Shown: in pieces, positions 1-64,000 of the stretch
Numbering within the stretch: position 1 is the first letter of the stretch
How the letters are laid out: each line of letters starts with the position of its first letter
Assembly: GCF_003992725.1 (NCBI RefSeq)
Contig: NZ_RZNF01000012.1
Span: 434,001-498,000, forward strand
Reading direction: 5' to 3'
Length of the DNA: 64,000 nucleotides
Source of the DNA: Rhodomicrobium lacus
Lineage (GTDB): Bacteria; Pseudomonadota; Alphaproteobacteria; Rhizobiales; Rhodomicrobiaceae
Translations under genes and position numbers: made by a program
Notes under the pieces: model-generated
The model's database searches: none
Seen by the model: only the letters and a program-made list of their open reading frames with translations
What the model was told of the DNA's origin: nothing

Positions 1-825
1 GACCTTGCGCCAGCGGAAAAAGGTGTCGGAACCGTCCAGCGGATTACGGGCGCGTTTGAGCCCGGCGTCCTGACCGCCCGTAAGCCCCTTCAAGTCAGGG
101 TACACCGTTCCCAAAAACGCAAGGTTGGACTCCTGCCAGTTCGCAAAAGAGGCACGGATAACACCATCGGTGCCCAGAACCATCAGGCTGCCGCTCTTAC
201 CGATGTTGATCGACCGCTGAAGCGTCGTCAGCGATTCCGGCGAAAGCGAGAAAACGATAATGCCCGCAAGCTTTCCGTCCGGGCCCTCCACGCGGTCCGT
301 GATCTGGATCGTCCACTGCCGCGAGATGCGGCCAATCACCGGCTTCCCGAAATAAAGCCCCGGCCGACCCTCCAAATGGACGCGTATGTGGTCGCGGTCG
401 GACAAGTCTACCGGCTGCGGGTCCTGGCTGAGAGACGACGAAAGCAGCTTTCCGTCCGGCCCGACGAAAGAGATCTGCACCGTGGTTGAGGCCGTGGCCA
501 GAGCGGGAAGGTACGTTCGCCAGTCGGCGAGGTTGAGGCTGGTTCCCTGCGCTGCGAGTTTCGGCTTCAGGAATCGAATCGCGCTCGCAACCATCTCGAC
601 GTTCAGGCGCGCCTGCTCTTCGAAAGCGGCCGAGAGGGTCGAGACATCGTTCCAGGCCCGGCTTTCCGCATAGGAACGCGCCTCGTTCACGACGGCGCAG
701 AAAAAAAGGATGGTACCTATCACGACACCGCATGCGGAGATCGCGACCGCAAGCCTCAGCCTGGCGCCCGAACGCCGTATGCGGTGTCGCCTGTCAAGCC
801 TGAGACCGTGCCGCTTACCCGCCAT
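1..825 (-). CDS. Membrane-anchored Cache-domain sensor protein, N-terminal part (runs off left edge)
   Basis: The 275 codons from the ATG at 825 to the window edge have no stop, so only the N-terminus is seen. Residues about 24-46 are a hydrophobic membrane segment after a basic N-terminus. An extracytoplasmic region follows, with features of the double-Cache sensor fold: DLSDRDHIRVH at 140-150 and FGKPVIGRISRQW at 159-171. Cache proteins of this layout usually continue into a GGDEF, histidine kinase or chemoreceptor module, which would lie beyond the left edge, so the output is unknown. It probably senses a small ligand in the periplasm. The reading frame and domain type are well supported; the ligand and output are not. 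Confidence 0.75.
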   Translation of the reverse strand, partial: MAGKRHGLRLDRRHRIRRSGARLRLAVAISACGVVIGTILFFCAVVNEARSYAESRAWNDVSTLSAAFEEQARLNVEMVASAIRFLKPKLAAQGTSLNLADWRTYLPALATASTTVQISFVGPDGKLLSSSLSQDPQPVDLSDRDHIRVHLEGRPGLYFGKPVIGRISRQWTIQITDRVEGPDGKLAGIIVFSLSPESLTTLQRSINIGKSGSLMVLGTDGVIRASFANWQESNLAFLGTVYPDLKGLTGGQDAGLKRARNPLDGSDTFFRWRKV

Positions 826-1563
826 GGTGTGTAAATCGAGACTTGAGGGTGTATTTCGCGTCCGCTGTCGGGGAGGATCGATTGAGGCGGGCACGTGCAA
901 GGGAGGGGGAATGAAAGGATCGGTCGCAACGCCCGGCGGCTGGCTCTCGCGCACTCGCCGGATGCTGTCTGCAACCTCCGAAAGACGAGAGCGATTGCGT
1001 CGAAGCGCGACGCGGTGCGCAGAAATGTCGCCGTAGCGGGCAGCGGCCGTGGCAGCCACTCGCCGCATATTCCAAAGCTGAACGAGGCGTGTTCAAGCTT
1101 CGCTCCGAAGCGGCGCCGGGTCGGCTCGATATCGTCGTCTCTCCAAAAGCACCCGACCTTGTCCCATACGCCCACGCCCAAAGCGCGACGAGGCTTGTCT
1201 CGCTTCCCATTCCTACCCGCTCCGCGCACGGCTATCCGCTCTGCTTCATATGCTTAGCTGAAGCTGCGCAGACGTCCAGCCTTGAAACGACTTTTTCTCC
1301 ACACAGTAAAAAGCGTTTCTGTGAACTTTTGAAGATTATTGTGATGCCGCGGTTAATCGAGCGACGGTGCGGCTACCATCGGGATCGGACCGGGCTTGAT
1401 TGTCGATGCGCGCTCCATCGGCGCGCGTGGCGCGACGAGATCCCGGCCATGTCGACAGAGCCGGACAAAAAAAAAGCGCGCGGGAGTTTCCTCCCACGCG
1501 CGAACACTGTGCCTTGCCGAAACCGACACGCGCATCGAAAGCTGCGTGCGGTGCCGACGCCAC
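826..1563. other. Intergenic region between sensor gene and atpC
   Basis: No convincing gene was found in these 738 bases. The stretch at 1281-1345 is AT-richer than its surroundings and could hold the promoter of an RNA or of the sensor gene, but I see no clear -35/-10 pair. The only strong element is the atpC terminator at 1467-1502. Confidence 0.5.
1467..1502 (-). terminator. Rho-independent terminator of the atp operon
   Basis: Read on the minus strand, an 11-bp GC-rich stem (CGCGTGGGAG pairing with CTCCCGCGCG, short AAAC-type loop) is followed directly by nine T residues (complement of the A run 1467-1475). It lies about 60 bases after the atpC stop codon and is a textbook intrinsic terminator for atpHAGDC. 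Confidence 0.9.
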
Positions 1564-1965
1564 TTAAAGGGCCAGGCGTGCTTTCAAGGTCTGCAAGCGC
1601 TCCAGCCGATCCCATGACGAGATCTTGCGAGCGTCGTCCTTCGCCTCGTCGAGTTCCTGCTGAGCCTGCGCGATCTCGTCCGTCAGGACAGCCCCCGTCA
1701 GCTCTTCGAGCGGAATGGCGAATTCAGCCAATACGGTCGCCTTTTCGGGCCCGACATCGGCAAAGCCGCCACGCAGGAAGAACTGCTTTTCGCCGTCCTT
1801 TGCGCGCGTCGTCAGGATGCCGGGGCGTAACTTGAGAATAAGAAGGCCACGTCCCGCCTGCGCAGAAAGGTCGCCTTCCTGCCCCGGAAGCACAGCCTCA
1901 AGCACATCGGCGGACAAGAGCCGCTTATCCGGCGAAATAAGTTCGAAATGAATGGTATCGGCCAT
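1564..1965 (-). CDS. atpC: F1 ATP synthase epsilon subunit
   Basis: This 133-residue protein is the epsilon subunit of the F1 sector, which couples rotation of gamma and the c-ring and can inhibit ATP hydrolysis. The N-terminal beta-sandwich carries the family pattern (FELISPDKRLLSADVLEAV, then GxxGDLSAQAGR). The C-terminal helical hairpin is present from about residue 88. It is the last gene of atpHAGDC, 90 bases after atpD, and is followed by a strong terminator. Length and order match other alphaproteobacteria, where the F0 genes lie at a separate locus. Confidence 0.97.
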   Translation of the reverse strand: MADTIHFELISPDKRLLSADVLEAVLPGQEGDLSAQAGRGLLILKLRPGILTTRAKDGEKQFFLRGGFADVGPEKATVLAEFAIPLEELTGAVLTDEIAQAQQELDEAKDDARKISSWDRLERLQTLKARLAL

Positions 1966-2055
1966 CTCGGTCCGTTCTCCGGCGCTGGTCCGTAAAAATC
2001 CGAAGGCCGCCCTGACACGCGCGAAACGACGCGTGCGAAGGCGGCCGTTACTGCC

Positions 2056-3802
<1,747 letters not shown>

Positions 3803-4663
3803 CTAGACCGCCTCCGCGCCCGAGATGATTTCGATCAGTTCCTTCGTGATCATCGCCTGACGCGCGCGGTTATACTCAAGCGTATAGCGGCCGACCATGT
3901 CGCCCGCGTTGCGCGTTGCGTTGTCCATCGCGGTCATCTGCGACGCGTAGAAGCCCGCATTGTTCTCCAGCAGGGCGCTGAAAATCTTCGTCGCGAGCGC
4001 GCGAGGCACGAGGTCGATCAGGATTTCCGCTTCGTCCGGCTCGAACTCATAGTTCCCCTCGGTCGCGGTGAGTTCCACCGGGAGAAGCTGGCTCGCCTTC
4101 GGCTTCTGCGTGATGATGTTCTGGAACTGCGAATAAAAGAGAGTGGCGACGTCGAATTCGCCTGCCTCGAAGCGCTTCGCGACACGCTGCGCTATATCGA
4201 GCGCATGGACGTAGCCGATCTGGCGCACGCTCCGCAGGTCGATATGGTCGATCATCAGCTTGCCGAAATCGCGACGCAGCACGTCCGCGCCTTTGCGACC
4301 GATGGTGATGATCTTGACGGACTTGCCTTCCGCGAGAAGCTGGCGGGCGTGGTCTCGGGCAAGACGGGCGATATTCGAGTTGAACGCGCCTGCGAGCCCG
4401 CGCTCGCCGGTGGCGACCACGAGCAGATGCGTTTGCGTCTTGCCGGTTCCCTGCAACAGCAGTTGCAGGGGGCCGCTCGGTATCGCCTTGCCGCCGAATT
4501 TGCCGAGGATCTGGTCCAGACCCTCGGAGTAGGGACGAGCCGCTTCGGCCTGGTCCTGCGCACGGCGCAATTTCGCGGCGGCCACCATCTGCATGGCCTT
4601 CGTGATCTTGCGCGTGGCCTTAACCGACGCGATGCGGCCTCTTAGGTCTTTCAGGCTCGGCAT
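3803..4663 (-). CDS. atpG: F1 ATP synthase gamma subunit
   Basis: Gamma is the central rotor stalk that turns inside the alpha3beta3 hexamer. The 286-residue product begins with the family signature [20 protein letters not shown], contains the [12 protein letters not shown]-like helix, and ends in the conserved helix with [20 protein letters not shown]. It lies 21 bases after atpA on the same strand and is 313 bases from atpD. Length and both terminal coiled-coil helices are normal. Confidence 0.98.
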
Positions 4664-4684
4664 TGGTGTCTCCGCTGGGCCCGA

Positions 4685-6225
<1,541 letters not shown>

Positions 6226-6226
<1 letters not shown>

Positions 6227-6804
6227 CAGCTGGCCTCTTTCATCACCTTTTCGAGGTTTTTCAATTTCGTACGTAAGGACGTATCGATCATCTGGCTACC
6301 GACGCGGACGACAAGCCCGCCGAGCAGCTTCGAATCCACAATCGCCGTAAGCTTGGGCGTCTTGCCGAGCTTCTGCCGAAGCGTGTCGACCAGATCCTGC
6401 GTCTGGGCCTCGCTCAGCGGGACGGCGGAAATGACTTCAGCCTCGACCTCGCCGCGCTCCTCGGCAGCAAGCGAGCGGAAGGCCGCGATCACGTTCTCGA
6501 CGGCGAAAAGGCGCCGGTTCTTCGCGAGAACGATAAGAAAGTCGCGCGCAAGCCCCTCGATCCCCGCCGCCTTGAGCACGGCCGAAAGGCCCTTTTCCTG
6601 CTCTGCGATGGAGAATGTCGGGTTCAGCACGAGGCGACGAAGGTCGTCACTCTCGCGCAGCGATTTCTGGAAAATTTCGAGAGAAGCTTCGACGCTGCCG
6701 ACCGCGTTATCCGCGCGTGCCAGATCGAAAAGCGCTCCTGCGTAACGTTCAGCTACCGTCGATCCTGCGATGGTCCGCGCCAAGACGTGCTCTCCAACAG
6801 TCAA
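6226..6804 (-). CDS. atpH: F1 ATP synthase delta subunit
   Basis: Delta belongs to the peripheral stalk and links F1 to the F0 b/b' subunits. The 192-residue product has the family N-terminus ([12 protein letters not shown], residues about 18-30) and the C-terminal pattern [19 protein letters not shown]-like with [11 protein letters not shown]. It is the first gene of atpHAGDC and overlaps atpA by one base. The operon promoter should lie in 6805-6930, but I could not pick one out with confidence. Confidence 0.97.
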
Positions 6805-6938
6805 AGAGCCGCCGAACGCGAAGAGCGTCGATGCATGCTCTGAAATAGGTGATTAAATGTCCGGATTTGAAGCCCGGCTTATGCCTGACGCGCTTCTAGC
6901 ATAGACCCTTCACGCATTGCAACCCGGTGCAGCGAATT

Positions 6939-6973
6939 GAATGATCGTTTTTCGCCTTTGCGAAAGACCATTC
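6939..6973 (-). terminator. Possible factor-assisted terminator after rppH
   Basis: Two bases after the rppH stop is a hairpin with an inner stem TTTCGC/GCGAAA and an outer stem GAATG/CATTC separated by an internal loop. There is no clear T-run after it on the minus strand, so intrinsic termination would be weak. Confidence 0.35.
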
Positions 6974-6974
6974 C

Positions 6975-7475
6975 TCATGGAACGAGAAGTTCAGCAAATT
7001 CAGCGAAAACCGCCTCATACGCAGCGCGCTTGAAACCCACGATCTCGTCGATGACTTCGGCTGGCGTCGCCCAGCGCCAGGAATCGAACTCGGGCTTGTG
7101 CCCGTCGAGCTTGAGATTCATCTCGGATTCGTCCCCCGTGAACAGCATCGCATACCATTTCTGCTGTTGTCCCCGATACTTACCCTTCAGGGCCTTGCCG
7201 ACGGATTCGGACGGAAGGTCGTAGTAGATCCAGTCCCGCGATTCCGCGAGGACCGACACGCTCGTCACGCCCGTTTCCTCGTAAAGCTCGCGCAACGCGG
7301 CTGCCCTGGGGTCTTCACCCTTGTCGATCCCGCCCTGCGGCATCTGCCAGCGCCGATTCGCCTCACCCGAAGCGAAGTCTTTCGTGCGGTGACCGATCCA
7401 GACGCGGCGTTCGGCGTTCAGAAGCACGATCCCGGCGCAGAGCCGGTATGGAAGAGTGGAGGGTTGGATGAGCAT
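6975..7475 (-). CDS. rppH: RNA 5'-pyrophosphohydrolase (Nudix)
   Basis: RppH removes pyrophosphate from the 5' triphosphate end of mRNA and so starts RNase E-dependent decay. The 166-residue protein has a full Nudix box around residues 47-70 (GG-x5-E-x7-REL-x2-ETG), preceded by RRWQMPQGGID, as in bacterial RppH/NudH. The N-terminus YRLCAGIVLLNAERRVWIGHR is also typical. In other alphaproteobacteria it often lies near ctpA, as here. Sequence and length support the assignment strongly. Confidence 0.95.
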   Translation of the reverse strand: MLIQPSTLPYRLCAGIVLLNAERRVWIGHRTKDFASGEANRRWQMPQGGIDKGEDPRAAALRELYEETGVTSVSVLAESRDWIYYDLPSESVGKALKGKYRGQQQKWYAMLFTGDESEMNLKLDGHKPEFDSWRWATPAEVIDEIVGFKRAAYEAVFAEFAELLVP

Positions 7476-7710
7476 CGCGGTTGTTCCTTATGATGCTGCG
7501 GGGGGATTGTCGGGCGGATGTCGCTCCCGAAATGCGGGCTCTCCTGTTCGAGGCGTCTCGTTCACTGTAGCAAGATCCGTTCGCTCGAACGCGCTTCGAG
7601 CCGTTGTCTGGCTGTCGGCATGGGCCGAGTGACGCCGTCGGGGGACACTATCTCAACGATACATATGAAAGGGCAGGATTTCCGCGATCAAACGAGTCCC
7701 GGAGGTGGGC

Positions 7711-8007
7711 TTATCGCGGCGCTTCCGATGCGGCCCCGCTGGAATAGTTGAGTTGAACGGGAGGACGCTCGGGAAGAACGGGCGCGCTTCCCGCTTCCGC
7801 GCGCCCATCCGCGGGCGCCGTGTCCCCTGCTTCACTTGTTGCGGCCTCAACCTTTGGCATGTTGACCTGGCGCGGCATGTGCCGCGTATCGATCGGGATC
7901 ACCAGACTGATGTCGTATTCATGCCCGGGATCGGACAAGGCGAACCATGTGATTGCCCCTCCGAAAAGCGTGAAGAAAAGCCCGGCGACGATCAAAAGCG
8001 TTCTCAT
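7711..8007 (-). CDS. Small membrane-anchored protein of unknown function
   Basis: A 98-residue product with a hydrophobic segment at about 3-25 (TLLIVAGLFFTLFGGAITWF) and a polar, Ala/Pro/Glu-rich tail of about 70 residues that should be periplasmic. I recognise no family. It lies between rppH and ctpA, where related genomes often carry a polysaccharide deacetylase-like gene. A terminator separates it from ctpA, so it probably has its own promoter. The reading frame is plausible but rests only on length, codon pattern and the membrane segment. Confidence 0.55.
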   Translation of the reverse strand: MRTLLIVAGLFFTLFGGAITWFALSDPGHEYDISLVIPIDTRHMPRQVNMPKVEAATSEAGDTAPADGRAEAGSAPVLPERPPVQLNYSSGAASEAPR

Positions 8008-8034
8008 TGAGCACCCCTGTGCTTCGGCGAAAGC

Positions 8035-8062
8035 AAAAAAGGCTCACGCTCTCGCATGAACC
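8035..8062 (-). terminator. Rho-independent terminator after ctpA
   Basis: On the minus strand GGTTCATGC and GCGTGAGCC pair through nine positions with two G-U pairs around a GAGA loop, followed by TTTTTT. It lies 37 bases after the ctpA stop. The plus strand has a short TTTT on the other side, so it may work weakly in both directions. Confidence 0.85.
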
Positions 8063-8098
8063 TTTTCACTATAGGATCGCAGACGCGAATGCGAAAGT

Positions 8099-9457
8099 TT
8101 AATTCGGAACTTCCGCCGCCGCCGCTGCCGCCGGGGCGGCAGCATTCTCGACCTTCTTGGCCACTTCGATCTTCTTTCCGTGCAGAAGGTCGATAGCTGC
8201 CTTCAACTGCACGTCCTTTTCCTTCTCCTTCGGAACATAGGAGATGCTGCCGGAAGCCTCCTGCGCGCCCTCGTTCTTGAGATGCCCGCGCAGGCTCGCC
8301 TCGCCCTTCGGCGTGAAGGATGCCATCTGCTGCTTGAGATCGTCGGGAAGTTCGGGTTCCACCAGATAGTTCGGCGAAATGCCCGTTGCCTGGATCGAGC
8401 GCCCGGACGGCGTGTAATAACGCGCCGTCGTCAGACGAAGGCCGCCATTTGCGCCGAGCGGGATCATGGTCTGAACAGAGCCCTTGCCGAATGAGCGCGT
8501 GCCGACGACCTCGGCGCGCTTATGATCCTGCAGAGCGCCCGCCACGATCTCCGAAGCGGAGGCGGAACCGCCATTGATCAGAACGACGATGGGCTTTCCA
8601 TCGGTCACATCGCCGGCCTTGGCACTCGCGCGGCTCGACTCGCTTGCATTGCGCCCCTTCGTCAGCACGATCGCGCCCTTGTCGAGGAAAGCGTCGGATA
8701 CCGCGATGGCTTGATCGAGAAGACCGCCGGGATTGTTGCGCAGATCGAGGACATAACCCTTGAGCTTCGGCCCGATGGTCTTTTTGAGATCCTCGATACC
8801 CTGCTTCATATACTCGTAGGTGTGCTCGCTCTGGAACGTCTTGACCTTTATCCAGCCGACATCATCCTCGGCGCTGTATTTCACCGGATTGATGCGAACG
8901 ATGTCACGCACGACGCGCGTCTGGATCGGGGCGTTCGCACCCTTGCGCATGATCGTGAGCATGATCGGCGAATCGACCGGCCCGCGCATCTTCTCCACAG
9001 CCTCGTTGAGCGACAGCCCCTGAATGGATTCGCCGTCGAGATGGGTGATGTAATCGCCCGCCAGCACGCCCGCACGATCGGCCGGCGTGTTGTCGATGGG
9101 CGAAATCACCTTGACCACGCCATCTTCCATCGTGACTTCGATGCCGAGCCCGCCGAACTCTCCACGGGTCTGGACCTGCATGTCCTGGAATTCTTTCGGC
9201 GTGAGGTAGCTCGAATGCGGATCGAGCCCCTGCAACATTCCGTTGATCGCATTCTCGATCAGTTTGGTGTCGTCCGGCTTCTCCACATACTCAGCGCGGA
9301 CGCGCTCGAGCACTTCTCCGAACAGGTCGAGCTGGCGGTAGATTTCCGCGTTCGCAGCGATAGCCTGATCCCGGCGCGTGGATTGCAGTATGAAAAAGCT
9401 GGCTGTGCAAACCAGCGCAACAAGAAGAGCACCGAGCGCGAGGTCGGATTTGCGCAT
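8099..9457 (-). CDS. ctpA: C-terminal processing peptidase, S41 family (copy 1)
   Basis: A periplasmic serine protease of the tail-specific protease family, which trims or degrades envelope proteins, often cell-wall hydrolases. The 452-residue product has an N-terminal membrane anchor (about 8-26), a PDZ domain with EFGGLGIEVTMEDG at about 95-108, and the catalytic core GGSASASEIVAGAL (Ser) and RSFGKGSVQ (Lys), forming the Ser-Lys dyad. It ends in an Ala-rich tail. It starts 6 bases after the EnvC-like gene, with its ribosome site inside that gene, so the two are cotranscribed. A close paralog lies at 36646-38031. Confidence 0.95.
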   Translation of the reverse strand: MRKSDLALGALLVALVCTASFFILQSTRRDQAIAANAEIYRQLDLFGEVLERVRAEYVEKPDDTKLIENAINGMLQGLDPHSSYLTPKEFQDMQVQTRGEFGGLGIEVTMEDGVVKVISPIDNTPADRAGVLAGDYITHLDGESIQGLSLNEAVEKMRGPVDSPIMLTIMRKGANAPIQTRVVRDIVRINPVKYSAEDDVGWIKVKTFQSEHTYEYMKQGIEDLKKTIGPKLKGYVLDLRNNPGGLLDQAIAVSDAFLDKGAIVLTKGRNASESSRASAKAGDVTDGKPIVVLINGGSASASEIVAGALQDHKRAEVVGTRSFGKGSVQTMIPLGANGGLRLTTARYYTPSGRSIQATGISPNYLVEPELPDDLKQQMASFTPKGEASLRGHLKNEGAQEASGSISYVPKEKEKDVQLKAAIDLLHGKKIEVAKKVENAAAPAAAAAAEVPN

Positions 9458-9463
9458 GTATAT

Positions 9464-10906
9464 TCAACCTTTTCCTCCCGCGGACCACCACGGTGCGGGA
9501 TCGACAGACTGCTGATCTCTACGAAATTCCACGTAGAGTGATGGGCGTTTCGGCGTCATCCCGTCAGCGCGGGTCTCAGTGCCCATCGCTGCCAGGGGTT
9601 CGCCGGCGAGAACGAATTGACCCTGCTCGACCTCGATCCGCTCCATGCCTGCTATTACAACATGATAGCCCCCACCGGCATCGATAATCAAGAGTTGACC
9701 AAAAGAGCGGAACGGCCCGGCGAACAAAACCTGACCGTCGCAAGGCGATATGACCTGCGCTCCGGGGCGCGACTCTAGGTGAATACCCTTCGATGGGGTG
9801 CCATCTTCGGTTGTTTGCCCGAAGTTGACAAGCGCTTTTCCCTCCACCGGCATGGGCAGGAGACCTTGCGCCGCAGCAAAGGGGATCGACGGTTTCATCC
9901 GTCCGCCTTGAAGTGCAACCCGCGTTGCATCCGGCTTGAGTTCGCTCGACTTGCTGGCGGCTTCATCTTTGCTTGCGGCCGCGCTGACGGCTGGAAGCAT
10001 GTCTTCAAGGCTCTTGATCCCGGCCACGTTGATCTTTGTCGCGCTGCCCAGTCTTTCCAGAGTGGCGGCGTTCGCCTGGATCTGCTCCCGGTTCTCAGCG
10101 AGCAGAAGATCGAGTTGCCCCTTGATCCTGACGTTCTGCGCCTGCTCGTTCCTCCTGCGCTGTTCCTGAAGCGCGGCCTCCCTCTCGGTTGCTTCCAGCG
10201 CATCGACATCAGCCGTGAGCTGAGCGGCCAGCTTCTCGACGTCAGCGTAAAACGTCGCGAGGACCATGCCGCTGCGGATCATCTTCAAAGCGTCGCGCGT
10301 GTGCGTGATGAGAAGCGGCGGCGGCTGGCGCGAAAGCCCCTGCATGAGAGCAAAGAGCGCAGAAAGCTGCTGGCTCTTGGCCTCGAGCTTCGTCCGCTGG
10401 TCCTTCATCTTTTCGCGTGTTTCGGCGAGTTGTGCCTCAAGCTCCGAAAGGCGCTTCTCGGACAGCCGCAGCGAGCGCGCCGTCTCTACGAGCCGCGCCT
10501 GAAGCCGCGCGCGGTTATTCGCCAGCGTGCGCTTGTCCCGTGACAGTTCGCCCTGGCGCGCCTTTAGCTCTTCGAGACGCGTCTTGCGGCGGATGTAAAG
10601 CTCGCGCGCCTGCTCGATATCGAGCTTCGCCTCGGCGGACCCCTCCTTGCCTGAGCGACGGTTCGGGTTGATCCGGTTCTCGATGCCCTTGTTTGCGGGC
10701 CTGGGGGTTCGAGCCCTGGGGCCGGCCTGCCTGGGGGGGCGCTGCGGAGGTATCTGCGCGCCCGCTTTTTCGGCGTCGCCGGATCCGAAAATGTTGCTGA
10801 TCAGGTCGTCGGCGGCACGGGCAGCCTCGGGCAAGCACGCCAGAAGCACGCCCCAAAAGACGAACAGAACGAAAGACCGTCGTGCCAATCGCCTTCCCCC
10901 AAACAA
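9464..10906 (-). CDS. EnvC-like murein hydrolase activator (degenerate M23 domain)
   Basis: A 480-residue secreted protein expected to activate septal cell-wall amidases. A signal peptide (VLFVFWGVLLACLPEAARA) is followed by a long coiled coil at about 90-270 rich in Glu, Arg, Leu and Gln. A C-terminal LytM/M23 fold covers about 345-475 (GIHLESRPGAQVISPCDGQV). The zinc ligands of active M23 peptidases are missing: the first motif lacks its Asp and the closing HxH reads HVV. This is the usual state of EnvC-type activators. The best start is the TTG at 10906, because no in-frame ATG precedes the signal peptide. It forms an operon with ctpA. Confidence 0.88.
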   Translation of the reverse strand: MFGGRRLARRSFVLFVFWGVLLACLPEAARAADDLISNIFGSGDAEKAGAQIPPQRPPRQAGPRARTPRPANKGIENRINPNRRSGKEGSAEAKLDIEQARELYIRRKTRLEELKARQGELSRDKRTLANNRARLQARLVETARSLRLSEKRLSELEAQLAETREKMKDQRTKLEAKSQQLSALFALMQGLSRQPPPLLITHTRDALKMIRSGMVLATFYADVEKLAAQLTADVDALEATEREAALQEQRRRNEQAQNVRIKGQLDLLLAENREQIQANAATLERLGSATKINVAGIKSLEDMLPAVSAAASKDEAASKSSELKPDATRVALQGGRMKPSIPFAAAQGLLPMPVEGKALVNFGQTTEDGTPSKGIHLESRPGAQVISPCDGQVLFAGPFRSFGQLLIIDAGGGYHVVIAGMERIEVEQGQFVLAGEPLAAMGTETRADGMTPKRPSLYVEFRRDQQSVDPAPWWSAGGKG

Positions 10907-11210
10907 TGACGCAATGCGGCGCGTCCGGTTCTCGCACCGGGATTGGCGCGAAAGTATGAGCCGACGCTGTAAGCGGCAACATCTTTTGGACCAAAGCGAG
11001 GCTTTCCACCACCTTCGCCGAAAGTCGGATGTGCGGGTTGGTCTTGCGCGGGCTGGCGCGCGTTCAAGTCATCGTGAAGCGGCATCCGGCGGATTGTCGG
11101 GAAATGCCCTGCTTCATACGTGGCTACCGGAAGGGTGTGTTCCGACAATGCGCGGCACGCTTCTTTCAAAGCGCAAGTCCGCCACCCCGAGGCGGCGCAG
11201 AGGAGAAATC
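10907..11210. other. Divergent intergenic region, envC-like gene and peroxiredoxin gene
   Basis: These 304 bases must hold promoters for the two divergent genes. The ribosome site AGGAGAAATC before the peroxiredoxin ATG is clear. No operator, RNA gene or further ORF could be supported. Confidence 0.5.
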
Positions 11211-11696
11211 ATGACGATCGCACCCGGCACTCACCTCCCCCATGCGAAATTCAAGATCATGACCGCGTCCGGCCCGGCCGATGTTTCCACGGACGAGCTT
11301 TTCGGCGGCAAGAAAGCCGTGCTCTTCGCGGTTCCCGGCGCTTTTACGCCGACATGCAGCCTCGCGCACCTGCCCGGCTTCATCGAGCACGCGGACGACT
11401 TCAAGGCGAAGGGCGTCGACGTGGTGGCGTGCACTGCCGTGAACGACGTGTTCGTGTTGGACGCGTGGGCAAAATCCACCGGAGCGCAGGACAGGATCGT
11501 GTTCCTCGCCGACGGCAGCGGCGATTTCGCGAAGGCGACCGGGCTCGATCTCGACGCGGGCGCGTTCGGCCTCGGCCTGCGCTCGAAGCGCTACGCCATG
11601 CTGCTCGAAGACGGTGTCGTGAAAGCGCTCCATGTCGAGGAGAACCCCTCCGTGGCGGAGGCTTCGAGCGCGGAGAAGTTACTGGCGGAGCTTTAA
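11211..11696 (+). CDS. Peroxiredoxin, Prx5/AhpE-like thiol peroxidase
   Basis: Reduces hydrogen peroxide and organic peroxides through a cysteine sulfenic acid, using glutaredoxin, glutathione or thioredoxin. The 161-residue product carries the Prx5 active-site pattern AVPGAFTPTCSLAHLPGF at about 44-61, with the peroxidatic Cys in PTCS. The start at 11211 was chosen because AGGAGAAATC precedes it at good spacing and it gives the family length. The same frame stays open for about 560 bases upstream, which I regard as non-coding. It is a single-gene unit, convergent with rnhA. Confidence 0.93.
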   Translation: MTIAPGTHLPHAKFKIMTASGPADVSTDELFGGKKAVLFAVPGAFTPTCSLAHLPGFIEHADDFKAKGVDVVACTAVNDVFVLDAWAKSTGAQDRIVFLADGSGDFAKATGLDLDAGAFGLGLRSKRYAMLLEDGVVKALHVEENPSVAEASSAEKLLAEL

Positions 11697-11727
11697 GCGC
11701 ATCGCCGCCGCCGCGACCGGCCGCAGA

Positions 11728-12258
11728 CTAAACGGCATCATCGGGCAGAGAGACGGAAGCGCCGCCACCCTTGATGATATCTTTCTGCTCGATGATATCT
11801 TTCTGCTCGGCGATGGCCTTCTGCGTGAGCTTGTCGGCGCGTTCATTCAGCGCGTTGCCGGCGTGGCCCTTGACCCAGTGCCAGCGCACGTCGTGACGCT
11901 GCCGCGCCGCGTCGAGCCGCTGCCAGAGTTCGGCATTCTTGACGGGCTTCCTCGCGGCGGTTTTCCAGCCGTTCGCCTTCCAGCCGCCGATCCATTGGGT
12001 GATGCCGTTGCGCACATATTGGGAGTCGGTGAAGAGATCGACCTCGCACGGGCGCGTCAATTCTTCGAGCGCCTTGATCGCGCCCATGAGTTCCATGCGG
12101 TTGTTGGTGGTGAGCGGCTCGCCGCCCCAGAGATCCTTCTCGCGGCCCTTGTAGACGAGCACCGCGCCCCAGCCGCCGGGACCGGGGTTTCCGTGGCAGC
12201 CCCCGTCCGTATAGACGACGACCGCGCCCTCGCGCGGGGCTTCGGCCTCAGAGGCCAT
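11728..12258 (-). CDS. rnhA: Ribonuclease HI
   Basis: Cuts the RNA strand of RNA-DNA hybrids, removing primers and R-loops. The 176-residue protein keeps all four catalytic acids: [16 protein letters not shown] (Asp), [12 protein letters not shown] (Glu), LFTDSQYV (Asp) and [11 protein letters not shown] (Asp). It is about 20 residues longer than the E. coli enzyme. The extension contains the tandem hexapeptide EQKDII twice and comes from an 18-bp DNA duplication. The start overlaps the end of thrB by 11 bases, so ispH, thrB and rnhA look like one minus-strand unit. Confidence 0.96.
11773..11808. repeat. Two tandem 18-bp copies in the 3' end of rnhA
   Basis: GATGATATCTTTCTGCTC occurs at 11773-11790 and again at 11791-11808 without mismatch. 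It encodes the repeated EQKDII in the C-terminal tail of RNase HI. The reading frame is preserved. Confidence 0.95.
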
Positions 12259-13207
12259 AGGCGCCTGCGTGCTTCACGCCGTCGTGAAAGGCGAGCTTGC
12301 GCCAGTATTCCATCGGGTCTTTCCGTTTCACGAAGGCAGTGTCCGGCGTGTTGAACCAGTCGAAGGCGCGCGTAAGGAAAAAGCGGATCGCCGCCCCACG
12401 CGCGAGGAGCGGCAGCGCGGCCACCTCGTCCGCTTCCAGCGCGCGCACCGAATTGTAGCCGGCGAACAAGGCGCGGGCCTTCGTGACGTTGAAAGCGCCG
12501 TCCACTTCGAAACACCACGCATTCATCGAGATCGCCAGATCGTAGGCGAACAGGTCGTTGCACGCGAAGTAGAAATCGATCAGGCCCGACACACGATTAT
12601 CGAGAAAGAAGACGTTGTCGGGAAAAAGGTCCGCGTGAATGACGCCGCGCGGGAGGTCAGTCGGCCAGTGCGCGGCGATATCGCCGAGATGGCGTTCGAG
12701 CGATGCGGAGATCTTCGGCACGAGCCTGTCGGCAAGCCCTTCTATGCTCGCAAAAAGCTCCTGCCAGCCCCTCACCGACAAAGCGTTGTCGCGGTTAAGC
12801 GCAAAGTCGCGTCCGGCCAGATGGAGGCGCGCGAGAGCTTCCCCCAGCGAATGGCAATGAGCGGGCCGCGGCCGCCTGAGGGAGTACCCCGGCAGGAAAG
12901 TGACGAACGCCGCCGGCCTGCCCGCGAGCGTCTGAAGGATGCGCCCCTCGCGGTCTTGCACCGGCAACGGGCAATTCACCCCCTTCTGCGCGAGATGCTC
13001 CATGAGGCCAAGAAAAAATGGCAGGTCGCCCGCAGCCACACGCCTTTCATAGAGCGTGAGGATGTACTGGCCCTTGTCCGTCCCGAGATAAAAATTGCTG
13101 TTTTCGACGCCTTCCGCGATGCCCTTGAAGGCCATCACTTGTCCGATGTCGTATTTCGCCAGCAACGCGTCGAGATCTTCGACCGAAACTTCGGTGTAAA
13201 CAGCCAT
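12248..13207 (-). CDS. thrB: Homoserine kinase, APH-fold type
   Basis: Phosphorylates L-homoserine with ATP in the threonine pathway. The 319-residue protein is of the aminoglycoside-phosphotransferase-like ThrB type found in alphaproteobacteria and pseudomonads, not the GHMP type of E. coli. It begins [20 protein letters not shown] and has the catalytic loop [14 protein letters not shown] and the metal-binding [18 protein letters not shown]. It lies between ispH (21 bases upstream) and rnhA (overlapping), a gene order common in Hyphomicrobiales. Confidence 0.96.
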
Positions 13208-13228
13208 GTTACGCGTTTCGCGCTGCGC

Positions 13229-14200
13229 TCACTGCGCGGCGGCCTGCTGGAGCGCGCGGGGGATCTTGAAGATCACGTCCTCGGTTGCCGTACGTACGAT
13301 TTCGACGGTGACTTCGTAGCGCGCCTTGAATTTCTCGATGATTTCGTCGACGAGCACCTCGGGTGCCGATGCCCCGGCCGTCAAGCCAAGCACTCCGATG
13401 CCTTCGATGGTGTCCCAAGGAATTTCCGACGCCTTCTGCACCAGCATCGCCTTCGGACAGCCCGCCCGCACCGCCACTTCCACGAGCCGCTTTGAATTGG
13501 AACTGTTGGGGGCGCCGACGACGAGAATGGCGTCGCACTTGCTGGCGATGGCTTTCACCGCGCGCTGCCTGTTCGTCGTGGCGTAGCAGATGTCTTCCTT
13601 GGCCGGCCCCTGAATCAGCGGGAAACGTGCCTTGAGTGCGGAAATCATCTCGATGGTATCGTCAATGGAAAGCGTCGTCTGCGTGATATAGGCGAGCTTC
13701 GCCGGATCGCGCGCTTTAAAATTTTCCACATCCTTGACCTGCTCGATCAAGGTGACGGCCCCCTCCGGAAGCTGGCCCAGCGTTCCGATCACTTCCGGAT
13801 GGCCCGAATGACCGATGAGGATGATTTCAAGGCCCGCCTTGTGATGGCGTTCAGCTTCGAAATGCACCTTGGAGACGAGCGGACAGGTGGCGTCGAGATA
13901 GAAGAAATTGCGCTTCGCGGCCTCCACGGGCACCGCCTTCGGGACGCCATGCGCCGAGAAAATAACCGGCGCGTCGGTGTTGGGAATCTCGTTCAATTCC
14001 TCGACGAAGATCGCGCCCTTCGCTTCGAGGCTCTCGACGACCGTGCGGTTGTGGACGATTTCATGACGGACATAAACCGGCGCCCCGAATTTCTCGATCG
14101 CCATTTCCACGATCTGGATGGCGCGATCCACGCCTGCGCAAAACCCTCTGGGCGCGGCGAGGAGAACTTCAAGGCGTGGTTTTTCCGTCATCAGGTCCAT
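13229..14200 (-). CDS. ispH: 4-hydroxy-3-methylbut-2-enyl diphosphate reductase
   Basis: Last enzyme of the MEP isoprenoid pathway, making IPP and DMAPP with a 4Fe-4S cluster. The 323-residue protein has the three cluster cysteines in [23 protein letters not shown] and [10 protein letters not shown]. The substrate-binding segments [14 protein letters not shown] and [11 protein letters not shown] are also present. The start could be the first ATG (14200) or the fourth codon. Isoprenoids made here would feed quinones and, in a phototroph, carotenoids and the bacteriochlorophyll tail. Confidence 0.97.
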
Positions 14201-14437
14201 CTCCAGAACTGAGCGATCGCAAAAGGCGTGCGGAACTCCGCAAAAAGGTCAAATTTGGCAGGGAAGGGGAGCGTCGAAGCTTGCAGCCCTCTCTCCGGCT
14301 CGTTAGGCTCGCGGCGCGCGCTCGAAATCCGGTGCCATGTTGTAGCAATAATGAGCGCGACAAACCATAAAAAAGCAACGCTACTCAAAGTCGCGGGCTC
14401 TGAGGGAAGCGTTCAAACCTTTGGTAAAGAAGGAACG

Positions 14438-15085
14438 ATGGGGCATATGAGGGGGTCTTTAACGGCAGTGTCGCGGCTGCTCGGTTGCGGTTGCATCGCC
14501 GTGTCGGTAAGCGCCTGCGGGCTGTCGCAAATGCCGTCCATCGGCGATGGCGGTATCTTCTCAAGCAAGAAGGCGGAGCCATCGTGGACCCCGATCATCA
14601 CTGAAGACAGTATGATCACGGCGGCGCGCACGAACTCGGACGGCCCGGTGGAAATGGCGGCGGCGGCGGGATGCCCTCCCCTTCAGGTCGAGGGCGGCCA
14701 GCGTTACGTGACGATCTATGAAAGCAACCGCATCGGCGATGCGTCTGCGGTCATCCATCGCGCGGAAATCACGAAGACGGCGCGCGAGTGTCAGGCAACG
14801 TTGGGTGTGGTGCAGGTCAAATACGGCCTCGCCGGCCGTGTGCTTCTCGGCCCCAAGGGCAAGCCGGGCGCTGTCGCGCTCTCCATCACGATGCAGGTGC
14901 TCGACAAGGCGAAGAACAAGGTCAAGTCCGAGACGTTCAACGTCTCCGTGAATATCACCACGCAGAACCCGATTTCATACTTCGCTCTGGTGCGGGATGT
15001 CGCGATTCCCGTCCGCGACGGCACGACCCCGCAAGATTACACGGTGTCGTTCGCCTTCGAAAAGAAGGGCCCGGGAGCGGCGTAA
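14438..15085 (+). CDS. Outer-membrane or periplasmic lipoprotein of unknown function
   Basis: The product has 215 residues. The N-terminus MGHMRGSLTAVSRLLG leads to the lipobox SVSAC, so the mature protein should be lipidated at that Cys. The rest is an apparently single domain with alternating beta-type hydrophobicity and no motif I recognise. I chose ATG 14438 because AAGGAAC sits just upstream and because the frame continues into non-coding sequence further 5'. Similar hypothetical lipoproteins occur in Hyphomicrobiales, from memory only. It is divergent from ispH. Confidence 0.75.
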   Translation: MGHMRGSLTAVSRLLGCGCIAVSVSACGLSQMPSIGDGGIFSSKKAEPSWTPIITEDSMITAARTNSDGPVEMAAAAGCPPLQVEGGQRYVTIYESNRIGDASAVIHRAEITKTARECQATLGVVQVKYGLAGRVLLGPKGKPGAVALSITMQVLDKAKNKVKSETFNVSVNITTQNPISYFALVRDVAIPVRDGTTPQDYTVSFAFEKKGPGAA

Positions 15086-15578
15086 GAACGAGTATCTTCT
15101 TCGGCGTCAGGTCAATGCCTGCTGGCACTCTGCGGTCGTTCGCCTTCGAATCGCGAAGGGCCGTAGCCGGTTCTATGGTGGCCGCGCTCACACAAATTCG
15201 GGTTTCAGCGATTCGCTTTCGTGCATCCTAGCGCCGCTGTCCACCTCCTATCCAACAGCGAATCAGATGCTTTTGCACAGCTTACCCACGGTCCGCCCAC
15301 AAAAGTGTGCCGCGACAATGTGTGTAACTCGGTGAACAGCGGGCAAAACTACGATTTTGCTCTGGACCAAAGCGCCAGACCTTGCGCGAGGGTGCCGAAC
15401 ACCCGCAAGATATAGCAATGGCACAAAAACAAACGCCACCAAGGGAGCAACCTTGGTGGCGTCGCGTTTAGCGCCCTAACCTATGGATGCTGGCTCGGAC
15501 CCAACTGATAGAACTTCTATGGTCATCTATAGATACAGCGAGGTCAAGCCCGTCATCCTTCATATAAGGAAAACGGGA
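15086..15578. other. Intergenic region with an orphan terminator
   Basis: No protein gene was found in these 493 bases. The region holds a strong minus-strand terminator hairpin (15422-15461) that does not follow any minus-strand gene, and a palindrome ATCTATAGAT upstream of the 60-aa gene. Confidence 0.5.
15422..15461 (-). terminator. Strong orphan terminator, possible small RNA 3' end
   Basis: CGCCACCAAGG and CCTTGGTGGCG form a perfect 11-bp stem with a 6-base loop. On the minus strand it is followed by TTTGTTTTTGTG. The nearest minus-strand gene upstream is the porin, which has its own hairpins at 15763-15830, so this terminator may end a small minus-strand transcript starting somewhere in 15480-15600. 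Confidence 0.7.
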
Positions 15579-15761
15579 ATGATTTTCCCCTCTAATCACG
15601 GAAAACGTTGGAGTTTCGGCGAGAAGGTTGAAGTGCGGCGCTTGTTTGCTGAAGGGGTTTCAATTGAAACCATCGGCCTAATGCTCGGGCGCACACCGAA
15701 ATCTGTCGAAGCGAAAGCCAGTGAAATTGGCGCGGTGAGGCCTGAAAACTTCGCTCGATAA
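15579..15761 (+). CDS. Small helix-turn-helix-like protein (60 aa)
   Basis: A 60-residue basic protein. Residues about 10-50 look like a SANT/HTH-type recognition unit (KRWSFGEKVEVRRLFAEG, then IETIGLMLGRTPKSVEAKA). This is the pattern seen in small proteins with a 'graded increase then RTPKSVxxKA' recognition helix, which suggests DNA binding. I chose the ATG at 15579 because AAGGAAAA lies a few bases upstream; two earlier in-frame ATGs would add 20-32 residues without homology-like features. It is a lone gene, convergent with the porin. Function is inferred from pattern only. Confidence 0.65.
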   Translation: MIFPSNHGKRWSFGEKVEVRRLFAEGVSIETIGLMLGRTPKSVEAKASEIGAVRPENFAR

Positions 15762-15762
15762 A

Positions 15763-15830
15763 CGAAGGGATGGCGTTGCGTTGGCGCCATCCCTTCGCAG
15801 ACGTAACGAAGCCGCCCTCACGGGCGGCTT
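15763..15830 (-). terminator. Paired hairpins after the porin gene
   Basis: Two perfect stem-loops follow the porin stop: AAGCCGCCC/GGGCGGCTT at 15809-15830 and CGAAGGGATGGCG/CGCCATCCCTTCG at 15763-15797. The second is followed on the minus strand by TTTATCG. Together they probably terminate porin transcription, and from the other side that of the 60-aa gene. Confidence 0.7.
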
Positions 15831-15854
15831 GCACTTTCTCAGGCTGCTGTACCG

Positions 15855-17504
15855 TCAGAATTTCAGACGGGCGCCGGTGTAGAACGCATCCCAGTCTTCC
15901 GGCGCGCGGCGCTCGGTATTGTTGAAGCCGGTCGTCGCCGACGCACCGGTCGTGCTGCCGACCAGGGACGTCGAGGTCGTGATGCTGGCATTGTAGTGAA
16001 GATAATTGCCATAGATTTCCATCGCCGCGCCGTCGAAGGCCTGCGTCACGCCGATGCCGAAGCGGTCGACGTTCGAGTCCCGGACGCGCGTCGTGCTGAG
16101 GGTGTTGCCATTGGCGGAATTCCACACCTGGAAATAGACCGCCGCTGCAGCGAAATCGTCGTAGTTGCCGTATTCCGCATAGATTGTCGACGCGCCCACC
16201 TCGAAGACACGTTTCGTGATACCGACCTGCGTGTACCAGTAGGTCGCATCCTTGTTGAGAGGCTCGACCGGCGAGTTTTCGATGTGACGCGTGCCTGCGA
16301 CAATGCTGCCGTAGAGACCGGTCGGCAGATGGATGACCGAGAGGTTACCTTCCACGACTTCGATATTAGAATTCACGCGGTAACGCGCGCCGCCATATAT
16401 GTTGTTGGCGTTCGAGATGAGTTGCGACGCGGCCACGCCACCGCTCGGCCCCGCCGTCATGCTTGGCTGGTTTGACTGATCGCTACCCTGATAGATCGAA
16501 TTCGCCGCCCAGGGCGCGCCGAGCGTCAGCGAACGCTCGCCCCACCATTGATAGCCGATCCCGCCCGCGACGCGAATCGAGTTCCACTCCTTCTGATAGC
16601 GGAGCGCCGCGTCCCAGAAATCGTTCTGTCCCCAAGCGAATGAAGCGATGAAGCCGCAGATCGTCGGCGAGTCGTAACGGAGCGCCTCCATGCGCTGGCT
16701 GTCGAGCGCGTTCGACAGGTTATTCCAGACCAGGCCGCCCGGTGCAAAGGTGACGACAGTCCCCGAATTGGTGGCGCTGAGGGTCGGCGCCACGGTTCGC
16801 GTGGAGTTGGGGAGAGCGCCGGACGTGGGCGCGGTCGTCACGAAAGTATTGGTTGTCGTGTTGAACCAGGAACTGGTCGGCAGCGTGTTGTCGCGGATGA
16901 AGAAGGCGGCGGCGTGGTAGTTCTCGACGTTGCTGAAACCGCCGCCGAGATTGATGAGCGTCAAGTCTTTCGTCGCGGTGTTCTGGAAGCCGAGCGAGAC
17001 GCGTCCGAACGTTTCGTTTTCGACGAAGAAATTTTCCTGACGAATGCGGAGCGCCGTCTCGATATTGCGGTTCTGCTCGGTGAGCTGATCGACCAGATTC
17101 GACGACGCATCGCGAAACTCGTATTCCATCAGGAACCCGGCCTTCCAGTCGGGCGCCATTTGGCCGACACCTCTCATCCGGAAACGGGTTGAAGCGAAGT
17201 TGTTGTCCTCGACGTAGACATCGCTTTGCTTGCCGTCGTTCCAGAAAAGCAGGATCTTGTCGACCCAGCCGGAAAGTTCGAGCGAAACCTTGCGGTTGCC
17301 TTTGCGAACAGTGGTCACCTCCAGTTCCGCGACGCGCTCTTCGAGGTCGGCGCAGCAATCGCCGCCAAGCGCAGACTGTGTAACCTTTTTTTCCGGCTTC
17401 GCATCCGTATCGGCCGCCATCGCAGGAAGCTGAGCGCAACTCAGCACAACGCCAAAGGTTGCAACGCAGATAAGGCTCGTTCTGCTCACGAGTCCGCCGA
17501 TCAT
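15855..17504 (-). CDS. Outer-membrane porin, alphaproteobacterial Porin_2 type
   Basis: A 549-residue beta-barrel that lets small solutes across the outer membrane. The signal peptide ends near AMAADTD. A short region rich in Glu and Val then carries CCADLEERVAELE, probably a coiled coil, before the barrel starts at VSLELSGWVDKILLF. The C-terminus FYTGARLKF ends in Phe, the usual signal for barrel assembly. It is a single gene with a good ribosome site (GGGAGAAAC) and paired hairpins downstream. The Porin_2 family is typical of Hyphomicrobiales. Substrate preference cannot be read from sequence. Confidence 0.88.
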   Translation of the reverse strand: MIGGLVSRTSLICVATFGVVLSCAQLPAMAADTDAKPEKKVTQSALGGDCCADLEERVAELEVTTVRKGNRKVSLELSGWVDKILLFWNDGKQSDVYVEDNNFASTRFRMRGVGQMAPDWKAGFLMEYEFRDASSNLVDQLTEQNRNIETALRIRQENFFVENETFGRVSLGFQNTATKDLTLINLGGGFSNVENYHAAAFFIRDNTLPTSSWFNTTTNTFVTTAPTSGALPNSTRTVAPTLSATNSGTVVTFAPGGLVWNNLSNALDSQRMEALRYDSPTICGFIASFAWGQNDFWDAALRYQKEWNSIRVAGGIGYQWWGERSLTLGAPWAANSIYQGSDQSNQPSMTAGPSGGVAASQLISNANNIYGGARYRVNSNIEVVEGNLSVIHLPTGLYGSIVAGTRHIENSPVEPLNKDATYWYTQVGITKRVFEVGASTIYAEYGNYDDFAAAAVYFQVWNSANGNTLSTTRVRDSNVDRFGIGVTQAFDGAAMEIYGNYLHYNASITTSTSLVGSTTGASATTGFNNTERRAPEDWDAFYTGARLKF

Positions 17505-18047
17505 CTGTTTCTCCCTTCAAACCCAAAATGCGTTGGGCAAATACGGGCTTATTGGCGGGAGAGCTGTGCGCCACCGCCTCCTTTTCTTTCGAGCCGCGAG
17601 GCCCCACTCGTGCTGAGACAAACTGGATTGGCCTGCGATCTTTCGATGGCCGTTACTACTTTTGGTTGCTATCCGAGTCTTACCCATTCGTAAACAATGC
17701 AACTTAAAATTGAATTTAACTTGCGGGCATTTGTGGCGCATGCGCAACGACGAGTTCGACAGCGCAACCTATGTTAAATTTTACTTGTAGTGAGTTGTGT
17801 TGGATGACGGCCGCGATGCAACTCAACATCATTCATACTTGCGGGCATCGATCATCCGCTCAACGCATCAGCGAAGCGGGTTGTAGTTCGCGAATCGGAT
17901 CGATGAGGCCCCTCATCGTGAAACCTGTTTCGATTCGGGGTCTTCTCCCGATACGCGTCGCCTCGCGCAAAGATGATCGGGAGGGCGTTCCCGGTTTCAG
18001 GTCCGGTGCGATAAGCTGCGCGGCAGTCGTCGAACAGGGAGCGAAAA
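17505..18047. other. AT-richer divergent intergenic region, porin and ubiH-like genes
   Basis: These 543 bases contain no gene I can support. The middle (17690-17850) is clearly AT-richer than the genome and holds the direct repeat ACTTGCGGGCAT (17719-17730, 17837-17848) and the palindrome GCGCATGCGC near 17737. It presumably contains the regulated porin promoter. Confidence 0.55.
17719..17848. repeat. 12-bp direct repeat upstream of the porin
   Basis: ACTTGCGGGCAT occurs at 17719-17730 and 17837-17848, start to start 118 bp. It may be a pair of protein-binding sites for porin control; the role is not known. Confidence 0.6.
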
Positions 18048-19241
18048 ATGAGCTTCACACAGAGGTCCGATGTCATCGTGGTCGGCGCTGGTCCTGCGGG
18101 ACTTGCGGCGGCAATCGGCTGCCGGGATGCCGGCCTGACCGCAACCGTCGTAGACACGTCGCCCGCTGCGTCCGCTCGTGCCGCGACCGGGCGCAGTGCC
18201 GCTCTCTTCAACACGACCGTCGCCTTTCTTGCGCGGCTTGGAATATGGGATCGCTGCGCCCCGCATGCGGAGCCGCTCCGGGCGCTCCAGTTCATCGACG
18301 ACACGGGGCGCCGCTTCCGGGCGCCTGACGCGCTTTTCGAGGCCGCCGAAATCGGCGAGGAGGCTTTCGGCTGCAATATCGCCAACGCCGATCTCGCCCG
18401 CGTTCTGAAGGAGATCGCCGAAGAAATGGGCATAGCGATTCTTGCGCCGGGCCCGCTTCGCTCATTCCATGAATCCGCAACGCGCGCGATCCTCACCTTC
18501 GAGAGCGGTGTCGAGCTTTATGCACCGCTCGCCATTGCCGCGGACGGCCGAAACTCGGCCACCCGCGAGGCCGCGGGGATACGCGCGCTGACCTGGTCCT
18601 ACGAGCAGACCGCCATGGCCGCCAGCTTCAGCCATGCACGCCCGCATAAGGGGCTATGCATCGAATTTCACCGGAACGGCGGACCGTTCACGCTCATACC
18701 GCTGCCCGGTAACCGGTCGAGCTTCGTCTGGACGGAGCGCACGGCCGAGGCCGCGCGTCTGGTGGCGCTCGACGACGACGCCTTCGCGCGGCAGATGGAA
18801 AAGGCGTCGCACTACGCGCTCGGTCGCATCTTCGATCTCAGCCCGCGCGGGGCTTTCCCGCTTTCGGCACTCATGGCGCGCGAGTTTGGCCGCGCGCGCG
18901 TGGCGCTTGTCGGCGAGGCGGCGCACGCGGTGCCACCCATCGGTGCACAAGGACTCAACCTCGGCTTTCGCGATGTGGAAGCGCTGCTCGGCCTTCTCGT
19001 GAACGCAAAGACGGCGAACGGGGATCTCGGCGGCGAAGATCTGCTGCGCGACTACTCGGCGGCCCGTCGTGCCGACATCGTCAGCCGGACGCTCGGCGTC
19101 GACCTCCTGAACCGCAGCCTGCTGTCCGGCTTCCTCCCGATGCAAGCGGCGCGCGGCCTCGGCCTCTATGCGCTCGGCGCGATCGGGCCGTTGCGAAGGG
19201 TCTTCATGCGGCGCGGCATGGCTCCCGCCGGTCTCGTTTAG
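18048..19241 (+). CDS. FAD-dependent monooxygenase of the UbiH/UbiF/VisC family
   Basis: A 397-residue flavoprotein hydroxylase, probably acting on a ubiquinone precursor ring. It has the dinucleotide fold VVGAGPAGLAAAIG near the N-terminus, an ADGRNSATR segment near residue 165, and the FAD ribityl motif as GEAAHAVPPIGAQGLNLG, where most members have GDAAH. The ribosome site AGGGAGCG precedes the ATG. It is followed within about 60 bases by an acyltransferase gene. Which ring position it hydroxylates cannot be told from sequence, so no UbiH/F/I name is given. Confidence 0.88.
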   Translation: MSFTQRSDVIVVGAGPAGLAAAIGCRDAGLTATVVDTSPAASARAATGRSAALFNTTVAFLARLGIWDRCAPHAEPLRALQFIDDTGRRFRAPDALFEAAEIGEEAFGCNIANADLARVLKEIAEEMGIAILAPGPLRSFHESATRAILTFESGVELYAPLAIAADGRNSATREAAGIRALTWSYEQTAMAASFSHARPHKGLCIEFHRNGGPFTLIPLPGNRSSFVWTERTAEAARLVALDDDAFARQMEKASHYALGRIFDLSPRGAFPLSALMAREFGRARVALVGEAAHAVPPIGAQGLNLGFRDVEALLGLLVNAKTANGDLGGEDLLRDYSAARRADIVSRTLGVDLLNRSLLSGFLPMQAARGLGLYALGAIGPLRRVFMRRGMAPAGLV

Positions 19242-19304
19242 GCTTGACGGCTCGGTTTGCGGCTGCAAGACAGGCGGGAGGCTTCTTACCGCGCGTTCCC
19301 CATC

Positions 19305-20213
19305 ATGTTTCTCGATCTCCGTCAAAGGCTGGAATACGGCGCCGTTCTGGCCATCGCGGCGATTCTCCGCGCGATGCCGCTCGATGTGGCCACGGCTTTT
19401 TCTGCGCGCGCCTGGCGCTTCCTTGCACCGAAGACCCACCGTCAGGCCCGGGCGCTGCGCAATCTGGCCAAGGCCATGCCGGAGACGACACGCGCCGAGC
19501 GCGAGGCCATCGTGGACGAGATGTGGGACAATCTCGGACGCGTCATGGCGGAAACCTTTCTCATCGACAGACTTCTGAATGATCGCTCGCGTTTCGCGAT
19601 CGAAAACCCGGAATTGCTGGAGCAGTACCGCAGCGAAATGGGGCCGCTCGTCGTCGCGGCGCCGCATATGGGCAACTGGGAAATCGCGATCCTGCCGCTT
19701 CTTTCCATCGGCGCCAACACGGCGGGCGTGTATCGCCTCGTCGAAAACCCCTATGTCGACCGCTACATCCGCAACAAGCGCGCGCAGCTTTATCCGGGCG
19801 GCCTTTTCGCCAGCAAGAGCAATGAGGGTCTCGCAACAATCATGCGCATCGCCACGCATGTGCGAAGCGGTGGCGCGCTCGGCATGCTGGCCGACCTCGC
19901 GGATTGGGGCGGCGTGCAGGTGCCGTTCTTCGGCCACCCCATGTATGCAACGGTAGCGCCCGCGTGGCTTGCCCGGCGCGCCGGTACGCGCCTCGCCGTG
20001 GGCCGCTGCATCCGCATCGGCAAGGAGTCGCGCTTCTCCATCGCGTTCAAGGAGCTTGAGGTTCCGCGCACCGGCGATGCGAACGAAGACATCAAGGTGC
20101 TGACGGCCGCCATCCAGCGGGAGTTCGAGGCGTGGATCCGCGAGCACCCCTCGCAATGGATGTGGTCCAACAAGCGCTGGCCGGAGGCCGCCTTCGAGGG
20201 CGTGCACCATTGA
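19305..20213 (+). CDS. LpxL/HtrB-type lipid A or lysophospholipid acyltransferase
   Basis: Transfers a fatty acyl chain to a lipid A precursor or a related lipid at the inner membrane. The roughly 302-residue protein has an N-terminal membrane segment, the catalytic HX4E motif as HMGNWE near residue 123, and the C-terminal WMWSNKRW pattern of the family. I chose ATG 19305; an in-frame TTG at 19257 would add 16 residues but lacks a ribosome site. It lies 63 bases after the monooxygenase and may be cotranscribed. Confidence 0.88.
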   Translation: MFLDLRQRLEYGAVLAIAAILRAMPLDVATAFSARAWRFLAPKTHRQARALRNLAKAMPETTRAEREAIVDEMWDNLGRVMAETFLIDRLLNDRSRFAIENPELLEQYRSEMGPLVVAAPHMGNWEIAILPLLSIGANTAGVYRLVENPYVDRYIRNKRAQLYPGGLFASKSNEGLATIMRIATHVRSGGALGMLADLADWGGVQVPFFGHPMYATVAPAWLARRAGTRLAVGRCIRIGKESRFSIAFKELEVPRTGDANEDIKVLTAAIQREFEAWIREHPSQWMWSNKRWPEAAFEGVHH

Positions 20214-20260
20214 CGAGCAGACGGCAGCCTGCCGCCGCCTGCTCTTCTCTTCGGTTGCGG

Positions 20261-23200
20261 CTATGCGTCAAGTGCGGCGCGCGCCGATGTCGCCATGGCC
20301 GGTGTCGCAGGCGCTGGGCCGCCGCTCGGTAGTCCCCAGCCTTTCACGAGCCCATAGATTGCCGGGATCACGATCAGCGTCAGCGCGGTTGACGACACCA
20401 TGCCGCCGATCATCGGCACGGCGATGCGCTGCATCACCTCCGACCCCGCGCCGGTGCTCCAGAGGATCGGGAGCAGCCCGCCCATGATCGCAACCACCGT
20501 CATCATTTTCGGCCGCACGCGCTCCACCGCGCCAAGCATGATCGCGCGGTGAAGATCGGCCTTCGTGAGCGGCGCGCCTTCCGCCTCGCATTTGCGACGA
20601 ACCTCGGCGAGCGCATGGTCGAGATAGATCAGCATCACGACGCCGGTTTCCGCCGCAACGCCCGCGAGCGCAATAAAGCCGACCGCGACCGCAACCGAAA
20701 AATTGAAGCCGAGCCACCACATCAGCCACAGCCCGCCCACAAGCGCGAACGGCAGCGACAGCATCACGATCAGCGTTTCCGCGAGCCTGCCGAAGTTGAG
20801 GTAAAGGAGCAGGAAGATGATCGCGAGCGTGAGCGGCACGACGATCTTCAGCTTGGCGATGGCCCGTTCCATATACTCGAACTGGCCGCTCCACTGCACA
20901 TAAGTGCCCGTCGGGAGCTTCACCTCGCCAGCCACGGCCTTCTGCGCCTCGGCCACATAAGAGCCGATGTCGCGGCCCTGCATGTCCACATAGATGTAGA
21001 CGGCAAGCTGCCCGTTCTCGGTGCGGATGGCGCTCGGTCCGCGCGTGCGCTCGACCATCGCCACCTCGCCGAGCGGCACCGCGCCGCCCGACGCGAGCGG
21101 GATCAGAACGTCGCGCGCGATGGTTTCCGGCTGGTCGCGCAGGTCGCGCGGATAGCGGACGTTGACTGTGTAGCGCTCGCGCCCTTCCACCGTCGTCGCG
21201 ACCGCCTGACCGCCAAGCGCCGCCGCGATCACATCCTGAAGGCTGCCGACGAGAAGGCCATAGCGCGCGAGCGCGTCGCGGTCCGGCGCGATGTCGAGGT
21301 AGTAGCCGCCGATGACGCGCTCCGCATAGGCGCTCGTCGTGCCCGGTACGTTGCGCACGACAGTCTCGATCCGGCGCGCCACCGTGTCGAGTTCGGCGAG
21401 GTCGCGCCCCATCACCTTGATGCCGACCGGCGTGCGGATGCCCGTCGCCAGCATGTCGATGCGCGCCTTGATGGGCATCGTCCAGGCGTTCGACACGCCG
21501 GGGAATTGCAGCGCCTTGTCCATCTCCGCCGTAAGGCTTTCGAGCGTGACTCCCGGTCGCCATTCATCCTTCGGCTTCAACTGGATGACGGTCTCGAACA
21601 TTTCCATCGGCGCGGGATCGGTGGATGTTTCCGCGCGCCCCGCTTTCCCGAAGACGCTTTGCACCTCGGGGAAGCTCTTGATGATGCGGTCCTGCGTCTG
21701 AAGCAGTTCCGCCGCCTTCGTCACAGAGAGGCCCGGCAGCGTCGTCGGCATGTAGAGCAGCGTGCCCTCGTTCAGCGCGGGCATGAACTCGGAGCCGAGC
21801 TTCGATGCCGGCCACCAGCTCGCGCCGAGGACGACGAGCGCGAGCAGCACCGTCAGCGTCTTCGCGCGCAGGACCAGCCGGATCAGGGGGCGATAAACGA
21901 AGATCAGCGCGCGGTTCACCGGGTTCTTCCGCTCGGCGATGATGCGTCCCTTCACGAACAGGATCATGAGCACCGGCACGAGCGTTATGGACAGCATCGC
22001 CGCCGCCGCCATGGCGAAGGTCTTCGTGAAGGCGAGCGGCCCGAACATCCGCCCTTCCTGCGATTCAAGCGTGAAAATCGGCAGGAACGACACTGTGATG
22101 ACAAGGAGGCTGAAGAACAGCGCGGGGCCGACCTCCTTCGCCGCATCGATGAGGATGTCGAGGCGCGGTTTCCTCCCGCCGTCGCGTTCGAGGTGCTTGT
22201 GCGCGTTCTCGATCATCACGATGGCGCCGTCGATCATCGCGCCGATGGCGATGGCGATGCCGCCGAGACTCATGATGTTCGCGCCGAGGCCAAGCCCGCG
22301 CATGGCGGCGAAGGCGATCAGGATTCCGACCGGCAGCATCAAAATGGCGACGAGCGCGCTGCGGATGTGCAGCAGGAAGATCACGCAGACGATCGCGACC
22401 ACGATGCTTTCCTCGACGAGCGTCGATTTCAGCGTGTCGATGGCGGCATGGATGAGGTTCGAACGGTCGTAGACGGGGATGATATCCGTTCCGGCGGGCA
22501 GAGCCGTGGCCAGTTCCTTGAGCCTCGCCTTCACGTTGTCGATCACGTCGAGCGCGTTCAGCCCGACGCGCTGGAGGATGGTGCCGCTCGCCACCTCGCC
22601 CTCGCCGTTAAGCTCGGTGATGCCGCGCCGCTCGTCGGGACCGATTTCGAGGCGTGCGACGTCGGCAAGCGTAACCGGCGTCCCGCCGTCCACCTTCACC
22701 ACGATGCGGCGCAGGTCGTCCAGCCCGCGCAGATAGCCCCGCCCGCGCACGACATATTCGAACTCGGAAAGCTCAAGCGTGCGCCCGCCCACATCGGCGT
22801 TGCTGGCCTTGATGGCGGCGCGGATCGTGTCGAGGGAGATGCCGAGGTCGCGCAGTCGCTGCGGGTCGACCACCACATTATATTGCCGCACGAAGCCGCC
22901 AGCGCTCGCGACTTCGGCCACACCGCCCGCCTTGGCAAGGCCATAGCGCAGCGTGAAATCCTGAAGCGAGCGCGCCTCCGCGAGGTTCAGCGTCTTTGAA
23001 TCGACGGCGTATTGATACACCCAGCCGACGCTCGTCGCGTCCGGCCCCAGCGTCGGAGCGACGCCCTGCGGCAGCCGCCCCTGCGCCGCGTTCAGATATT
23101 CGAGCACGCGGCTTCGCGCCCAGTAGATGTCGGTGCCGTCCTCGAAGATGACATAAACGAAGGACGCGCCGAAGAAGGAAAAGCCGCGCACGACCTTCGA

Positions 23201-23434
23201 TTTCGGCACGGTGAGCATCGCTGTGGTGAGCGGATACGTCACCTGATCTTCCACCACCTGTGGAGCCTGCCCGGACCAGGGCGTGTAGACGATCACCTGG
23301 GTGTCGGAGAGGTCGGGGATGGCGTCGAGCGGCAAGTGACGCAGTGCGTAGATGCCGCCCGCGCCCGCGATGAGGGTTGAGACGAGCACAACGAGGATGT
23401 TGCGCGACGACCATTCGATGAGGCGTGCAATCAT
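20261..23434 (-). CDS. cusA: CusA/CzcA-family heavy-metal RND efflux pump
   Basis: The proton-driven inner-membrane pump of a tripartite metal exporter. The 1057-residue protein has the 12-segment RND layout. Its N-terminus (PLDAIPDLSDTQVIVYTPW, then GFSFFGASFVYVIFEDGTD) is close to CusA-type copper/silver pumps rather than CzcA zinc/cobalt pumps. The start overlaps the end of the adaptor gene as ATGA, so translation is coupled. No outer-membrane channel gene of the CusC type lies nearby in the window. Confidence 0.9.
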   Translation of the reverse strand: MIARLIEWSSRNILVVLVSTLIAGAGGIYALRHLPLDAIPDLSDTQVIVYTPWSGQAPQVVEDQVTYPLTTAMLTVPKSKVVRGFSFFGASFVYVIFEDGTDIYWARSRVLEYLNAAQGRLPQGVAPTLGPDATSVGWVYQYAVDSKTLNLAEARSLQDFTLRYGLAKAGGVAEVASAGGFVRQYNVVVDPQRLRDLGISLDTIRAAIKASNADVGGRTLELSEFEYVVRGRGYLRGLDDLRRIVVKVDGGTPVTLADVARLEIGPDERRGITELNGEGEVASGTILQRVGLNALDVIDNVKARLKELATALPAGTDIIPVYDRSNLIHAAIDTLKSTLVEESIVVAIVCVIFLLHIRSALVAILMLPVGILIAFAAMRGLGLGANIMSLGGIAIAIGAMIDGAIVMIENAHKHLERDGGRKPRLDILIDAAKEVGPALFFSLLVITVSFLPIFTLESQEGRMFGPLAFTKTFAMAAAAMLSITLVPVLMILFVKGRIIAERKNPVNRALIFVYRPLIRLVLRAKTLTVLLALVVLGASWWPASKLGSEFMPALNEGTLLYMPTTLPGLSVTKAAELLQTQDRIIKSFPEVQSVFGKAGRAETSTDPAPMEMFETVIQLKPKDEWRPGVTLESLTAEMDKALQFPGVSNAWTMPIKARIDMLATGIRTPVGIKVMGRDLAELDTVARRIETVVRNVPGTTSAYAERVIGGYYLDIAPDRDALARYGLLVGSLQDVIAAALGGQAVATTVEGRERYTVNVRYPRDLRDQPETIARDVLIPLASGGAVPLGEVAMVERTRGPSAIRTENGQLAVYIYVDMQGRDIGSYVAEAQKAVAGEVKLPTGTYVQWSGQFEYMERAIAKLKIVVPLTLAIIFLLLYLNFGRLAETLIVMLSLPFALVGGLWLMWWLGFNFSVAVAVGFIALAGVAAETGVVMLIYLDHALAEVRRKCEAEGAPLTKADLHRAIMLGAVERVRPKMMTVVAIMGGLLPILWSTGAGSEVMQRIAVPMIGGMVSSTALTLIVIPAIYGLVKGWGLPSGGPAPATPAMATSARAALDA

Positions 23435-24840
23435 TGTCCGCCTCCCGCGTTCGCGGCGGCGAGGCCCTTCAGCGCAGCCTTGAGGTTGCTTTCCGCGTCG
23501 ATGAGGAAATTCGCCGAAGTCACGACCTTCTCACCGTCACGGAGGCCCTTCTTTACCTCCACAAGGCCAATGCCTCGCTGGCCGGTCTCCACTTCGCGCG
23601 GCTCGAACCGTCCTTCGCCCTTCTCGACCAGCACGACGCGGCGCGCCCCGCTGTCGATGACCGCGGTTTCAGGCACTGCGATCACCGGCTTGCCCGCACC
23701 CGCGCCGATGACCACGTCGGCATACATGTTCGGTTTCAGGAGCGTGTCGGGGTTCTGAAGCTCGATGCGCACGCGAAGCGTCCGCGTCTCCTTGTTTAAC
23801 ACCGGATAGACCATCGCGATGGTGCCGCCATACGCCTTGCCCGGAAGCCCGCGCGGCGTCACCGTAACCGGCTGGCCCGCCGCGACGAGCCCGATGTCGC
23901 GCTCGGAAACGTCCGCCAGCACCCACACCACGGACAGATCCGCGATGCGAAACAGCACGTCGCCCGCCTTCGCCTGCTGACCTTCCACCACGTTGTGCTC
24001 GATCACATAGCCGTCGCGAGGCGCGGGCCACGTCACGGTGAGCGAGCCTTGCCGGGACTTTTCGATCTGGCGGACGATCTCATCGGGCACGCCGAGATTT
24101 TCGAGCCGCTGCCGCGCGCCGCGACCCGCCGGCAGGGCTGTGTCCTTGATGCCGAGGTCGGTGACATATTGCGCCGCCGCCGCCGACAGCGTCGCGCTGT
24201 AGACATGCATCAGCGGCTCGCCCTTCTTCACCTTCGCGCCTGTTGTGATATGCGCGAGGTCGTCCAGGAAAGCGTCGAAGCGCAAGGCTACGACCGTCTG
24301 CCGGTGCTCGTCCGCCGCGATGGTGCCCGGCGCGCGGATCTCCGTCGCGATGACGCGGCGCGTGGCAGCCTCGGTCTGCACGCCCGTACGCTGAAGCCTT
24401 CCGGGCGCGACCGTCACCGCGCCGTCGTCGTCCGCGTCGCCCTCGTAAACGGGGATGTAATCCATCCCCATGGAATCCTTCTTCGGCGTTTGCGAAATGT
24501 CGGGCAGGCCCATCGGATTCCGGTAATAGAGGATCTTGCCCGTGCCCTTGGGCTTCTTCGGCTCGGCGGCCTTGAAGGTCGGCTCGTCCTCCTCATACAC
24601 GGGGAGGTAAGCGCGTCCGTCCTTCGTCTTCTTCGGCTCGGGCGAGAAGTCGTTCTTTCCGTCCGGGTCCTTGTAATAAAGCGCCGCGCGCCCGGCCGCA
24701 TTCGCGGCCAGAAGCGTGAAGCCATGGTCCGCGCCCGCCTCATATCGATGGAGAGCGACGGAGGACGCGAGGGCCGCCAGCGCGGCGGCCCTCGCGAGAG
24801 CTTTAGCGCGCGCCATGGCCGCTATGCGTAGCCGAGGCAT
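23431..24840 (-). CDS. cusB: CusB-like periplasmic adaptor with two heavy-metal-binding repeats
   Basis: Membrane-fusion protein linking the CusA-like pump to an outer-membrane channel. After a signal peptide (LARAAALAALASS) come two repeated metal-binding segments: ALYYKDPDGKNDFSPEPKK around 50-85 and ILYYRNPMGLPDISQTPKK around 95-130. Each ends in DxxY(I/L)PVYE. The second has the Met-rich DSMGMDYIPVYEG. The hairpin, lipoyl and beta-barrel parts follow (VVEGQQAKAGDVLFRIADL). The start may be the ninth codon, 24816, which shortens the overlap with the YtkA-like gene. Confidence 0.88.
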   Translation of the reverse strand: MPRLRIAAMARAKALARAAALAALASSVALHRYEAGADHGFTLLAANAAGRAALYYKDPDGKNDFSPEPKKTKDGRAYLPVYEEDEPTFKAAEPKKPKGTGKILYYRNPMGLPDISQTPKKDSMGMDYIPVYEGDADDDGAVTVAPGRLQRTGVQTEAATRRVIATEIRAPGTIAADEHRQTVVALRFDAFLDDLAHITTGAKVKKGEPLMHVYSATLSAAAAQYVTDLGIKDTALPAGRGARQRLENLGVPDEIVRQIEKSRQGSLTVTWPAPRDGYVIEHNVVEGQQAKAGDVLFRIADLSVVWVLADVSERDIGLVAAGQPVTVTPRGLPGKAYGGTIAMVYPVLNKETRTLRVRIELQNPDTLLKPNMYADVVIGAGAGKPVIAVPETAVIDSGARRVVLVEKGEGRFEPREVETGQRGIGLVEVKKGLRDGEKVVTSANFLIDAESNLKAALKGLAAANAGGGQ

Positions 24841-25231
24841 CGCCCGCCGTCACGACGACGGAGCCTGACACTGTCTCGCTTTCCCCGGGCACCTTCGCCT
24901 GAAGCTTCAGCGCCCAGCGGCCCGGCATGGTGAAATCGCCCTTGAAGCGATAAACGCCCTTTTCTGTCGACGGCTCGCTCGTCACGCGCTCGGCCATGTC
25001 GCCCATGCCGTCCGGCTCCATGTCGAGGCGGGCGCGGAAAATCACCGCGTTCTCGACAGGTTTTCCGGTGCGCTTGTCGAAGAGATGCACCGCGACTGGC
25101 TGGTCGTCGGCGACCTTTACCGTGGCTGTTGCGGCGTGGAACTCGTAGTCGGTTGCGCCTGCGAAAGCCGGGCAGGCGACCGTCAGCGCCGCGAGGCCGA
25201 GGCCGGCGGCAGCGAGAAATTTCGAAGTCAT
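24803..25231 (-). CDS. YtkA/FixH-like periplasmic protein
   Basis: A 142-residue exported protein with a signal peptide ending near CPAFAGA. A single immunoglobulin-like domain follows (VAVHLFDKRTGKPVENAVI, then GVYRFKGDFTMPGRWALKL), characteristic of the YtkA-like family. Such proteins often sit next to metal efflux genes or cbb3 assembly genes. It overlaps the start of cusB and probably belongs to the same operon, so a periplasmic copper-related role is a reasonable inference. The start at 25231 was chosen because it gives a clean signal peptide. Confidence 0.75.
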   Translation of the reverse strand: MTSKFLAAAGLGLAALTVACPAFAGATDYEFHAATATVKVADDQPVAVHLFDKRTGKPVENAVIFRARLDMEPDGMGDMAERVTSEPSTEKGVYRFKGDFTMPGRWALKLQAKVPGESETVSGSVVVTAGDASATHSGHGAR

Positions 25232-25350
25232 CGTTTCAAATCCTGTTCGTCGGATATGCGGCGCGCTGCCTGACGCTCCGAACTCGGCGTTCGGACGCGA
25301 ACCGGCGCTAACGCGCACGCGGGAGCACTGCTATCGGATGGCGAACGGGA

Positions 25351-25785
25351 TCAGAGTTGGGGAGGAGGGGGCGGCGGCTGGCGCACGCTTCCCGGCGGAA
25401 GCGCGACAAGCGCGATCTCGTGACGGACGACGATCAGCCGGGCGCCGGTGTCGGCCGGTTTCAGGATGGCAGCCGCGCTGAAGCATTTGATGCAGGAACA
25501 GGATTGGTGCGCGCATTTCCCCTTGCCGGAGCAATGTTCGCAATCCTTCTGCACGGTGTCCGGTGTGGATCGGGCCGACGGTTCATGACATCCGCCGGTC
25601 TTCCCGACCGATGCGCCCAGCGCTTGCCCGTGGTGGCTGGATGCGGAGGAACCGGTCTGGCCTGCGTGGCCCGCAACAGCGGAGGCGTGATGCGGAGCGC
25701 TCTGGGTGCCACTCGCGGCCATGACCTGCCCGCCCGGTGCGAAAACCAGGCAAAGCGTCACGATCAGGGCCAACAGTCTTCGCAT
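25351..25785 (-). CDS. Exported Cys/His-rich protein, probable metal binder
   Basis: A 144-residue protein I do not recognise. It has a signal peptide (LLALIVTLCLVFAPGGQVMA) followed by a His/Ser/Gly-rich stretch at 31-58. A cysteine cluster at 66-101 contains seven Cys, including CEHCSGKGKCAHQSCSCIKC. It ends in a polyproline tail. A good ribosome site (AGGAGGGAG) precedes the ATG. Lying upstream of the YtkA-like, cusB and cusA genes, it could bind copper or silver in the periplasm. That is inference from context and composition. Confidence 0.65.
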   Translation of the reverse strand: MRRLLALIVTLCLVFAPGGQVMAASGTQSAPHHASAVAGHAGQTGSSASSHHGQALGASVGKTGGCHEPSARSTPDTVQKDCEHCSGKGKCAHQSCSCIKCFSAAAILKPADTGARLIVVRHEIALVALPPGSVRQPPPPPPQL

Positions 25786-25882
25786 AGGCGCGCTCCCTCC
25801 TGCGAACTATGGCGTCCTAAGCGGTGGCGTCAAGCCCCTTCCGGCTCCGGGGCAGCCACGCACACATCGGCGCGGGGAAGGA

Positions 25883-26224
25883 TCATTTGCATTTCTTCGA
25901 GAGCATTGCGCTCGCAACGGCGATCTCCTCGCCCTTGAGGCGTGCGATCTGGCCCTTGACGTCGGCGGCTTGCGAGCCCGCTTTTCCGGCCGAGACGGCG
26001 GCGAGGTCTTCGGAGATGCGCGCCTTGTCGCCCGCAAGCCTCTCGCAACTGAATCCCTTATAGGGCGCGGGATTGACCTTCGCCGGTTCGATGGCAGCCA
26101 CCTTTTCGGCGGAAACCGGCTCGGATGCGGCGCCAGGTGTGCCCGCGGTGAGCCGCGTGTCGCCGCCCGTGGCGCATGCGCCGAGCACCGACGAAATCAT
26201 GATGACGCCGATTTTCCGCACCAT
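25883..26224 (-). CDS. Small lipoprotein, possible coiled coil
   Basis: About 113 residues from ATG 26224, which has a purine-rich ribosome site (GAGGGGAGGGG). The N-terminus MVRKIGVIMISSVLGAC holds a lipobox (LGAC), predicting lipidation. The C-terminal half (AGKAGSQAADVKGQIARLK) is helical and Ala-rich with one Cys near the end (KKCK) and one in the middle. No family was recognised. It lies at the upstream end of the efflux cluster; whether it belongs to that operon is unknown. Confidence 0.6.
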   Translation of the reverse strand: MVRKIGVIMISSVLGACATGGDTRLTAGTPGAASEPVSAEKVAAIEPAKVNPAPYKGFSCERLAGDKARISEDLAAVSAGKAGSQAADVKGQIARLKGEEIAVASAMLSKKCK

Positions 26225-26536
26225 CCCCTCCCCTCTTGTCCGGAGCAAGGCTCCCTGGTCCGACTTGTCCGCCGGTTGACCTCTCCTTACGGATGACCGG
26301 CCGCGCCATCAACGAGACTTAGGGCGAATCCGCCTCGCCCTGCGGCGACGGCCAGCATTCTCCGGCAAAAGGCCAGCCATGCCGCAACCGATGGCGGCTT
26401 TTACACATTTCGCTCAGGCGCTATATCGATGCCGACCGCAAAGGCGCGAATTCGCACCTTTGACTTTGCTTGAGAAGCGCCGTTCGGTCACACTATATGC
26501 TTCTATGTAACCCCTTTTGCGCAGCGACAGGAAGAC
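26225..26536. other. Divergent intergenic region
   Basis: These 312 bases separate the lipoprotein from the phosphatase gene. I see no gene. The stretch near 26489-26512 (ACACTATATGCTTCTATGTAA) is AT-rich and may hold the phosphatase promoter. Confidence 0.45.
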
Positions 26537-26971
26537 TTGCCCCAGGCCGTACTTTTTGCGTGCAATTACAATGCGATCAGGTCGCCCATGGCGGCCGCGA
26601 TCCTGCGTTTCCTCGCGGGAACCCGGATCTATGTGCGCTCGGCGGGCGTGCGCGAGGGTGAAATCGATCCCTTCGTGATCGTGGTCATGGACGAAATCGG
26701 CATCGACATCACCCACCACCAGCCGCGCATAATCGAGGATCTGGAGGACACGTCCTTCGACCTGATCGTGACGCTCGCGCCGGAAGCCCATCACAAGGCG
26801 CTCGAATTCACGCGCACCATGGCCGTGGATGTCGAGTATTGGCCGACGCTCGATCCCTCCGCCGGCACCGGCAACCGCGAGCAGATCCTCGAAGGCTACC
26901 GCGCCGTGCGAGACCAGCTTTTCGAGCGCATCAAGAAGCGCTTCGACATCTCCGGCATGCCGCAGGCTTGA
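26537..26971 (+). CDS. Low-molecular-weight protein tyrosine phosphatase / ArsC-like
   Basis: A 144-residue protein of the low-molecular-weight phosphatase fold. The active-site loop CX5R is CNYNAIRS at about residues 9-16, lacking the second Cys and the usual GN of classical members. The helper Asp is in LDPSAG (about 113-118), where classical members have DPY. Later residues YRAVRDQLFERI fit the family. The start is a TTG at 26537 with AGGAAG upstream. It could be a phosphatase or a thiol-linked arsenate reductase. No arsenic genes are nearby, so phosphatase is preferred. Confidence 0.75.
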   Translation: MPQAVLFACNYNAIRSPMAAAILRFLAGTRIYVRSAGVREGEIDPFVIVVMDEIGIDITHHQPRIIEDLEDTSFDLIVTLAPEAHHKALEFTRTMAVDVEYWPTLDPSAGTGNREQILEGYRAVRDQLFERIKKRFDISGMPQA

Positions 26972-27010
26972 GCGCTTTCCGGTTCACCCACGCATCCCCA
27001 CATCTCCCGC

Positions 27011-28594
27011 ATGCAAGCCTTCGCCGCCCTTCTCGACCGGCTCTATTACACGCACTCGATCAACGACAAGGCCGCCGTGCTGAAGGCATATCTCGCGCGG
27101 ACGCCCGACCCGGATCGCGGCTTTGCCGTCGGCGTGATTGCGGGCACGGTCACGTTCGAGCTGTTCAAGCGTGCGCTCGTGCGCGATCTCGTGGCCGAGC
27201 GTGTCGATCCGGTGCTGTTCGACCTGTCGTACGAGTACGTGGGCGAGATGTCGGAGACGGTGGCGCATATCTGGCCGCGCAACCCGCATCGCACGATCCT
27301 CAACCGCCTGCCGCCGCTGCATGTGGCGATCCACGAATTTCGCGCGCGCGGCAAGCCCGCCATTCGCGAATATCTCGCGCTGCTGCTCGACAACATGACG
27401 CCGCCCGAGCGCTGGGCGCTCCTCAAACTCGGCACGAGCACGCTGCGCATCGGCATGTCGGCGCGCTCGGTAAAGCACGTGCTGGCGGAGTTCGGCGGCG
27501 TTGAAATCGGTGAGATCGAGGAGGTGTGGCACGCGCAGACACCGCCCTATCTCGATCTGTTCGCGTGGCTCGAAGGCCGCGCGCCGAAACCCCAGGCGAA
27601 AGATGCTGTGACGTTCCATCCCGTGATGCTCGCGCATGCCATCGAGGAAACCGAGCTGGCGGCGATCACGCCTGACGCCTTCATGGCCGAATGGAAATAT
27701 GACGGCATCCGCGTGCAGATCGTCTCCACGCCCGTCGGCAAGGCGCTCTTCTCGCGCACGGGCGACGACATCTCAGGCGCGTTCCCGGACGTCCTGGCGC
27801 GCGTCCGCTTCCGCGGCGTGCTCGACGGCGAACTCATCGTTCGCGAGGGCGAGCGGATCGCGAGCTTCAACCACCTTCAGCAGCGGCTGAACCGCAAGTC
27901 GCCCGATCCGAAGCTCATCGCGGCCTGGCCGGGTCACGTCATTCTCTACGACGCGCTCGACATCGACGGCCGCGACCTCCGCGCGCTGCCGCTCACCGAA
28001 CGAAAGGCGGAGATGGCGCGCTGGTTCGGGGCGGCGCGGCCCGACGGCATGGAACTCGCCGCGCCGCTGACATTCCGCAATCCGGGCGAACTGCAAGCCC
28101 TTCGCGCGGAGGCCGCCACGCTCGCCTCGCCGCATATCGAAGGGCTCATGCTGAAACGGCTCGACAGCACCTATGTCGCGGGGCGCCCAAAAGGACTGTG
28201 GTACAAGTGGAAGCGCGACCCGATGCTCGTCGACGCGGTGGTGATGTACGCGCAGCGAGGGACGGGCAGGCGCTCGTCCTTCTATTCAGACTACACGTTC
28301 GGCCTTTGGCAAGACGGCGCGCTCTCGCCCATCGGCAAGGCGTATTTCGGCTTCACCGACGAGGAACTGAAGGAACTCGACAAGTGGGTGAGGCATCACA
28401 CGGTGGCGCGTTTCGGGCCGGTGCGCGAGGTGGAAAAGGCGCTCGTGTTCGAGGTGGCGTTCGACGCCGTGCATCGCTCGACGCGGCACAAGTCGGGCGT
28501 GGCGCTGCGCTTCCCGCGCATCAATCGCATCCGCTGGGACAAGCCGGCAGCCGAGGCCGACGAACTGAACGCGCTCCTGAAGTGGGTGGATTAG
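27011..28594 (+). CDS. ATP-dependent DNA ligase, cisplatin-damage-response type
   Basis: A 527-residue ligase that would seal nicks during DNA repair. The adenylation motif I is EWKYDGIR with the active Lys. Motif IV is EGLMLKRL and motif V is LWYKWKRD. The N-terminal domain (KAYLARTPDPDRGFAVGVIA) matches the ligase subfamily found in alphaproteobacteria beside an exonuclease and a helicase. Those partners are not present here. It starts 39 bases after the phosphatase gene, and both are on the plus strand. Confidence 0.9.
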   Translation: MQAFAALLDRLYYTHSINDKAAVLKAYLARTPDPDRGFAVGVIAGTVTFELFKRALVRDLVAERVDPVLFDLSYEYVGEMSETVAHIWPRNPHRTILNRLPPLHVAIHEFRARGKPAIREYLALLLDNMTPPERWALLKLGTSTLRIGMSARSVKHVLAEFGGVEIGEIEEVWHAQTPPYLDLFAWLEGRAPKPQAKDAVTFHPVMLAHAIEETELAAITPDAFMAEWKYDGIRVQIVSTPVGKALFSRTGDDISGAFPDVLARVRFRGVLDGELIVREGERIASFNHLQQRLNRKSPDPKLIAAWPGHVILYDALDIDGRDLRALPLTERKAEMARWFGAARPDGMELAAPLTFRNPGELQALRAEAATLASPHIEGLMLKRLDSTYVAGRPKGLWYKWKRDPMLVDAVVMYAQRGTGRRSSFYSDYTFGLWQDGALSPIGKAYFGFTDEELKELDKWVRHHTVARFGPVREVEKALVFEVAFDAVHRSTRHKSGVALRFPRINRIRWDKPAAEADELNALLKWVD

Positions 28595-28681
28595 GTTGGC
28601 CTGCTTAAGTCGGACTCGTGAGTTGCGCAGGATGCGGTAGACCCGGAACGCGCGACGCGGATCAAGCTGCCTTCGGCAGTG

Positions 28682-29428
28682 TCAGAGCCGGAAACGGTCG
28701 CGGACGATGGACCAGACCTTATCCTCGACGCGCGTCGGCGTATCGGACGCGTCGACCACAGCGCACCTCTCCGGCTCCGCCTTGGCGATGGCGAGGAACT
28801 CGCTGCGCAGGCTGCGATGGAAGGCGAGGTTCATGTTTTCGAAACGGTCCGGGGGTGGGGCATCCGAAGACGAAGAAGAGCGGCGCGTTATCGCGTCGTC
28901 GGCCACCGCGCCGGGCGCGTTTTCGGCGCTTGCCGGCGCCCGTTCCTCGGTGGAAGCGACCGGAGAGATGCTGTCGCGCCGCCGCTCGGCCGCCCGCCTG
29001 AGGCCAAGTTCGGGCGGCAAGTCGAAGATCAATGTGAGATCGGGCCTCGTTTCGCCCACCACAGCCTTGTCGAGCGTCTCGATCACCGAAAGCGGCAAGC
29101 CGCCCGCCGCCCCCTGATAGGCGCGCGTCGAATCGCTGAAGCGGTCGCAGATGACCCATGTGCCGCGTGCGAGCGCAGGACGAATGCCGAGTTCGAGATG
29201 CGATTCCCGCGCGGCGTAAAACAAAACCGCCTCGCCGAGCGCGCCGTAGCGCTTCGCCTTGCCCGACAGCAGCACGTCCCGGATGGCTTCGGCGCGGGGC
29301 GTTCCGCCCGGCTCGCGCGTGAGGAGCACATTGATGCCCTTGCGGCGAAGACGTTCCGCGAGCACCTTCGCCTGCGTGGTCTTGCCGGCGCCCTCGCCGC
29401 CTTCCAGCGTTATGAAGCGGCCGCGCAC
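28682..29428 (-). CDS. tmk: Thymidylate kinase with an internal low-complexity insertion
   Basis: Phosphorylates dTMP to dTDP. The P-loop is EGGEGAGKTTQAK at 9-21, and the DR motif is VICDRFSDSTRAYQG. The protein has 248 residues, versus about 210 normally. The extra length is a Ser/Ala/Pro-rich stretch at about 151-193 between AAERRRD and DRFENMNLAFH, near the LID region. It starts one base after the dac stop and is probably translated from the same mRNA. The insertion keeps the frame, so the gene should be functional. Confidence 0.95.
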   Translation of the reverse strand: MRGRFITLEGGEGAGKTTQAKVLAERLRRKGINVLLTREPGGTPRAEAIRDVLLSGKAKRYGALGEAVLFYAARESHLELGIRPALARGTWVICDRFSDSTRAYQGAAGGLPLSVIETLDKAVVGETRPDLTLIFDLPPELGLRRAAERRRDSISPVASTEERAPASAENAPGAVADDAITRRSSSSSDAPPPDRFENMNLAFHRSLRSEFLAIAKAEPERCAVVDASDTPTRVEDKVWSIVRDRFRL

Positions 29429-29429
29429 G

Positions 29430-30662
29430 TCAGGACTTCGGCGTGACGGCGGGCACCGCCGTATTCACGGGCTGCGTGTGCGGCTTCTTCAGATATTTCG
29501 TCACGGCCTGCGAGACATAGGCGTTCACGCCGAGCAGCAGCGAATCGACGCCCTTGGCAATGATCCCGCCCGCTTCGAGATCGGCCGCCGCGTAGAGAGG
29601 CGCGCTGTTGGATGTGCCCGCTTCGGAGGTGATGCGCACCTCTCCGACCGGATCGCCTTCCTTCAGCGGCGGCTTGACCGGCCCCTGATAGGCGATCTGT
29701 GCGCGGATGCGCTGATCCTTTGCGTTTACCGGGAGAAGAACGACAACGTCTTCCTTCGCCTTGACCGGAAGCGTCCATTTCTGGCCGCCCCACACGCGCA
29801 CATCGCCCACCACCTCGTCCTTGTCGAAGACCTTGTAGGGCTTGAAGTTCACGAAGCCCCAGTTGAGCATCTTCTGCGCTTCTTCGCGGCGATCGCGCTC
29901 GCTTTCGAGGCCGTTCATCACGAGCACCAGCCGGCGCCCGTCGCGCACTGCGGATGCCGCGATGCTGTAGCCTACGCCTTCGGTGAATCCCGGCTTGAGG
30001 CCGTCGGCGGCGATGGCGGTCGCCTGCAACGGATTATGGTTCTTGAAGTTGAAGGTTCGGTATTTGAATTCCTTCTGCCCGAAGAACGGATACCATTCCG
30101 GATAGGTCTTGATGACGTGGATCGAAAGCGCGGCCAGCTCGCGCGCGGTCATCTGGTTGCCGGGATGCGGCAGGCCGGTGGAGTTACCGAACGTGGATTT
30201 CTGCAGTCCGAGCGCGCGGGCTTCTTCCGTCATGAGCTTGGCGAAAGCGTCTTCCGTGCCCGAAATGCCTTCCGCCACCGCAATGCAGGCATCGTTTGCA
30301 TTCTGCACCGCGATGCCCTGTATGAGGTCGCTGACCTTCGCCGTCTGATTGAGCGGGATGAACATCGACGTCGTCCGCGAGGGCGCGCCGCCGTTTCTCC
30401 ATGCGTAGAGGCTCACCGGGAATTCGGTGTCCATGGTAATCTCGCCGGCCTTGAGCTTTTTGAAGATGACGGCAAGCGTCATGATCTTGCTCATGCTCGC
30501 GGGCGCAAACAGCCTGTCCGCGTTTTTCTCGAAGAGGGTCGCGCCCGAGTCGACGTCGATCAGCGTCGCTTCCGCCGCAGCCGTCTGATAGCCGCCCGAA
30601 GACTGGGCGAGCGCGGGCTGAAAAATCTGGATGAAAACAAAAAACAAGAGGGCAAGGCGCAT
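29430..30662 (-). CDS. D-alanyl-D-alanine carboxypeptidase (PBP5-like) with atypical motifs
   Basis: A 410-residue periplasmic penicillin-binding protein that would trim the terminal D-Ala of peptidoglycan stem peptides. A signal peptide comes first (LALLFFVFIQIFQPALA). The active-site SxxK is present as SMSKIMT near residue 57. The second and third motifs differ from the textbook SxN and KTG: the aligned positions read NANDAC and LKPGFTE. A C-terminal domain follows from about 275. It lies upstream of tmk with one base between them. Activity may be altered; the fold assignment is secure. Confidence 0.88.
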   Translation of the reverse strand: MRLALLFFVFIQIFQPALAQSSGGYQTAAAEATLIDVDSGATLFEKNADRLFAPASMSKIMTLAVIFKKLKAGEITMDTEFPVSLYAWRNGGAPSRTTSMFIPLNQTAKVSDLIQGIAVQNANDACIAVAEGISGTEDAFAKLMTEEARALGLQKSTFGNSTGLPHPGNQMTARELAALSIHVIKTYPEWYPFFGQKEFKYRTFNFKNHNPLQATAIAADGLKPGFTEGVGYSIAASAVRDGRRLVLVMNGLESERDRREEAQKMLNWGFVNFKPYKVFDKDEVVGDVRVWGGQKWTLPVKAKEDVVVLLPVNAKDQRIRAQIAYQGPVKPPLKEGDPVGEVRITSEAGTSNSAPLYAAADLEAGGIIAKGVDSLLLGVNAYVSQAVTKYLKKPHTQPVNTAVPAVTPKS

Positions 30663-30751
30663 GGGCGTCGGTCCCGGTGAGTCGGCAGGGAAATCATAAC
30701 AAACCGACCGCCTGTTGGCTAAGGTTCAGGCCAATGTCCCTTTACATAGTC

Positions 30752-31777
30752 TCACCGGCCGCCATTAAAAGCCATGCCCGTGGAGAAGGCAGGCCGCGAG
30801 TTTGTCGACCAACCGCTGCCCGTGTCCTGAACCGAGGCCTCAAAGCCCCCTTTCTTGACGACCAGAGGCTTGTCAAAGGGTTCCACCGAAGGTGCGGAAG
30901 CCGTGGCCGATGCCATGTACGTTTCGGACGGAAGCGGAGGAGGTGTAGCAGCGGCCGCCTTCACCGGAGGCGCTGTTTTCGCCGGCGCGGCGGCTTTGGC
31001 AGCGGTCGCCTGACGCGTCGGAACGGTCGTCGTGACCACGGGAGCCCAGGCGGTCATCGTGGCCGAGACGGCCACGGGCGCTGAAGCCGACTGCGCGCGC
31101 ACCGGCGCAGCGGGCGCGGTTGCTTGCTTGCGGGCCGGAACGGCGGTGGCGGCGGCGATCTGAACGCTTGACGATGCCGGAGCGCTTGCCACCTGCGGGC
31201 GCGCGGGCGTCTGCACGCTCGAAACCGAATGCGTGGCCCAGGGCTGTTTGGCAAGAATGGAGCGCTCGAAGTGATCGTCGCCGTTCAGCGGAGCGGGCGC
31301 GAAGTAGCGCACGCGCACTGCGGCGGTGCCGCGTCCATGGAAACCGAGAAGCTCCGCCGCCTTGCGCGACAGGTCGATGATGCGCCCATCGTGGTAGGGG
31401 CCTCGATCATTGATGCGCACGATCACGGTGCGATTGTTTTCGAGGTTCGTCACCTGCGCATAGGTCGGCATCGGCAACGTGGGATGCGCGGCGGTCAGCG
31501 CGCCCATGTCGTATATTTCACCGTTGGCCGTCTTGCGCCCGTGGAAGAAATCGCCATACCAGGACGCAAGCCCGACCTGATCGTAATTCACGTCGTTGAC
31601 GGGGGTGTACCACTTGCCGTTGGCGAGATAGGGGCTGCCGAGCTTGTATTCGCCGCCGCCCTTCGGAACCGGATCCCCCACCTTGATCACACGCGGACTG
31701 AGCGTGTGGGTTTCGTCGACCGGACCCTTCTGGGTAGAACACGCACTAAGCGATGCTACAAGCGCTGTGACGATCAT
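30752..31777 (-). CDS. rlpA: RlpA-like septal lytic transglycosylase lipoprotein
   Basis: Cleaves denuded peptidoglycan glycan strands near the division site. The double-psi beta-barrel (GLASWYGDFFHGRKTANGE, then VRINDRGPYHDGRIIDLSRK) covers about 70-165. Upstream is a lipobox LSAC at the end of MIVTALVAS, so it is lipidated. The C-terminal half is an Ala/Pro/Val-rich linker, and I see no SPOR domain at the end. The start is uncertain: ATG 31777 gives a short signal, and a TTG at about 31813 would add Arg and Lys before it. The open frame continues to 31990. Confidence 0.87.
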   Translation of the reverse strand: MIVTALVASLSACSTQKGPVDETHTLSPRVIKVGDPVPKGGGEYKLGSPYLANGKWYTPVNDVNYDQVGLASWYGDFFHGRKTANGEIYDMGALTAAHPTLPMPTYAQVTNLENNRTVIVRINDRGPYHDGRIIDLSRKAAELLGFHGRGTAAVRVRYFAPAPLNGDDHFERSILAKQPWATHSVSSVQTPARPQVASAPASSSVQIAAATAVPARKQATAPAAPVRAQSASAPVAVSATMTAWAPVVTTTVPTRQATAAKAAAPAKTAPPVKAAAATPPPLPSETYMASATASAPSVEPFDKPLVVKKGGFEASVQDTGSGWSTNSRPAFSTGMAFNGGR

Positions 31778-32113
31778 GACCCTGCTTAAGGATTTGTTGA
31801 CAACGCCCCGCAACTCGAACCGAAGGCGGGGAGAAACAAGTCCAGTAGGCAGATTCGGGCGAATGCTGGGCGCGGTTTTCTTCTTGCACCAAACTCGCGC
31901 GTTTGCCGCCGCTTTTTGCGGCAGGGACGCCATCGGGCAACAGTCGCAGATGCAAACTCGGCTCATGGGACACGCAAAACCCGGACACAACTTAAGGCTG
32001 CGTTGAGGCTAACCGCGGGTGGTTAACAGACCGTTGCGCTCGCTGAGACTCTCGGTCATTGTCTGCGGCTGGCGGCGGGCCGACGCGACCACCGCGCTTC
32101 TTTTCAAGGACCG
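31778..32113. other. Divergent intergenic region, rlpA and FAD dehydrogenase genes
   Basis: About 336 bases, part of which may be the true 5' end of rlpA. No further gene was found. The FAD dehydrogenase has a ribosome site AAGGACC just before its ATG. Confidence 0.45.
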
Positions 32114-35020
32114 ATGGCATTGCGCAAGGCGTCGCCCGCTTTCTGGGAAAGGCTCGCCCATGAGATCGAGGGCGACGCTTCAAGCGACCTTTTCACGCGA
32201 GGCCGCTACGCCACCGACGCATCGATGTATCAGAGCTTCCCGGCGGGAGTGGCTTGCCCGAAGACCGAGAGCGACGTGGCCATCGTCCTCGAAATGGCGC
32301 GTGAGGAAGGGCTTTCCGTCATTGCGCGCGGCGGCGGCACGTCGACTGCGGGGCAGGCGCTCGGCGAGGGTGTCGTCCTCGACCTTACGAAATACATGCG
32401 CGGCATCGGCGCGATCGACGCGGAGAACGCGCGGTGCGTGGTGGCACCCGGATGCACGCCGGCGGCGCTCGCGGCGGCGCTCGAACCGCACGGCCTTTTC
32501 TTCCCCGTAGAGATCGCCTCCGCGCAATCGGCGACGATCGGCGGCATGCTCGGTAACAATTCGAGCGGCCTGCGGGCGCTGCGCTACGGCTCGATGCGCG
32601 ACCGCATCCTCTCGGCCATGGCGCTCATGGCCGACGGGCAGCGCGTGCATTTCCGCGCCATCGGCGAGGATGAAACGGCAAGATTCCCCGGCCGCGACCG
32701 GCTGCTCGATCTCCTGCAATTCGGCGAAGCGCACGAAAAGGATATCGCGCGCGAGTTTCCGTTGCGCGCGCCGGGAACGCCGGAGCCGCCCGCCTACGAT
32801 CTGCGCGCGCTGTTGCCCTATTCCGAAGACCAGAACCTGGCGCGACTTCTTGCGGGCTCCGAGGGTACGCTTGCCGTCGCCACGAGCCTGGAACTGAAGC
32901 TGGCGCGGCTCCCTCGAACGCGCGCGCTCGGGGTCTGCCGCTTCGCCGATCTCGGCGGCGCGCTGCGCGTCATCCCGAAGATCGCGCTCCTGAACCCGAC
33001 CACCATCGAACTCCTCGACCGCACGCTGATCGACATCGTCGCGTCGCGGCGCGACCCGCACGCCGCCCGCCTTCTGCAGGGCGACCCCGAGGCGCTGCTG
33101 ATCGTGGAGTTCGACGAGGAAAACCCGGTCGACAACACGCGGCTCCTCAAGGGCCTCTCCGACACCGTGGCCGAGGCCGACAAGGGCCGCTTCCCGCTTG
33201 TGGAAATCATCGGCGAGAATAACCGTGCCGCGCTCTGGCGGCTCCGGCACAACGCGGTGACGCGGGCGTGGCGCATGAAGTCGGCGGCACAGCCCCTGTC
33301 TTTCATGGAGGACGGCGCAGTGCCGCTCCACCGCCTCGCCGTCTACGGAGCGGAGCTTGAGGCGCTGCTCGGCAGGCACGGCGTCCGCTCGGCGCTCTAT
33401 GGCAGCGCGGGGCGCGGCTGCCTGATCGTGCGGCCCGTGCTGAACCTGCGCCATGCGAACGACCGGGAGCGCATGCGCGCGCTGTCCGACGAGATGGCGG
33501 CGCTGATCGTCCGCCATGGCGGCGTTTTGAGCGGCGGCCATGGCATTGGCATCGCCCGAAGCGAGGCGCTGGAGCGCGCTCTTGCTCCGGGTGCGCTGCG
33601 GCTGTTCACGGATCTGAAGACGCAACTCGATCCGGGCTTCGTTCTGAACCCCGGCAAGATCATACGCCCGCCGGATTTCGACGATGCGGCGCTGCTCCGC
33701 GCCCCGCGCGAGGGGAAGCCTGCCGATGTGGCGGTTGCCCTTTCATGGGACGCCGAAGCGACGCCCGCGCGCGCGCTGGAGCATGCGCGCCGCTGCGCCG
33801 GGCACGCGCTCTGCCGCACGGCTGAACAGCGCTTCGCCTGCCCGTCCTATGCGGTGACGCATGACGAGCGCGAGTCCCCGCGCGGCCGGGCGCAGACGGT
33901 GCGGCTCGCCCTTTCTGGCCAACTCGGAGACGAGGCGCTCGGCTCGCCCGCGATGCTCGAAACCATGTCGCTTTGCGTGTCGTGCAAGGCGTGCAACTCC
34001 GCTTGCCCATTCGGCATCGACATCCCGAAGATGAAGATCGAGGCACTCGCCGCCGCGCGCGCGGCGGGCCGCTTTTCCCGCGCGCAGGAGCTTTACGCGA
34101 ACCTCGCGGAGTACACTGATCGAGCGGCCCGCTGGCGATGGTTTCTCGCCCTCCGCGATCTGCTGCCGGGGCTGGCCCGCTTCACCGAGAGGAAGCTCGG
34201 GCTAGCCGCCGACCGCCCATGGCCGCGCTGGGCCGGGCGGAGGTTCCGCGCGCCGATCGAGGCCGAGCCGGGGCCGCGCGGGCTTGTGGCGCTGTTCGCG
34301 GACACGTTCAACCGCTCGTTCGAGACGGCGAACCTTCGCGCGGCGCAGAGCGTGCTTGAAGCGGCGGGCTACGGCGTCGTTGCCTTCACCGACGGTGAAG
34401 ACGGCGCGCTGTGCTGCGGGCGCTGCGCCTACGATGCGGGCGACATCGAAAAGGCGCGGGCGCAGGCGATGCGCCTCTCCCGCGCGGCGGCGGCCTATGC
34501 CGAGCGCGGCGTCCCCGTCGTCGGCCTCGAACCGAACTGCGTGCTGATGATGCGCGACGAATATGCGGCGCTCGGCGTTGCGGTGGCGGACCCGCCGCCC
34601 GTGCAGCTGTTCGAGGAATTCATCGCGCGGCGCATCGAAGACGGCTTCCCGCTCCCGCTGAAGGCCATCGAGGCGACCGTGGTGCTGCATTCGCATTGCC
34701 ACGAACGCGCCCACGGCGTCGACGCGCATGCGGAAGCGGTGCTGCGCCTCATTCCCGACCTTGCCATAACGCCAGCGCCGCCCTCCTGCTGCGGGCTGAA
34801 CGGCCTCATGGGCATGACGCCCGACACGCTGGACGCATCGCTTGCCATTGCCGAGCAGGCGCTGTTTCCCGCGATCCGCAAGGCGGGCCGTGACGCGCTC
34901 GTTTCCGCCACGGGCTATTCCTGCCGCAAGCAGATACAGGATGGGCTGGGCCGCCCCGCGCGCCATCCCGCCATGCTGCTCGACCTTGCGCTGAAAGGCA
35001 ACGCGGAAATCGTGGGATAA
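32114..35020 (+). CDS. FAD-linked oxidase fused to Fe-S and CCG domains (2-hydroxyacid dehydrogenase type)
   Basis: A 968-residue fusion that probably oxidises a 2-hydroxyacid such as D-lactate, D-2-hydroxyglutarate or glycolate and passes electrons to quinone. Residues about 45-460 are a FAD_binding_4/FAD-oxidase_C unit (SVIARGGGTSTAGQALGEG, GGMLGNNSSGLRALRYGSM, GGVLSGGHGIGIA). Cys-rich Fe-S segments follow (CAGHALCRTAEQRFACPS; LCVSCKACNSACPFGIDIPK). Two CCG motifs typical of heterodisulfide-reductase-like domains come last (CCGRCAYDAG, CCGLNGLMG). It is a single gene. The substrate is not fixed by the sequence. Confidence 0.88.
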   Translation: MALRKASPAFWERLAHEIEGDASSDLFTRGRYATDASMYQSFPAGVACPKTESDVAIVLEMAREEGLSVIARGGGTSTAGQALGEGVVLDLTKYMRGIGAIDAENARCVVAPGCTPAALAAALEPHGLFFPVEIASAQSATIGGMLGNNSSGLRALRYGSMRDRILSAMALMADGQRVHFRAIGEDETARFPGRDRLLDLLQFGEAHEKDIAREFPLRAPGTPEPPAYDLRALLPYSEDQNLARLLAGSEGTLAVATSLELKLARLPRTRALGVCRFADLGGALRVIPKIALLNPTTIELLDRTLIDIVASRRDPHAARLLQGDPEALLIVEFDEENPVDNTRLLKGLSDTVAEADKGRFPLVEIIGENNRAALWRLRHNAVTRAWRMKSAAQPLSFMEDGAVPLHRLAVYGAELEALLGRHGVRSALYGSAGRGCLIVRPVLNLRHANDRERMRALSDEMAALIVRHGGVLSGGHGIGIARSEALERALAPGALRLFTDLKTQLDPGFVLNPGKIIRPPDFDDAALLRAPREGKPADVAVALSWDAEATPARALEHARRCAGHALCRTAEQRFACPSYAVTHDERESPRGRAQTVRLALSGQLGDEALGSPAMLETMSLCVSCKACNSACPFGIDIPKMKIEALAAARAAGRFSRAQELYANLAEYTDRAARWRWFLALRDLLPGLARFTERKLGLAADRPWPRWAGRRFRAPIEAEPGPRGLVALFADTFNRSFETANLRAAQSVLEAAGYGVVAFTDGEDGALCCGRCAYDAGDIEKARAQAMRLSRAAAAYAERGVPVVGLEPNCVLMMRDEYAALGVAVADPPPVQLFEEFIARRIEDGFPLPLKAIEATVVLHSHCHERAHGVDAHAEAVLRLIPDLAITPAPPSCCGLNGLMGMTPDTLDASLAIAEQALFPAIRKAGRDALVSATGYSCRKQIQDGLGRPARHPAMLLDLALKGNAEIVG

Positions 35021-35125
35021 TGCGCGGCGCTACCGCGTCGTGCGGTAACTCGGACGCGACCGACGCTGCCAATGCCGATTGCCGAGCTTGCCTGCGCCGA
35101 ATCGGACCCGAGTTGACGCAGCGAT

Positions 35126-36367
35126 CTAAACGCCGCCTGCGCGCAACCGCGCCAGCACTTTCAGCCCGGCATAGCCGTCCGCCGGCTGCATGCCGACCTT
35201 CCGCTGGAAACTCTGAATGGCTTTCATGGTATCCTTGCCGACGCGGCCATCGGTGCCGTCCGTGTCGAAACCCGCCGCCGTCAGCCGCTTCTGCAGTTCC
35301 TGAACCTCCGCCAGCGTGGGCGCGCGCTCGCCGCCCGGGAACTGCTGCACGAACGGCCCTTCGCCCTTCAGCCGGTCGCCGAGGTGGGCAATCGCCAGCG
35401 CGTAGGTGTTCGCCGGATTGTACGACTTGATCGCATCGAAATTCCGCGTGAGGAGAAACGCCGGGCCGCGCGCCACCGGCTGCCAGAGCCGCGCTTGTTC
35501 CGTGGGCCTCGGGAAGGGCTTGCCGTCCGCCCGCGTCACGCCCCTGTCCTGCCATGCCGCGATGGATTTCCAGCCGCCCGCGCCTTCCGCCGGCACGCGG
35601 ACCTCGTAACCCCAGCCCTCCCCGCGCCGGTATTTCCCGCGTTTGGCGATATATTGTGCAGTGCCCGCAAGCGCATCATCAGGCGAGCCGAAGGGCGAGA
35701 TCTTGCCGTCGCCGTTGAAATCCACGCCCATGTTGAGCCAGACCTCGGGCATCCATTGCGTATGCCCCATCGCGCCTGCCCACGAGCCGATCATCTCTTC
35801 CGGCTTCGCCCAGCCGCGATCGACGATGACGAGCGCGTTCAGAAGCTCCTGCTCCCAGTAGCTGCGGCGGCGCGGTTCGCCCCAGGCGAGCGCGGCGAGC
35901 GCCGGGAATACGGGGCGCATATGCTTCGGGTTCGTGACGACATCGCCGAACGCGCTTTCCATGCCCCAGAGGCCGAGCATCACATAACGGTCCACGCCGT
36001 AGGTACGCTCGATCTTCTCCAGCAGCGGCGCATATTCGCGCGCGCGTTCCATGCCGATGCCGATGCGCCAGTCGGACACGCGGCGATTGAGGTACTGCCA
36101 GACTTCTTCCTTGAATTCGGGCTGCGCCTTGTCGAGCGCGTAGACGGAGGTGTCGGGCTTGAGCGATCCCATGACACGCGCATAGGTCGCACCCGAGATG
36201 CCGCGCGACCGCGCGCGGGCGCCGAACGCCTCTACCCATTGCGAGAACGGCATGCGCGCGGATTGTGCAAATGCCGAGGGGGCAACGGCGCCGATTCCAC
36301 AAGCGCCGGAAACCAGAGTGGCGAGCGCGCCCTGAAGCACCGCTCTGCGTGAGAAATTCATGGTCAT
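35126..36367 (-). CDS. Lytic murein transglycosylase, MltB family, with PG-binding domain
   Basis: A 413-residue periplasmic enzyme that cleaves peptidoglycan to 1,6-anhydro products. The N-terminus SRRAVLQGALATLVSGA looks like a twin-arginine or Sec signal. The MltB catalytic domain has the active Glu in GLWGMESAFGD near residue 130 and the metal/EF-like NMGVDFNGDGKISPFG. A peptidoglycan-binding_1 repeat ends the protein (EVQELQKRLTAAGFDTDG, then RVGKDTMKAIQSFQ). A run of cell-wall genes (dac, rlpA, this gene and ctpA copy 2) lies within 9 kb. Confidence 0.92.
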   Translation of the reverse strand: MTMNFSRRAVLQGALATLVSGACGIGAVAPSAFAQSARMPFSQWVEAFGARARSRGISGATYARVMGSLKPDTSVYALDKAQPEFKEEVWQYLNRRVSDWRIGIGMERAREYAPLLEKIERTYGVDRYVMLGLWGMESAFGDVVTNPKHMRPVFPALAALAWGEPRRRSYWEQELLNALVIVDRGWAKPEEMIGSWAGAMGHTQWMPEVWLNMGVDFNGDGKISPFGSPDDALAGTAQYIAKRGKYRRGEGWGYEVRVPAEGAGGWKSIAAWQDRGVTRADGKPFPRPTEQARLWQPVARGPAFLLTRNFDAIKSYNPANTYALAIAHLGDRLKGEGPFVQQFPGGERAPTLAEVQELQKRLTAAGFDTDGTDGRVGKDTMKAIQSFQRKVGMQPADGYAGLKVLARLRAGGV

Positions 36368-36645
36368 CGCGTCGAGGTTGCCGAAAACAACAGCGAAATT
36401 GTGGTCGTGCCTTTAATATCAAGGACATCAGGAATTTTGGTGAATGCCGTTCGGCGCTCCGCACCTCCGAGCGCAGACTGAGCCACACCCAAAAGTGGCA
36501 GGAATTAACCATCCCCAACCTTGGCCTAAAAATTGCCTTCGATGGAGAGCAGTGGTCTTTTCGTCGAAGCAAGGATTCGTTTACCTTTTTTTCCCGCTCA
36601 GGTGACCGGCCCTTCAGCTTGCAGCAATTGGAAGGTTGATAAGTA

Positions 36646-38031
36646 ATGCGGAAAAAGGAACTCGCGCTGGGTGCGTTCCTCGTCGCGCTGGTCGTTACCG
36701 GCGGATTTCTCTCCATGCCGCTCGTTCAGCGCCAACCCGCTCAGGCGACGAGCCCCGAAATCTACAAGAAACTCGAACTGTTCGGAGACGTGCTGGAGCG
36801 CGTGCGCGCGGAATATGTCGAGAAGCCCGACGACGCGAAACTCATCGAAAACGCGATCAAGGGCCTCGTGAACGGGCTCGATCCGCATTCGGCCTACCTC
36901 ACGCCCAAGGAATATCAGGACGAGCAGGCCGACACGCGCGGCGAGTTCGGTGGCCTCGGCATCGACGTGATGATGGAAGAAGGCGCCATCAAGGTCATCG
37001 CGCCGCTCGACAACATGCCAGCCGACCGTGCGGGCGTGCTCGCGGGTGATGCAATAACGGCGCTCGACGGCCAATCGGTGAAGGGACTGAGCATGGATGC
37101 GGCCGTGGACCGGATGCGCGGACCGGTCGGCTCGCCGGTGACGCTCACGATCCAGCGAAAGGGCGCCACCGCCCCGATCACCGTGAAAGTCGTCCGCGAT
37201 ATCATCAAGGTCAACCCCGTGGCGTACAGCGTCGAGGGCGACGCGGGCTGGATCAAGGTGAAATCGTTCGAGAATGAGCATACGACCGAGTATGTCCAGA
37301 AGGCGGTCGAAGACATCAAGAAGACGCTCGACGGCAAGGTCTCGGGCTATGTGCTCGACCTGCGCAACAATCCCGGCGGTCTCCTCGATCAGGCCATCGA
37401 CCTGACCGACGCGTTCCTCGACAAGGGCACCATTGTCGTAACGCGCGGTCGCGGCGCCGATGACATCGAGCGCACGACCGCGAAGCAGGGGGACATTTCC
37501 GACGGCAAGCCGGTGATCGTGCTTCTCAACGGCGGTTCGGCGTCGGCTTCCGAAGTCGTGGCGGGCGCGCTTCAGGACCACAATCGCGCGACGCTGCTCG
37601 GCACGCGCTCATTCGGCAAGGGATCGGTGCAAACGCTCATCCCGCTTGCCAACAAGGGCGCGATCCGCGTCACCACCGCACGCTATTTCACGCCGTCGGG
37701 CCGCTCGATTCAGGCGACCGGCATCGAGCCGGACTATGTTGTGGAGCCCGAACTTCCGCCGGAGCTGAAGCTGCAACTCGCCAGCGTGCCCTTCGAGTCC
37801 GAGGCTCAGCTGCGCGGCCATCTCAAGAACGCCGCCGCGACGGAGGAAGGGGGTGGCAGCATCTCCTACGTGCCGAAAGAGAAGGAAAAGGACAACCAGC
37901 TTCAGGCCGCGCTGGCCCTCCTCCACGGTCAGTTGCCGCAAACGGGAAAGAAGGCGACAGAGTCGCTGGATCAGGCGCGGGCCACGACTCCGGCGTCGAG
38001 CCCGCTGTCGAACGGCCCGTCGGGTGGCTGA
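36646..38031 (+). CDS. C-terminal processing peptidase, S41 family (copy 2)
   Basis: A 461-residue paralog of the CtpA at 8099-9457. Shared features include RVRAEYVEKPDD, ENAIxGxxxGLDPHS, EFGGLGI in the PDZ domain, the catalytic Ser in GGSASASEVVAGAL and the Lys in RSFGKGSVQT. The tail (KATESLDQARATTPASSP) differs. An N-terminal membrane segment at about 7-24 keeps it at the periplasmic face. It is a lone gene with a GC-rich hairpin just after the stop. The two copies may process different substrates. Confidence 0.94.
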   Translation: MRKKELALGAFLVALVVTGGFLSMPLVQRQPAQATSPEIYKKLELFGDVLERVRAEYVEKPDDAKLIENAIKGLVNGLDPHSAYLTPKEYQDEQADTRGEFGGLGIDVMMEEGAIKVIAPLDNMPADRAGVLAGDAITALDGQSVKGLSMDAAVDRMRGPVGSPVTLTIQRKGATAPITVKVVRDIIKVNPVAYSVEGDAGWIKVKSFENEHTTEYVQKAVEDIKKTLDGKVSGYVLDLRNNPGGLLDQAIDLTDAFLDKGTIVVTRGRGADDIERTTAKQGDISDGKPVIVLLNGGSASASEVVAGALQDHNRATLLGTRSFGKGSVQTLIPLANKGAIRVTTARYFTPSGRSIQATGIEPDYVVEPELPPELKLQLASVPFESEAQLRGHLKNAAATEEGGGSISYVPKEKEKDNQLQAALALLHGQLPQTGKKATESLDQARATTPASSPLSNGPSGG

Positions 38032-38809
38032 CCGCCGCCGTGCGTAAAGCCCGCGCACGCGCGGGCCATCGGCTGATGCCATACGACAGGGCGAACAAAA
38101 GGCCGTCACGCCCGCGCAGGCGCGGACTATCGATTGTCACGAGCAGCACAGCCACCACTGTGACCGTCACTCCCGCGCACGGGGGGGCCATCGGCGAAAT
38201 GCGGTAGCTCCCCGGCCGAGCGAAGCGGCGAGCCGGCCAACCGGTTTGCGGCCTCGAAACCGTCTTGCAAAGCGCCGGAAGCGCGGGCGCCCTCCAGCGT
38301 CGCGGCGCAAACCCGGAAACGGCACAACGCGTACGATCGATCGAACTTCTTCGCGTGCGATCCATCCGATTCGACGCAGGTCTGATCCAAATCCCATCGC
38401 CCATCAGGAACGCGCTTTTCGACCTCTTGGCCTGCGAGCGCGGAATTTTCGGCAGGTACAACGGATCGGCCTGCGTTAAGTCGGCATCGATTTGACGGCA
38501 GAGAAGCTGATCGACACCCGAAACTTCGGCGTCCTGCTGCTTCCGGTTGGGCACGAAGCTGTGTTCGGGGGATTGGAAATCGCGGGCGAAAATCGCCGAA
38601 ACAAGCGGCGCGTCGAGCGCGGATCGCGGACCTCCGGTCAGCGTCGCGGATGCCTGCCCCGAGCGCCCGATTCAGGCTGACCGCTGATTACGCCAGAGGC
38701 ACCGCCTTTGATGAGTATCAAAGGCCCCCGCTCGATCCTTTGATTATCGCGTCTTGACGGAATACCCCGTCAAACTTTTGCGGCGCACTCTCCGTGGCCC
38801 GGCTCGGCT
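38032..38809. other. Long non-coding region with REP-like triplet and palindromes
   Basis: No gene could be supported in these 778 bases; every open frame lacks family features. It contains a GC-rich hairpin and three REP-like units (38044-38195). Two perfect palindromes lie near the 3' end of ccmH: GCCTTTGAT/ATCAAAGGC at 38704-38725 and TTGACGG/CCGTCAA at 38754-38773. Confidence 0.55.
38044..38195. repeat. Three REP-like units spaced about 61 bp
   Basis: Related GC-rich units begin near 38044, 38105 and 38166. Each has the core CCCGCGCA followed by a G-rich arm and then CCATCGGC or CTATCGAT. The first forms a stem GCCCGCGC/GCGCGGGC at 38049-38066. The regular spacing and position after a gene end fit a repetitive extragenic palindrome cluster. 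Confidence 0.65.
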
Positions 38810-39280
38810 TCAGGAACGCTTTTCACCGAGAAGGGCCTGCAATTCGGCCTGTTCTTCGGGTGTGAGCGGCTTCGCACCCGCCGTTTCGAGGGGTTTGCGG
38901 CGGACGAGACGCGCGGCAAGCAACAAGCCTCCCCCGATGAGCAGCACAGGCGCTGCCCATAACAACAGGGTGTTGAATGTGAAAGGCGGCTTCAGAAGCA
39001 CGAAGTTGCCGTACCGCGCCACCACATAGTCGAGCACTTCCGTGTTCGTTCGCCCTTTTTCGAGCTGCTGGCGGACGATGATGCGCAGATCCTTGGCGAG
39101 CGGCGCGTCGGAATCGTCGATGGACTGGTTCTGGCAGACGAGGCAGCGAAGCCCGGCAGAAATGTCGCGCGCGCGCTGTTCGAGGGCCGGGTCTTTCAGT
39201 TGCTCCTGCGGATCGACGGCGAGCGCGGGCGTGACCGCGGCGGCGAACGTCAGGGCGAGCAGTGCAAGGAAGGAACGCAT
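38810..39280 (-). CDS. ccmH: Cytochrome c maturation protein CcmH
   Basis: Membrane-anchored thiol-disulfide protein that reduces apocytochrome CxxCH cysteines before heme attachment. The 156-residue protein has a signal peptide, the redox motif RCLVCQNQSIDDSDA near residue 47, a transmembrane segment LLLWAAPVLLIGGGLLLAA near 106-124, and a Glu-rich cytoplasmic tail. It starts 3 bases after ccmF and is the last gene of ccmIEFH. Confidence 0.96.
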   Translation of the reverse strand: MRSFLALLALTFAAAVTPALAVDPQEQLKDPALEQRARDISAGLRCLVCQNQSIDDSDAPLAKDLRIIVRQQLEKGRTNTEVLDYVVARYGNFVLLKPPFTFNTLLLWAAPVLLIGGGLLLAARLVRRKPLETAGAKPLTPEEQAELQALLGEKRS

Positions 39281-39283
39281 GTC

Positions 39284-41284
39284 TTACTCCGCTGGCAGGG
39301 CCGGGCCGATCTTGGGCGATTGCGAAAGCGGCGGCTTCCCCGCTCGCTGGCCAACGCCGATGCGCAGGCGCCGATCGAGCAGAGACAGGAACCCGCCGAT
39401 GAACATGAGAACCGCGCCGCCCCAGATCCACCGCACGAACGGGTGATAATAGGCACGGATCGAATAGGCACCGCCCGGCGCCTCATTCCCGAGCACCACG
39501 TAGACATCCGCGAACGGACGCACCGCGATGCCCGCCGCCGTGGTGGATTGCGGAGGCGCATCGTATTTTTTCTTCGCCGAGGTGATGGTGCCTATCACGC
39601 GATCGCCGCTCTTCAGCTCGAAGTCGCCAGCCTGCGCCGTGTAGTTCGGCCCCGGCTCGTCATAGACCTTCTTGAAGGTGATGCTGTAGCTGCCGACATC
39701 GATGCTGTCGCCGGGCTTCATGACCGCGAGATGCTCGGCATTCCATGCGGTCGTGCCCGCGATGCCGATGACGCTGACAGCGAGGCCGACATGTCCGAGC
39801 GTCGCGCCCCATTGGCTGCGCCGCATGTTGGCGATGCGCCGCGCCGTCTCGCCGAAGGAAACCTGGGCAAAACGCGCGCGCCAGAGCACTTCCCACACCG
39901 CGCCCGCGAATACCCATGCGCCCAGCGTCAGCGCGAGGCCGGTCTTGAAGCCGGCTCCCGCCATGACGGACGCGATCCCGACGATAACAGCGGCGACCGC
40001 AGCCGGGATGAGCCGGCGCGCCGCTTCATCGAGATCGCCACGCTTCCACGCGGTGAAGATGCCGAACGGAAGGAGAAGGAGCAGCGGCAGGAAGATCCAG
40101 ACGACCGTCGAATTGAAGAACGGAGCGCCGACCGAAATCTTGTCGCCGGTGGCGGCTTCCAGCGCGAGCGGATAGAGGGTGCCGACAAAGACGACGCCGC
40201 AGGACACCGTAAGGAACAGATTGTTCAGCACGAGGCTCGATTCGCGCGACACCACCGAAAAGGCCGTGCTGGCGGCAAGCGAATTCGAGCGCCAGGAGAA
40301 AAGGAGCAGGCCGCCCGCCGTGAACAGACTCACGATGACGAGAATGAAGACGCCGCGCGACGGGTCCGATGCGAAGGAGTGCACCGAAGTCAGCACGCCC
40401 GAACGCACGAGGAAGGTGCCGAGCAGGCTGAAGCTGAAGGTAAGGATCGCAAGCAGGATCGTCCACGCCTTCAGACTGTCGCGCTTCTCCATCACGATGG
40501 CGGAATGCAACAGCGCCGTGCCGGTCAGCCACGGCATGAGCGAAGCATTCTCCACCGGATCCCAGAACCACCAGCCGCCCCAGCCGAGCGTGTAATAGGC
40601 CCACCAGGAACCGATGGCGATGCCGATGGTGAGGAAAATCCATGCAGCGAGCGTCCACGGCCGCACCCAGCGCGCCCATGCGCTGTCGACGCGCCCGAGA
40701 AGCAGCGCCGCAATGGCGAAGGAAAAGGCCATCGAGAAGCCGACATAACCCGCATAGAGCAGCGGCGGATGGATCGCGAGCGCCGGATCCTGCAGGATCG
40801 GGTTAAGCCCCTGCCCTTCGAACAGCGCATTCGGGATGCGGACGAACGGGTTCGATGTCACGACGATGAACAGCGTGAATGTGAAGAGGATCAGCCCCTG
40901 AATGGAGAGCACCGCCGACCGCAGATCGAGCGGCAGGTTCTGGCCGAACAGCCAAACCGCCGCGCCGAACAGTGCGAGGATCAGCACCCACAGGAGCATC
41001 GAGCCTTCGTGGTTCCCCCACACGCCGGAAATCTTGTAGAGAAGCGGCTTTGCCGAATGGGAGTTTTCCCAGACGTTCGCCACCGAGAAATCGGAATTGA
41101 TATGCGCCCAGAGCAGCGCCGCGAAGGAGCCCGCGATCAGCAGGAAAGCGATCGGAGCGGCGGCGTCGGCCATGGCCATGAGGCGCGTATCGCGCATGCG
41201 CAAACCGGCGAGCGGCGCGGCAAACTGCACAACGGCGACGAAGAGAGCGAGGATGAGGGCGAAGTGGCCCAGTTCAACGATCAC
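39284..41284 (-). CDS. ccmF: Cytochrome c heme lyase subunit CcmF
   Basis: Large inner-membrane subunit that, with CcmH and CcmI, joins heme from CcmE to apocytochrome c. The product has about 666 residues and many membrane helices. The heme-handling WWD motif is WGGWWFWDPVENASLMPW. I prefer the GTG at 41284, which gives the family N-terminus (V/M)IVELGHFALILALF; upstream codons to 41401 encode a charged extension not seen in the family. It lies 214 bases after ccmE, the only sizeable gap in ccmIEFH. Confidence 0.95.
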   Translation of the reverse strand: MIVELGHFALILALFVAVVQFAAPLAGLRMRDTRLMAMADAAAPIAFLLIAGSFAALLWAHINSDFSVANVWENSHSAKPLLYKISGVWGNHEGSMLLWVLILALFGAAVWLFGQNLPLDLRSAVLSIQGLILFTFTLFIVVTSNPFVRIPNALFEGQGLNPILQDPALAIHPPLLYAGYVGFSMAFSFAIAALLLGRVDSAWARWVRPWTLAAWIFLTIGIAIGSWWAYYTLGWGGWWFWDPVENASLMPWLTGTALLHSAIVMEKRDSLKAWTILLAILTFSFSLLGTFLVRSGVLTSVHSFASDPSRGVFILVIVSLFTAGGLLLFSWRSNSLAASTAFSVVSRESSLVLNNLFLTVSCGVVFVGTLYPLALEAATGDKISVGAPFFNSTVVWIFLPLLLLLPFGIFTAWKRGDLDEAARRLIPAAVAAVIVGIASVMAGAGFKTGLALTLGAWVFAGAVWEVLWRARFAQVSFGETARRIANMRRSQWGATLGHVGLAVSVIGIAGTTAWNAEHLAVMKPGDSIDVGSYSITFKKVYDEPGPNYTAQAGDFELKSGDRVIGTITSAKKKYDAPPQSTTAAGIAVRPFADVYVVLGNEAPGGAYSIRAYYHPFVRWIWGGAVLMFIGGFLSLLDRRLRIGVGQRAGKPPLSQSPKIGPALPAE

Positions 41285-41498
41285 GGTCTTCTTTCTCCCA
41301 TGCGCCTCTGGCGTTTTCGGTCGCCGTTTCGCGTGATTGTCTGTCGTTGCCGAGGTCCGCACGCCTTTGCCAGGATCCGGTTGCGTTCCTCGGTTCGCCA
41401 AGGTTCATCGAAAGGTTTCAGCCTTCCGATTTGAAAGCTTCTCGTTCGCGAGCCGAAATCGCTTCGCTGAAAATGCTCCCGGTTCCAAGCGCGCCCGG

Positions 41499-41963
41499 TC
41501 AGGTGCCGGGCGTCGGCGCGGGTTGCTTCCCGCTCTTCTCCTGCCAATGGCCGTTCTTTTTCAGCGCGTCCGCAACCTCCGGCGGCATGTAATTCTCGTC
41601 GTGCTTTGCGAGCACGGTATCGGCAACGAACACGCCGTTCACAAGGCGTCCCTCCGCGACCACGCCCTGCCCCTCGCGGAACAGGTCGGGCAGGATGCCC
41701 TTGTAGCTCACGGGCAAGGAAGCCGCGTTGTCGGTGACAGAGAAAACATTCACCGCGTCGGCTTCGCGCTTGTAGCTGCCCGCTGCAACGAGGCCGCCGA
41801 GGCGGAAACGCGTGGCAGGATCGGGCGCGGCCTTGGCCACCTCGGCCGGGCTCATGAAGAAAGTGACCTGCGTCTGGAGCGCACTCAGCACGAGCGTCGA
41901 GGCCACGCCGATCAGCGCAAGGCCCATCACGATCAAAACCGCGCGGCGTTTCTTTCTCGTCAT
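41499..41963 (-). CDS. ccmE: Heme chaperone CcmE
   Basis: Periplasmic heme chaperone that binds heme covalently through a His and passes it to CcmF. The 154-residue protein has an N-terminal membrane anchor ([19 protein letters not shown]), an OB-fold and the heme-binding motif with His and Tyr in [12 protein letters not shown] near residue 125. Its start overlaps the ccmI stop as ATGA. Confidence 0.97.
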
Positions 41964-43075
41964 GTCCTCGGTTGCCCTCCCTGCCCGTTGGCGCCAAGTC
42001 CGGCTTCTTTTACGGCGGCTTCGATCTCTCGAAGAGCCTTCGCGTCGGATGCGAAAGCTTGCCGCGCGGTTTCGGCGGCGTCTTTAGCCTTGTCGTTTTC
42101 CTTCAGCACCGCGTAGGAGCGGATCAGCCTTATCCAGCCTTCGAGGTCGGACTTGTTCTCCTTGAGGCGCGCGGCAAGCCCGTCCACCATGCCGCGGATC
42201 ATCTTGCCCTGCTCTTCGGGGCTTGCCTGGGCGACATCGTTCGATTGATCCGGCGCAGAAAGAGCTGCAAGGCGCTGGTTCACAAGCTGCCTGAGCCCGG
42301 GATGCAGTTCGCCGGCGAGCATCGCCTTGTAAATTTTCTCGGCCTCGCCTCTGCGGCCATCCTGCTCGGCGATAAGACCGGTCCAGAGGCGGACGCGAAG
42401 CGACGTCGGGCTGAGCTTGGCCGCCGATTCGAAGGCGAGCCGCGCGCGATCGTTGATGCTGCCATCGTTGGCGAAGGTCAGCGCCTCTCCAAGGCCGAGA
42501 AGCTTCTCCTCGTCCATGCCGCCATATTCAATGGCGCGAGAATAGGCATCGGCTGCCTTGTCGAACAAACCGTTACGGAAATAGACCGGCGCGATGCGTA
42601 TCCATCCGGCTACGTCTTTCGGGTTCGCTCGCAGTTCGCGCTCAGCCTTCGCGATATAGACGTCGACGGTCTGCCTCTCGGGCGGCACGTTCAGACGGGC
42701 TTCGAGCGGCATATCCCGCAAGCCGGGCTGTCCATAGACGACATAGGTCGCGATGGTGCCGAGCGCGAGCAGCGCAGCCGTGGCGGCAGCGGCCACCGCG
42801 CTGTTTCCGCCGAACCCCACGCCCACGCCTTGCGATGAAGCGTTGCCCTGCCGGCTGGCGCGCAGCAGGCGCCGCGAAAGTTCAAGCCTCGTCTGGCGGG
42901 TTTCCTCCTGCCCGACGGTGCCGCGTTCGGCCTCGCGGTCGAGTTCGGCGAGCTGCGCCTTGTAGACTTCCACCTCTGACGCGCCCGCATGGGCATCGGC
43001 GGGCGCGCGCCTGAGCGAACGCGTCACCGCCAGAATTACGCCGGCCGTCAATAAAGCAAAGATTATCCAGATCAT
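41960..43075 (-). CDS. ccmI: Cytochrome c maturation protein CcmI (TPR chaperone)
   Basis: Holds the C-terminal helix of apocytochromes and delivers them to CcmF/CcmH. The N-terminal half has two membrane segments ([18 protein letters not shown] and [23 protein letters not shown]) flanking a cytoplasmic loop with a basic leucine-rich helix. The periplasmic part has TPR repeats ([10 protein letters not shown], then GEALTFAND). I prefer ATG 43075 over 43111, because it puts the first membrane helix at the N-terminus. First gene of ccmIEFH, downstream of pioC on the same strand. Confidence 0.93.
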
Positions 43076-43356
43076 CGCGCGCGACAGTACTCCGACAGCT
43101 TCGGGTGTCAAGGCTGTGAAAGACCAGTTAATGGGGACGAGATCAAGCTGTTCAAGCCGCCTCGCTCATTGGCGGAAGCCGGTCGCGGCGATTTTCGCCG
43201 GGAGGCCCCGAAGGCCGTCAAGCGGCGAAAGACGAACCAAGCCAAGCAGGCGCGGCCTCCGCGCCCCGACGCCGAAAGGACGCGCCGCCGGAGCGACGCG
43301 CCTTCGGGCGCGGCAATCGGTCCCGTCGAGCCATCGAAAAACCGCGCCGCCCCGCG

Positions 43357-43638
43357 CTAGCCCTTCTTGGAAAAGATCTTGCAGTAGCCGTTCGGGCTGA
43401 TGGTGCCTTCGACGACGCGGCAGCTTGACGGAGCCTGGAAGTGCTGACACAGGGCGCAGTGCTTGCCGCTATTCGGAGAACCCTGATAACCGACGGCCGA
43501 CTGCGCCGCCTTCTTCGCCACCTGCGCCTCCGCGCTGCCGGCCACGAGGCCGGCTGCACCGAGCGCGCCGAGCGCATAGGCACCGAATTTCAAAACCTCG
43601 CGGCGCGTGTTTCCGGCCTTGTTGCTGGTATCGTCCAT
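43357..43638 (-). CDS. pioC: High-potential iron-sulfur protein, PioC-like
   Basis: A 93-residue periplasmic electron carrier with one high-potential 4Fe-4S cluster, expected to pass electrons from PioA to the photosynthetic reaction centre. The N-terminus has a twin-arginine signal (NTRREVLKFGAYALGALG), needed because the cluster is inserted before export. Four Cys lie in the pattern C-x2-C-x8-C-x12-C (HCALC, SSC, GYC), as in the HiPIP family. A ribosome site AGAGGAA precedes the ATG. It follows pioB after about 510 bases and has its own promoter-like sequence. Confidence 0.9.
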   Translation of the reverse strand: MDDTSNKAGNTRREVLKFGAYALGALGAAGLVAGSAEAQVAKKAAQSAVGYQGSPNSGKHCALCQHFQAPSSCRVVEGTISPNGYCKIFSKKG

Positions 43639-43889
43639 GGGAGCGTTCCTCTTTCCTTTTGTTGGTTTTCGTTGCGCCGTTTTCCGGTTCTTCGCTATTG
43701 GCAGCCGCCGCGGAAAGTCCCTTGGCTGCGATAATCGTTACATGCTTCCGCGTCGCATCCCGCCTGAAGCGGCGAAATAATACCCCGCCAAAAGACTAGG
43801 ATTTACCCGTCAGCACTTGCAGCAGGTGTATCTTTTGATCATAACTTCAGTAGAACTGGCGCCAATCCGACAATTCTACCGAGATAGAC

Positions 43890-43917
43890 TTTATAGTGTG
43901 CTTAAGCTCGGCGTCAA
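43890..43917 (-). promoter_or_regulatory. Putative sigma70 promoter for pioC
   Basis: On the minus strand TTGACG (43917-43912) is followed by a 16-base spacer and TATAAA (43895-43890). Transcription would start near 43883, about 245 bases before the pioC ATG. Sequence match is good; activity is inferred. Confidence 0.55.
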
Positions 43918-43997
43918 GCCGAACGAGAATAATTCCAAGGTAGTAATTGTCGAATTTTTCGCGGAAAGATCGAAATCGAATAAAATGCGGTCAACGG

Positions 43998-44143
43998 GCG
44001 ATGCCACTGAAATGCCGGGCATCGCCTCGTGCCCCAGTCGCCGCAAATCCGTTCCCGTGCGCCGGGCCGCTGTGGGGACGTCATGACCCGGCGCACGAAA
44101 GATGAAGTCAGGTTACGCCCCGCCGTATATTTCGGGCGGGGCG
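43998..44143 (-). promoter_or_regulatory. Three consecutive stem-loops after pioB
   Basis: CGCCCCGCC/GGCGGGGCG (44116-44143) begins 7 bases after the pioB stop. GTGCGCCGGG/CCCGGCGCAC (44057-44096) has a 20-base loop. GCGATGCC/GGCATCGC (43998-44025) has a 12-base loop. None has a clear T-run. They may protect the pioAB mRNA 3' end or reduce read-through into pioC. Confidence 0.6.
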
Positions 44144-44149
44144 CGGCAT

Positions 44150-46702
44150 TTACCATTTGAAGTTCAGCGACGTGGCGACGACGTGAACATCGTAGTTCGG
44201 ATTGTAAGCGGCCATGGAGATATCGCGGCCCTGAGCCGAAGGATCAACCAGGTACATGTATGGCGTCACAAGATCGTTCTGCCAGTTGTCCACACGGGAG
44301 TGATCCCAACTGTACTTCAGTTTCCAGTATACATCACCATCGAAGCCCGTTTTCGTAACAAGTTCCGAGTCGAACTTGTACTTCAATACCGCATCGACAC
44401 GCTGAAGGTTCGTGTTAACGGTTGGATAGGGCATACAACCGGCGAGGTAAGTAGCCGAGCCCGGTGTCGCGCAAGCGCTGTTGCCCGAGAGGTCGGTGGC
44501 CGTCCAGTTCTCCTTGCCAAAGGCGATCGAATAGCTCGCGCTGAAGTCAAACTGATCATTCAGGGCGATGTTCGCGCCGACGATGAAGGTGTCCACGTCC
44601 TCCTTCATGTTGCTCGCCCAGCGGGTATTCACAGCCGCGATGGCGCCTGTTGCGGTATTCTGCAGCGTGTTGCTGCCGACGAGATCCCTGTCGGAATTTT
44701 CATGAACATAGGCAAACACGATGCTTGTGCCCGGCTTGAACGAGTAAGCCGCCTCAATACCTCCGTTCCAGCTGTAATCCTTCAACAATCCCATCTCGTA
44801 AGTCGTCGAGGTGGTTGTCGTGTTGTTGAAAGTTACGCTGCGGGAATACGCCTTGTTCGGGTCCGTCAGATAGTCGTCATTCCGAATTCCGAAGCTTGGC
44901 GTCAACGAGAGGTTCGACAGGTACGGGATATTGTCGAACGAGAACAGCACATTGCCCTTGTTTCTGTCGCGGTTTGCGAGGTCGAACTTGCGCTCGCCCC
45001 AGTTGTTCGATGTGCCACCCGTGCCGTCCGGGTAGATCGTCGCATACCAAGCTTGTGGATCGTAACGATCGTAGCGCCTTTCCGAGTACTGGTAGCTTGC
45101 CCGCAACTGGCCGATGTCGTTCCAGCGTGCATCTGCGTAGACCTTGCCGATCAACTCGTCGGTGCGAAGCGCCTCGCGGTTGTCGCGCTCGATCCTCTCC
45201 CAGCCCGCTGAGCCGCCGACCGAGGCGTTCTTGAGAACATGGTAAGTCAAATCCCCGGACGCGTTCTGCTTGGTATAGGAATAGCCGAAGTTTCTTCTAT
45301 CCACACTCAGGGCCGTATCTTCCGAAACCCATCTCCAGAAGGTCTCGGGAGTCTGGTTATCGTTGTCGTAGTATCGATAACGAAGCGTCGACTTGAGATC
45401 GTCGGTTATGCGCGTGTTGAGTACATTATTGACGAGCAGCGCATTGACCTCGCCATTGAGGCTGGTGGCGGTGTTGTACGTACGCCCGGTCGTGGCGTCA
45501 TAGTAGGGCGAGTTGTACGTGTTTAACGTCGTGCTCCCGGTCGCGATCGTCATCGGCATGAACGGCTCGTCCTGCCGCATCGTCGTGTACTGGACGGTGT
45601 TCATGAAACGCGAACTGAACGGCAGATCGATACCGGAGGTGATATTGCCGGAATACGCCTGATTGCTTGGCATGAGGCTGACGCGTGCGCATGGCGAAGA
45701 GCTCAACGCCGTATTGTACGTACTGGCGCAGCCTGCCGAGGTTCCACCGTCCGGCAGCGTATAGAACGGATTCTGCACAGTGTAATAGCTGTATTCGTTA
45801 TCGTACGTGGAAATACCACCCGTGATCTTGACGTTGTAATGGCCGTAAGCCCAGTCGCCGGAGCGCTCGCCGGACACCTTCGCATTCTGGGTGGTGTCAT
45901 CGACCGGCCGCGGCACCTGCACCATCTGTGTACCGGCGACGCCGCCCCAGTTTACGCCGGCGACCTGCGTGCCCTCCCGCTTTTCGTGGAAATATTGGAC
46001 ACGCGCTTCCCAGTTGGGGGTTGGCGTCCAGCGCTGATCCGCTTCAAAGCGATCACGGTCGATGCCGATCTTGATCGTCTTCAGATTTGCCGCCAACGTG
46101 CTGTTGATCAGATTTTTGGCCGCGATGCCGTTGGCACTGAGCGGATTGATAAAATCGGTCTGCGCGTACTTCTTCGCCAAGTCGCCGAGATTGACATTCG
46201 TCGTCAGATAGTTGGTGCCGACGCCGTTCCAGATGCTCTGCGCGGTCGTGCTGTAGACATGCGGGATCTGGTCCCACGTCACGGTGCCGGTCAGCACACC
46301 GGTGATTCCCCAGTCGAAGATGTAGCGCTGGTTGTTGTTGCCCACATCGGTCGCGCGAAGCTCGGCCACGTACGCGCCGTCCTTGGTCTGGGCGCCGGCG
46401 GTCAGCCTCTCGAGATAGGCGCCTTCAGGAACGTTGCCATATTCTTCGTACTTCGCGATGCTTCCCTTGTCCGGGCGCTGAACGCTCGGTGTGACCCAGG
46501 CCCTGCCGATGTCGCGCGGCTTCTCAATGAAGTACCGCCCGCCGAACTCGATGTCGCCCCAGGTGTCGAGTTCGATCTTCTCTTCGGCTGCGGGCGCGGG
46601 AGCCGGGGCCGGCTTGTCGCCCGCTCGCGCCGACTGCACGGCGAACGATGCCACCGCAATCGAAAGAATACTCGTCAGCACTACCCTGCCATGAAACTCC
46701 AT
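44150..46702 (-). CDS. pioB: Decaheme-associated outer-membrane barrel, PioB/MtrB family
   Basis: An 850-residue outer-membrane beta-barrel that should sheathe the decaheme cytochrome and let electrons cross the outer membrane. A signal peptide ends near SARAGDK, followed by an Ala/Pro linker and IELDTWGDIEFGGRYF, the start of the barrel. Alternating aromatic beta-strands follow, with C-terminal VATSLNFKW. The N-terminal CxxC found in Shewanella MtrB is absent, as in PioB. I chose ATG 46702, which has GGAGGGGATC just before it. It lies 107 bases after pioA. Confidence 0.9.
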   Translation of the reverse strand: MEFHGRVVLTSILSIAVASFAVQSARAGDKPAPAPAPAAEEKIELDTWGDIEFGGRYFIEKPRDIGRAWVTPSVQRPDKGSIAKYEEYGNVPEGAYLERLTAGAQTKDGAYVAELRATDVGNNNQRYIFDWGITGVLTGTVTWDQIPHVYSTTAQSIWNGVGTNYLTTNVNLGDLAKKYAQTDFINPLSANGIAAKNLINSTLAANLKTIKIGIDRDRFEADQRWTPTPNWEARVQYFHEKREGTQVAGVNWGGVAGTQMVQVPRPVDDTTQNAKVSGERSGDWAYGHYNVKITGGISTYDNEYSYYTVQNPFYTLPDGGTSAGCASTYNTALSSSPCARVSLMPSNQAYSGNITSGIDLPFSSRFMNTVQYTTMRQDEPFMPMTIATGSTTLNTYNSPYYDATTGRTYNTATSLNGEVNALLVNNVLNTRITDDLKSTLRYRYYDNDNQTPETFWRWVSEDTALSVDRRNFGYSYTKQNASGDLTYHVLKNASVGGSAGWERIERDNREALRTDELIGKVYADARWNDIGQLRASYQYSERRYDRYDPQAWYATIYPDGTGGTSNNWGERKFDLANRDRNKGNVLFSFDNIPYLSNLSLTPSFGIRNDDYLTDPNKAYSRSVTFNNTTTTSTTYEMGLLKDYSWNGGIEAAYSFKPGTSIVFAYVHENSDRDLVGSNTLQNTATGAIAAVNTRWASNMKEDVDTFIVGANIALNDQFDFSASYSIAFGKENWTATDLSGNSACATPGSATYLAGCMPYPTVNTNLQRVDAVLKYKFDSELVTKTGFDGDVYWKLKYSWDHSRVDNWQNDLVTPYMYLVDPSAQGRDISMAAYNPNYDVHVVATSLNFKW

Positions 46703-46809
46703 GATCCCCTCCCGCGCCGCCCAAGGCGCCTCTCCTGATTCGTCTCCGCCCATTCCTGACCGGTCCGCCCGAGACCGGTCAGGTTATTGTTTTTGCTTGG
46801 TTTATATTG

Positions 46810-48252
46810 CTACCGGTGCCATCTAGATCCCGACGGCGCGTTCGAGCCGTGGATATTGCTGTGGCAGTTCTGGCAGGCCAGACTGGTTGTCCGGCGCATG
46901 TTGTTCGCCACCGAGGGATCGGCCAGACCTGCAGTCGCATGCGGGACTGTATGGCACCGCTGGCAGAGCCGCTGGCGAGCCACCACGAGCAGGCTGTTGT
47001 GCATGGAGCCGTGCGGCTCGTGGCAGTTCATGCAGTTCTCGCGAACCGGCGCATGCTCGAAGAGGAACGGACCGCGCTTGTCGGCGTGGCACTGGTAGCA
47101 GGTGTCGTTGATGGTCGCTTCCTTCAGCATCGCCGTTTCCGAAGCGCTGCCGTGCGGGTTATGACAGCTGGAGCAGCTGATCTTGCCCTCGATCATCGGC
47201 ATGTGGGCACTGCGGAGGCTCTGCGCGCGGCGATCCTTGTGGCACTGGAAGCAGGTGTCCTGCACCGTGCCCTTCGCGAGCTGGAAGCGCGGGGAAGTCT
47301 TGCGCATGACGGTGTGGCAGTCCGTGCAGGCGACGTCGCGCGTCTCGTGTGTGCTGCCCTTCCAGTAGGTGCGGTCGTTCTTCTCGTGGCACTGCAGGCA
47401 GACAGCGTTCGTGTCGGCGACGGACGTGCGCGGATCGGACTTGCGGAACGAGCGGATGCCCCCGCCGAGACGACCGCCACCCCCGTTCACGTGCGCCGAT
47501 GCGGGGCCGTGGCAGGTTTCGCAGTCCATCTTGCCTTTGGGCGTGTCCTTGCCGGCCTCGAAATTGCGGCCCATGACCGTGAACTTGAATTCGTCGAACA
47601 GATAGGCGTGGCAGACCTTGCACGGCTCCGAGCCGACGTAATACCGGCCTTCCGGATCGTCGGGCGCGGCACGGACGACCTTCGCCTTCGCATCGGCGGC
47701 GGGAGCGGCCTCGGCGGCCTGCGCCTTGCCTGCGGGAGCCTTGGCCGCGTCCGGCTTGGCTGTGTCGGGTTTGGCGGACGGGACGGATTCCGCGACCATG
47801 ATCAGATGTTCGGTTTCGGCGTCGACCCCGCCGCCGGAGCTGCCTGAGCTACCGACCAGACCGGCTTCCGGCGTGAAGAGCGCATGATTGAGGAGCGCTT
47901 TCGCGGGGCTCGCCTTCGACAGGGAAAGACCCGAGTGCGGATTTGTGCCAATGCCCCCGTGCGCGCTTTTTTTTGCTCCGTGCGCGCTCTTGGCGCCATG
48001 CGCATCGGCCGGGGCCATGCCCGAAACGTCGGGATGCCCTGCCGGAAGCGGCTTGTCGCCCGCCTGAGACTGCATCGCATAAACGAAAACGTCGGAACCG
48101 ATCGCGGCGCTTTGTCCTGCCACCGCCTGCCCGCCCGCGATAGCGACCAGAAGGCCAAGTGCCGGCAGGGTCCAAATCGCTCGCTTTCGAAGGCGCAAAC
48201 GCCCCCGCTCCGGCTCTCCACACGAAGAGCCGGTCAAATTAGAGAAAAACAT
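46810..48252 (-). CDS. pioA: Decaheme c-type cytochrome, PioA/MtrA family
   Basis: Periplasmic/outer-membrane cytochrome that takes electrons from Fe(II) or a solid donor and passes them inward. The 480-residue protein has ten CxxCH heme motifs between residues 211 and 464: CKVCH, CETCH, CLQCH, CTDCH, CFQCH, CSSCH, CYQCH, CMNCH, CQRCH and CQNCH. Before them is a signal peptide (LPALGLLVAIAGGQAVA) and an extension of about 165 residues, His/Lys-rich at 83-100 and Ala/Pro/Lys-rich at 157-200. Such an extension separates PioA from shorter MtrA proteins. AGGAGGGGGCGC precedes the ATG. Confidence 0.93.
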   Translation of the reverse strand: MFFSNLTGSSCGEPERGRLRLRKRAIWTLPALGLLVAIAGGQAVAGQSAAIGSDVFVYAMQSQAGDKPLPAGHPDVSGMAPADAHGAKSAHGAKKSAHGGIGTNPHSGLSLSKASPAKALLNHALFTPEAGLVGSSGSSGGGVDAETEHLIMVAESVPSAKPDTAKPDAAKAPAGKAQAAEAAPAADAKAKVVRAAPDDPEGRYYVGSEPCKVCHAYLFDEFKFTVMGRNFEAGKDTPKGKMDCETCHGPASAHVNGGGGRLGGGIRSFRKSDPRTSVADTNAVCLQCHEKNDRTYWKGSTHETRDVACTDCHTVMRKTSPRFQLAKGTVQDTCFQCHKDRRAQSLRSAHMPMIEGKISCSSCHNPHGSASETAMLKEATINDTCYQCHADKRGPFLFEHAPVRENCMNCHEPHGSMHNSLLVVARQRLCQRCHTVPHATAGLADPSVANNMRRTTSLACQNCHSNIHGSNAPSGSRWHR

Positions 48253-48401
48253 GCGCCCCCTCCTTGCCCGTTTTCTGCGCGCTCGGACCCGACTGAGAAG
48301 CGGTCCTTTATCGCCCGTATATTGCGCGCTATGGTCAGATTATTACGAAGCAGCAATCATATGCGCAAGATCGCATTCCATCGTTCTTTGGATGTGGAAC
48401 G

Positions 48402-48441
48402 ATTATAAGGAAATCGGATAAGCCCTGTTGCAGTAACGCAA
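48402..48441 (-). promoter_or_regulatory. pioA promoter with perfect FixK2-type box
   Basis: TTGC-AGTAAC-GCAA at 48428-48441 matches the FixK2 consensus TTG(A/C)-N6-(T/G)CAA exactly and lies inside the longer palindrome TGTTGC-N6-GCAACA (48426-48443). On the minus strand TATAAT lies at 48407-48402, predicting a start near 48395, which puts the box centre at about -40, the class II activator position. The -35 region itself is poor, as expected for an activated promoter. Confidence 0.7.
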
Positions 48442-48487
48442 CAAAATTACAAAGGATGACAAGGAACGAGAGCAATAAGCTCAACCT

Positions 48488-48501
48488 TTGATTTGCATCA
48501 C
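48488..48501 (-). promoter_or_regulatory. Second, imperfect FixK/FNR-like box
   Basis: TTGAT-TTGC-ATCAC matches the FNR/FixK palindrome TTGAT-N4-ATCAA at nine of ten defined bases. It lies about 60 bp upstream of the perfect box. It could be a secondary activator site or serve the other direction. Confidence 0.5.
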
Positions 48502-48899
48502 TTATTTAAATGCAATCCTTCGTTGCATAAATGATCTTCTCCTGCGTGAGAGCGGGAAGAAAAAAGAGGACGCAAAATCTGGCAATGCCGAATCATTCTG
48601 GGCGCGGCGCAACAGTCGGGAGACGAGCGCAAGAGGATGAACCGCAGGGACCACTCGCTCCGACGCAGCGGCGGCGCATGCGGCACCATCAAGCCCCAGC
48701 CGAACCGCATCCGGCCTCGGACGTATAATTCGCAAGCCGGGTGGAGGTTGATCCGACATGGGCGGGGCGGAAAGCAAACGGCGCAGCAAATACGGGACTC
48801 TACAGCATCTTCCGTAAATCGAGCGCGGCGCCACGCTGTAGACTCATGCAGACGTTCGACTTGTCTCAGCCAGATTGCACCGATGAAGCGAGGCTGACC

Positions 48900-49292
48900 T
48901 CAGTGCTTGGAGAACAGATCCCGCAGCTTGCAAAGTGTCGTCGTGATGTCGAAGCGCTGATCCGGCAGCGCCTCGCCTGCAAGGATTCGGTTCAGCGCCG
49001 CCGTGGGATCGGTTTCGCCGGTCAGCAATACATCGGCGCCGCGCTTTTTCATGCGCCGCACGAAACCGTCGCCCGCGCTGCCTGCCACAACCACCTCGAT
49101 GCCATCCAAGGGGTGCGGCGCGTCATCCTCGAAATAGTGCAGGATTTGAGCATTGGTGAGCTGGATATGCCGTGGCGTGGGCAAAGGGTCGCCCGCCTTC
49201 ACCTCGGAAAGATCGTAAAGCAACCAGAATCGCGATTGCCCCGCATGTCCGGCGACACTTTGCCAGTCTTTCGTTGCGATTGCGATTTTCAT
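48900..49292 (-). CDS. NifX/NafY-like dinitrogenase cofactor-binding family protein
   Basis: About 130 residues of the NifX/NafY/NifB C-terminal family, which bind or carry iron-molybdenum cofactor precursors or other metal clusters. Features are MKIAIATKDWQSVAGHAGQS at the N-terminus and VVVAGSAGDGFVRRMKKRG, then VLLTGETDPTAALN. I chose ATG 49292 because GAGGGCGC precedes it and it gives the family N-terminus. No nif genes lie in the window, so its partner is unknown. Confidence 0.8.
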   Translation of the reverse strand: MKIAIATKDWQSVAGHAGQSRFWLLYDLSEVKAGDPLPTPRHIQLTNAQILHYFEDDAPHPLDGIEVVVAGSAGDGFVRRMKKRGADVLLTGETDPTAALNRILAGEALPDQRFDITTTLCKLRDLFSKH

Positions 49293-49530
49293 GCTGCGCC
49301 CTCGTCTCGTGAAAAAATCTCCGGGCATTTTATACCGCATTATCGGACGGTCGCCCCCAATTTTGCAAAATCCGGCGCTTTCGGGTCTTCTTCAGCGCCG
49401 GAAAAAGGCATCTGCGTAAGCGAATGGCCGGGCGGCATTCCGACTGCGCCGCAAAAGGCGTCTTTGTCGACCCGACGCGCAACAAAGACTTGCGAAGCGG
49501 CAAAAACTGCTCCATTGTCCGGCCCTGATC

Positions 49531-49552
49531 AGCGGGCGGCGCGCCGCCCGCT
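49531..49552. repeat. Perfect 22-bp GC palindrome before tRNA-Gln
   Basis: AGCGGGCGGC and GCCGCCCGCT are separated by the self-complementary GC and form one uninterrupted palindrome. It ends two bases before the tRNA start. It has no T-run and could be a processing signal, a terminator for upstream transcription or a recombination feature. Confidence 0.8.
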
Positions 49553-49554
49553 GC

Positions 49555-49628
49555 TGGGGAATAGTTTAATGGTAGAACAGCGGACTCTGACTCCGCTAGT
49601 CTTGGTTCGAATCCAGGTTCCCCAGCCA
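49555..49628 (+). tRNA. tRNA-Gln (anticodon CTG)
   Basis: A 74-base cloverleaf with encoded CCA. The acceptor stem TGGGGAA pairs with TTCCCCA. The anticodon stem GCGGA/TCCGC encloses the loop CTCTGAC, giving anticodon CTG, which reads CAG. The T arm has GGTTCGAATCC. No second tRNA lies nearby. Confidence 0.95.
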
Positions 49629-50113
49629 ATCTAAATTGGTCGCAGAAGTTCACACACATCAAAGACTTGTAGCAGGCCCACACAAGGTCTGCGTACCCAT
49701 GTGTGTCCCAGTCTTCGTACCCATTCTTGCAGTCTGAGAGTTCGGCTGCCAACCCCGGTACTACCCAGAGAAGGCCATCAAGGCCGTTGAAGACGCCTTG
49801 GGAGAGCGCCGCCGCTCCATGCTGCTTGCCATGGAGACCGGCCGGCGACCTCACGTGAGCGAAGCTTTCGTCGCAAAACGCATCGAACAACGAATCGGAC
49901 TCAACGCCGGTTCGGACATGGCCTTCAGCACCGCATTGTCGCTCGGCTCGGACAGCCTCGCGGCCAACGCAGGCGGCGCCATCGAGGTGGCCGCACCGCT
50001 CGACTGGCCGACCGGCTCGGTCGCGTTGAAATCGGGGAAAGATAACGCCATCGACGCGGCCCAAACCGTTCGAGCGGCTCACTCACGCTCGACGCGGCAA
50101 CGATGCGCCGTCG
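49629..50113. other. Region after tRNA-Gln, mostly degraded sequence
   Basis: Besides the helicase remnant it holds two near-identical 14-bp copies (GTCTGCGTACCCAT at 49687 and GTCTTCGTACCCAT at 49711). No intact gene was supported; the long open frames here lack family features. Confidence 0.5.
49738..49842 (+). pseudogene. Remnant of a type I restriction / DEAD-box helicase gene (HsdR-like)
   Basis: In one frame the sequence reads EFGCQPRYYPEKAIKAVEDA and then ERRRSMLLAMETG. This resembles the motif just before the Walker A box of HsdR and related helicases (PRYYQ-x2-AI...LLxMATGTGKT). It diverges exactly where GTGKT should be, and a stop codon sits just upstream at 49735. Only about 35 codons remain. 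It lies about 110 bases after tRNA-Gln, a common integration site, so it may be what is left of a lost island. Confidence 0.55.
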
Positions 50114-51433
50114 TTACGCCACGCCATTCCCGGCAGCACATTCGTCCACGGTCCAGCGCGTGATGTCCTCTTCCTCGGCGATCAGCGCAAGCCCGTTGGC
50201 AATCGAAACGAACTCGTCGCCGGTATCGACCTTCTCGGCACCGAAACGCTGAGTGAACAGCCGTCGCACCGCGGGGACGAAGGACGTGCCGCCGGTGAGA
50301 AACACCCGGTCGATGGCACCTGCGGCAAGTCCGGCCTTCGCAAGCGCGTCGTCGATGCTGGCGGAGAGATGGGCGAGGTCTCTCGCGATCCAGCGCTCGA
50401 AGTCGGCGCGCGCGATTTCAGCATCAAGCTCCACGCCAGACGCCGAAAATGTCAGCCTGGCGCTTGCGTCGCGAGACAGCCGCGTCTTGGCCTCGGACAC
50501 CGCCTTGTAAAGCGAATAGGCGACGTTGCCCTCGATGAGCGCGATGAAGCGCTCGATTTTCTCCGGCTCGACGCTCGCCGCAGCCAGTCTTTTCAGCTCA
50601 GCGACCGCGCCGGACGAGCGCATGAGGCAGAGATCGCTCCAGCGCGCGAAGCTGTGGTAGTAGCTTTGCGGCATGTCGAGCAGTTTTTCGAAGCTCCTGT
50701 ATTTCGACCCCTTGCCGAGTACCGGCGCGACGACATGATCGATGATGCGGAAATCGAACGTGTCGCCTGCCACGCCGACGCCGGAGAATGCGAGAGGCCG
50801 GGCATGCATGCCGCTCGGCGTCGGCTCGAACGAGACGATGGAAAAGTCGCTCGTGCCGCCGCCGAAATCGCCGACCAGCACGGTCGATGCCCGCGTCTGC
50901 CTGTGGGCATAGTAGTAGGCGGCTGCGATCGGCTCCATGACATGATAGATCTCCTCGAAGCCGAAGCGCTTGAACGCCGCCTCGTAGCGCTGCTGGGCGA
51001 GCGCGGCATCCGGCTTGGGTCCGGCGAATTTCACCGGCCTTCCAAGCACGAGCCGGCGCGGCAGGGTCGCGGAATCGCCGGAGCGCCTGTTCACCTGTTC
51101 GAAGAACGCAGCCAGAATATCCTCGAAGAGATAGCGCTTTCCATACACCTGCGTGTTCTGGAAACTCCGGTTGGCGGCGTAGGTCTTGAAGGACTGGAAA
51201 AAGCGCGTGTCCGTCGGGTAGGCGATGAAGGCTTCGATAGCCCACGGGCCCGCTTCGCAATGCGTTTCGGGCAGCCATTCGCCTTCTTCCCGCCAGAAGG
51301 CAAGCACGGATCGAAAAGACGAAAACTCGGCATCGGCGTGCGGAAACCTGACCGGCTGCACGCTTCCATCCGCCGTCTTCATGGCAAGCACCGTATTGGT
51401 GGTGCCGAAATCGATACCGATCGAAGAATTCAT
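50114..51433 (-). CDS. Hsp70-family protein, YegD-like
   Basis: A 439-residue actin-fold ATPase related to DnaK but lacking the substrate-binding domain. The phosphate loop is IGIDFGTTNTVLAM at the N-terminus, the second phosphate motif is VGDFGGGTSDFSIV, and the adenosine motif is VFLTGGTSFVPAVRRLF. It matches the YegD-like group of short Hsp70 homologs of unclear function. It is a lone gene between the tRNA-Gln region and kdpE. A chaperone role is inferred. Confidence 0.85.
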   Translation of the reverse strand: MNSSIGIDFGTTNTVLAMKTADGSVQPVRFPHADAEFSSFRSVLAFWREEGEWLPETHCEAGPWAIEAFIAYPTDTRFFQSFKTYAANRSFQNTQVYGKRYLFEDILAAFFEQVNRRSGDSATLPRRLVLGRPVKFAGPKPDAALAQQRYEAAFKRFGFEEIYHVMEPIAAAYYYAHRQTRASTVLVGDFGGGTSDFSIVSFEPTPSGMHARPLAFSGVGVAGDTFDFRIIDHVVAPVLGKGSKYRSFEKLLDMPQSYYHSFARWSDLCLMRSSGAVAELKRLAAASVEPEKIERFIALIEGNVAYSLYKAVSEAKTRLSRDASARLTFSASGVELDAEIARADFERWIARDLAHLSASIDDALAKAGLAAGAIDRVFLTGGTSFVPAVRRLFTQRFGAEKVDTGDEFVSIANGLALIAEEEDITRWTVDECAAGNGVA

Positions 51434-51648
51434 GATCGCGCTCTCGAACTGGCGTTGGCGCCGCTTCTGGGAGCGCGCGACACTACAGGCTTCTACGTTC
51501 GAGGCAACCCCGGGTTTCTACCAGATGCACGGCTGCATCCGCCGTGGTGATCGACGAGTTCCACGAGGGGGCGAAGCACTCCCCGTGAGCGCATCTAGAT
51601 GCCCGGAACAAATCGCCGCCGAACGGCGCTGCGCATTCAAAGCAGCTT

Positions 51649-52335
51649 CTACTTCAGCCGGTAGCCGACGCCGGTCTCGGTGATGATGTGCTCGGGACTT
51701 TCGGAATGCGCTTCGATCTTCGCGCGAAGCTGGCGCACATAGATGCGCAGATACTGCACGTCGGCGTTTGCGCCCCAAAGCTCGGCCATGATGAATTTGT
51801 GCGTCAAGACTTTCCCGGCATGAAGCGCAAGCAGGCGGAGAATGTCGTATTCCTTGGGGGAAAGCTTTACGTCGCTGCCGGAAAGCGTCACGCGGCGATG
51901 GACGAGGTCGATGCGCAGGTTGCCGCTTTCAAAAACCGGCTCGCCGCCTTCAGCCTGAACGCGATGGCGCAGCGAGGTGCGAAGCCGCGCGATCAGCTCG
52001 GCCACGCCGAAAGGCTTGGTGACGTAGTCGTCGGCACCGAGATCCAGCGCTTCGACCTTGGTCGCTTCCTCGCCACGGCTTGAAAGCACCACGATCGGCG
52101 TCTTGTCGCCGGAGCTTCGCAGCGTTCCGATGATCGCAAGCCCGTCCATGTCGGGCAGTCCGAGGTCGAGAAGGATGACTTCGGGCCGCTCGCGCGCGAG
52201 TGTCTCCAACGCAGCCTTGCCGTTCGTCGCCTCGATGATGGCAAATCCGTTCGCACCAAGACTTGTGCGCAGCAGCCTCCTGATTTGCGGCTCGTCCTCC
52301 ACAACGAGAACGAGAGTGCGGTCTGCAACTGTCAT
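51649..52335 (-). CDS. kdpE: Potassium-responsive response regulator KdpE
   Basis: DNA-binding response regulator that activates kdp when potassium is limiting. The 228-residue protein has a receiver domain with the phosphorylation Asp in VILLDLGLPDMDG and a C-terminal winged-helix DNA-binding domain (KLSPKEYDILRLLALHAG, then YLRIYVRQLRAKIE). Its start overlaps the kdpD stop. Last gene of kdpFABCDE. Confidence 0.96.
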   Translation of the reverse strand: MTVADRTLVLVVEDEPQIRRLLRTSLGANGFAIIEATNGKAALETLARERPEVILLDLGLPDMDGLAIIGTLRSSGDKTPIVVLSSRGEEATKVEALDLGADDYVTKPFGVAELIARLRTSLRHRVQAEGGEPVFESGNLRIDLVHRRVTLSGSDVKLSPKEYDILRLLALHAGKVLTHKFIMAELWGANADVQYLRIYVRQLRAKIEAHSESPEHIITETGVGYRLK

Positions 52336-55067
52336 GTGTCGCCCCGCTCGCGAGGTGGTCGGACGGTAGAGGATGCCGGAAAGGAAATCGCGAGGATCGC
52401 CCCCGTCCGGTCGGACCGGTTCGCGGCCGAAATGGCGCCGCCCATCGCTTCCACGAAGCCGCGACAGATCGCGAGACCGAGGCCGGTGCCAGCGCGCTGA
52501 CGGTCGCCGTGATCCGCGCGGTGGAATTTCTCGAAGACCGCCGACAGCTTGTCCTCGGGAATAGCGGGGCCCTCATCGATCACGCAGATGCGGACCGAGG
52601 AACCTTCTTTCCGCGCTCTCAGCGTGATGGTTGATCCGGCGGGCGCATATTTCCCTGCATTGTCGAGAAGGTTGACGAACACCTGCTCCATGAGGACAGG
52701 GTCGAGGTTCAGCAGCGGCAAATCCGGCTCGATATCGAACTCGACAGAGCTGTGCTTGAGCAGCGCGGCAACCCGGCGAACGGCGGCACCGAGAACTTCG
52801 GCTACGTCCACCGGCTCAAGCCTGAGCTGGATTGCGCCCGATTCGAGCCTCATCATGTCGAGCAGATTGGCTACGAACCGCGACATGCGTTGCGCCTCCT
52901 CCTCGATGGTAAGGACGAGATCGGATTTCGCCTGCGCGTCGAACAGGTCGCCATATTCCCGAAGAGAGTTCGCCGCCCCGAGGATGGATGCGAGCGGCGT
53001 CCGGAGATCGTGCGAAAGCGATGTCAGGAGCGCGCCCCGCAGCCGCTCTGCCTCGGCAGCGACACGCGCGTCGTCCATCTCCTTGGCGAGTTTCACACGT
53101 TCGATGGCGACAGCCGTTTGATCCATCAGCGCGTCGAGCAGCCGCCGCTCGTCCGGCGTGAGGATGATGTCGGATCGCAAGCCGGGTCCAAGCCCCACGA
53201 CGCCGATGATTCCGCGCCCGGTTCTCAGCGGCAGGAACAAGCGCCGCGCGCCCGGCAGGGTGTCCGCCCCTCTGCCCGCCGCAAGGCCGTTATCGATAGA
53301 CCATTTGGCCGCGCCGACATCCGAGTCCTCGATCGTGTCGCCGGGAGGAAAGGCGGCTGCGGCGCTCATCTGTCCATCTTGATCGGGCAACAGGATCACC
53401 ACATCCGCTTTCAGCGACGTCGCGATCTGCGAGACGGCCGCCCACAGAAGATCGTCGAGAGTGACATTGCTCGCGAGGTTTTTCGAGAAGGCGTAGAGCG
53501 CGCTTGTGATTGCGGCCCTGTTTCGCGCCAGTTCCGCCTGCCGCTTCACGCGTGCGGTCAGATTGCTGACGGCAAGCGCGGTGCAGAGAAAGAAGACGAG
53601 CGCGGAGACGTTGATCGGGTCCGCGATCGTGAACGTGTAGAGCGGCGGAAGGAAAAAGAAATTGTAGGCAAGCATGGCGGCAAAGGCGGCAAACAGCGAA
53701 GCCCCCAGCCCGAAATAATAGGCGATGCCGAGAACGCCCATAAGGAACAGGAGCGGGATCGTTTCGCCGCCCATGAAGGACTGCGCGAGGCGCGCCACGA
53801 GGACAACACCGGCGGTGGCGACAATCGCGGCAATGTAGCCGAGCGGATTGGCATGGTGCGACGCGGCGGCGGTCCGCACCGTCTTGCGCGGGATCGTCTC
53901 CTTGTTCAGCGCATCGCCCGCAATGACATGCACGCTGATGTTGGCGGAACGGCGAACAAGCTCGTGAACCACCGATCCATGCAGCAGTTCGAACCAGCGC
54001 GAGCGCTCCGATTTTCCGATGACGATCTGCGTGACGTTGTTGGACCGTGCGAAGTCCATTACATCGTCCGCCACGCGTCCGCGCCCCGGCAGCGTGGCCG
54101 CGACGCCCCCGAGCCGCTCCGCCAGCCGAAGCGTATCCGCGATGCGGTCGCGCTCGGCGACGGAGAGTTCCTGGCTGCGCAGCGTCTCGATGTAGAGCGC
54201 CGTCCAGGGTGCGCGCAAGCGGTCTGCGAGCCGCTTCGTATACCGCACGATCCCCGCCGAGCGCGGATCTTCGCTGATGCAGACGAGAACGCGGTCGCCG
54301 GCGGCCCAGGGCCCTTCGATGGCGTGCGCCTTCATGTGTGTAAGCAGTTGCTCGTCCACCCTCTGCGCGGTTCGCCTGAGAGCCAGTTCGCGGAGCGCCG
54401 TCAGATTGCCCGGCGAAAAATAGTGCTGAAGCGCGCGCTTCGCCTGCTCCGGCACATAGACCTTGCCCTCGCGAAGCCGCTGGATCAGTTCGTCCGGCGC
54501 GAGGTCGATCACCTCGATGTCGTCGGCCTTGTCGAGCACGAAATCGGGTACCGTTTCCTGCACGCGGATGCGCGTGATCTGCGCGACGACATCGTTCAGG
54601 CTGTCGACATGCTGGATGTTCAGCGTGGTGTAGACGTCGATCCCGGCCGCCAGCAGTTCTTCCACGTCGAGGTAGCGCTTGGGATGGCGGCTGCCGGGCG
54701 CGTTCGTGTGCGCAAGCTCGTCGACGAGCGCCACCTGCGGACGCCGCGCCAGAATGGCGTCGAGGTCCATTTCCTCGATGATGCGGCCCTTATAGCTTGC
54801 GGCCCTGCGAGGGACGATCTCGTAACCGGCGAGAAGCGCCGCCGTCTCCGGGCGGCCATGCGTTTCGACAACGCCGACCACGACATCCGCTCCCTCGGAG
54901 CGCTTCGCGCGCGCCGACAGCAGCATTTCGTAGGTCTTGCCGACGCCGGGAGCCGCGCCGAGGAAGATCTTCAACCGCCCGCGCTTTTCATCGCGGGCCA
55001 GTTCCAAGAGGGCGTCCGGCGACGGACGGTTCGTTTCCCTGGCGTCGGCCATCGGCTTTGCGCTCAC
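52332..55067 (-). CDS. kdpD: Potassium sensor kinase KdpD
   Basis: Membrane histidine kinase that senses low potassium or turgor and phosphorylates KdpE. The 911-residue protein has the cytoplasmic KdpD domain with Walker A FLGAAPGVGKTYEML (about 35-49) and a universal-stress-like domain. Four membrane helices lie around 410-510, then a GAF-like region. The catalytic His is in SLSHDLRTPLASILGAAN and the ATP-binding domain has GTGLGLAICRGFVEAMGG. It overlaps kdpC as ATGA. Confidence 0.97.
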   Translation of the reverse strand: MSAKPMADARETNRPSPDALLELARDEKRGRLKIFLGAAPGVGKTYEMLLSARAKRSEGADVVVGVVETHGRPETAALLAGYEIVPRRAASYKGRIIEEMDLDAILARRPQVALVDELAHTNAPGSRHPKRYLDVEELLAAGIDVYTTLNIQHVDSLNDVVAQITRIRVQETVPDFVLDKADDIEVIDLAPDELIQRLREGKVYVPEQAKRALQHYFSPGNLTALRELALRRTAQRVDEQLLTHMKAHAIEGPWAAGDRVLVCISEDPRSAGIVRYTKRLADRLRAPWTALYIETLRSQELSVAERDRIADTLRLAERLGGVAATLPGRGRVADDVMDFARSNNVTQIVIGKSERSRWFELLHGSVVHELVRRSANISVHVIAGDALNKETIPRKTVRTAAASHHANPLGYIAAIVATAGVVLVARLAQSFMGGETIPLLFLMGVLGIAYYFGLGASLFAAFAAMLAYNFFFLPPLYTFTIADPINVSALVFFLCTALAVSNLTARVKRQAELARNRAAITSALYAFSKNLASNVTLDDLLWAAVSQIATSLKADVVILLPDQDGQMSAAAAFPPGDTIEDSDVGAAKWSIDNGLAAGRGADTLPGARRLFLPLRTGRGIIGVVGLGPGLRSDIILTPDERRLLDALMDQTAVAIERVKLAKEMDDARVAAEAERLRGALLTSLSHDLRTPLASILGAANSLREYGDLFDAQAKSDLVLTIEEEAQRMSRFVANLLDMMRLESGAIQLRLEPVDVAEVLGAAVRRVAALLKHSSVEFDIEPDLPLLNLDPVLMEQVFVNLLDNAGKYAPAGSTITLRARKEGSSVRICVIDEGPAIPEDKLSAVFEKFHRADHGDRQRAGTGLGLAICRGFVEAMGGAISAANRSDRTGAILAISFPASSTVRPPRERGDT

Positions 55068-55699
55068 CGGCTCTGAATGGAAGCCTGCTGGGAGTCCTTT
55101 TGCTCATCGTCCAAGGCGAGATTGAGCAGAAGGACATTAACGCGCCGCTCGCCAAGGAAGCCAAGCGTTCTTTCTTCCGTTGCGGCCTCGACGAGAGCCC
55201 GGACGCGAGCGGATGGCAGGTTGCGGGCAGTTGCCACGCGCTCCACCTGCGCGGCGGCATTCGCTGGCGAGATGTGCGGGTCGAGGCCGCTGGCCGATGT
55301 GGTGGCTGCATCCGCGGGAACCGGCCCCGCGCTGCCATTGGCTTGTCGGTAGTCGGCGACGCCCGTCTGAACGCGGTCGACCAACGTTTTCGAAGTGGGT
55401 CCCGCGTTGGAGCCGGCAGAGTTCGCGGCATTATAAGGAGCGGATACAGTTTTCGACGGGTCGGCCGGATCGGGCGCGACCGTGGCCGAGGGGCGGCCCT
55501 GGAAATAGCGCCCCGATGTGAAGGTCTGGCCGATCAGCGCCGATCCGACGACATGGCCGTCGCGCGTCAGAAGGCTGCCGTTTGCGCGCTCCGGGAACAC
55601 GGCTTGAGAGAGCGACGTCACTGCGAGAGGATAGGCAATCCCGGTCAGCGCGGTCATGAAAAGGATCATGACAAGGGCGGGGCGGAGTGTTGCGAGCAT
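55064..55699 (-). CDS. kdpC: Potassium-transporting ATPase subunit KdpC
   Basis: Single-span subunit that stabilises the KdpFABC complex and helps nucleotide binding by KdpB. The 211-residue protein has one N-terminal membrane segment (LRPALVMILFMTALTGIAYPL) and the family patterns GSALIGQTFTSGRYFQGRPS and GLDPHISPANAAAQVERVA. Overlaps kdpD by 4 bases and starts 9 bases after kdpB. Confidence 0.96.
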   Translation of the reverse strand: MLATLRPALVMILFMTALTGIAYPLAVTSLSQAVFPERANGSLLTRDGHVVGSALIGQTFTSGRYFQGRPSATVAPDPADPSKTVSAPYNAANSAGSNAGPTSKTLVDRVQTGVADYRQANGSAGPVPADAATTSASGLDPHISPANAAAQVERVATARNLPSARVRALVEAATEERTLGFLGERRVNVLLLNLALDDEQKDSQQASIQSR

Positions 55700-55708
55700 G
55701 GTGAGCCT

Positions 55709-57754
<2,046 letters not shown>

Positions 57755-57761
57755 GGGTGCC

Positions 57762-59471
57762 TCAGAAGGTTTGTCCGGCGATCATCGCGAGATGTTCGAC
57801 GATGGGCCCGAGTGCGAGCGCAGGCAGGAAGGTCAGCCCGCCGACGAGGACGACGACGCCGATGAGGAGGGCGGCGAACAGGGGCCCGTTCGTCGGGAAT
57901 GTGCCTGACGACGGCGGCACGATCTTTTTCGCGGCGAGCGAGCCCGCGATGGCGAGCATCGGCACGATCACGAAGAAACGCCCCACCAGCATGCCGACGG
58001 CGAGCGTCGTGTTGTAGAACAGGGTGTTCCCCGACAGCCCCGCGAACGCTGAGCCATTATTCGCCGCGGCCGACGTGTAGGCGTAGAGCACTTCCGAGAA
58101 GCCATGCGGACCGGCTGACGAGATGCTCGACAGGCCGTTCGGCGCGATGACCGCAATCGCCGTGAATCCGAGCATCATGAGCGGCAGGCACAGGATCGCC
58201 AGCATGGTGAGCTTCACCTCGCGCGCCTCGATCTTCTTGCCGAGATATTCCGGCGTGCGCCCGACCATCAGCCCGGCGACGAACACGGACAGGATGCCGA
58301 ACAGAAGCATCCCGTAGAGCCCTGCGCCGACCCCGCCGATGACCACCTCGCCGAGCTGCATGTTGACGAGAGGTACGAGGCCGCCGAGCGGGGTCAGCGA
58401 GGCGTGCATCGCGTTCACGGCTCCGCATGACGCCGCCGTCGTGATCGTGGCGAAGAGGGCCGACGCCGCTATGCCGAACCGCGTCTCCTTGCCTTCCATG
58501 TTGCCGGGTGCGCCGTCGAGGCCGAGCGCGGTCAAAAGCGGATTGCCGTTCGCCTCGGCCCAATAGGCGAGCGAAACGCCCACCAGAAACAGCACGCCCA
58601 TCGCGCCAAGGATCGCCCAGCCCTGGCGCTGATCGCCCGCCATGCGGCCGAAGACGTTGGTCAGCCCCGCGCCGAGCGCGAAGATCGCGATCATCTGGAT
58701 CATGTTCGAAAGCGGCGTGGGATTCTCGTATGGGTGCGCGGCGTTGGCGTTGAAGAAGCCGCCGCCGTTGGTACCCAGCATCTTGATCGCCACCTGGCTC
58801 GCGACGGGGCCTTGCGCGATCACCTGCTTGCCGCCTTCGAGCGTTGTCGCCTCGACGTAGGGGTTGAGGTTCTGCGGCATGCCCTGCCACACCAGCGCGA
58901 CCGCGATCAGGAGGGAAAGCGGCAGCAGGATATAGAGCGTGCAGCGCGTGAGATCGGCCCAGAAATTGCCGATTCCCGCCGCCGAGCGCCTCGTGAAGCC
59001 GCGAATGAGGGCAACGGCAAGCGCGATGCCGGTCGCGGCGGAGACGAAGTTCTGCACCGTAAGCCCGGCCATCTGCGCGAAATAGCCAAGCGTGCTTTCG
59101 CCGCCGTAGTTCTGCCAGTTCGTGTTGGTGACGAAACTCGCCGCCGTGTTCAGCGCGAGATCCGACGGCATGCCATCCATGCCTTGCGGGTTGAGCGGCA
59201 GCAGATCCTGAAGCCGCAGGATCGCGTAGAGCAACAGGAAGCCCGCGAAGTTGAAGGCGAGCATGGAGATCGCATAGGCGCTCCAGCGCTGCTCGGTCTT
59301 CGGATCGACGCCCGCAGTTGCGTAAACGACGCGTTCGGCGGGAGAAAGAACGAATGAAAAAAGCGTGCGCTCGCCCGAAAACACGCGCGTCATGTACGCG
59401 CCTGCGGGTTTTGCGAGCAGCACCACGATGGCGCAGAACACGAGGATCTGCGCCCAACCTGCGAGGGTCAT
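57762..59471 (-). CDS. kdpA: Potassium-transporting ATPase subunit KdpA
   Basis: Membrane subunit that binds and translocates potassium. The 569-residue protein shows the four selectivity-filter-like repeats of the family, for example [20 protein letters not shown] and [21 protein letters not shown]. It starts 12 bases after the kdpF stop, with AGGAAATC as ribosome site. Confidence 0.97.
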
Positions 59472-59483
59472 GGCGGTGATTTC

Positions 59484-59573
59484 CTAGAATTTCTCTGGTT
59501 TCAAAAGCGCGTAGACGAGATAGGCGAAGAGCGCCGCCGTCACGCCGCCCGCAAGCAGATAATCGAACAGCAT
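59484..59573 (-). CDS. kdpF: Small stabilising subunit KdpF
   Basis: A 29-residue single-helix peptide that stabilises the Kdp complex. The sequence MLFDYLLAGGVTAALFAYLV continues to end in LLKPEKF, the typical KdpF C-terminus (LxxPExF). A ribosome site GAGGCGG overlaps the stop codon of the upstream small ORF. It is too short for most gene callers. Confidence 0.93.
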   Translation of the reverse strand: MLFDYLLAGGVTAALFAYLVYALLKPEKF

Positions 59574-59580
59574 GGCCGCC

Positions 59581-59664
59581 TCACAATCGCTCGCAGCCGC
59601 GGACATAGAGCACGGCCGCCGCGAAAAACGCGACGCCGATGCAGAGCATGAGAACCTCGAACAT
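59581..59664 (-). CDS. 27-aa membrane peptide upstream of kdpF
   Basis: An ATG at 59664 with a good ribosome site (GTGAGGAGT) opens a 27-codon frame ending in TGA at 59581. The peptide MFEVLMLCIGVAFFAAAVLY is one hydrophobic helix, followed by a charged end VRGCERL. Its stop lies 7 bases before the kdpF start, so the two are probably translated together. Short peptides of this kind sit before kdpF in other proteobacteria, from memory only. It may be an extra Kdp subunit or a leader peptide. Confidence 0.65.
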   Translation of the reverse strand: MFEVLMLCIGVAFFAAAVLYVRGCERL

Positions 59665-60102
59665 GGGACTCCTCACCCGATGAGTTAATTTCACACGGGA
59701 AAGGATAGTCGGAGGGGCATATGTGTTCGACGGAGGAGAGAGCGCGAAAAAATAGGATTCTCATATACAAACGGCCACGGGCCTTGCGCGCTTTGGCTGT
59801 CGTCCCCTTGGCGGGGAGACCGTAAGCAGCACATCTACATGCCTATGGCCTGAAGCACCCTTCGCCTGGTGCTCCGCTTTTAACTATTGCGGTTACTCCG
59901 AGAATGGGCGACGGCATCCCGCCCCTTTCCATGCGGGCGCTATTGGGCCATGTCTTCCGAAGGAGGGCATCGGCTCGACTTTACGCGCCGCGAGCATCTG
60001 ACGATCTTGAAGAGCCGCCGATCTTCGAGGCCAGGGTGGCGCTGGCCTGAAAGGAAGCCACTTGTCCGGGCTGTACGTTTTCCATGCCGATTTCACGCGC
60101 TT
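59665..60102. other. Regulatory region upstream of kdp
   Basis: No gene was supported in these 438 bases. The AT-rich part near 59690-59775 should hold the kdp promoter. A hairpin AGCACC/GGTGCT (59854-59873) followed by TTTT on the plus strand lies further upstream, with no plus-strand gene to terminate. Confidence 0.5.
59854..59881 (+). terminator. Plus-strand hairpin with short T-run, no known gene
   Basis: AGCACC and GGTGCT form a 6-bp stem with an 8-base loop, followed by CCGC and TTTT. It would end plus-strand transcription antisense to the kdp leader region; no plus-strand gene precedes it closely. The stem is short, so it may be chance. Confidence 0.35.
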
Positions 60103-60825
60103 TCAGGTGCTCGACACCTTCAGCTTTGCGGAAGCCGCCTCGTTGCGGGAGTACCCGCTTCGCCCGGTGAGCCATGTGGCGAAGCGATCGATTGCCGCGC
60201 ACAGGCACCAATAGACCACACCGATGAAAAGGAAGATTTCCGTCGGATAAATCATCGCGCGGTTGTTCACCTGCGTGGCCACGAACGAGAGTTCAGGCAC
60301 ACCGATGACGTAGGCGAGAGACGTATCCTTCACGAGCGATGCCCACTGGTTCACGAAAGACGGTGCCATCACGCGCAGGGCCTGGGGCAGGACGACGATG
60401 GCGAGGATCTGCCAGCGCCCGAAGCCCAGCGCATAGCCGGCGTTCCACTGCCCTGCATCGACGCTCTCGATACCTGCCGCCACGGTGTACGCCAGATACG
60501 CCCCGCCGACGAGCGACAGAGCCACAACGACGGTCCCCACTTCCGGCACGGACACGCGCATCAGGATCGGAAGCAGGAAATAGCTCCAGAAGATCAGCAT
60601 GATGATCGGAATGCTGCGAAAGAAGCCGAGGAAGATCACGAGCGCGGTCTTGACAGGCCCGGAACTCATCGCGAGCGCGATACCGAAGATCAGCCCCAAC
60701 ACCCCGGAGGCGATGGCGGAGAGGACCGACAGGATCAGTGTCAGCGCAAGCCCGCCCAGGGGACCGTCTGGCCATGCCCCGATGAGCAGGTAGTCGAGGT
60801 TGTCGAGGATGACGGAGAAATTCAT
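60103..60825 (-). CDS. Polar amino-acid ABC transporter permease (second)
   Basis: Inner-membrane permease of the His/Glu/Gln/Arg family. The 240-residue protein has about five helices and the ATPase-docking loop near residue 150 (WNAGYALGFGRWQILAIVVL then PQALRVMAPSF). Its ATG overlaps the stop of the first permease as ATGA. The cognate ATPase is not in this cluster. Confidence 0.9.
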   Translation of the reverse strand: MNFSVILDNLDYLLIGAWPDGPLGGLALTLILSVLSAIASGVLGLIFGIALAMSSGPVKTALVIFLGFFRSIPIIMLIFWSYFLLPILMRVSVPEVGTVVVALSLVGGAYLAYTVAAGIESVDAGQWNAGYALGFGRWQILAIVVLPQALRVMAPSFVNQWASLVKDTSLAYVIGVPELSFVATQVNNRAMIYPTEIFLFIGVVYWCLCAAIDRFATWLTGRSGYSRNEAASAKLKVSST

Positions 60826-61562
60826 CGGCTTCTTGCCGCCGAGGCGAAAGGAGTGCTGCGCGCGACAGCGTGTCCGGCAGCCTCTGTCAGCGCGACGAGA
60901 AGGATGTAAAGGACGGTTGCGACCCCGAATGCCTGAAAGGTGAGAAAGGTTTCAGTCTCGACCTGGCGCGAGGCATAGGAAAGCTCCGCCAGCCCGATCG
61001 CCATGGTGATCGACGTGTTCTTGATCGTGCCGAGATATTGCCCGACGACCGGCAACCAGGCGATGCGGAGCGCTTGCGGTAGCACCACCAGCCGGAACAC
61101 GAGGAAATCAGTCATGCCGAGCGCCATGGCGGCCGCCCGCTGGGTGGATTTCACGCCATTGATACCGGCGCGGACCTCCTCCGCAATAAATGCAGCGGCA
61201 TAGAGTGTCAGACCGAAGAAGCCGGCCAGCGTCTCGAAGGCTGGCCATCGCAGCGAAAACAGATGCAGGTCGAGCACATGCTGCGTGTTGAGCCAGGCGA
61301 CGAGGCCGGACGGCAGCAGCGAAGTCACGCCGAAATACCAGAAGAAGAGCTGGACCAGCAGAGGCGTATTGCGGATGACGCTGATATAGCCGTCCAGCAA
61401 CGCCCGCAGCGGGCGGTACCCGCTGAGTTGCAGGCCGCTGACCGCGATGCCCAGCGCCGTCGACGCAACGATAACGGCCGCCGACAGGGCAATCGTCATG
61501 CCGAAGCCCTGAAGCAGCCAGAGCAGATAGCGCATTGCCATCGGCTCGCCGAAAAATTCCAT
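60822..61562 (-). CDS. Polar amino-acid ABC transporter permease (first)
   Basis: A 246-residue inner-membrane permease of the same family. A conserved FIRNTPLL-type signature is seen as VIRNTPLLVQLFFWYFGV near residue 62. The docking loop (QRAAAMALGMTDFLVFRLVV then PQALRIAWLP) lies near 140-165. It is followed at a 4-base overlap by the second permease and preceded by the binding-protein gene. Confidence 0.9.
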   Translation of the reverse strand: MEFFGEPMAMRYLLWLLQGFGMTIALSAAVIVASTALGIAVSGLQLSGYRPLRALLDGYISVIRNTPLLVQLFFWYFGVTSLLPSGLVAWLNTQHVLDLHLFSLRWPAFETLAGFFGLTLYAAAFIAEEVRAGINGVKSTQRAAAMALGMTDFLVFRLVVLPQALRIAWLPVVGQYLGTIKNTSITMAIGLAELSYASRQVETETFLTFQAFGVATVLYILLVALTEAAGHAVARSTPFASAARSR

Positions 61563-61679
61563 GGACTTTCACTTTGACTTGCGTCGACCCGGTGACGTGA
61601 GGCTGGGAGGGGGGAGGACTGCAAGCAACCGTCGCCCGAGCAACTCGCGCGACGGCTGCCATTTCTATGCGTGGAATTA

Positions 61680-62483
61680 TTACGACTTGTCGCCGATCTT
61701 GAAGAGGCGCGGCAACGGTGCCTTGGAATTGGGGCCGAACCAGGCATCGTAGATTTTGGCGGCCCGACCGCTGGCTTCGAGTTCGACCAGCGTCTCGTTC
61801 ACGAAGTCGACGAGGCGCTTTTCACCCTTCGGAATACCGACGCCGATATAGTCGTCGGAGATGGTGAAGGCCGGAATCTCGTAGTTCTCCTTGTCAGGCA
61901 CGTTGGCCAGAAGACCGACGAGCTTCGGACCGTCCTGCGTGATCGCCTGCACATTGCCGTTGCGCAGAGCCGTGAAAGCGAACGGTGTATCGTCGAAGGC
62001 AACGATCACGGCATTGGGGTAGTCGCGCCTGAGCACGATCTCGTTGGTTGTGCCCTTGTCCGCACCGATACGAAGACCGTTCAGCTGTTCGCGCGAGGAA
62101 AGCGTGCCCTTCTTGGCCAGAAACTGCTGACCGGACGAGAAATAGGGAATACTGAAATCGAGCTGCTTGGCACGCTCCTCGGTGATGGTGAAGTTTGCCA
62201 GCACCAGATCGACCTTGTCGGACGTCAGCAGCGGGATGCGATTGGCCGGATTCGTGGGACGCAGTTCCAGCTTGACGCCCAGTTTATCGGCGAGCGCTTG
62301 CGCGTAGTCGTCATCGAGCCCGGTTATCTGCCTCGTCTTCGGGTCGACGAATCCGAACGGCGGGTTGCTGTCGAAGGCTGCCACGCGAAGCACGCCGGCT
62401 TTCTTGATGTCGTCGAGCTTGTCGGCACTGGCCGTGCCGATGGTGAGAAGCGTGGCGAGCGCCACAAGGCCATATTTGAGCAT
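61680..62483 (-). CDS. Periplasmic amino-acid-binding protein, SBP_bac_3 family
   Basis: About 267 residues. The signal peptide (MLKYGLVALATLLTIGTASA) is followed by the family N-terminus LRVAAFDSNPPFGFVDPKTR. The Arg that holds the ligand carboxylate is expected in LRIGADKGTTNEIVL or the preceding lobe, and a DLVLANFTITEERAK segment is present. It feeds the two downstream permeases. I chose ATG 62483 because it gives the clean signal peptide. The ligand is probably a polar amino acid. Confidence 0.88.
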   Translation of the reverse strand: MLKYGLVALATLLTIGTASADKLDDIKKAGVLRVAAFDSNPPFGFVDPKTRQITGLDDDYAQALADKLGVKLELRPTNPANRIPLLTSDKVDLVLANFTITEERAKQLDFSIPYFSSGQQFLAKKGTLSSREQLNGLRIGADKGTTNEIVLRRDYPNAVIVAFDDTPFAFTALRNGNVQAITQDGPKLVGLLANVPDKENYEIPAFTISDDYIGVGIPKGEKRLVDFVNETLVELEASGRAAKIYDAWFGPNSKAPLPRLFKIGDKS

Positions 62484-62780
62484 AGCACATCCCCCATTGA
62501 GTCGCGGTCGAATGACCATTGATCAGAGCAGGCCAGCGTCCTGTCACACGGAGCGAAAGGCCGTCTGCCCATTTCTATAGCATATATCGTTCTTCAATAA
62601 AAATACTAGAAATTAGTTCCACGCAGGGGTGTGTGATGTGTCATTCGTTGGCATGATTTTTCAAGCGCTGCGGGTCTGACCAGAACCTCTGGTGCTTCCA
62701 CAGCCGCCACGCTACCGCTTTAACCGCGCGCGCAGCGTTGAGTTGGCGGACCAGGGGCCGCAGCCAGAGAGCGTCGCCGG

Positions 62781-64000
<1,220 letters not shown>

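Follow-up and report, generated by a model that had tools for sequence, protein, structure and literature searches.

The question raised by this locus is whether Rhodomicrobium lacus carries a complete set of genes for light-driven uptake of electrons from outside the cell, and how closely this set follows the model of the pio (phototrophic iron oxidation) genes of Rhodopseudomonas palustris TIE-1. The DNA analysed, referred to below as the window, is a stretch of 64,000 nucleotides of the R. lacus genome (assembly GCF_003992725.1, contig NZ_RZNF01000012.1, positions 434,001 to 498,000 of the forward strand). An earlier note, based on these letters alone, had claimed a complete pioABC-like locus with the arrangement known from R. 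palustris. The genes pioA, pioB and pioC are indeed all intact open reading frames, at the positions and in the order given there (Table 1); they lie on the minus strand, a point that the note had left out. The claim of completeness holds, and that of the R. palustris arrangement stands as regards gene order but not as regards spacing, since pioC is set apart from pioB. The locus is very likely an ortholog of the pioABC genes of R. palustris TIE-1 and encodes a conduit for electron uptake, a function that it would also serve in this strain.

The locus was compared within a set of four Rhodomicrobium genomes with pio loci, the window genome included; genomes G108 and G167 were taken as R. vannielii and R. 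udaipurense, respectively. The named relatives nearest to the window genome are Rhodomicrobium udaipurense JA643 and Rhodomicrobium sp. Az07. The pioABC genes of R. vannielii were listed in 2017 (PMC5566968), and in 2019 the PioAB complex, N-terminal processing of PioA, Fe(II) oxidation and electrode uptake were reported for both R. vannielii and R. udaipurense (PMC6831781). The pio genes of these two species were resequenced in 2021, with published identities of 88, 80 and 89% between the pio genes of the resequenced R. vannielii ATCC 17100 and those of the older genome (PMC8104044). Compared with G108, taken from its size as this older genome, the window shows identities of about 84% for pioA and 87% for pioC and a lower value for pioB, so that the window strain is probably not the resequenced ATCC 17100. 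The locus of R. lacus is a further member of this published kind: its layout is nearly identical to that of G108 and G167, with the same wide spacing of pioB and pioC, the same operator and ccm genes beside pioC, and it differs in sequence only (81-84% DNA identity for pioA and 87-89% for pioC). The PioB protein shares only about 69% identity with those of other Rhodomicrobium strains, which suggests that the barrel surface and its partner contacts may differ within the genus.

Table 1. Features of the pio locus of R. lacus and its surroundings (positions in the window).
Feature	Position	Strand	Remarks
ccmH	38810..39280	-	
ccmF, haem lyase subunit	39284..41401	-	sole CcmF/NrfE match in the window genome
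ccmE, haem chaperone	41499..41963	-	
ccmI (cytochrome c maturation)	41960..43111	-	245 nt after pioC
pioC, high-potential iron-sulfur protein (HiPIP), 93 aa	43357..43638	-	four cluster cysteines, twin-arginine signal
promoter-like TTGACG-N16-TATAAA	43890..43917	-	279 nt upstream of pioC
two strong hairpins directly after pioB	44050..44148	-	11-bp stem arms 44056-44066 and 44087-44097
pioB, MtrB/PioB outer-membrane beta-barrel, 850 aa	44150..46702	-	ORF open to 46753
pioA, periplasmic decaheme c-type cytochrome, 480 aa	46810..48252	-	ten CXXCH, Sec-type signal
TATAAT-like -10 element of pioA	48402..48407	-	conserved spacing
palindrome TGTTGC-N6-GCAACA, upstream of pioA	48426..48443	.	exact in 4/4 Rhodomicrobium genomes

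Searches of the kind proposed in the earlier note matched the three proteins to a decaheme cytochrome family, to the MtrB/PioB family and to the solved PioC, with E-values that exclude chance matches. PioA contains exactly ten CXXCH motifs, in line with the decaheme cytochrome that had been claimed. It scores 249 bits (cut-off 192) against TIGR03508, a decaheme family holding DmsE and related proteins, and its residues 200-477 match MtrA of the solved Mtr complex (chain 6r2q_A). PioB matches PF11854 (MtrB_PioB; 1.1e-99) over nearly its whole length, as well as TIGR03509 (5.3e-101). An AlphaFold model of PioB, built from 11 relatives and of moderate confidence (mean pLDDT 69.7, pTM 0.62), is made up largely of long strands. 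Among solved structures MtrB is by far its closest match (6r2q_B; TM 0.81 on the target, E 9e-31), the other barrels listed reaching a TM of 0.43 or less. Both the family matches and the MtrB-like predicted fold thus agree with the proposed MtrB/PioB barrel. PioC matches the solved PioC of R. palustris TIE-1 (6xyv; 3e-13), and its four cluster cysteines are invariant across 14 sequences (window and 13 others). Its N-terminus contains an RR motif, and the match to the Tat signal family PF10399 is weak and below the cut-off (20.2 bits versus 24); with this one qualification, its description as a Tat-type HiPIP was confirmed.

A decaheme cytochrome combined with a barrel is also found in Shewanella MtrAB, whose MtrB the PioB model resembles in fold, and in MtoAB of iron oxidisers. 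We considered whether the pair could be an outward conduit of the Mtr or Dms type, delivering electrons to metal oxides or DMSO, with the HiPIP as an unrelated neighbour. The name of the NCBI family matched by PioA (DmsE family) is in keeping with such a role, as is the ability of MtrAB-type conduits to run both ways (PMC8805035). In a maximum-likelihood tree of the haem domains (47 rows, 283 columns, mixture model), however, the window PioA falls within a 14-row clade (support 100/99), whereas DmsE rows, recognised by their DmsA neighbours, and MtrCAB rows form a separate clade (99/94), and the starred branches part PioA from both DmsE and MtrA rows. Grouping with DmsE, which had been named beforehand as the outcome contrary to the pio reading, was not seen. 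The haem domain of the window PioA is 90-92% identical to those of three Rhodomicrobium PioA and 35-46% identical to those of MtrAB/MtoAB systems, which have no PioC and, in the case of Mtr, add the outer cytochrome MtrC. No OmcA/MtrC-family cytochrome that could accompany an MtrAB pair was found in the window genome (two f269 genomes served as positive controls). Nor was a DmsA-type molybdoenzyme seen adjoining the pio locus, which shows neither of the features of a DmsEFAB system (a cytochrome of the DmsE-type clade and adjacent DmsA/DmsB). The HiPIP belongs to the R. palustris PioC family and is kept at the same place in 15 genomes, contrary to what is expected of an unrelated neighbour. 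An outward conduit of this type is, in view of these results, extremely improbable, and an inward-directed pio conduit remains the preferred reading.

All 14 rows of the clade are PioA proteins encoded at pioABC loci, and a reaction centre is present in every one of their genomes that has a handle (in the case of L020, a contig of R. udaipurense, pioC was read in G167, taken as the same strain). The window PioA is thus placed in a single clade common to its reaction-centre-bearing relatives. Among these is L111, with 71% identity in the haem domain, whose PioA (540 aa) includes ATREPR, the residues with which mature TIE-1 PioA was found by experiment to begin (PMC6831781), and whose FixK box has its centre 221.5 nt upstream of the start codon. 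The TIE-1 paper places the FixK I box at -44.5 and the transcription start site at -177; L111 was identified as a TIE-1-type Rhodopseudomonas because both ATREPR and the position of the FixK box are identical to those of TIE-1. The closest proteins outside the phototroph clade (52-57% identity) are those of PioAB-like pairs from Xanthobacteraceae without reaction centres. Unlike the window genome, these carriers have no pufLM, and no pioC was seen alongside their pairs. Some of the pairs (L117-L121) adjoin other multihaem cytochromes or ccm genes.

Among the loci read, PioC is encoded beside PioAB in 15 of 15 reaction-centre genomes and in none of the 10 genomes without a reaction centre, some of whose stretches stop at contig edges (L118, L125). 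The distribution of PioC follows that of the reaction centre; PioAB on its own is found in relatives lacking a reaction centre as well. Mapped onto the PioA tree, the co-occurrence of PioC with reaction centres amounts to a single change, which points to an inherited package rather than to a repeated association.

The lack of reaction-centre genes had been named as a further outcome that would speak against the pio reading; however, pufL and pufM are present in the same genome, together with a tetraheme pufC and RuBisCO. The sequence thus confirms that this Rhodomicrobium has all the genes of the set that allows iron or electrodes to serve as electron sources in the light. In these respects the organism resembles R. 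palustris TIE-1, with which it shares (i) the order of the pio genes, (ii) a ten-haem PioA with an N-terminal extension, (iii) an MtrB/PioB barrel, (iv) a Tat-type HiPIP, (v) the absence of an outer-surface cytochrome and (vi) the presence of a reaction centre. Four departures from the R. palustris model, all read from sequence and none of them seen described in the open full texts searched, are the gap before pioC, the palindrome upstream of pioA, PufC and the N-terminus of PioA. It is probable that the locus is regulated in another way than in that model and that its electrons end at another acceptor.

With respect to the acceptor, the reaction centre of the window organism has a bound tetraheme PufC, in contrast to that of TIE-1, in which a multihaem reaction-centre cytochrome is absent (PMC10304953). 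A search recovered PufC from Rhodomicrobium, f29, g566 and g598; none was found in the Rhodopseudomonas-type genera g582, g600 and g562. Based on these data, the following path may be proposed. After export, PioA would lose its N-terminal extension, receive its ten haems from the Ccm system (ccmIEFH being encoded nearby) and be seated in the PioB barrel. Fe(II) or a solid donor would give up electrons outside the cell, and these would cross the outer membrane via the PioA haems, with no outer-surface cytochrome, to reach the HiPIP PioC in the periplasm and then the photo-oxidised reaction centre. For the window organism PufC is the most likely acceptor of electrons from PioC, so that the last step would run via this bound cytochrome.

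The N-terminal part of PioA deserves separate consideration. The first haem motif is located at residue 211, compared with residues 41-117 in MtrA and DmsE rows, the MtrA rows lacking a comparable extension, and about 160 residues separate the signal from the first haem. This extension is shorter than that of TIE-1 PioA and has no clear sequence similarity to it; of the internal hydrophobic region at which the extension would be cut, only a weak hydropathy peak at residues 119-160 was seen, and the sequence of the cleavage site is not conserved. In five f29 genomes (L029-L033) with pioABC and pufLM, the first PioA haem is at residue 82-101 and the extension is nearly absent, in contrast to the PioA-like proteins published so far, whereas the Xanthobacteraceae carriers of PioAB without reaction centres have about 200 residues before the first haem (at 198-218). 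A long N-terminus is therefore neither universal in pioABC phototrophs nor confined to them, and the statement on the extension in PMC6831781 needs to be qualified in the light of the short f29 and long Xanthobacteraceae forms. The window also contains two similar S41 proteases of the CtpA type (8099-9457, minus strand, and 36646-38031, plus strand). The latter adjoins the ccm genes in the window strain and may be a candidate for the trimming of PioA; it is a lead only, since it was not found beside the ccm genes in R. vannielii or R. udaipurense.

The gap between pioB and pioC comprises 511 nt in the window and about 500 nt in all four Rhodomicrobium genomes, compared with up to about 160 nt elsewhere, at loci with both ends clear. 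In this respect, and in having ccmIEFH after pioC, the locus differs from that of TIE-1. The hairpins that follow pioB have a fold z of -3.3 versus shuffles and are not followed by a U tract; their stem sequence is kept in 4/4 Rhodomicrobium genomes. An Rfam search near the pio locus detected tRNA only. The promoter-like sequence upstream of pioC is identical in three of the Rhodomicrobium genomes and carries one change in Az07. With pioC located 511 nt from pioB, a three-gene operon is not certain, and the features of the gap suggest that pioAB and pioC may be transcribed separately. The genes ccmI, ccmE, ccmF and ccmH follow pioC in the window, G108 and G167, while the single ccmF of G030 lies about 15 kb off, so this adjacency is not universal in Rhodomicrobium. 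As ccmF is the sole copy in the window genome, it serves all c-type cytochromes. If there are two units, expression of the haem-loading machinery and the HiPIP would be coupled, apart from that of PioAB.

The promoter region of pioA also differs from that of TIE-1, in which a canonical FixK box drives pioABC. No conserved canonical FixK box (TTGA-N6-TCAA) was found at the pioA promoter of the four Rhodomicrobium genomes, and the window has another palindrome in its place. One candidate resembling the TIE-1 FixK box, at 48488-48501 (TTGATTTGCATCAC, with a single mismatch), was rejected because the three other Rhodomicrobium genomes do not share it. Another sequence, TTGAT-N4-ATCAA at 38708, is perfect but is situated where ccmH and a protease gene converge, between their ends, and is thus unlikely to be a promoter element.

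Within the window genome only two sites carry the exact 12-base palindrome, and in G030 only one. The second site precedes an outer-membrane beta-barrel gene (PF13505), where the palindrome is found in three Rhodomicrobium genomes with other spacer bases (around base 1501 of L144, L145 and L146). This recurrence supports the view that the pioA palindrome is a real operator, to be read as either of two types. The whole palindrome fits TGT-N12-ACA, the PpsR motif, and could be a PpsR/CrtJ-type photosynthesis-repressor site tying pio expression to light and oxygen. Its inner part, TTGC-N6-GCAA, fits the FixK2-box consensus, TTG(A/C)-N6-(T/G)CAA (PMC9104804), and in 4/4 Rhodomicrobium genomes the first base of the -10 element is the 28th base after the palindrome centre, a distance that suits a class II activator site of the CRP/FNR type. 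In view of these two features a PpsR/CrtJ-type site seems rather unlikely, and we favour a FixK-like CRP/FNR activator site.

The atypical promoter also bears on the main use of a genuine pio conduit, which could lie in redox balancing, solid-mineral uptake or iron detoxification rather than in growth on Fe(II). Besides the lack of the TIE-1 FixK box and the recurrence of the palindrome before an outer-membrane barrel gene, a passage in PMC5571419 cites a description of Fe(II) oxidation by R. vannielii as a side reaction. However, Fe(II) oxidation and the drawing of cathodic current have been observed in both R. vannielii and R. udaipurense, and PioAB complexes of the two species have been identified; we consider a different main use improbable. 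With regard to the R. lacus locus as a whole, it is possible, although somewhat doubtful when all parts are combined, that (i) pioAB are controlled by a genus-specific palindromic operator shared with an outer-membrane barrel gene, (ii) pioC has its own promoter, with read-through into the sole ccmIEFH genes, and (iii) PioC feeds the bound tetraheme PufC and not a bare reaction centre as in R. palustris. In open full texts we found no description of the promoter-like site of pioC, of the Rhodomicrobium operator or of a PioC-PufC link.

Upstream of pioA, an ORF of 146 aa (48900-49340, minus strand), for which searches of Pfam and NCBIfam gave no match, has its end some 460 nt ahead of the pioA operator. 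The region 50114-59471 (minus strand) encodes an Hsp70-like protein, whose family scores are weak, and after it a kdp-like potassium-transport cluster, whose KdpE, KdpD and further genes were named from the appearance of their sequences.

Follow-up and report, generated by a model that had tools for sequence, protein, structure and literature searches.

A conserved palindrome upstream of pioABC in Rhodomicrobium as a probable CRP/FNR-family operator

Conservation across four genomes, the decisive evidence, confirmed at the sequence level that a palindrome upstream of pioABC in Rhodomicrobium is real and functionally constrained. On balance, we judge that a CRP/FNR-family activator uses the palindrome as its operator in a class II pioABC promoter, and that this activator is probably FnrL, bound under anoxia. 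The site is of the FNR/FixK-family operator type already known, and its Rhodomicrobium pio instance appears to be new in searchable papers, in which no description of such a pio operator in this genus was found; the papers found report for Rhodomicrobium neither a transcription start nor binding or expression data. For FixK control of photoferrotrophy, the direct evidence found comes from one strain. The following genes were recognized in the window, the whole stretch of 64,000 nt that was analysed.

46810..48252, minus strand: pioA, decaheme c-type cytochrome (TIGR03508, 249 bits; orthologues found)
44150..46753, minus strand: pioB, outer-membrane porin (TIGR03509 MtrB/PioB, 339 bits)
43357..43638, minus strand: pioC, HiPIP / iron oxidase family (NF041615, 65 bits, below the cut-off of 100)
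38810..43111, minus strand: ccmI, ccmE, ccmF and ccmH, co-oriented after pioC (order pioABC-ccmIEFH kept in genome G001)

Read-through from pio may reach ccmIEFH (43111-43638 junction), in which case cytochrome c maturation would be co-transcribed; in strain TIE-1, cycH (Rpal_2130) is decreased when fixK is mutated (PMC3050613). An exact FNR consensus match at 38708-38721, TTGATGAGTATCAA, resembles a second FixK box and was rejected as such, being the core of a CCTTTGAT-N4-ATCAAAGG inverted repeat 3′ of ccmH. This downstream repeat is probably a terminator, and one that can mislead motif scans. The window also encodes, at 8099-9457 and 36646-38031, a pair of paralogues whose N-termini are nearly identical and which look by eye like carboxy-terminal processing proteases.

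Upstream of pioA, the minus strand reads TTTTGTTGCGTTACTGCAACAGGGCTTATCCGATTTCCTTATAATCG, and the plus strand at 48426-48443 reads TGTTGCAGTAACGCAACA. The following elements were assigned.

48426..48443, minus strand: putative 18-bp operator palindrome TGTTGC-N6-GCAACA (17 of 18 columns invariant in four Rhodomicrobium genomes; only two exact copies in the 3.88-Mb genome)
48428..48441, minus strand: FixK/FNR-type box TTGCGTTACTGCAA, centre 48434.5, fitting TTG(A/C)-N6-(T/G)CAA (PMC6710368)
48402..48407, minus strand: -10 hexamer TATAAT, TATAAC in two relatives (5 of 6 positions invariant)
48395, minus strand: predicted transcription start (+1, ± 1-2 nt), placed from the -10
48253..48395, minus strand: predicted 5′ UTR some 143 nt long, well kept across the genus (117 of 151 columns invariant between the -10 and ATG)

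The arms TGTTGC and GCAACA pair perfectly (6/6), while the N6 centre is symmetric only in part. A first-pass annotation of this DNA had described a TTGC-N6-GCAA palindrome within a longer one, fitting the FixK2 box and spaced from TATAAT as class II activation would have it. The longer palindrome is indeed present at 48426-48443, and its inner 14-mer matches the box TTG(A/C)-N6-(T/G)CAA published for FixK2 of Bradyrhizobium diazoefficiens (PMC6710368). From the Bradyrhizobium nnrR/nnrS intergenic region, whose one predicted box is listed as TTGCGCTATCGCAA, transcripts were obtained in vitro only with FixK2 (PMC6710368), an activation that counts in favour of this operator type.

Some 150 nt separate the TATAAT hexamer from the pioA ATG (48252) downstream of it, and 27.5 bp lie between the palindrome centre and the first -10 base. 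With +1 at 48395, the operator centre would fall at about -39.5, a class-II-like position. The classical class II centre is -41.5, so the predicted pio centre is two bp short, and the spacing claim holds with that reservation. No sigma-70 promoter with a -35 was found 5′ of pioA, as expected if an activator takes over that contact; this absence and the operator position are together in keeping with a class II promoter that depends on an activator. A terminator or RNA element was rejected as a reading of the palindrome, which has no T-run, no terminator match and no Rfam match; the pioA 5′ UTR likewise gave no Rfam match. Just past the -10, a conserved CGTTC...GAACG inverted repeat (48382-48401) spans the predicted start and adjoins the conserved 5′ UTR.

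The window shows no excess of the loose pattern TTG-N8-CAA (7 occurrences against 10 expected). Shuffling the region upstream of pioA yields TTGM-N6-KCAA in 7% of cases and the full 18-mer in 0.005%. Of 47 FixK-type sites sampled on contigs C1 and C2, 20 were intergenic, a count based on our own gene calls and without a matched control. Chance as the origin of the palindrome was ruled out by its conservation footprint. The sequence TGTTGCG(A/T)TACTGCAACA occurs in four pio-bearing Rhodomicrobium genomes at a distance from the pioA ATG that is equal within 1 nt. When these genomes were aligned, invariant columns made up 94% of the palindrome against 20% of the upstream flank (19/94), 80% of the 10 nt preceding the palindrome, 33% of the spacer between palindrome and -10 (6/18), 83% of the -10 hexamer and 77% of the stretch from -10 to ATG. 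Farther upstream the DNA is unalignable between genomes, and the conserved block begins about 10-20 nt before the palindrome, the pattern expected where an operator forms a promoter's edge.

Boxes of this family are found at other pio promoters. Of 14 Rhizobiales genera, 8 have FixK/FNR boxes no more than 400 nt from pioA-like genes; with one genome taken per genus, they occur in 7 of 14 genera, against a shuffled mean of 0.58 and a maximum of 4 (2000 trials). FixK activates pio in Rhodopseudomonas TIE-1 (PMC3050613). In the genomes that we assigned to Rhodopseudomonas from the locus and the geometry of box and start, TTGATCTCGATCAA occurs upstream of pioA, and its spacing from a G agrees with the published start (PMC3050613); this sequence is in all likelihood the published FixK I box. 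TTGC/TCAA hybrid boxes are present at pio-like promoters of a further genus (g171). Upstream of pio in genus g126 (L099, L100, L082), GTTGC-N4-GCAAC was seen in two of three genomes and is eroded in L082; the TTGC-N4-GCAA palindrome is two bp too short for FNR spacing.

Twelve HTH_Crp_2 matches were obtained in the window's genome, and all but four weak ones were read. Among the proteins read, no Cys-less FixK2-type regulator (E--SR helix) was seen in this genome, and none was found in the pio-bearing Rhodomicrobium genomes. The FixLJ-FixK scheme calls for a Cys-less FixK-type protein, and the E--SR proteins found are FnrL types. These two proteins combine CxxC-x7-C clusters with E--SR helices, and both types occur in pio-bearing species.

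C7:405112-405906: FnrL1, recognition helix YLGLTLETVSR as in FixK2 (4I2O)
C12:1592164-1592964: FnrL2, FnrL-type with Cys cluster

Sequence comparison leaves three candidate binders, the two FnrL proteins and an NnrR orthologue. FnrL is the likelier user of the palindrome because the genus appears to be without a FixK2-type protein, and the helix shared with FixK2 argues that FnrL1 accepts TTGC. The exact FixK site in a second lineage proposed by the first-pass annotation is borne out in the kind of operator, its position, its conservation and the boxes at other pio promoters, including that of Rhodopseudomonas, and lacks support as to the regulator; 'FixK2' should read 'FNR/FixK-family, probably FnrL'.

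The activator that would bind TTGC-N6-GCAA at about -40 under anoxia, as a dimer, is most likely a [4Fe-4S]-type FnrL protein, of which there are two; our best guess is FnrL1. Bound FnrL would replace the missing -35 contact and recruit RNA polymerase to the conserved -10, and oxygen, by destroying the Fe-S cluster, would switch pio off. Predicted in this scheme are the identity of the bound protein, the start site, the response to oxygen, and sensing directly by the Fe-S cluster rather than via FixLJ-FixK.

FNR-type (TTGA-type) boxes precede ccoN and bchJ in the window's genome, and ompW is preceded by a TTGC/TCAA hybrid box adjoining a TTGA/TCAA box. Against FnrL stand the clearest FnrL-type sites (ccoN, puh region), which read TTGAT-N4-ATCAA, differ from the pio site at four positions and are without its TG/CA flanks; the short -39.5 spacing and the use of a TTGC-type box by NnrR count in the same direction.

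The palindrome could instead be the operator of the NnrR orthologue, an H--SR CRP/FNR protein adjoining nnrS (C2:135600 region), with pio answering NO or a related signal instead of, or besides, oxygen; we hold this to be unlikely. The orthologue is 67% identical to a Sinorhizobium meliloti pSymA protein and has the same helix, GTTLHTVSR. The neighbours of the pSymA protein are, as recognized by eye, presumably nirK, nnrS and nor. Before nnrS, next to the NnrR orthologue, the box TTGCGCCGC(G/A)ACAA is kept in four pio-bearing Rhodomicrobium species (L001 1427-1440; L170, L171, L172), and the published NnrR motif ctTTGcgnnnncgCAAag (PMC1274295) has TTGC halves like the pio site. However, the NnrR flanks are CT/AG where pio has TG/CA, and the second half of the box at nnrS is TTGT, while pio has TTGC in both halves. 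We know of no physiological link between NnrR and pio, which also counts against this alternative, as does the published control of pio by FixK (PMC3050613).

Aerobic repression of pio together with the photosynthesis genes, through a PpsR/CrtJ operator TGT-N12-ACA, was considered as well. That loose pattern is satisfied exactly at the pio site in four species, and one ppsR is present in the genome (TIGR02040, 459 bits). The stricter pattern TGT(A/C)A-N8-T(G/T)ACA has only 10 sites in the genome, at least 6 of them at genes recognized by eye as bchG, crtI/crtE, bchC, two light-harvesting operons and hemA. With its TGTTG halves, the pio site does not conform to it, which makes PpsR very improbable; moreover, other pio promoters mostly carry FNR boxes, with TGT-N12-ACA sporadic there.

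Fifteen near-exact copies of the palindrome were found in the genome, and 3 of the 15 precede genes for beta-barrel outer-membrane proteins.

C12:429083, 932731 and 660677: sites before beta-barrel genes (PF13505), with diverged flanks or spacers

In two other Rhodomicrobium genomes, each of the three has an aligned counterpart, conserved as TGTTGC-N6-(G/T)CAACA (L194/L190/L191, L195/L192/L193, L030/L069/L070), and the copy at C12:660677 has TATAAT at -41.5 spacing. Taken with the site before pioA, they suggest a common regulon. A different regulator could recognize an 18-bp operator TGTTG(C/A)-N6-(G/T)CAACA before an outer-membrane set that includes pio, the likeness to a FixK box being partial. 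Conserved sites of this form before three beta-barrel genes, and canonical FNR-type sites without TG/CA flanks, speak for such a protein. Still, the flanks were selected as part of the search pattern and are alone no proof of a separate regulator, and two of the three beta-barrel sites pair TTGC with TTGA, a mixture tolerated by FixK2-type proteins; we regard a regulator of this kind as decidedly improbable. A broader proposal is tentatively offered, that Rhodomicrobium pioABC may belong to an outer-membrane regulon with this operator under a CRP/FNR paralogue other than FixK, either an Fe-S FnrL or an NO-type NnrR, photoferrotrophy control having been rewired between genera with the promoter plan kept.

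The presence of a conserved operator in another lineage suggests that pio promoters in general carry an anoxic switch. That a FixK2-type protein is apparently missing points to another sensor and bears on how control of Fe(II) oxidation evolves. Like pio of TIE-1, the Rhodomicrobium promoter has a CRP/FNR-type palindrome at a class II position before pioA, a -10 without a good -35 and a long 5′ UTR (177 nt in TIE-1, about 143 nt predicted here). In Rhodopseudomonas, however, the halves are TTGAT and the centre is at -44.5, whereas Rhodomicrobium has TTGC halves at a predicted centre of about -39.5; TIE-1 has a second box at -137.5 where Rhodomicrobium has one box, and no FixK2-type protein was found in Rhodomicrobium. 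With Bradyrhizobium FixK2, the pio site shares the half-sites TTGC/GCAA and Rhodomicrobium FnrL1 the entire helix, but FixK2 has no Fe-S cluster and takes its input from FixLJ, while the Rhodomicrobium candidates bear a Cys cluster. The site resembles NnrR boxes in its TTGC halves, an NnrR orthologue being present in pio-bearing species, and PpsR/CrtJ operators in the loose pattern; it departs from the former in its flanks and from the second half at nnrS, and from the latter in its TGTTG half, set against TGT(A/C)A in the ten strict sites of the genome.
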